DNA from: Bacteriovoracaceae bacterium UBA7317
Lineage (GTDB): Bacteria; Bdellovibrionota; Bacteriovoracia; Bacteriovoracales; Bacteriovoracaceae
Assembly: GCA_002474345.1 (NCBI GenBank)
Contig: DKQD01000162.1
Coordinates: 1 to 21,105, forward strand
DNA: 21,105 nt
Reading direction: 5' to 3'
Part shown: positions 1-21,105 of the stretch, one piece after another
How positions within the stretch are numbered: position 1 is the first letter of the stretch
Layout of the letters: every line of letters begins with the position of its first letter
Translations under genes and position numbers: made by a program
The notes under the pieces: generated by a model
Seen by the model: only the letters and a program-made list of their open reading frames with translations
Told to the model about the DNA's origin: nothing
Database searches by the model: none

Positions 1-351
1 ACTAAGAAAACAACTAAGAAAACAGCTAAGAAGACAGCTAAGAAAAAAGTGGCTAAGAAAAAGACAGCTAAGAAAAAAGTGGCTAAGAAAAAATCAGCAA
101 GAAAGCCAAATGAAGCTTTCATGAAGCCAATGACTCCTTCTAAGGAATTGGCTGCCGTTGTAGGTGAAAAAGCTTTACCTAGGACTCAGGTAATTAAGAA
201 AATTTGGGATTATATTAAAAAACACAACCTTCAAAACCCTAAAAATAAAAGAAATATACTTGCGGATGATAAGCTTAAGCCTGTTTTTAAAGGCAAAAGT
301 GAAGTTACAATGTTTGAATTAGCTGGTCTTATAGGTAAGCACCTAAGCTAA
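1..351 (+). CDS. Lysine-rich histone-like protein with SWIB domain (5' partial)
   Basis: The reading frame is open from base 1, so the real start lies upstream of the window; the GTG at 49 is only an in-frame valine codon. The visible 116 residues begin with about 32 residues of Lys/Ala/Thr/Val repeats of the type TAKKK and VAKKK, like the basic tail of histone H1. A compact domain of about 75 residues follows, from MKPMTPSKEL to GKHLS. It matches the SWIB/MDM2 fold by its LPRTQVIKKIWDYIKKHNLQ segment and its DDKLKPVF segment. Fusions of a basic tail to SWIB are known from Chlamydia and from Bdellovibrio-like bacteria and are thought to bind DNA and help compact the nucleoid. That role is family knowledge; the domain call is from sequence. 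A strong hairpin terminator follows 18 bases after the stop. Confidence 0.85.
   Translation, partial: TKKTTKKTAKKTAKKKVAKKKTAKKKVAKKKSARKPNEAFMKPMTPSKELAAVVGEKALPRTQVIKKIWDYIKKHNLQNPKNKRNILADDKLKPVFKGKSEVTMFELAGLIGKHLS
34..93 (+). repeat. 30-bp direct repeat in the lysine-rich tail
   Basis: Bases 34-63 and 64-93 are the same 30-bp unit and differ only at the last base (g against a). The unit keeps frame and encodes TAKKKVAKKK. Shorter degenerate copies extend back to base 1. Such an array can gain or lose units by slippage, so tail length may vary between strains. Confidence 0.85.
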
Positions 352-369
352 ATACTTTTAGTTTTTAAG

Positions 370-396
370 GGGGAGCTTTATAAGCTTCCCTTTTTT
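370..396 (+). terminator. Rho-independent terminator of the SWIB gene
   Basis: GGGGAGCTT (370-378) pairs with AAGCTTCCC (382-390), giving a 9-bp stem with one G-U pair and a 3-base TAT loop. Six T's follow directly (391-396). In this orientation it terminates the SWIB gene. The stop codon of the convergent gene (378-380) lies inside the hairpin, but on that strand no T-run follows, so it is probably one-directional. Confidence 0.85.
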
Positions 397-1559
397 AGTT
401 TTAAAACCAGACTCTTATATTCAGCCTTGGCCCTAAGGGATGGCCAAGGGTTAGCCTCAGAAATTTGAAAGAATTCTTTACAATAAAAAGTTGGATTCCC
501 TGCTTTGAACTTTTTTCCTTTCAGGTAATTAAGGCATGTTTTTGCATAAAGACTAAAGTATTCTGGCACATTTTTATACATGAACTTTATAAGAGTCTTT
601 TTTTTGACAGGTGTAGCTAAAGCAAATATATCATCGGGTAGAGGGTCCATTTTATGAATTTTTTCAATGACTTTCATTCTTCTGGTAAATGATTGACCTA
701 AATCCCTGACTGTATTCCATGCTTGGTTAAATGTTTTTCCTACCAAAGGACCTTTCAATATATAGAAGGTTAGAAATGTATCTCTTTCAAGTTGTGATAA
801 AGATTTTTTTAAATCCAGAATTTTAAAGGCATGCTCCCTGTTAATTTGTTGATCAGAGTAAAGAGACTTTTTAAGAGTTGGCAGGAAAGTTTTCCAGCAG
901 TTGGAGTGAGCTAATTTATTTAATAAAGAAATTTCTTTTTTTTCCTCAATTATATTTTTATTGAGCAAATTTATAGTCTTTTTGAAAAGAGCTGTTTTAA
1001 GATTTTTATCTTTGCAAAAAAACGTTGAAAAGGGGCTTTTTGTAGCACTTTCATAAAATTGCCATGCTTCAATATTTAATTTTTGTTTTTGAACAATTTT
1101 TCCTAGTTTTAAACCTAATTCAGGGTCTTTACGGTTGTACCAAAACTCAAGAAGAAATTTTTGGCAAATACTGTTTTTTCTTTTTTCTTTGAAGCATTTT
1201 TCAATAAATTTATAACCATATTGGTTTCTTTTAATTATGAAAAATTCATCATTTTTTAAAGAGGGCCATGATAGAAGCTTTTCTATAAATAAAAAATGAT
1301 CTTTTGAAATTTGTTTTTTTTGTATAGTTGATGAAATAAAGCCAGTTGCCATATCTTGGACCATTTTCTCCCAATTTTTGTCTCTTTTGGATGGTCTTAT
1401 GTCTAGTGCGTGATTGAGAAACTCAAAATAGTTTTTTTGTTTTTTAAGAATTGTTAGGTCTTCTAAAGTATAAAGGAGCCCTTTTGTCTTAGAGTGAAGA
1501 TTATTACATAAGCATAGAATTGTGTAAAAAATGATAATTTTGAGTAAGTCCATTATCAT
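378..1559 (-). CDS. Secreted helical protein of unknown function
   Basis: This encodes 393 residues and I do not recognise it. The first 23 residues look like a Sec signal peptide: a Lys at position 7, a hydrophobic core IIIFYTILCLC, then polar residues. There is no clear lipobox. The mature part is rich in Lys, Phe, Leu and aromatic residues and looks mostly helical; segments such as NIEAWQFYESATKSP and LGLKLGKIVQKQ resemble TPR-like helical pairs, though I cannot assign a repeat with confidence. Several cysteines are scattered in the mature part, which would suit disulfides in the periplasm. Two starts are possible, ATG at 1559 or at 1553; neither has a Shine-Dalgarno sequence. It is convergent with the SWIB gene and divergent from the URC operon. 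A lineage-specific envelope protein is a reasonable guess and no more. Confidence 0.6.
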   Translation of the reverse strand: MIMDLLKIIIFYTILCLCNNLHSKTKGLLYTLEDLTILKKQKNYFEFLNHALDIRPSKRDKNWEKMVQDMATGFISSTIQKKQISKDHFLFIEKLLSWPSLKNDEFFIIKRNQYGYKFIEKCFKEKRKNSICQKFLLEFWYNRKDPELGLKLGKIVQKQKLNIEAWQFYESATKSPFSTFFCKDKNLKTALFKKTINLLNKNIIEEKKEISLLNKLAHSNCWKTFLPTLKKSLYSDQQINREHAFKILDLKKSLSQLERDTFLTFYILKGPLVGKTFNQAWNTVRDLGQSFTRRMKVIEKIHKMDPLPDDIFALATPVKKKTLIKFMYKNVPEYFSLYAKTCLNYLKGKKFKAGNPTFYCKEFFQISEANPWPSLRAKAEYKSLVLKLKKGSL

Positions 1560-1566
1560 GGATGAT

Positions 1567-1596
1567 ATTTTAAAATTAATGACACTTCATAGTCAA
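1567..1596 (-). promoter_or_regulatory. Sigma70-type promoter of the secreted protein gene
   Basis: Read on the minus strand, TTGACT (1591-1596) and TAAAAT (1567-1572) are separated by 18 bases, each one mismatch from consensus. Transcription would begin close to 1560, next to the ATG at 1559. This agrees with the missing ribosome-binding site and suggests a leaderless mRNA. Confidence 0.5.
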
Positions 1597-1598
1597 TA

Positions 1599-1627
1599 TT
1601 GTCCCTTTATGAATAACATCATACACT
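1599..1627 (+). promoter_or_regulatory. Possible promoter of the URC operon
   Basis: TTGTCC (1599-1604) and TACACT (1622-1627) are separated by 17 bases; each matches consensus at four of six positions. The predicted start near 1634 gives a leader of about 25 bases that contains the ribosome-binding site AAGGTGG (1643-1649). The -35 box nearly abuts the divergent -35 box at 1591-1596, and the palindrome CAATATTG (1594-1601) bridges the two, so one regulator could act on both. Confidence 0.35.
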
Positions 1628-1658
1628 TTTAAGATATTTATTAAGGTGGTAGAAATAA

Positions 1659-2924
1659 ATGGAAAAATTTAAGAAAAGTTCACATGTTGTCCTTACTTCA
1701 CATTATAAACAAATATTTAAAAAATCGATTGAGATCAAGTGGGGGGCTAAAGACCCTATTGAAAGAGGTCCTATTGTAGGGACAATCTCTGAAAAAGAGA
1801 ATAGAAATGCTATAGGAACTCACAGTGGTTCTTATACCGTTTACAGAGCATTATCTATAGCTTCAGGTCAATACGAAAGGGATCATAAACCAGACTTAAA
1901 AAATACCGATATGACGACAGAGCTGGGACCTTTCGATTCTTGGTCAGACCCGAAGAAAATAGTTTCTCTTGATCCTTGGGGCGCAAGTGTAAGTAAAACT
2001 TTTGATCCTTATATTAGTAAGGGTTACAATATAGCTCCTACAATAGCAGTTACCCAGGCTCACCTTCAAATTCCTGAAATAGCTGAAGCTATTGAAAAGG
2101 GAAGACTCAAGCCTGATGGGAAGTTGTTACTTTCTTCCAATGATATAAAGGTAACCAAAGCCGCTATTGAGCCCGTATGGTATTTACCAGGAATAGCAAA
2201 AAGGTTTGGGGTAGATGAAGGAGATTTGAGGAAAGTCCTCTTTGAGGAGACAGGAGGAATGTTTCCTGAGCTTGTAACAAGGCCTGATTTAAAAATTCTT
2301 CTTCCCCCAATAGGGAGTTCAACGGCTTATATATTTGGTGATCCTAAAAATCTATCCAACCCTAAGGTCACACTTACCTGTAGGGTTCATGATGAATGTA
2401 ATGGAAGCGACGTTTTTGGTTCCGATATTTGTACTTGTAGACCCTATCTAACTCATGGAATTGAGGAAGCTGTTAAAACAGCACAAAATGGTGGTGTAGG
2501 TCTTATTGTTTATTTTCGGAAAGAAGGAAGGGCCCTAGGTGAAGTCACAAAGTTTTTAGTCTATAATGCCCGGAAGCGACAATCTGGAGGGGATTCAGCA
2601 TCCAATTACTTTCATAGGACTGAATGTGTCGCTGGTGTTGTTGATGCAAGGTTTCAGGAGTTCATGCCGGATGTTCTTCACTGGTTTGGCATTCAAAGAA
2701 TTCATAACTTAATATCTATGAGCGATATGAAGTATGATGCGATCGTAAACAGTGGCATCAAAGTTGATAAAAGGATTTCAATACCAGACGAATTGGTTCC
2801 AGATGATGCACGCGTTGAAATTGAAGCCAAAAAAGCTGCAGGTTATTATGTACCAGAGGATTCAGATGACCGCGTTAGTGTAAAGGAACTTGATAAGGTA
2901 AAAGGAAGAGACCTAGATGACTGA
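1659..2924 (+). CDS. URC1: URC1-type GTP cyclohydrolase II-like protein, uracil degradation
   Basis: The protein has 421 residues, about twice the length of a stand-alone RibA. The C-terminal half (about 210-400) is a GTP cyclohydrolase II domain. It holds the zinc-binding set RVHDEC...CTC with Cys247, Cys258 and Cys260, the YFRKEGRA loop at 285-292 and the D-x-R pair Asp329/Arg331, equivalent to the catalytic region of RibA. The roughly 200-residue N-terminal part (with TTELGPFDSWSDP) is not in RibA and is typical of the URC1 branch. In the yeast URC pathway Urc1 is required for uracil breakdown and does not make riboflavin; its exact reaction is not firmly known to me. The DUF1688 and uracil phosphoribosyltransferase genes directly downstream strongly support the URC role. 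Its stop overlaps the next start by 8 bases. Automated annotation would probably call it ribA, which I think is wrong. Confidence 0.87.
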   Translation: MEKFKKSSHVVLTSHYKQIFKKSIEIKWGAKDPIERGPIVGTISEKENRNAIGTHSGSYTVYRALSIASGQYERDHKPDLKNTDMTTELGPFDSWSDPKKIVSLDPWGASVSKTFDPYISKGYNIAPTIAVTQAHLQIPEIAEAIEKGRLKPDGKLLLSSNDIKVTKAAIEPVWYLPGIAKRFGVDEGDLRKVLFEETGGMFPELVTRPDLKILLPPIGSSTAYIFGDPKNLSNPKVTLTCRVHDECNGSDVFGSDICTCRPYLTHGIEEAVKTAQNGGVGLIVYFRKEGRALGEVTKFLVYNARKRQSGGDSASNYFHRTECVAGVVDARFQEFMPDVLHWFGIQRIHNLISMSDMKYDAIVNSGIKVDKRISIPDELVPDDARVEIEAKKAAGYYVPEDSDDRVSVKELDKVKGRDLDD

Positions 2925-4140
2925 TGATTCTGATAATAACCTCAAATACATTTTTTCAACCGGTGCAATTAGGGATAAAGCAGAGTTTTTGTTTAATTGT
3001 TTGATGGAAGGTAGAACTCATTTTCACCTTTTCCCCGAAAAAATAGATGATGTTGTTCAGTACATTTTGGATGTAACAGAAAAGAATTATCCAGATGGAA
3101 ATATACCTTTTCATTCTAGGTGGGGGCACTTCGATGTAGGAGGGATTAGAAGACTAGAACAGTTGGAAAAGCTTTTAGGTGATTTAGGGCCTAAAGAAAA
3201 GGCTTTAGCGAAATTAGATTTGGTTGTTATTTCCGTTCTTCTTGATGCAGGAGTTGATCCAAATTGGAGTTATAGAGAGGAGTCTAATGGTAGAACTTGG
3301 AGTAGGTCTGAAGGCCTTGCTGTTATGAGCATCAAAGGCTTTCAAAAAGGTTTTTTCTCAAGCGACCCAAAGAAGCCTTATCAGGTAGACTCTGAGGGGC
3401 TCCTAAAGATAAGTTTGGAAGACCTTGGAAGTTTAATGCAGGATAGCCTTGATAACCCTGTAACTGGTCTTTCTGGACGTTTACGGTTGCTGCATTCTTT
3501 AGGAGAGGAACTCGGGAAAAATGAAGGTTATTTTCCCAATCAAAGGCCTGGAGGTTTGCTGACCTATTGGGAAAACAAGTTTGGGAATAATATAACAGCA
3601 TCTCAAATCTTGGAAACTCTCTTGTATTCTCTAAATAAAATTTGGCCATCTAGGGTAGAGAGAAATGGCATTCCTCTTGGGGATGTCTGGGAGCATCCGC
3701 TCTTAGGTCCTAAAGGATCTTGGGAAGGCCTCATTCCTTTTCATAAGTTATCTCAATGGTTGACTTATTCTCTTATAGAGCTACTTGAGGAAAGTGGTAT
3801 GAAGGTGAAAAATGTTGGCGAATTAACGGCGCTGGCTGAATATAGAAATGGGGGATTGCTTGTAGATTTAGGTTTAATACGCCCTAAAAATACGGATTTC
3901 CTAAATCAGGTTTTTGGGCCTGACTCTGAAATTATTGTCGAGTGGAGGGCCCTTACAATTGCAACTTTTGATAGGTTAGCTGCACAAATTAGGAAAATGA
4001 AAAACTTTGATGAAGAGAGTTTTCCTTTGGCAAAAATGTTAGAAGGCGGGACATGGCACGCTGGAAGAAAAATTGCCAAAAAATTGAGAGAGGATGGATC
4101 ACCACCATTTAAGCTGAAAAGTGATGGAACTGTTTTTTAA
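2917..4140 (+). CDS. URC4: DUF1688 protein, URC4-type uracil degradation factor
   Basis: The 407 residues match DUF1688 along the full length. Family landmarks are IPFHSRWGHFDVGG (63-76), DLVVISVLLDAG (101-112), WSYREESNGRTWSRSEGLAV (117-136), FPNQRPGGLL (206-215), GDVWEHPLL (255-263), LIPFHKLSQWLTYSLIE (272-288), LAEYRNGGLLVDLG (306-319) and the ending FPLAKMLEGGTW...KSDGTVF. In L. kluyveri the homologue Urc4 is needed for growth on uracil as nitrogen source; its biochemical activity is unsettled. No signal peptide or membrane segment is visible, so it is cytoplasmic. It starts 8 bases inside URC1 with GGAAGAG (2904-2910) as ribosome-binding site, so the two are probably translationally coupled, which fits proteins acting together. 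Confidence 0.92.
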   Translation: MTDDSDNNLKYIFSTGAIRDKAEFLFNCLMEGRTHFHLFPEKIDDVVQYILDVTEKNYPDGNIPFHSRWGHFDVGGIRRLEQLEKLLGDLGPKEKALAKLDLVVISVLLDAGVDPNWSYREESNGRTWSRSEGLAVMSIKGFQKGFFSSDPKKPYQVDSEGLLKISLEDLGSLMQDSLDNPVTGLSGRLRLLHSLGEELGKNEGYFPNQRPGGLLTYWENKFGNNITASQILETLLYSLNKIWPSRVERNGIPLGDVWEHPLLGPKGSWEGLIPFHKLSQWLTYSLIELLEESGMKVKNVGELTALAEYRNGGLLVDLGLIRPKNTDFLNQVFGPDSEIIVEWRALTIATFDRLAAQIRKMKNFDEESFPLAKMLEGGTWHAGRKIAKKLREDGSPPFKLKSDGTVF

Positions 4141-4178
4141 TTAATGTGCTTGTTGAAACTTTTTTAAGGAATTAGAAG

Positions 4179-4829
4179 ATGAGTGAGAATTTAGAGATCG
4201 TTTCGCATCCAGTCGTTCAACATAAATTAGGCCTTTTAAGAAAGGTTGAAACAACTTCCCCAGAGTTTCGCTTAATTGTGCAGCAATTGAGCCCATTATT
4301 GGCTTATGAAGCTTGCAGGGACTGGTTTATCCAAGAAGAAAAAGAGGTCCAAACTCCTATGGAGGAGTTTGCAAAAGCAAGGTTTATTGCTGACTGGCCA
4401 GTTCTTGTTTCTATTATGAGGGCAGGTAACGGTATGTTAGACCCAATACTTTCTCTTTTTTCTTCTAGTGCTGCGGGGCATATTGGCATCTATAGAGACA
4501 AATTTATAAAGAATACCGTCGAGTATTATTTTAGATTGCCTGACAATGTTCAAGATAAAAATATCCTTTTACTTGATCCTCTTGTTGCGACAGCCGATAC
4601 TGTGATTGCTTCAATTGATAGGTTGAAACAATATGATGTTGGTGAAATTAGGATGCTAACTCTTTTGATATCCAAGCTTGGTGTATCAAAAATTAAGAGT
4701 TTTCACCCTGATGTGAAGATTTTTGCAGCAGGATGTCAAGAGGGGCTTGATTCGAACGGATATCTTGTACCAGGGTTGGGAGATGCCGGTGACCGCTTGT
4801 ACCAAATTAATAATGGAAAGCATCTATAA
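4179..4829 (+). CDS. upp: Uracil phosphoribosyltransferase (URC6-type)
   Basis: Its 216 residues are close to the usual length of about 208. The enzyme joins uracil to PRPP to give UMP. Visible signatures are SIMRAGNGMLDP (78-89), GHIGIYRDK (100-108), the PRPP loop DPLVATADT (133-141) and the uracil-binding end GYLVPGLGDAGDRLY (194-208). The PRPP loop is unusual: ordinary Upp proteins have DPMLATGGS/T there, while this one has Ala139 and Asp140 in place of the two glycines. In the yeast URC pathway Urc6 is the uracil phosphoribosyltransferase, and the neighbours place this protein in that role rather than in plain salvage. AAGGA (4166-4170) precedes the ATG with good spacing. It lies 38 bases after URC4. 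Confidence 0.9.
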   Translation: MSENLEIVSHPVVQHKLGLLRKVETTSPEFRLIVQQLSPLLAYEACRDWFIQEEKEVQTPMEEFAKARFIADWPVLVSIMRAGNGMLDPILSLFSSSAAGHIGIYRDKFIKNTVEYYFRLPDNVQDKNILLLDPLVATADTVIASIDRLKQYDVGEIRMLTLLISKLGVSKIKSFHPDVKIFAAGCQEGLDSNGYLVPGLGDAGDRLYQINNGKHL

Positions 4830-4893
4830 ATCAGATGTCTTCCTAGGTTTTGGTGAAATGGCTTTTGCTTAGTGCTCTTTGGGGATGTTATTC

Positions 4894-5517
4894 ATGGAAT
4901 CAGTTTTAGTTCTTGGTGTGGCCGGTGGTAGTTGCTCTGGAAAGACAACTCTTACGCATTTTTTAAAAAAGTACTTTGGTGACGATGCTGCTGTTTTAGC
5001 ACAAGACAGTTTTTATATTGATCAAAGTCATAAATTTGATTGCGATGGGGGAAGTGTCAATTTTGATCACCCGGATAGTATAGATTTTTCATTAATGGGT
5101 CAGTGTGTCAGTTACCTAAAAGAAAGCAGAGAGGTCTCAATTCCTATTTATGATTTTGCTACTCATAAGAGGTCCGAAGAAGTTCAAAAAGTTTCCTCTA
5201 AAAAGCTCGTGATTATTGATGGAACTTTAATTTTGTCTCAGGAAAAAGTGAGGGGAAAACTGGATCTTTCTTTTTTTATTGACGCACCTGAGAATGTTAG
5301 GTTTCAAAGGCGTCTTGAGAGGGATACAAAGGAAAGAGGAAGAACTGAGCAAGGGGTAAAAGATCAATTTTATAAGCAGGTCAAGCCAATGCATGATGAA
5401 TGGGTAGAGCCATCAAAAACTCATGCGACCCATATTTTTCCTGGAACTATAGACTTCTCTGCGAGTTCAGATTTACAGGCCATTTTAGAAAAGATAAAAA
5501 AAGACTTGCTTCTTTAG
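4894..5517 (+). CDS. udk: Uridine kinase
   Basis: The 207-residue protein phosphorylates uridine (and usually cytidine) to the monophosphate. It carries the P-loop GVAGGSCSGKTT (8-19), QDSFYIDQSHKFD (37-49), NFDHPDSIDFSL (56-67), IPIYDFATHKR (83-93) and the lid RRLERDTKERGR (139-150), all aligning well with E. coli Udk (213 residues). I chose ATG 4894 because GGGGA (4881-4885) sits at proper distance; the frame also offers TTG 4879 and ATG 4885, which would add a few residues without a ribosome-binding site. It follows the phosphoribosyltransferase after 64 bases with no terminator between. In this context it would supply UMP from uridine alongside UMP made from uracil. Confidence 0.92.
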   Translation: MESVLVLGVAGGSCSGKTTLTHFLKKYFGDDAAVLAQDSFYIDQSHKFDCDGGSVNFDHPDSIDFSLMGQCVSYLKESREVSIPIYDFATHKRSEEVQKVSSKKLVIIDGTLILSQEKVRGKLDLSFFIDAPENVRFQRRLERDTKERGRTEQGVKDQFYKQVKPMHDEWVEPSKTHATHIFPGTIDFSASSDLQAILEKIKKDLLL

Positions 5518-5569
5518 TTCATAGCTCTTATCTGGAACATTAAGCATATTTACTTTTTCTGGAGGCCGA

Positions 5570-8500
5570 ATGATGACGGTTGAAGAAATTAACGATGTCC
5601 CTTTAAAGTTGGGCGCCGAAGATTGGACTTTTTGCTTTTATAAGCATTTGACACCCTTTTTTTTAGACGATCGTGGTTATTTATCGGAAAGTATTAAGAA
5701 AATTTTTCTAAATTTAACAAATTTAAGAAAAAACAATTTTAGAAAGCAGCTTCATATAAAGTCTGTACCTTTCCTTGTAGGCTTTTTTTTCGATGAGAAG
5801 AAAATAAGAATTAGTTCTCCTAGGTTAGGAAGAGAGCTATTTTTAATTACTGAACTTGAAAACTATTCTTGGCCGGAAGCTTCCAATGAAGAAGAAAAAT
5901 TTGAGGCTTTTAAAAATCATGCTGATAAATTAGCTTCTTTAAAAATAGCAGATACTCCTTCAGAGATAGAACTTTTAACTTCGAACTACAAACTTCCAGA
6001 TTTACTAACAGAAAAAAAATATACATCGGATATAGAAGTTGAAAATAAAAAATTGGTCAAAGAAATATTAAGGCTTCTTAACCAGTATAATCCGAGTTTG
6101 TTTGAGAGAGTAAGCGATTTTGGTTTATCTCTTACCGCAGAATATGCCCTGATCAGAATTCACTTGTTAAAATTTTTAGCAATACTCCCTTCTCTAGATT
6201 ATGATTTGTCTGGTTATGAAGTAAAAAGAATTTTGCTGGAGTCCGTTAGAAGATTATTAGATGATTCAAAAACAGCCAAAGCTAAAGAGAGGAAAGGTCA
6301 AGCAAAGGCCATACCTTTGTTTCTATTTTTTCCCTTATACCTCTTTTATATCTTAGCTTCTCTAACGCCAGCATTATTTTTGGCAAAAACCATAAGGTCT
6401 TCCGTTCGCTTTTTGGCAAGAAGATTTATCGCTGGTGAAAGTATAGAGCTCGCCTCTGAGTCTTTGGGTAAACTTTACCAAAGTGGAAGAGATGCAACTC
6501 TAGATCAACTGGGTGAACTTGTTGTTTCAGAAAAAGAAGCTGATCACTACCTTGATGAGGTTTTAAAATTAATTAAAGGGTTTTCTTCCCATGTTCCTAA
6601 AGGTGCAAAGAATAAAGCAGGTGTGAATCGGGCCCATGTTTCAATTAAAGTGTCCGCTTTGTCCTCCGATTTTAAGCCCTACGCATTTGATTATACCTAC
6701 CGGAGTGTTGCTCCTCGTTTAATAAAAATTTTATTAGAAGCAAAAAAAGAAGATGTTTTTATCAATATCGATGCTGAACATATTCACTATCGTGATATTG
6801 TTTTTCAAATTTATAAAAAAGTTCTTTTGGAAACAGACGAGCTTAAGACATTTTCTGCAACAGGAATTGTTATTCAAGCGTACTTAAAGGATGCTTTTGT
6901 TCATTTTGAGGAAGTTCTTTCTCTTGCAAAGGTTAGAGGCTTGACGATGCCTATAAGGTTAGTAAAAGGAGCTTATTGGGATGCAGAAACTTTTGAGAGT
7001 GATGCCCATAGTGTAGAAGCTCCCCAATTTCTCAATAAGGAGGAGACCGATTTACACTTCAGGCAGCTAATTATAAGAACCTTTGAAGCATCACCTCATC
7101 TGCTTCTTTGTTTAGCGTCCCATAATTTTTCAGATCATTGCTTTGCTAAAGTGATTCAAAAAAAATACTTTGCTGAAACACCAGAGTTCGAGCATCAATG
7201 CCTTCATATGACTTACGAAGCTTTGTCTACGTCTTTAGGTCAAATGGGATGGGCCGTGAGAAATTATGTTCCAGTTGGAAGCCTCATTGTCGGCATGGCG
7301 TATCTTGTAAGAAGGATTATGGAAAACTCTTCTCAAGTTGGTGTGCTGACTATAATGAGATCTCATAAATCGGCAAAAGGCCTTTCTACTCCAACAAATG
7401 TTCACTTAAACAAAAGAGAAAAAGGAAACTTAAAAAGAGAAATAACTTCTTCAAGTCTTATAAAGGAGTTTTTTAATACTTCTCCTGTACGGATGTATTA
7501 TGAAAATGAGAGAGCTTGGGTAGAAAAGAGTATGATCTCATTTCGTGAAAAAGGTCTTACTTCTTTTTATAAAAACCCTTTTGAGCTAAAAGGTGAGAAA
7601 ACCGATATAATATCTTCTTCAGATACGGGTATTTTAGTAGGGTCGATTACTTTTGGAACAAAGGAAGATGCTGAAAGAGCTCTCGAGACTTCTTCAAAAT
7701 ATTACAATCAAGGACTTTGGTCTAAACTCAGCTGGCAAGAGAGATCATCACTTCTTCTTAAAGTAGCTGAACTTCTTACTTTGAGAAGAAATGAGTTCGC
7801 GTCTTTAATTGTATATGAAGCCGGAAAAACTATTTTAGAGGCATTAGGTGATGTTGATGAAGCAATAGATTTTTTGGATTTCTATGCCCGTGAAGAGGGA
7901 GTGATTCAAAAAAGAGAAAATGGTGAAGTTCTAAGTAGAGGGGTAACGGTTGTTATTTCTCCTTGGAACTTTCCTTTAGCAATTCCTTGCGGAATGGTCT
8001 CAGCTCCTCTCGTCGCTGGAAATACCGTGATATTAAAGTCTGCAGAGCAGACTCCTCTTGTTGCCCAAAAATTGATTGATCTTTTTCATGAAGTAGGGGT
8101 TCCAAAAGAAGCTTTAATACACTGTCCTGGAGAAGGAGAAGTTGTTGGTGATGCTCTTGTGAACAGCCCTCGAACTGCAGCCATAGTTTTTACAGGATCG
8201 AGAGCAGTCGGTAGCGCTATTTTCAAAAAAGCTTCACAAAGAATGATCAAGAATGAACTTCATGGAAATGTATATCCTGTGAAAGTTATAACTGAAATGG
8301 GTGGTAAGAATGCCATTATTGTTACGGCCAATGCTGAATTGGATGAAACGGTTTCAGGAATTCTTTATTCTGCTTTTGGTCATGCGGGGCAAAAGTGTTC
8401 GGCAGCTTCTCGTATCCTTGTAGATGAAAAGGTCTTGGATAGGCTAAAGGAAAGATTAAAAGAGGCTTGCTTGGATATGGAGGTTGGAAAGGCCTTTAAT

Positions 8501-9766
8501 TTTTCTACTACTTTGAACCCAGTGATTTCATTTGAAGATAAAAATAGATTAAAAGGGCAAGCCGAAGAGATTGTGAAAGAGGTTGAAAGTTTTGGTGGTG
8601 AAGTTATTGTTAACAGGGTTCATGAGGACCTCCCGGGGTATGCTGTTGGCCCGATGGTAGTTGAATTGCCAAAAAGTAGGGCTTTGGATGAAAAAAGTTT
8701 TGCGATAAGAGAATTATTTGGACCTATAATTCATTTAATACCTTTTAAAAGCTTGAAAGAGGCAATTAAAATCTATAACGGAACAGAATACGCTCTAACA
8801 GGTGGTATTTACTCACAATCACAAGATGATATTGATTACGTCGTATCAAAAATTGAATCTGGTAATGTCTATGTAAACAGAACAATTACAGGTGCAAGAG
8901 TTTCCATTGAGCCTTTTGGTGGCTTTAAATTCTCGGGGACAGGCCCTAAGGCTGGAGGTAAATCTTATGTGGGAAGCTTCCATTTGTTTAAAGAAGGGCT
9001 TTCAAAAAGTGAAGATCTTGTTTTAGACAAAGAGGAAGAAGGATCAGCTTATCAATTCGACTTATGCTTAAACTCTTCTAGTCAGCCAATGAAAAGCAGA
9101 AATGAAGAAATATTCTTCCTAGGCCTTAAAGAAATAGAAAAGTCATTAGAAAGCTTGTTTGGTGGAATTTACTCCAGGCCTCGTGATGTTTTAAAAGAAC
9201 TGGAAAGTTGGGTTAAAGTAAAAAACTTATCTGAAAGTATTGGGAATAGAATGATACCGGGGCAGTTGAGTTTTAATAATTACTCATTAAGTGAAATGGG
9301 GATCGTCGTATTTGGCTTGAATAAAAAACCAGATTTATCTACCCTCCTTTATGTGCTGATTTCTGTTTATAAAGGAGTTGGTGTTACAGTTTTAACAAGG
9401 GGTAAGGAAAGTTATTCTTTCTGGGAAACAATAAGGTCTTCATTTGGAAAGAATGGTCTCTCTAAAAGCTCCTTTGATGTATTTTTTACTAATGAATCTT
9501 TAATGCTTGAAAGTTTGAAGCATCCTGACTGTAGAAGTTATATTGTTGATGCTAGTGAGAAAAAAATAAAGGATCTTCTTCACTCTATTTATTCCGAAAG
9601 CACCTCAACAGATAGGCATATGAAAAGTATTTTGACACCTCTCGATGCTCCATCTGTTAGAGACTTTGATAAGTATTTTGAGCAGATTTCATTAGTCAGA
9701 GCTTTTGCAGTTAATATTATGAGGCATGGAGCTCCAATGGACTTAGATGGAGAGCATTTAAATTGA
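5570..9766 (+). CDS. putA: PutA: proline dehydrogenase and P5C dehydrogenase fusion
   Basis: This 1398-residue protein oxidises proline to glutamate in two steps. Residues 1-245 are a weakly conserved N-terminal region with no visible ribbon-helix-helix DNA-binding domain. Residues 248-271 are strongly hydrophobic and flanked by Lys/Arg. The FAD-binding proline dehydrogenase barrel spans about 290-600 (SIKVSAL 358-364, INIDAEH 398-404, RLVKGAYWD 463-471, YLVRRIMEN 578-586). The NAD-dependent P5C dehydrogenase spans about 640-1140, with ISPWNFP 796-802, catalytic Glu909 in ITEMGGKN and catalytic Cys943 in GQKCSA. Residues 1160-1398 form an extra C-terminal domain like the degenerate ALDH-like domain of long PutAs; its end ISLVRAFAVNIMRHGAP resembles their conserved C-terminal motif. 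GGAGG (5561-5565) precedes two adjacent ATGs. The gene overlaps proC by 4 bases. With no RHH domain it cannot repress itself as E. coli PutA does. Confidence 0.95.
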   Translation: MMTVEEINDVPLKLGAEDWTFCFYKHLTPFFLDDRGYLSESIKKIFLNLTNLRKNNFRKQLHIKSVPFLVGFFFDEKKIRISSPRLGRELFLITELENYSWPEASNEEEKFEAFKNHADKLASLKIADTPSEIELLTSNYKLPDLLTEKKYTSDIEVENKKLVKEILRLLNQYNPSLFERVSDFGLSLTAEYALIRIHLLKFLAILPSLDYDLSGYEVKRILLESVRRLLDDSKTAKAKERKGQAKAIPLFLFFPLYLFYILASLTPALFLAKTIRSSVRFLARRFIAGESIELASESLGKLYQSGRDATLDQLGELVVSEKEADHYLDEVLKLIKGFSSHVPKGAKNKAGVNRAHVSIKVSALSSDFKPYAFDYTYRSVAPRLIKILLEAKKEDVFINIDAEHIHYRDIVFQIYKKVLLETDELKTFSATGIVIQAYLKDAFVHFEEVLSLAKVRGLTMPIRLVKGAYWDAETFESDAHSVEAPQFLNKEETDLHFRQLIIRTFEASPHLLLCLASHNFSDHCFAKVIQKKYFAETPEFEHQCLHMTYEALSTSLGQMGWAVRNYVPVGSLIVGMAYLVRRIMENSSQVGVLTIMRSHKSAKGLSTPTNVHLNKREKGNLKREITSSSLIKEFFNTSPVRMYYENERAWVEKSMISFREKGLTSFYKNPFELKGEKTDIISSSDTGILVGSITFGTKEDAERALETSSKYYNQGLWSKLSWQERSSLLLKVAELLTLRRNEFASLIVYEAGKTILEALGDVDEAIDFLDFYAREEGVIQKRENGEVLSRGVTVVISPWNFPLAIPCGMVSAPLVAGNTVILKSAEQTPLVAQKLIDLFHEVGVPKEALIHCPGEGEVVGDALVNSPRTAAIVFTGSRAVGSAIFKKASQRMIKNELHGNVYPVKVITEMGGKNAIIVTANAELDETVSGILYSAFGHAGQKCSAASRILVDEKVLDRLKERLKEACLDMEVGKAFNFSTTLNPVISFEDKNRLKGQAEEIVKEVESFGGEVIVNRVHEDLPGYAVGPMVVELPKSRALDEKSFAIRELFGPIIHLIPFKSLKEAIKIYNGTEYALTGGIYSQSQDDIDYVVSKIESGNVYVNRTITGARVSIEPFGGFKFSGTGPKAGGKSYVGSFHLFKEGLSKSEDLVLDKEEEGSAYQFDLCLNSSSQPMKSRNEEIFFLGLKEIEKSLESLFGGIYSRPRDVLKELESWVKVKNLSESIGNRMIPGQLSFNNYSLSEMGIVVFGLNKKPDLSTLLYVLISVYKGVGVTVLTRGKESYSFWETIRSSFGKNGLSKSSFDVFFTNESLMLESLKHPDCRSYIVDASEKKIKDLLHSIYSESTSTDRHMKSILTPLDAPSVRDFDKYFEQISLVRAFAVNIMRHGAPMDLDGEHLN

Positions 9767-10572
9767 AAGAAGAAAAAAAGATAAAGTTAGCAGTTTTAGG
9801 TTGTGGTAATATGGCCGCCGCTTTAGTGACTCGTTTTTGTAATGAGTTTGAAAACTTGGACGTTTTTACTTTCACTCCAACAAATAAAAGGGCCGTTGAG
9901 CTTGCTGAAAGGGTTGGTGGGCAAGCCTGTAAAACAATAGTAGAAATACCAGAATGCCAATTCTACTTGGTTGGATGTAAGCCACAGCAATTTGATGAAT
10001 TAGCAGAAATGTTAAGACCCCACTTAAATGGTAGTGCAGTTATTGTTTCCATGATGGCCGGGAAGAGCACAGAAGTGATTAGTAAAAAATTGGAGTCTCC
10101 AAAAATAATTAGAGTAATGCCTAATACGCCTTCTCAAATAGGAAAAGGCGTTCAATTACTTTACTTTTCTAAAAGTGTGGATGCAAATGAGCAAAACTTT
10201 GTGGAAGAGCTATTTAGCTCTTCAGGTGAACTTTTTATTTTTCAAAATGAAGACCAAATTGACTTAGTAACACCTCACTGTGGTTCTGGACCAGCTTTTA
10301 TCTTTGAGCTTGCAAGAATTTTAATTGCTGACCTTGAAGAAAAAGGTATCAGTCGTATTGGGGCTGAAAAGATGATAAAATATATGCTTTATGGGGCATC
10401 GTCTTTGTTGCTAAATAGCACAGATTCTCCAACAGAGTTAAGAAATATGGTTACTTCTAAAGGTGGTGTAACAGCAGAGGCCTTAGGTGAACTTGAACGA
10501 GGAAATTTAGAAGAGGTTTTTAAAACAGCTATAAAGAAAGCCCATAAAAGAGCCAAAGACCTTTCTTATTAA
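9763..10572 (+). CDS. proC: Pyrroline-5-carboxylate reductase
   Basis: The 269-residue protein reduces P5C to proline with NAD(P)H, the last step of proline synthesis. The N-terminal Rossmann motif is LAVLGCGNMA (9-18), followed by the MPNTPSQIGKG segment. The C-terminal dimer domain has HCGSGPAFIFEL and NMVTSKGGVTAEAL, the family signature. The start is TTG 9763, which overlaps the putA stop TGA (9764-9766); GGAG (9749-9752) lies upstream. This indicates translational coupling to putA. It is odd to find the biosynthetic reductase coupled to the catabolic enzyme, because together they can run a proline/P5C cycle. Confidence 0.93.
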   Translation: MKEEKKIKLAVLGCGNMAAALVTRFCNEFENLDVFTFTPTNKRAVELAERVGGQACKTIVEIPECQFYLVGCKPQQFDELAEMLRPHLNGSAVIVSMMAGKSTEVISKKLESPKIIRVMPNTPSQIGKGVQLLYFSKSVDANEQNFVEELFSSSGELFIFQNEDQIDLVTPHCGSGPAFIFELARILIADLEEKGISRIGAEKMIKYMLYGASSLLLNSTDSPTELRNMVTSKGGVTAEALGELERGNLEEVFKTAIKKAHKRAKDLSY

Positions 10573-10583
10573 GGAGAGTCCAC

Positions 10584-11489
10584 GTGTTGATTGATAAAAT
10601 AAACCTTAACCTCTTAAGAATTTTTGAAAAGGTTTATGAAACAAAGAGTATGACTCGGGCCAGCCAAGAGCTTTTTATGACTCAGTCAGGAGTGAGCCAA
10701 AATATTAAGCATCTTGAAGAAATTCTTGAATTAAAATTATTTGATCGTGTTAAGCAAAGGCTTCTTCCAACAGAGAAAGCCTCAATCCTCTATGAGAATT
10801 GTAAAAAAAACCTTAGAGGGATTGAGCAAACTTTGTTGCGGGTAACTGAAAAAGAAGAGGAGCTAATGGGAAGTGTTTCTATTGGCTTACCGATAGAGTT
10901 TGGAAACAATTTGGTCCTGCCATTGCTGCATAAACTTGGTGAAAAGTATCCTAAGGTAACCTATAGAATTAAGTATGGATTGGGGCAGTCAATTAATAAG
11001 GAGCTTTTGTCGGGAGGGTTGGACTTTGCTTTTGTGGATGATTTTAATTTTGATAAAAGAATTAAGTTAAAGAAAATTACAGATGAGACTTTAGTCATGT
11101 GTGCTTCGGAATCTTATATGGTAAAGTTTGGTCCTATTAAAAATAAAAAGAGTTATTTTGAGAATCTAGATTATCTAGATTATCTTCCTGATGCATTTGT
11201 CACGAGATCATGGTTTAAACATCATTTCAATATGTCTCAGCTTAATTTGAATTTAAGAGCTTCTTTGTTTGATGTAAGTGGTCTTTCTAAAATGATCACT
11301 TTAGGGATGGGTGTCGGTGTTTTACCTCTTTATTTTGTAGAAGCTCTTCAAAAAAGAGGACAAAAATTAGTTAAATTTCAAGGTAGTGGTAAACCTCTAA
11401 AAAATGAGATAAGCGTTGCTTGGTTAGATGGAAAAACAAAGAGTGCAGCCTCAGACTTTTTATTTAATTATCTAACGACATCTTTTTAA
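10584..11489 (+). CDS. LysR-family transcriptional regulator
   Basis: The 301 residues show a typical LysR N-terminal winged helix-turn-helix: NLLRIFEKVYETKSMTRASQ, then TQSGVSQNIKHLEE and LKLFDRVKQRLLPTEKA (about residues 8-68). An effector-binding domain of the periplasmic-binding fold follows from about 90 to the end. The start is GTG 10584 with AAGGAGAG (10571-10578) upstream; the adjacent TTG 10587 is possible. It is 11 bases behind proC in the same direction, so it is probably cotranscribed with the put and perhaps URC genes and is a candidate regulator of one or both. This placement is unlike the classic divergent LysR arrangement. The effector cannot be read from sequence. Confidence 0.9.
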   Translation: MLIDKINLNLLRIFEKVYETKSMTRASQELFMTQSGVSQNIKHLEEILELKLFDRVKQRLLPTEKASILYENCKKNLRGIEQTLLRVTEKEEELMGSVSIGLPIEFGNNLVLPLLHKLGEKYPKVTYRIKYGLGQSINKELLSGGLDFAFVDDFNFDKRIKLKKITDETLVMCASESYMVKFGPIKNKKSYFENLDYLDYLPDAFVTRSWFKHHFNMSQLNLNLRASLFDVSGLSKMITLGMGVGVLPLYFVEALQKRGQKLVKFQGSGKPLKNEISVAWLDGKTKSAASDFLFNYLTTSF

Positions 11490-11490
11490 G

Positions 11491-11997
11491 TTACTTTTTA
11501 TAATCTTCTCTTAAGGAGTGGCAGTTGTAACCTAGAGGGTTTTTTTCGAGGTAATTCTGGTGATTATCCTCAGCCTCAAAAAATGTTGTAGCTGGAACAA
11601 TTTCAGTCACTGCAGGATTTTTAAACCCACCGTACTTATCAAATTGATTTTTTTCCTCCAGTGCGATCTTTTTTTGTTCTTGGGAGAAGTAAAATATGGC
11701 ACTCCTGTATTGGGTTCCTGTGTCATTTTTTTGTCGGTTTAATGTAGTAGGGTCGTGAAGTCTAAAGAAGTAATTAACTAGAAACTGATAGTTAATAAAT
11801 TCAGGAGAAAAGATAACCTTTACGGCTTCAGCGTGGCCTGTCGTTCCAGTGCATATGTCTTCGTATGTGGGGTTTGAAATATGGCCACCAGTATAACCGA
11901 CACATGTTTTTGACACACCTTTGCACATCTTAAAGTAATGCTCGATGCCCCAAAAGCATCCTCCTGCAAAGAGGGCCGTTTCCATTGTTCTGTTCAT
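11491..11997 (-). CDS. msrA: Peptide methionine sulfoxide reductase A
   Basis: The protein repairs oxidised methionine (S-sulfoxide) in proteins. Starting from ATG 11997 it has 168 residues. The catalytic motif GCFWG holds Cys14, GYTGGHISNPTYEDICTGTT is the usual continuation, and FYFSQEQKKIA and HQNYLEKNP are also family-typical. A cysteine near the C-terminus (Cys159 in GYNCHSLRED) is the likely recycling residue. I chose ATG 11997 because AAAGGAG (12002-12008) lies just upstream. The frame stays open to a TTG at 12042, but that TTG looks like part of a -35 box. No signal peptide is visible, so it is cytoplasmic. It ends one base from the lysR stop, convergent, with no terminator between. 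Confidence 0.95.
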   Translation of the reverse strand: MNRTMETALFAGGCFWGIEHYFKMCKGVSKTCVGYTGGHISNPTYEDICTGTTGHAEAVKVIFSPEFINYQFLVNYFFRLHDPTTLNRQKNDTGTQYRSAIFYFSQEQKKIALEEKNQFDKYGGFKNPAVTEIVPATTFFEAEDNHQNYLEKNPLGYNCHSLREDYKK

Positions 11998-12013
11998 GGT
12001 ACTCCTTTGGTTT

Positions 12014-12042
12014 ATTCTCATTGTTATTTTTTTGTAGGTCAA
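12014..12042 (-). promoter_or_regulatory. Possible msrA promoter
   Basis: On the minus strand TTGACC (12037-12042) is followed after 17 bases by GAGAAT (12014-12019). The predicted start near 12007 leaves a leader of about ten bases that is mostly the ribosome-binding site. The -35 match is good and the -10 is weak. Confidence 0.35.
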
Positions 12043-12190
12043 GTATTGAGTTCTTGGTTTATTAAAGATCCTAACTTTGAAAAATACAGGTTTTCTTAAT
12101 ATTTTTATGAAGGGCTATTCTTTGTAAGAAAACTGTGTCAACATTAAGGAAGTGCTTTGGCCGTTTTAGGCTTCCTGGAATTTATATTAT

Positions 12191-12224
12191 AAAAAGAAGC
12201 CCTTTTTAGGAAGGGCTTCTTTTT
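12191..12224. terminator. Bidirectional Rho-independent terminator
   Basis: AGAAGCCCTT (12195-12204) pairs perfectly with AAGGGCTTCT (12211-12220) around a 6-base loop. T's follow on the plus strand (12220-12224), and A's precede it (12191-12195), giving a T-run on the minus strand. On the minus strand it ends the CheA/CheW operon. On the plus strand it is the first clear terminator downstream of lysR. Confidence 0.88.
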
Positions 12225-12261
12225 GTTTATAAATATGGAGCCTTTTTGGATTATTTGTCTT

Positions 12262-13143
12262 TTAGGCAGCCGACGCTCCCTCTATATCAAGAAAGAGGAT
12301 CTCTTCTTCCTCTAATTTATAGAAAACGTAATGTTTCTCGTTGTCTTGACTTAGTGTTTCAAGTTCGTAAACTTCTTTTGGTCCAAGCTCTATCACTTCT
12401 TCTGTAGCGTCGGCAATCAAGCCGATTATATTTTCTTCGACATTCATCACAATAATAGATTTTAGGTCTTCACCATTTATTGGCACAACATCCTTGCTCG
12501 ATTTATTTTCAATTTCATAGGGTGAGTTTAATATGGGGATGATTTCGCCCCGCAGACTGACCAGCCCAGCAAACTTTTTTTGTTTAATGGGAAGTTTTAT
12601 AACATTTTTTTTATTTACAACCTCTACTAGATGATCAAGGTTAATGGCAAATTTCTTCTCACCTTTGACGAATGTAAAGAAAAGAGATTTCCTTTTTTTT
12701 ATTTTTGTCTCTTCTTCTTGATTTTCAGAAGGGTCTTTATTTTTATCTATTATCCAATTATCAAGAAACTTGAGAGGCTCATTTTTATTTGGTACCAAGT
12801 TGTCTCGATCTTCAAATCCTTTTTTCAATTCTACACAGTATCTTTCAAGAACTCTAAAACTATCAGAAATGAAAAACTTTAAAATAGTAAGGTCGTCTTC
12901 AGATATATTTTTTTTTGTCTCGAGAACAACTTTTATTTTTTTAAGCAGCTCGTTTAATGATATTGATACTTTCAAAAGGTAAGGATAGTCGCATTTTTCA
13001 ACAAAAGCTATAAATGGATCAATAACACTTTTTGTATTATCAAAAAAAGTTTCAGTGTTTATTTTTACATCATTAATGTTTTGACTAATATTATGAAAAG
13101 CCTTTATGTTATCTTCAAAAAAATTTGTGTTGTCTTTTTTCAT
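12262..13143 (-). CDS. CheW-like coupling protein with helical N-terminal extension
   Basis: The protein has 293 residues. The C-terminal part (about 153-287) is a CheW domain: FFTFVKGEKKFAINLDHLVEVV, then the family hallmark LVSLRGEIIPILN (194-206), then IGLIADATEEVIEL. CheW links receptors to the kinase CheA. Residues 1-150 are an extra, charged, helix-rich region not found in ordinary CheW (about 160 residues); it has no membrane segment and no recognisable HPt histidine motif. A Lys/Glu-rich linker (132-152) joins the parts. It follows the hybrid kinase gene by 27 bases on the same strand and surely works with it. No good Shine-Dalgarno precedes the ATG, so translation may depend on the upstream gene. 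Confidence 0.85.
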   Translation of the reverse strand: MKKDNTNFFEDNIKAFHNISQNINDVKINTETFFDNTKSVIDPFIAFVEKCDYPYLLKVSISLNELLKKIKVVLETKKNISEDDLTILKFFISDSFRVLERYCVELKKGFEDRDNLVPNKNEPLKFLDNWIIDKNKDPSENQEEETKIKKRKSLFFTFVKGEKKFAINLDHLVEVVNKKNVIKLPIKQKKFAGLVSLRGEIIPILNSPYEIENKSSKDVVPINGEDLKSIIVMNVEENIIGLIADATEEVIELGPKEVYELETLSQDNEKHYVFYKLEEEEILFLDIEGASAA

Positions 13144-13170
13144 ATATTTTTTACTTTAGTTATTGTTAAA

Positions 13171-15252
13171 CTAAGCTGCTTTATCTTTTTCTTTTATTGA
13201 AAGAATTTTTGTAAATAGCTCACTCGAGGAAATAACAAATGCAAATGTTTCGTCAGTCAAGTAACAAGTACCTCTAAAACCAGGTATTTTAGGGAGAATT
13301 TTATTGAATGGACGAACCACCGTTTCAAGTTGTCTATTTATTTCTTCAATTACAACTGCAAGTTTTTCTCCTTCTTCCTCAAGAACTAGGATTACTTTAG
13401 GTGTTTGGGTATTTGTACTTTCTTTCTCACTAGTATCTAAGAAGTCAGAGTAAGTTGAAATAGGAATATCATCACCTTTAAAATTATATTTTCCATTTGA
13501 AAAAATAGATTTGACTTGGTCTTTATCGATATTCTCTACCGCAATAATGGATTTGGATGGAAAAGCAACATATTCACCTTTATGAGCTCCAATCATAAAC
13601 TTTTCTACAAGAAGGGTTTTTTGAACGGGTATTGTAATTGTTATTTCGGTACCTTTCCCCTTCTCGGAGTTTATATGAATTTCTCCATGAAGTTTATCGA
13701 TATGATTTTTGACCACATCCATTCCAACTCCTCTCCCAGATACGGAAGTAACTTCTTCCGCTGTTGAGAAGCCAGGATGAAAAATAAAATCAAAGATCTC
13801 CTGATCTGTAAGGTGATTTATCTTTATTGGTTCGACTAATTCATTTTTAATTGCTTTAGCAAGGATAAGGTCTTTATCCATACCTTTCCCATCATCTTGG
13901 ACCTTTACAATTATATTATCTTTCGACTCTTTAACTTCAAGAGTAATATTTCCAGAGGGGTTTTTACCGAGACTTTTTCTTTCCTCTGTATTTTCAATAC
14001 CATGATCACAAGAGTTTCTTAGGATATGAGTTAAGGATAAATTTAAGGCTTTTGCTACATTTCGATCAACTGAAATATCAGCACCTTTTATTTCATATTT
14101 TATAAGTTTTCCTAAATCATGAGCAACCGTTCTTATAAGTCTGGGGATTCTATTAAGAAATTTGGCCAAATTAAATTGACGAATCTCCATTATTTTATTT
14201 TGGAATCTATCAGTAATTTTGTTCATATTGTCATAAAGATCTTCTATATCTTTATAATCTTTATTCTTATCTTCTTTCATCTTCTGTTGGATTAATGTTT
14301 TAAAATTATTTTTTAGATTTACTAGGTCACCTGTAAGATTGAGGAGCGAATCTAATTTTGGGTTTGAAACAAAAAGACCATCATCAATATCTAGGCCAAG
14401 AGTAATATCTGCAGCTTTTATTTTTTTCCTAGGGTGTTCTTTTGGATAATCTATATATGTTACTTTTCTTAGATTTGCCTCAAGGTTATCGAGTTCTTTT
14501 ATATACCCTGAAGATATTTTTTCGTTGGAATCCAGAATACTTAAAAGTTTAAGGCAATTATCTTTTGCATCAAGGAAAAGACTTATACCATCAGCATTAG
14601 GCCTCTTTTTATCTTTTTTTATTTTTTGTAAACAAGTCTCCCAGACATGAACAAGTTTTGCAAGAATTTCGCATCCTTCTACCGCCAGGGCACCACCCTT
14701 GATAGTATGAAGTCTTCGGAAAAGGTTGTTCACTGTCTCATCTTCATAGTACTCTTCTTCTAACCTAAGGATATAGTTGTCAGTATTGTCAAAAAGATCC
14801 AATGATTCTTCTATGAAACTTTTTTTAATAAGAAGAAGTTCTCGAGCTTCTTCTTCTTTTTTAGCAATGAAGTCATTTACATGACCTGTAATTATTTTTT
14901 TGAATAGGTTTGGATCAAGCGGTTTTTCAATAAAGTCATTGAGACCTTTTCTCATTCCATCAATAACGAGTTGTTTATCAGCTCTTCCTGTAATCATAAT
15001 GATGTTAGTGTCAGGCAGAATTTTCTTAAGCCTTTTACTGAGCTCTATACCATTTCCACCCGGCATAGAATAATCGACAAGAATAAGAGCAACTTCATCG
15101 TCTTTAGTTTTTACTATAGCTTCTTCTATATTAGAGGCAACAATGGTTTGGACACCTAGATCGATATCTTCAATATAGTCGCAGATGACTTCTCTGACAT
15201 CTTCTTCGTCATCGACGACTAAAATTTTTGGTCTAGGTTCAATTTTTTCCAT
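13171..15252 (-). CDS. CheA-type hybrid histidine kinase with N-terminal receiver
   Basis: From ATG 15252 the protein has 693 residues. Order of domains: receiver (about 8-125; acidic DDEE, phospho-acceptor Asp60 in LVDYSMPG, MITG, EKPLD lysine); HPt/P1 (about 145-240; His182 in LHTIKGGA); linker; P3 dimerisation (about 282-365); P4 ATPase (N box HILRNSCDHGIE, G1 DDGKGMD, G2 GRGVGMD); P5 CheW-like regulatory domain (about 549-687). No P2 (CheY-binding) domain is apparent. Hybrid CheAs normally carry the receiver at the C-terminus, so this order is unusual. All key catalytic residues are present, so it should autophosphorylate and may pass phosphate to its own receiver. A TTG at 15291 would add 13 residues. 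No receptor, CheY, CheR or CheB lies in the window, so the pathway output is unknown. Confidence 0.92.
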   Translation of the reverse strand: MEKIEPRPKILVVDDEEDVREVICDYIEDIDLGVQTIVASNIEEAIVKTKDDEVALILVDYSMPGGNGIELSKRLKKILPDTNIIMITGRADKQLVIDGMRKGLNDFIEKPLDPNLFKKIITGHVNDFIAKKEEEARELLLIKKSFIEESLDLFDNTDNYILRLEEEYYEDETVNNLFRRLHTIKGGALAVEGCEILAKLVHVWETCLQKIKKDKKRPNADGISLFLDAKDNCLKLLSILDSNEKISSGYIKELDNLEANLRKVTYIDYPKEHPRKKIKAADITLGLDIDDGLFVSNPKLDSLLNLTGDLVNLKNNFKTLIQQKMKEDKNKDYKDIEDLYDNMNKITDRFQNKIMEIRQFNLAKFLNRIPRLIRTVAHDLGKLIKYEIKGADISVDRNVAKALNLSLTHILRNSCDHGIENTEERKSLGKNPSGNITLEVKESKDNIIVKVQDDGKGMDKDLILAKAIKNELVEPIKINHLTDQEIFDFIFHPGFSTAEEVTSVSGRGVGMDVVKNHIDKLHGEIHINSEKGKGTEITITIPVQKTLLVEKFMIGAHKGEYVAFPSKSIIAVENIDKDQVKSIFSNGKYNFKGDDIPISTYSDFLDTSEKESTNTQTPKVILVLEEEGEKLAVVIEEINRQLETVVRPFNKILPKIPGFRGTCYLTDETFAFVISSSELFTKILSIKEKDKAA

Positions 15253-15488
15253 TCTGTGTTTCCCAGTCTCTCCACTCAAGTGAAGAAACAACCTTTTTTC
15301 TGTCTCTGGAATTTATCGACTTTATTAAAAAAAACTTTAGAAAAGGCAGAAGAGGTAAACAGAATAATTTGCTCAATATAGCTTTTTTATAAGGTACTTA
15401 TTTCAGGTTTAAGCAGAGTGTATTTTATTACCTGATGAGATCTTTTTTGTTGAGTTAAATAATGTAGCGAATATCAGAGTATTTTCGT

Positions 15489-15620
15489 TTAATGGTGAAA
15501 AGGGTCTTCGCCTTCTTTTACAACGTCCTTATCGAAGTCCATATTGGCTATGATGACAGATATAGGCATGCTGGCCCATCCAACCACTAGGATTAAAGCT
15601 ACCCAAATTTTTTCGTCCAT
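15489..15620 (-). CDS. 43-residue single-pass membrane protein
   Basis: From ATG 15620 the peptide has 43 residues: a short acidic start MDEK, one hydrophobic helix (about 5-24, IWVALILVVGWASMPISVII), then an acidic tail ending DPFHH. The ribosome-binding region GAGGAGAGAGGG is strong and favours this ATG over a GTG 54 bases upstream, which would add a stretch that looks like leader. I do not recognise it. It lies between the Nif3 gene and the hybrid kinase on the same strand. Purine-rich ribosome binding and a clean membrane helix make a real gene likely; function unknown. Confidence 0.6.
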   Translation of the reverse strand: MDEKIWVALILVVGWASMPISVIIANMDFDKDVVKEGEDPFHH

Positions 15621-15674
15621 ACCCTCTCTCCTCAATATCTTGTGCGTTGAAGTGAAGTCTGTCTCAAAGAGCAC

Positions 15675-15692
15675 ATACTACGCATAAAGTAT
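15675..15692. promoter_or_regulatory. Imperfect inverted repeat upstream of the 43-residue gene
   Basis: ATACT (15675-15679) and AGTAT (15688-15692) are inverted with 8 bases between. It sits about 55 bases upstream of the small gene and could be an operator, but 5-bp arms in AT-rich DNA are weak evidence. Confidence 0.15.
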
Positions 15693-15733
15693 CGTCTTAT
15701 CTATAAAAAAGTATAACATGATAAGTAAATTTT

Positions 15734-15786
15734 GTGAGAAGGGAAGGTTATATAAAATCATCCTGCAACCAATGTTCCCTTTTCAC
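15734..15786. other. Long-stem hairpin downstream of the Nif3 gene
   Basis: GTGAGAAGGGAA (15734-15745) and TTCCCTTTTCAC (15775-15786) are inverted with one mismatch, giving a 12-bp stem and a 29-base loop. It starts 4 bases past the Nif3 stop. On that strand there is no T-run after it, so it is not a classic terminator; it may protect a 3' end or attenuate read-through. On the plus strand five T's follow, but no plus-strand gene lies upstream. Confidence 0.4.
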
Positions 15787-15789
15787 TTT

Positions 15790-16560
15790 TTAAGCAGGGT
15801 TAGCAGAGTCAATAAAAAAGCACTCTACCTCAGGAAATGTTTCCATTACTTTTTGTTGAAGAGATTGAACTCCAAACTTTTCAGTCGCATTATGACCACC
15901 TGCGAACATGTGAACCCCTGCTTCTTTACTCTCATGCCAATCGTATTCACTAATTTCTCCAGTTATATAAGCATCAAGGTTCTCTTTTGCTGCAATTTTC
16001 CAGTCTGAATTCGCTCCACCAGTTATGATACCGATGCTTTTAATTTCCTGCTCAGGGCCCGGAGAAGCCAAAATAACATCGTGTTTTAGTACTATTTTTA
16101 ACACTTCTTGAAGCTCAGAGGCTTTTGATGGGGTAGCAAGGATACCTTTCACACCTGTTGGAGAGCCCTTATAATCTCCAAAGGGCTCAGTGCTTGTGAC
16201 ACCAATAAGGTTTGCCAGAGACTTTGCATTTCCTATTTCAGGATGAGCGTCCAGAGGAAGGTGGTAGCCAAAAAGGTTTATATGTTGCTTTGCAATACTT
16301 ATGACCCTGCGACCAAAGGGGCCTGTTAATGTTTTACTTCCTTGATGGTTCCAAAAGAGGCCATGGTGCACGACAAGTGCATTTGCCCTCATTTCAATGG
16401 CCTTTTCTATAGAGTCAAGTGTAGCACTAACAGCAAATGCGATATTTTTAATGTCTTTCCTACCCTCAATTTGAAGACCGTTTGGACAATAGTCTTTAAA
16501 CTCATTAGGCTTTAGAGCCCTATTAAAAAACTTCTCTAATTCTTTCCTGTCGATCCCCAC
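15790..16560 (-). CDS. Nif3-like dinuclear metal centre protein (DUF34)
   Basis: With GTG 16560 as start the protein has 256 residues, near E. coli YbgI (247). It opens like the family, with a helix then YCPNGLQIEG (24-33). The metal ligands are visible: VVHHGLFW with His65 and His66, LPLDAHPEIGN with Asp104, and GGHNATEKFG with His223 and Glu227. These proteins form hexamers with two metal ions per site; a GTP cyclohydrolase-like or metal-chaperone role has been proposed but is unsettled. I prefer GTG because GGAGG (16566-16570) stands 5 bases before it; an ATG at 16599 would add 13 residues without a ribosome-binding site. It is divergent from the thioesterase gene. Confidence 0.9.
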   Translation of the reverse strand: MGIDRKELEKFFNRALKPNEFKDYCPNGLQIEGRKDIKNIAFAVSATLDSIEKAIEMRANALVVHHGLFWNHQGSKTLTGPFGRRVISIAKQHINLFGYHLPLDAHPEIGNAKSLANLIGVTSTEPFGDYKGSPTGVKGILATPSKASELQEVLKIVLKHDVILASPGPEQEIKSIGIITGGANSDWKIAAKENLDAYITGEISEYDWHESKEAGVHMFAGGHNATEKFGVQSLQQKVMETFPEVECFFIDSANPA

Positions 16561-16565
16561 AAGAG

Positions 16566-16570
16566 CCTCC
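16566..16570 (-). promoter_or_regulatory. Ribosome-binding site deciding the Nif3 start
   Basis: GGAGG on the minus strand lies 5 bases before GTG 16560. It falls inside the longer frame from ATG 16599, which argues that the longer start is not used. Confidence 0.6.
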
Positions 16571-16631
16571 AAAAAAAATCTTTTCAAAAAAGGTACCATG
16601 AGGCAACTTGATTGGCGAGAAGGAGAAGCTA

Positions 16632-17033
16632 ATGGGAAAGGTTTTTGAGTACTCGGTCATTGTTCGTGAACATAATTTGGATACTTTAGGTCATTTAAAT
16701 AATGCATCCTATCTTCAACTATTTGAGGAAGCTAGGTGGGATTTCTCAAATAAGGGAGGTTTTGGGTTGGACTGGGTTTTATCCAATAAACAAAGCCCTA
16801 TTGTTTTAAAGGCTGAAATGTCTTTTAGAAAAGAAGTTTTAAACAGAGAAGCTTTGTTGATAAAAAGTGAATTTGAAGGCTTTAAAAATAGTTTGATAGG
16901 TTCTTTCAAGCAAAAAATGATTAAGAGTAATAAAAAAGTTGCATCTATTTTGAGCATTGATGTAGGTTTCATGGATCTTAAAGAAAGAAAATTGATGAAT
17001 TTTCCAAAAAATTGGGTTTATATGGTTGAGTAA
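16632..17033 (+). CDS. Hotdog-fold acyl-CoA thioesterase
   Basis: The 133-residue protein belongs to the 4-hydroxybenzoyl-CoA thioesterase/YbgC-like family. The signature DTLGHLNNASYLQLFEEARW starts at the catalytic Asp17 and includes His21, Asn23, Asn24 and Glu32. The later segment FRKEVLNREALLIKSE and a VASILSIDVGFMD strand fit the hotdog fold. Such enzymes hydrolyse acyl-CoA thioesters; the substrate cannot be told. ATG 16632 is preceded by AGGAG (16621-16625); an upstream TTG at 16608 is less likely. Its last 16 bases overlap the 3' end of the convergent peptidase gene. Confidence 0.87.
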   Translation: MGKVFEYSVIVREHNLDTLGHLNNASYLQLFEEARWDFSNKGGFGLDWVLSNKQSPIVLKAEMSFRKEVLNREALLIKSEFEGFKNSLIGSFKQKMIKSNKKVASILSIDVGFMDLKERKLMNFPKNWVYMVE

Positions 17034-17713
17034 TGAAAATAGGCTTTAATAAACCTGTTATAGATCTCCTGGGCCCGTTCCAAGATGACGTCTTTTAATG
17101 GTATTTCTTTTTCTTTTACAAAATTAATAAAGAAATTGTAAGTGAGACTATTTTCGTATTGAGGTGTTGATGTTGAAAAGCTTATATGCCACGGTTCTTT
17201 TGCCACTCCTCCTAGATCTCTTTTATATGGTAAAAAAAAGTCTGAACTTTTATCTTGCGAGGTAAGCTCACTAATCCATTCATTTAATTTATAAAACGGC
17301 CCTCCTTCTTTATACTCGTCAGGAACTAGCTGAACTTGGTAACCAGGTGGTAAACCATTTTTATCATATATATCAAAGTCCGTGCCCCAATGATGTCGAC
17401 TGAAGCCTGGTAGGGCAGACCAGCGGAGTATTGATTCGAGAAGCTCTGAAGGTGTTAGGTCCTTAGGGTTTTTTGCTTCACCGTGATCATCTAGAATGGG
17501 TCTGGTACCATTCATTTTTTTTTCTATTATGCCCTTTTGAGCTTCAAAGCTTCTAAACCCACTAAGAATGACTAGTTCTATACCATTTGATTGGCTTAAT
17601 TCTTTGAGATGTTGCAGCTTGGGAAGGACATCTTTATGAATATAAGTATTATCTTCTTCACTCCAAATGAGGTGTTTTGTTGTCTGTCCAGTTATTTCCT
17701 CTTTTAGATTCAT
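17018..17713 (-). CDS. M15B family D-Ala-D-Ala carboxypeptidase-like peptidase
   Basis: The 231-residue protein has the zinc-peptidase signatures of the VanY/LdcB family: SGFRSFEAQ (51-59), the S-x-H-x2-G-x3-D motif SRHHWGTDFD with ligands His107 and Asp114, and EPWH with catalytic Glu173 and ligand His176. The family trims D-Ala or other residues from peptidoglycan stem peptides. No signal peptide or lipobox is visible from this ATG or from the GTG at 17728, which is unusual for a wall enzyme. Neither start has a good ribosome-binding site. It follows the 813-residue exported protein by about 34 bases on the same strand, so the two may be cotranscribed. The 3' end overlaps the thioesterase gene by 16 bases. 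Confidence 0.88.
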   Translation of the reverse strand: MNLKEEITGQTTKHLIWSEEDNTYIHKDVLPKLQHLKELSQSNGIELVILSGFRSFEAQKGIIEKKMNGTRPILDDHGEAKNPKDLTPSELLESILRWSALPGFSRHHWGTDFDIYDKNGLPPGYQVQLVPDEYKEGGPFYKLNEWISELTSQDKSSDFFLPYKRDLGGVAKEPWHISFSTSTPQYENSLTYNFFINFVKEKEIPLKDVILERAQEIYNRFIKAYFHYSTI

Positions 17714-17747
17714 AGGTCTCACAGGCACTTAGTATGAATGTTTAATT

Positions 17748-20189
17748 TCATTCGTCTCCAAAAAGACGTGGTAATCCAGATAAGTTATATCGATTTGTAA
17801 TAACTTTCCAGATTGAAACGTCTTCTCTTTTTACAATTTGCTCCCTATCAATCTTATACTTTTTATCTAGAAAATCGTCTACAATTTTTGGTTTGACGGT
17901 CGACTCTGCACCAAGGTCAAAGTTGAGCTCTTCAACTACCTCACCCTTTGTCACCGAATTTGGTTTAAGTGAGGCTGTACTCGATACACCTGTTTTTTTC
18001 GACATTTTTTTTAGGACTCCAGCGGCAGGTCCTTTAATGGGTTTAAGTCCGCCCGAAGGAATCGAGGCCATACTTTTTGCCATGGATATAACGTTTGGAG
18101 AAACACTAGCTTTAAGGAATTTTTTTGTATAATCGTTGCTAACAGGAATTGGTGATTGTCCTTTCTTTTTTAGGTTCTTATTTATCTTTTTTAGCAGCTT
18201 CCCAGCTCCTGTTTTAAAACGAGCTGCGGCTCTAATAAAGTCAGAACTATTTAGTTGACCCGTGGTCAAGTTTCCTTGGTTCAGTGAATTTGATGATTGA
18301 ATTAACTGTGAAGCGACAGCACTTTGTCCTAAAGGTCCATACCCTTGGATATAGGGATTAACTTTATAGCAAGCATTATTACCAGTTTTTTGATCCTTAT
18401 ATTTTTTGCACCTGCAATTAGGATCAAATCTTTGGTTAATAGTTACACAAGCTTGCTGGATTTCAGTTTTAGAAAGTCTTCTGTAGACAGTAGCTTCTAT
18501 AAACGGGTTACGGTTATTCATTTTCCACAAAGAGATACAAGTTTCACTTTTATTTCTATTTTGATTTTTTTTACCTTCCGGTGTGTAGCAATAGCATCTC
18601 GCGTTTCCAATATTGTCTCTACCTTCCGCGCAATGGCCTTCCATTCCTTCTTTGAATTTAACAATAATTGTATCCATATGTTCTACATTTTTTTCAGCTT
18701 GCTTTTCCTGCATGCTAGAGTGGATTGCAAGGTAGGAGGAAAGGCTTCCTGCAATTCCTGCAAAAACTGCAATAACTCTGCTGTCTGCCAGAAATTTAAT
18801 TTTTTGCTTAATTGTTTTAATAGAGTTTTGAATCTTTGAAGGGAGCGCTTTTGTTCCAGCTTTTGCAGAGGTCGCTGCTTTACTGACTCCAGATTTAATG
18901 GCCGTTCCAGCCTTACTCACCCCAGATTTAATGGCCGTTCCAGCCTTGCTCACCCCAGAAGCAATACCTTCACCAGCGGCCTGGGCCATACCCGCTGCTT
19001 GATAGCCTCCCATTTTAATAGCTTCGCCTATAGGAGCTGCAGCACCAAGCGCATGGGCATTTGGAAATATCTGGCTTTCAATCCATTTTCCACCTTGAAG
19101 TGCAAAAAGAAGACCTTCTTTAAATATGCTTTTTTGATCCTGATTGAGGTCTTTTAAAAAGTCGTCCTTAATCATTTGATTATAGGACTGGAGAGTGGGG
19201 GAGCTCTTTTTTCCTTCTCTAAATGATTCAGCTTCTTTGGCCAGGAAAAATGAATTGATTAAGGAGTCTTCTTCTTGAATCAGTGAAATCGTTTCTTTAG
19301 GAAATAAGGTATCTTTGAGGAACTTTGTTGAAGGTACTGTTTCCAAATTATTAAATGCACCTTCTTCTACTGAGGGCGCTCCACCGACGCATGGAGTACC
19401 GTAAGGTGTAAGTTCCCAAATAGCCGCTAGTAATGCTGCTCCATAAAGTCCAGCAACTATGCTGTAAGCAACTTTTTTCTTTTTTGCAACAGACTTGATT
19501 GTTTCCTGTTCTTCTTTTAAGAACTCAAGTGCTTTAAGTTGAGCTTCATAGGCCTTTTCTTCATCATTTACTGTTTCTGAAAAAGCTTCTCTCAGGTCTC
19601 TTAATTCCTTTTCAGCATAAAAATAGTTATAGGCTTCGCTTACAAGATGACCTAATGCTGCTCCTGTCATTATTTTTTTCGATAGACATTGTCCACCAGT
19701 TTCTTTGGCAGCTAAATTAATTGCAACAAGAGTAAGGGTAGAAACAACTGCTCCAGATGTTCCAAGCCATGATACTGGATTTTCTTCCTTCATATCACCG
19801 ACTTGTTCTTTTCTAAGTTTTTCTAGACAAGAATTCCTTTCAGTAAGATCAGTTATTTTTTCGCATTCTAGAAACTTCTGCCTAATTTCTACGCTTTCTT
19901 GTTTATCCATGCATCTATTTAATGATTCATTCCATATTTTTGTGCTACTTTCTAGGCATTCACTTTTTTGTTCGTCCAGAGTTTTAATTGCAGTATTTGT
20001 TGTTGAATAAGGGTTCGTGATAGTTTGGCCGTCATAGGTTTGACTACCCGTCCCTGTATTGGTTGGGGTATTTGGGTCATATTCTTGTGAGTATGAAATA
20101 TTTATTGGTGTTGATAACCAGATAAGTTGAAAAGATAACAAAAATACTTTTATATTGTACAATGATCTTGAAATTATTTTTTGTCCCAT
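17748..20189 (-). CDS. Large exported protein, repeat- and cysteine-containing, unknown function
   Basis: This encodes 813 residues and I do not recognise the family. Residues 1-34 form a Sec signal peptide (basic start, core VFLLSFQLIWLSTPINI, likely cut after SYS). Then come a Thr/Asn/Ser-rich stretch (38-68), charged helices with cysteine pairs (78-121), hydrophobic segments at about 141-160, 238-258 and 470-489, an 11-residue repeat SGVSKAGTAIK (411-443), and a cysteine cluster (520-607) with CYCYTPEGKKN and NCRCKKYKDQ. The C-terminal 200 residues are basic and low in complexity. The pattern suggests a protein anchored in the membrane with periplasmic disulfide-bonded parts. ATG 20189 has only a weak ribosome-binding site. 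It probably precedes the M15B peptidase in an operon, hinting at envelope work. Confidence 0.75.
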   Translation of the reverse strand: MGQKIISRSLYNIKVFLLSFQLIWLSTPINISYSQEYDPNTPTNTGTGSQTYDGQTITNPYSTTNTAIKTLDEQKSECLESSTKIWNESLNRCMDKQESVEIRQKFLECEKITDLTERNSCLEKLRKEQVGDMKEENPVSWLGTSGAVVSTLTLVAINLAAKETGGQCLSKKIMTGAALGHLVSEAYNYFYAEKELRDLREAFSETVNDEEKAYEAQLKALEFLKEEQETIKSVAKKKKVAYSIVAGLYGAALLAAIWELTPYGTPCVGGAPSVEEGAFNNLETVPSTKFLKDTLFPKETISLIQEEDSLINSFFLAKEAESFREGKKSSPTLQSYNQMIKDDFLKDLNQDQKSIFKEGLLFALQGGKWIESQIFPNAHALGAAAPIGEAIKMGGYQAAGMAQAAGEGIASGVSKAGTAIKSGVSKAGTAIKSGVSKAATSAKAGTKALPSKIQNSIKTIKQKIKFLADSRVIAVFAGIAGSLSSYLAIHSSMQEKQAEKNVEHMDTIIVKFKEGMEGHCAEGRDNIGNARCYCYTPEGKKNQNRNKSETCISLWKMNNRNPFIEATVYRRLSKTEIQQACVTINQRFDPNCRCKKYKDQKTGNNACYKVNPYIQGYGPLGQSAVASQLIQSSNSLNQGNLTTGQLNSSDFIRAAARFKTGAGKLLKKINKNLKKKGQSPIPVSNDYTKKFLKASVSPNVISMAKSMASIPSGGLKPIKGPAAGVLKKMSKKTGVSSTASLKPNSVTKGEVVEELNFDLGAESTVKPKIVDDFLDKKYKIDREQIVKREDVSIWKVITNRYNLSGLPRLFGDE
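18856..18954 (-). repeat. 33-bp tandem repeat inside the exported protein gene
   Basis: Bases 18889-18921 and 18922-18954 are 33-bp copies differing at one base. A third, degenerate copy lies at 18856-18888. On the coding strand they encode SGVSKAGTAIK twice, then SGVSKAATSAK. The near identity points to recent duplication. Confidence 0.9.
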
Positions 20190-20223
20190 CTGAAAACCTA
20201 GATATTTGAAGCAGTTCTTTCAT
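20077..20223 (-). other. Possible upstream overlapping short reading frame
   Basis: An ATG at 20223 has a far better ribosome-binding site (AAGGAGAACAGGA) than the 813-residue gene at 20189. It opens a 48-codon frame, out of frame with and overlapping the start of the large gene. It may be a regulatory leader frame, or chance. The peptide resembles nothing I know. Confidence 0.25.
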
Positions 20224-20239
20224 TATTCCTGTTCTCCTT

Positions 20240-20245
20240 ATTATA
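20240..20245 (-). promoter_or_regulatory. Possible -10 box of the exported protein gene
   Basis: A perfect TATAAT on the minus strand lies 50 bases before ATG 20189. No convincing -35 box is found at 16-18 bases upstream. If used, transcription would start near 20233. Confidence 0.3.
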
Positions 20246-20368
20246 CATTCAGGTTCGTTAATACGGGCAGATTTTGCCTAAGTTATTAAGATTTGGATTT
20301 ATACTTAATGATCAAATTAACAAATTAATGAGTCATTTTAAAAAAGCCAATTTAAATAGGAAGAAAAT

Positions 20369-21105
20369 ATGGATCAAAAGGACCTTTTTGAAAGAGCTTA
20401 TAAGGAAATAGGTCAAATATTTAAGCCATCACCATCTCTAGTTGATTTTTATCTAAATAGGGTTAAAAAATATATTGAGTTTGTCCCTGATAAAAAAGTT
20501 AAAGTTTTAGAAGTTGGATCGGGCTTAGGGAGTCTATTTCAAGATGAATTTTTAATTGAAGAAGAGAGAAATTATTTATCGATATTAGGAGTTGATTTTT
20601 CTTTTAGTGCAATATCAGAAGCAGAGAAAAGGTGGAACAACCTTTTAAATAGAAATAAATCTATACTTAAAAAAATAGATATTAAGTTTTTAATGAGAAA
20701 TATTCTTGATAAATTTAAATATGATGAGCCCTATGATTTGATAATAGATTCTCATTGCTTACACTGTCTTAACGGTATTCATGAACAAAAGAAGGCCTTA
20801 AATAATATGGTTTCTAGTTTAAAACCTGGAGGTATTCTTGCTATTGAGATGATGATTTACCATCAAAAGATATCTTTTTCTCATCCATATTACTTTGATA
20901 GAAATACTTCGAAACTCTTTAAAGAAGATTGTTGGGGAAGTTTAATTCCATACAGAACAATTCCTAAATCTTTAGTTGTGGAAAACATGATTTTAGATGA
21001 GGGGTTAAAAATAGAGTATTTTACTATCATGTCTAATCAGAGAATGATTCCTGAAAGTAATAGAGAAATAGTCAAAGAAGGAGATCCTCAGTGTTTAAGG
21101 ATTAT
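20369..21105 (+). CDS. SAM-dependent methyltransferase, class I (3' partial)
   Basis: The frame opens at ATG 20369 with AGGAAG (20358-20363) upstream and runs off the window end after 245 codons without a stop. It shows class I methyltransferase motifs: KVLEVGSGLG (45-54) for SAM binding, LGVDFS (73-78) as the acidic second strand, PYDLIIDSHCLHCL (121-134), and LKPGGILAIE (151-160). The substrate cannot be inferred; the layout is like small-molecule or quinone-type methyltransferases. It is divergent from the exported protein gene with 179 bases between. Confidence 0.85.
   Translation, partial: MDQKDLFERAYKEIGQIFKPSPSLVDFYLNRVKKYIEFVPDKKVKVLEVGSGLGSLFQDEFLIEEERNYLSILGVDFSFSAISEAEKRWNNLLNRNKSILKKIDIKFLMRNILDKFKYDEPYDLIIDSHCLHCLNGIHEQKKALNNMVSSLKPGGILAIEMMIYHQKISFSHPYYFDRNTSKLFKEDCWGSLIPYRTIPKSLVVENMILDEGLKIEYFTIMSNQRMIPESNREIVKEGDPQCLRI

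Follow-up and report, generated by a model that had tools for sequence, protein, structure and literature searches.

The URC genes of the window, which is the whole analyzed stretch of 21,105 nucleotides (contig C68 of the source genome), appear well supported by sequence as a bacterial URC operon, and we regard it as probable that this operon serves a pathway that keeps the carbon of pyrimidines and loses their nitrogen as urea. The source bacterium is a relative of predatory Bacteriovorax-type bacteria, and its genome comprises 3.83 Mb in 213 contigs, with a completeness of 85.6%. We infer the following reactions, and the loss of urea, for this organism. Uracil phosphoribosyltransferase (UPRT), using uracil and PRPP, and uridine kinase (Udk), using uridine and ATP, would form UMP, which housekeeping kinases would convert to UTP. 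In the next step URC1, a zinc cyclohydrolase akin to GTP cyclohydrolase II, would open the uracil ring of UTP to give malonic semialdehyde and phosphoribosylurea, the latter being split by URC4, a Qng1-type N-glycosidase acting via K277 and E308, into urea and ribose-5-phosphate. A dehydrogenase of the methylmalonate-semialdehyde dehydrogenase (MMSDH) type would then turn malonic semialdehyde into acetyl-CoA and CO2. Carbon, energy, and ribose-5-phosphate would thus be gained from pyrimidines, with the nitrogen leaving as urea. The proposed carbon and nitrogen ends would make this a variant of the URC operon, and the family assignment of URC4 was not found in the open-licence literature searched.

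The original prediction described a cluster for uracil degradation of the URC type, with udk alongside; its frames, coordinates, and family matches are borne out by the open reading frames and the Pfam and NCBIfam searches, with gene content and linkage agreeing. All four genes are open reading frames on the forward strand, namely, URC1 (1659 to 2924), URC4 with the DUF1688 domain (2917 to 4140), UPRT (4179 to 4829), and udk (4879 to 5517), and the predicted 8-base overlap of the first two is seen at positions 2917 to 2924. Past position 5517, PutA (proline dehydrogenase/P5C dehydrogenase; 5570 to 9766), ProC (pyrroline-5-carboxylate reductase; 9763 to 10572), and a LysR-type regulator (10584 to 11489), each with an open reading frame and a Pfam match, come next on this strand, none starting more than 52 bases after the gene before it, so that the run may have seven genes. 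From its place at the end, the LysR-type protein is a possible regulator of the run; the gene is also found in the locus of the closest named relative (L006), while in L129 and L136 it is cut by the end of the locus. Of 30 family relatives, 5 (L125, L126, L127, L129, and L136) likewise have PutA and ProC after the URC genes, joining proline breakdown and proline making to pyrimidine breakdown in one run there and in the window (5570 to 10572).

The window has no Rfam match that reaches the gathering score, and hence no known RNA element was found before URC1; a scan for promoters and terminators was uninformative (42 promoter-like sites versus 25.3 expected and 4 terminator-like sites versus 8.1 expected). 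Elsewhere in the window, positions 49 to 351 (forward strand) encode a small protein that is rich in lysine and made up for the most part of a SWIB/MDM2 domain (107.6 bits). On the reverse strand, a CheW-like protein adjoins a CheA-like kinase that starts with a receiver domain of its own and continues with an Hpt domain (12262 to 15291), and two proteins of 393 and 813 amino acids (378 to 1559 and 17748 to 20189) have no Pfam match at an E value of 0.001.

The URC gene run is not a chance arrangement, because URC1 and UPRT share the locus with URC4 in most of the 80 URC4 loci of named genomes (73/80 and 71/80, respectively), with a gap between URC1 and URC4 of at most 100 bases in 48 of the 73 loci having both. 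Among 30 family relatives, picked for having URC4, URC1 adjoins it in all 30 (in L142 as two pieces), with UPRT in 29 and Udk in 25. Of the named relatives with such a locus, Bacteriovoracales bacterium AH-558-A13 (L006) is the closest, its URC1 being 83% identical; its matches agree in coordinates and scores with those found in G054, a genome of the same genus (L097, L129).

The UPRT (Pfam, 193.5 bits) passes NF001097 (205 versus a cut-off of 114) and falls under TIGR01091 (192 versus 208), and nothing else in the available sequence of the source genome exceeds the Pfam cut-off for this family. Udk passes NF004018 (197 versus 180) and falls under TIGR00235 (183 versus 220). Both enzymes most likely feed URC1 through UMP and UDP kinases. 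The Lachancea kluyveri URC set (URC1, URC4, URC6, and the URC3/URC5 urea amidolyase) shares the core of URC1, URC4, and UPRT, with ribosylurea and urea as expected intermediates in both, whereas the run of the window adds a uridine kinase.

Seven cyanobacterial loci (L039, L042, L044, L060, L066, L081, and L082) have genes for two permeases, an ATPase, and a Bmp-type binding protein near the URC genes, which we take to be the make-up of nucleoside uptake systems; the families were checked on L039, where this nucleoside-type ABC transporter lies in the region 11052 to 16527, and extended to the other loci by BLAST grouping. These genes fit uridine as a possible feedstock. BLAST grouping also places a ureidoglycolate-lyase-like gene (PF04115, 42.9 bits in L039) in ten loci, and in Microcoleus/Tychonema (L038, L041, L048, and L062) a protein of about 360 amino acids, cyclase-like by eye, is encoded between URC1 and URC4.

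The downstream route, left open by the original prediction, can be partly filled in on the carbon side, where an MMSDH-type gene for the C3 product heads the run in most relatives. Leaving the source genome apart, an MMSDH-like aldehyde dehydrogenase lies directly before URC1 in 26 of the 30 family genomes with URC4; of the other four, two (G054 and G046) have their run where the contig ends, and two (G030 and G013) are true misses with the upstream DNA visible. The run of the window also lacks the gene, as a true miss. Such a dehydrogenase is found near the URC genes in 22 of the 80 named loci (as just a contig-end piece in L020, L026, and L059), which belong to Bdellovibrionota-type genomes, five myxobacteria, and one member of the Cellvibrionaceae, where it follows udk. 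The best NCBIfam match is MMSDH, the CoA-acylating methylmalonate-semialdehyde dehydrogenase, in all 7 scanned of these 22, with 5 passing the cut-off of 448.5 (690 for the Cellvibrionaceae copy) and 2 lying just under it (L007 with 429 and L009 with 443). The linked MMSDH points to malonic semialdehyde as the putative C3 product and acetyl-CoA as the end, whereas L. kluyveri makes 3-hydroxypropionate. We considered the aldehyde dehydrogenase domain of PutA as a stand-in in the window, but it scores 174 bits for MMSDH, far below the cut-off of 448.5, and PutA is also linked where the upstream dehydrogenase is kept (G007, G053, and G020). PutA is more likely a plain neighbour. The source genome has two MMSDH matches over the cut-off, one of them on contig C199, in a putative cluster for reductive pyrimidine degradation (Pyd) described below, which probably supplies the malonic semialdehyde step.

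For the nitrogen branch, URC3/URC5 had been described as absent from the window, which stands and extends to the genome: neither urease alpha nor CT_A_B (urea carboxylase) has a match in the source genome, although at 85.6% completeness this absence alone is weak. Among the 59 family genomes, including the source, urease alpha gives two marginal matches (23.6 and 21.3 bits), both within dihydropyrimidinase-type matches, and CT_A_B gives one, in a frame of 314 amino acids that is too short for urea carboxylase. We extended both searches to 49 of the 80 named loci, with 20 assigned to Bdellovibrionota (18 by record title, with Fluviispira taken as a member of the phylum, and L010 and L022 by genes, L010 being also tied to the phylum by an identical match in the family genome G033) and 29 others. 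Urease is found in the genomes of 0 of the 20 versus 25 of the 29 (E < 1e-40), a comparison that is confounded with descent and shows no more than the failure to find either of the known systems for splitting urea; of the remaining others, L047, L050, and L085 have none and L074 has a marginal match. CT_A_B in a frame of more than 1,000 amino acids occurs in 2 of the 49 (L021 and L047) and in none of the 20 Bdellovibrionota; in 3 of these 20, CT_A_B is matched in a frame of about 310 amino acids. Urease is present in all four tested myxobacterial genomes, and we dropped the idea of urea loss in Myxococcota. Because the myxobacterial URC loci share the MMSDH link, this link and the lack of urease are not tied to each other, and we limit the urea-losing claim, as a probable one, to Bdellovibrionota.

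These results bear on a nitrogen-acquiring pathway as in L. kluyveri, where uracil would be the nitrogen source and an unrecognised enzyme would split the urea. Serving as a nitrogen source is the role reported for URC in yeast (PMC7530994), and the urease in most of the tested URC4 genomes outside Bdellovibrionota agrees with such a use. L. kluyveri has a urea amidolyase, whereas no urea amidolyase or urease was found in the source genome, nor a convincing one in its family, and the linked gene acts on the C3 product rather than on urea, making a nitrogen-acquiring role unlikely here.

The source genome also has genes of the reductive route, so that URC is not its only likely way of degrading uracil. 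Contig C199 carries a kinase related to Udk (117 bits, cut-off 180), an MMSDH (569), a carbon-nitrogen hydrolase that would be the beta-ureidopropionase, an aminotransferase, an NCS1 permease (413, cut-off 353), and PreA (376, cut-off 335), a gene set that we read as a putative Pyd cluster, and a D-hydantoinase/dihydropyrimidinase over the cut-off lies on contig C27. The divergent second uridine-kinase-like gene stands in front of the Pyd-type cluster (L114, 7874 to 15053). The Pyd route also runs to malonic semialdehyde and releases ammonia rather than urea. It carries an MMSDH like the URC runs of most relatives but uses other chemistry, without nucleotide activation.

Across the 59 family genomes, URC4 is found in 31 and a dihydropyrimidinase over the cut-off in 17, with both in 4 (G000, G054, G020, and G039) versus 8.9 expected, URC only in 27, Pyd only in 13, and neither in 15 (Fisher one-sided p = 0.005, in a test that ignores phylogeny). 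Tests that likewise ignore phylogeny give p = 0.004 for the 41 genomes of at least 90% completeness (both/URC/Pyd/neither, 2/18/11/10) and p = 0.002 for 48 genera (3/23/12/10). In G020 and G039, other Pyd genes are seen around the dihydropyrimidinase (L149 and L150). The pattern fits two interchangeable routes.

It also argues against the gene set merely trimming surplus pyrimidine nucleotide, as UTP overflow or ribose recycling, instead of feeding the cell, which we judge to be slightly less likely still than nitrogen acquisition. Such trimming would suit the action of the URC1 ortholog on UTP as the end product of the pool, the presence of the second, reductive uracil route in the genome, and the lack of a transporter gene in the run by Pfam. 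Against it, besides the tendency of URC and Pyd toward mutual exclusion, stand the two enzymes that would salvage base and nucleoside from outside, the C3-product dehydrogenase attached in most relatives, and the proline-breakdown genes in the same run.

The pathway that keeps carbon and loses urea starts from URC1, a protein of 421 amino acids with the Pfam domains GTP_CH_N and GTP_cyclohydro2. The nearest solved structures are PDB entries 7eev and 7ej3 (E = 5e-178), with the molecule name GTP cyclohydrolase II and the entry titles "Structure of UTP cyclohydrolase" and "UTP cyclohydrolase"; URC1 of the window is their ortholog, being 64% identical over nearly the whole length. The predicted URC1 model is poor (pLDDT of 59) and was used only for the PDB titles of the sequence relatives. 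Residues C247, C258, C260, Y285, R287, E289, and R291 are kept in all 14 rows of alignment A3 and are presumably zinc ligands and active site residues, by alignment to GTP cyclohydrolase II. We take the products to be malonic semialdehyde and phosphoribosylurea, which fits the gene context. The original prediction regarded the URC1 step as poorly defined, with UMP or a close product as the substrate; its ortholog is, however, solved, and UTP, not UMP, is the most likely substrate, judging from the PDB titles and from a paper on UTP cyclohydrolase that stands among the URC references of PMC12507026. URC1 also passes the NCBIfam model NF005536 (732.8 bits versus a cut-off of 403), a model labelled GTP cyclohydrolase II that the match to 7eev identifies as the URC1 group. 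Despite this name and the kept active site residues, a GTP cyclohydrolase II for riboflavin in a cluster unrelated to uracil is highly improbable, as had been predicted, given the identity to UTP cyclohydrolase, a match of just 28 bits to the Escherichia coli GTP cyclohydrolase II, scores far under the RibA models (TIGR00505, 41.7 versus 205.85; NF001591, 55.8 versus 148), a separate RibA in the same genome (contig C194, 204 bits, frame of 216 amino acids), and the sharing of the URC1 locus with URC4 and UPRT in dozens of genomes.

URC4 has 407 amino acids and matches DUF1688 with 442.8 bits across the full model. Its predicted structure has the fold of Qng1 (DUF2419), the queuosine-5'-monophosphate N-glycosidase (PDB 7u07, 7u91, 7ulc, and 7ugk), over nearly the whole chain. 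A profile-profile comparison by hhalign with 34 diverse URC4 sequences matches Qng1 with an E value of 2.4e-6 and a score above 60 of 60 shuffled controls. This match required the wide alignment, being weak with 17 sequences (E = 0.0015, probability of 17%, and a score of 33.1, close to the best shuffled control at 32.9). PDB searches with the URC4 sequence (E up to 0.001), profile A1, or P0079 gave no Qng1 among the matches. URC4 of the window falls under the Pfam Q_salvage cut-off (18.8 versus 25), which 6 of the 120 relatives listed exceed; in the window's phylum, none of 144 genomes has Q_salvage over the cut-off and one has a marginal match, while 5 of 292 genomes in the phylum of G084 exceed it.

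URC4 thus looks like a member of the Qng1 superfamily and a cousin of the human queuine-recycling enzyme. The counterparts of Qng1 Lys199 and Asp231 are Lys and Glu, respectively, in 34 of 34 sequences, Asp231 corresponding to Glu308; Q202, Y232, and R271 also have aligned counterparts, and W302 has one by spacing. The counterpart of D298 is Glu (22/34) or Gln (12/34), so the two active sites differ. URC4 is, in addition, about 84 residues longer than bacterial Qng1, and its proposed leaving group, urea, differs from that of Qng1. The linkage to URC1 argues for a substrate other than queuosine-5'-monophosphate, and we predict URC4 to be a phosphoribosylurea N-glycosidase with K277 and E308 as the proposed catalytic pair. 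Among the open-licence papers listed for DUF1688, URC4, Qng1, DUF2419, and queuosine, no link between URC4 and Qng1 was found, though one may have been drawn elsewhere, and no structure or mechanism for URC4 was found.

On balance, we lean toward a broader reading, in which such a URC4 has a common ancestry with the Qng1 of humans and bacteria, and the carbon-keeping, urea-losing URC pathway of Bdellovibrionota ends in acetyl-CoA and replaces the reductive pathway in most of the Bdellovibrionota genomes with either; in the genome of the window, both may drain into one malonate-semialdehyde dehydrogenase. The Qng1 superfamily placement, with a named residue pair, makes the URC4 step testable in one assay. 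Judging from the form of the run described here, the carbon probably goes to acetyl-CoA and the urea is probably unused. A pathway with which yeast scavenges nitrogen would then serve bacteria to scavenge carbon, and urea release by some predator-type bacteria is suggested. If true, this would be a ureotelic nucleotide metabolism for bacteria feeding on nitrogen-rich prey RNA.
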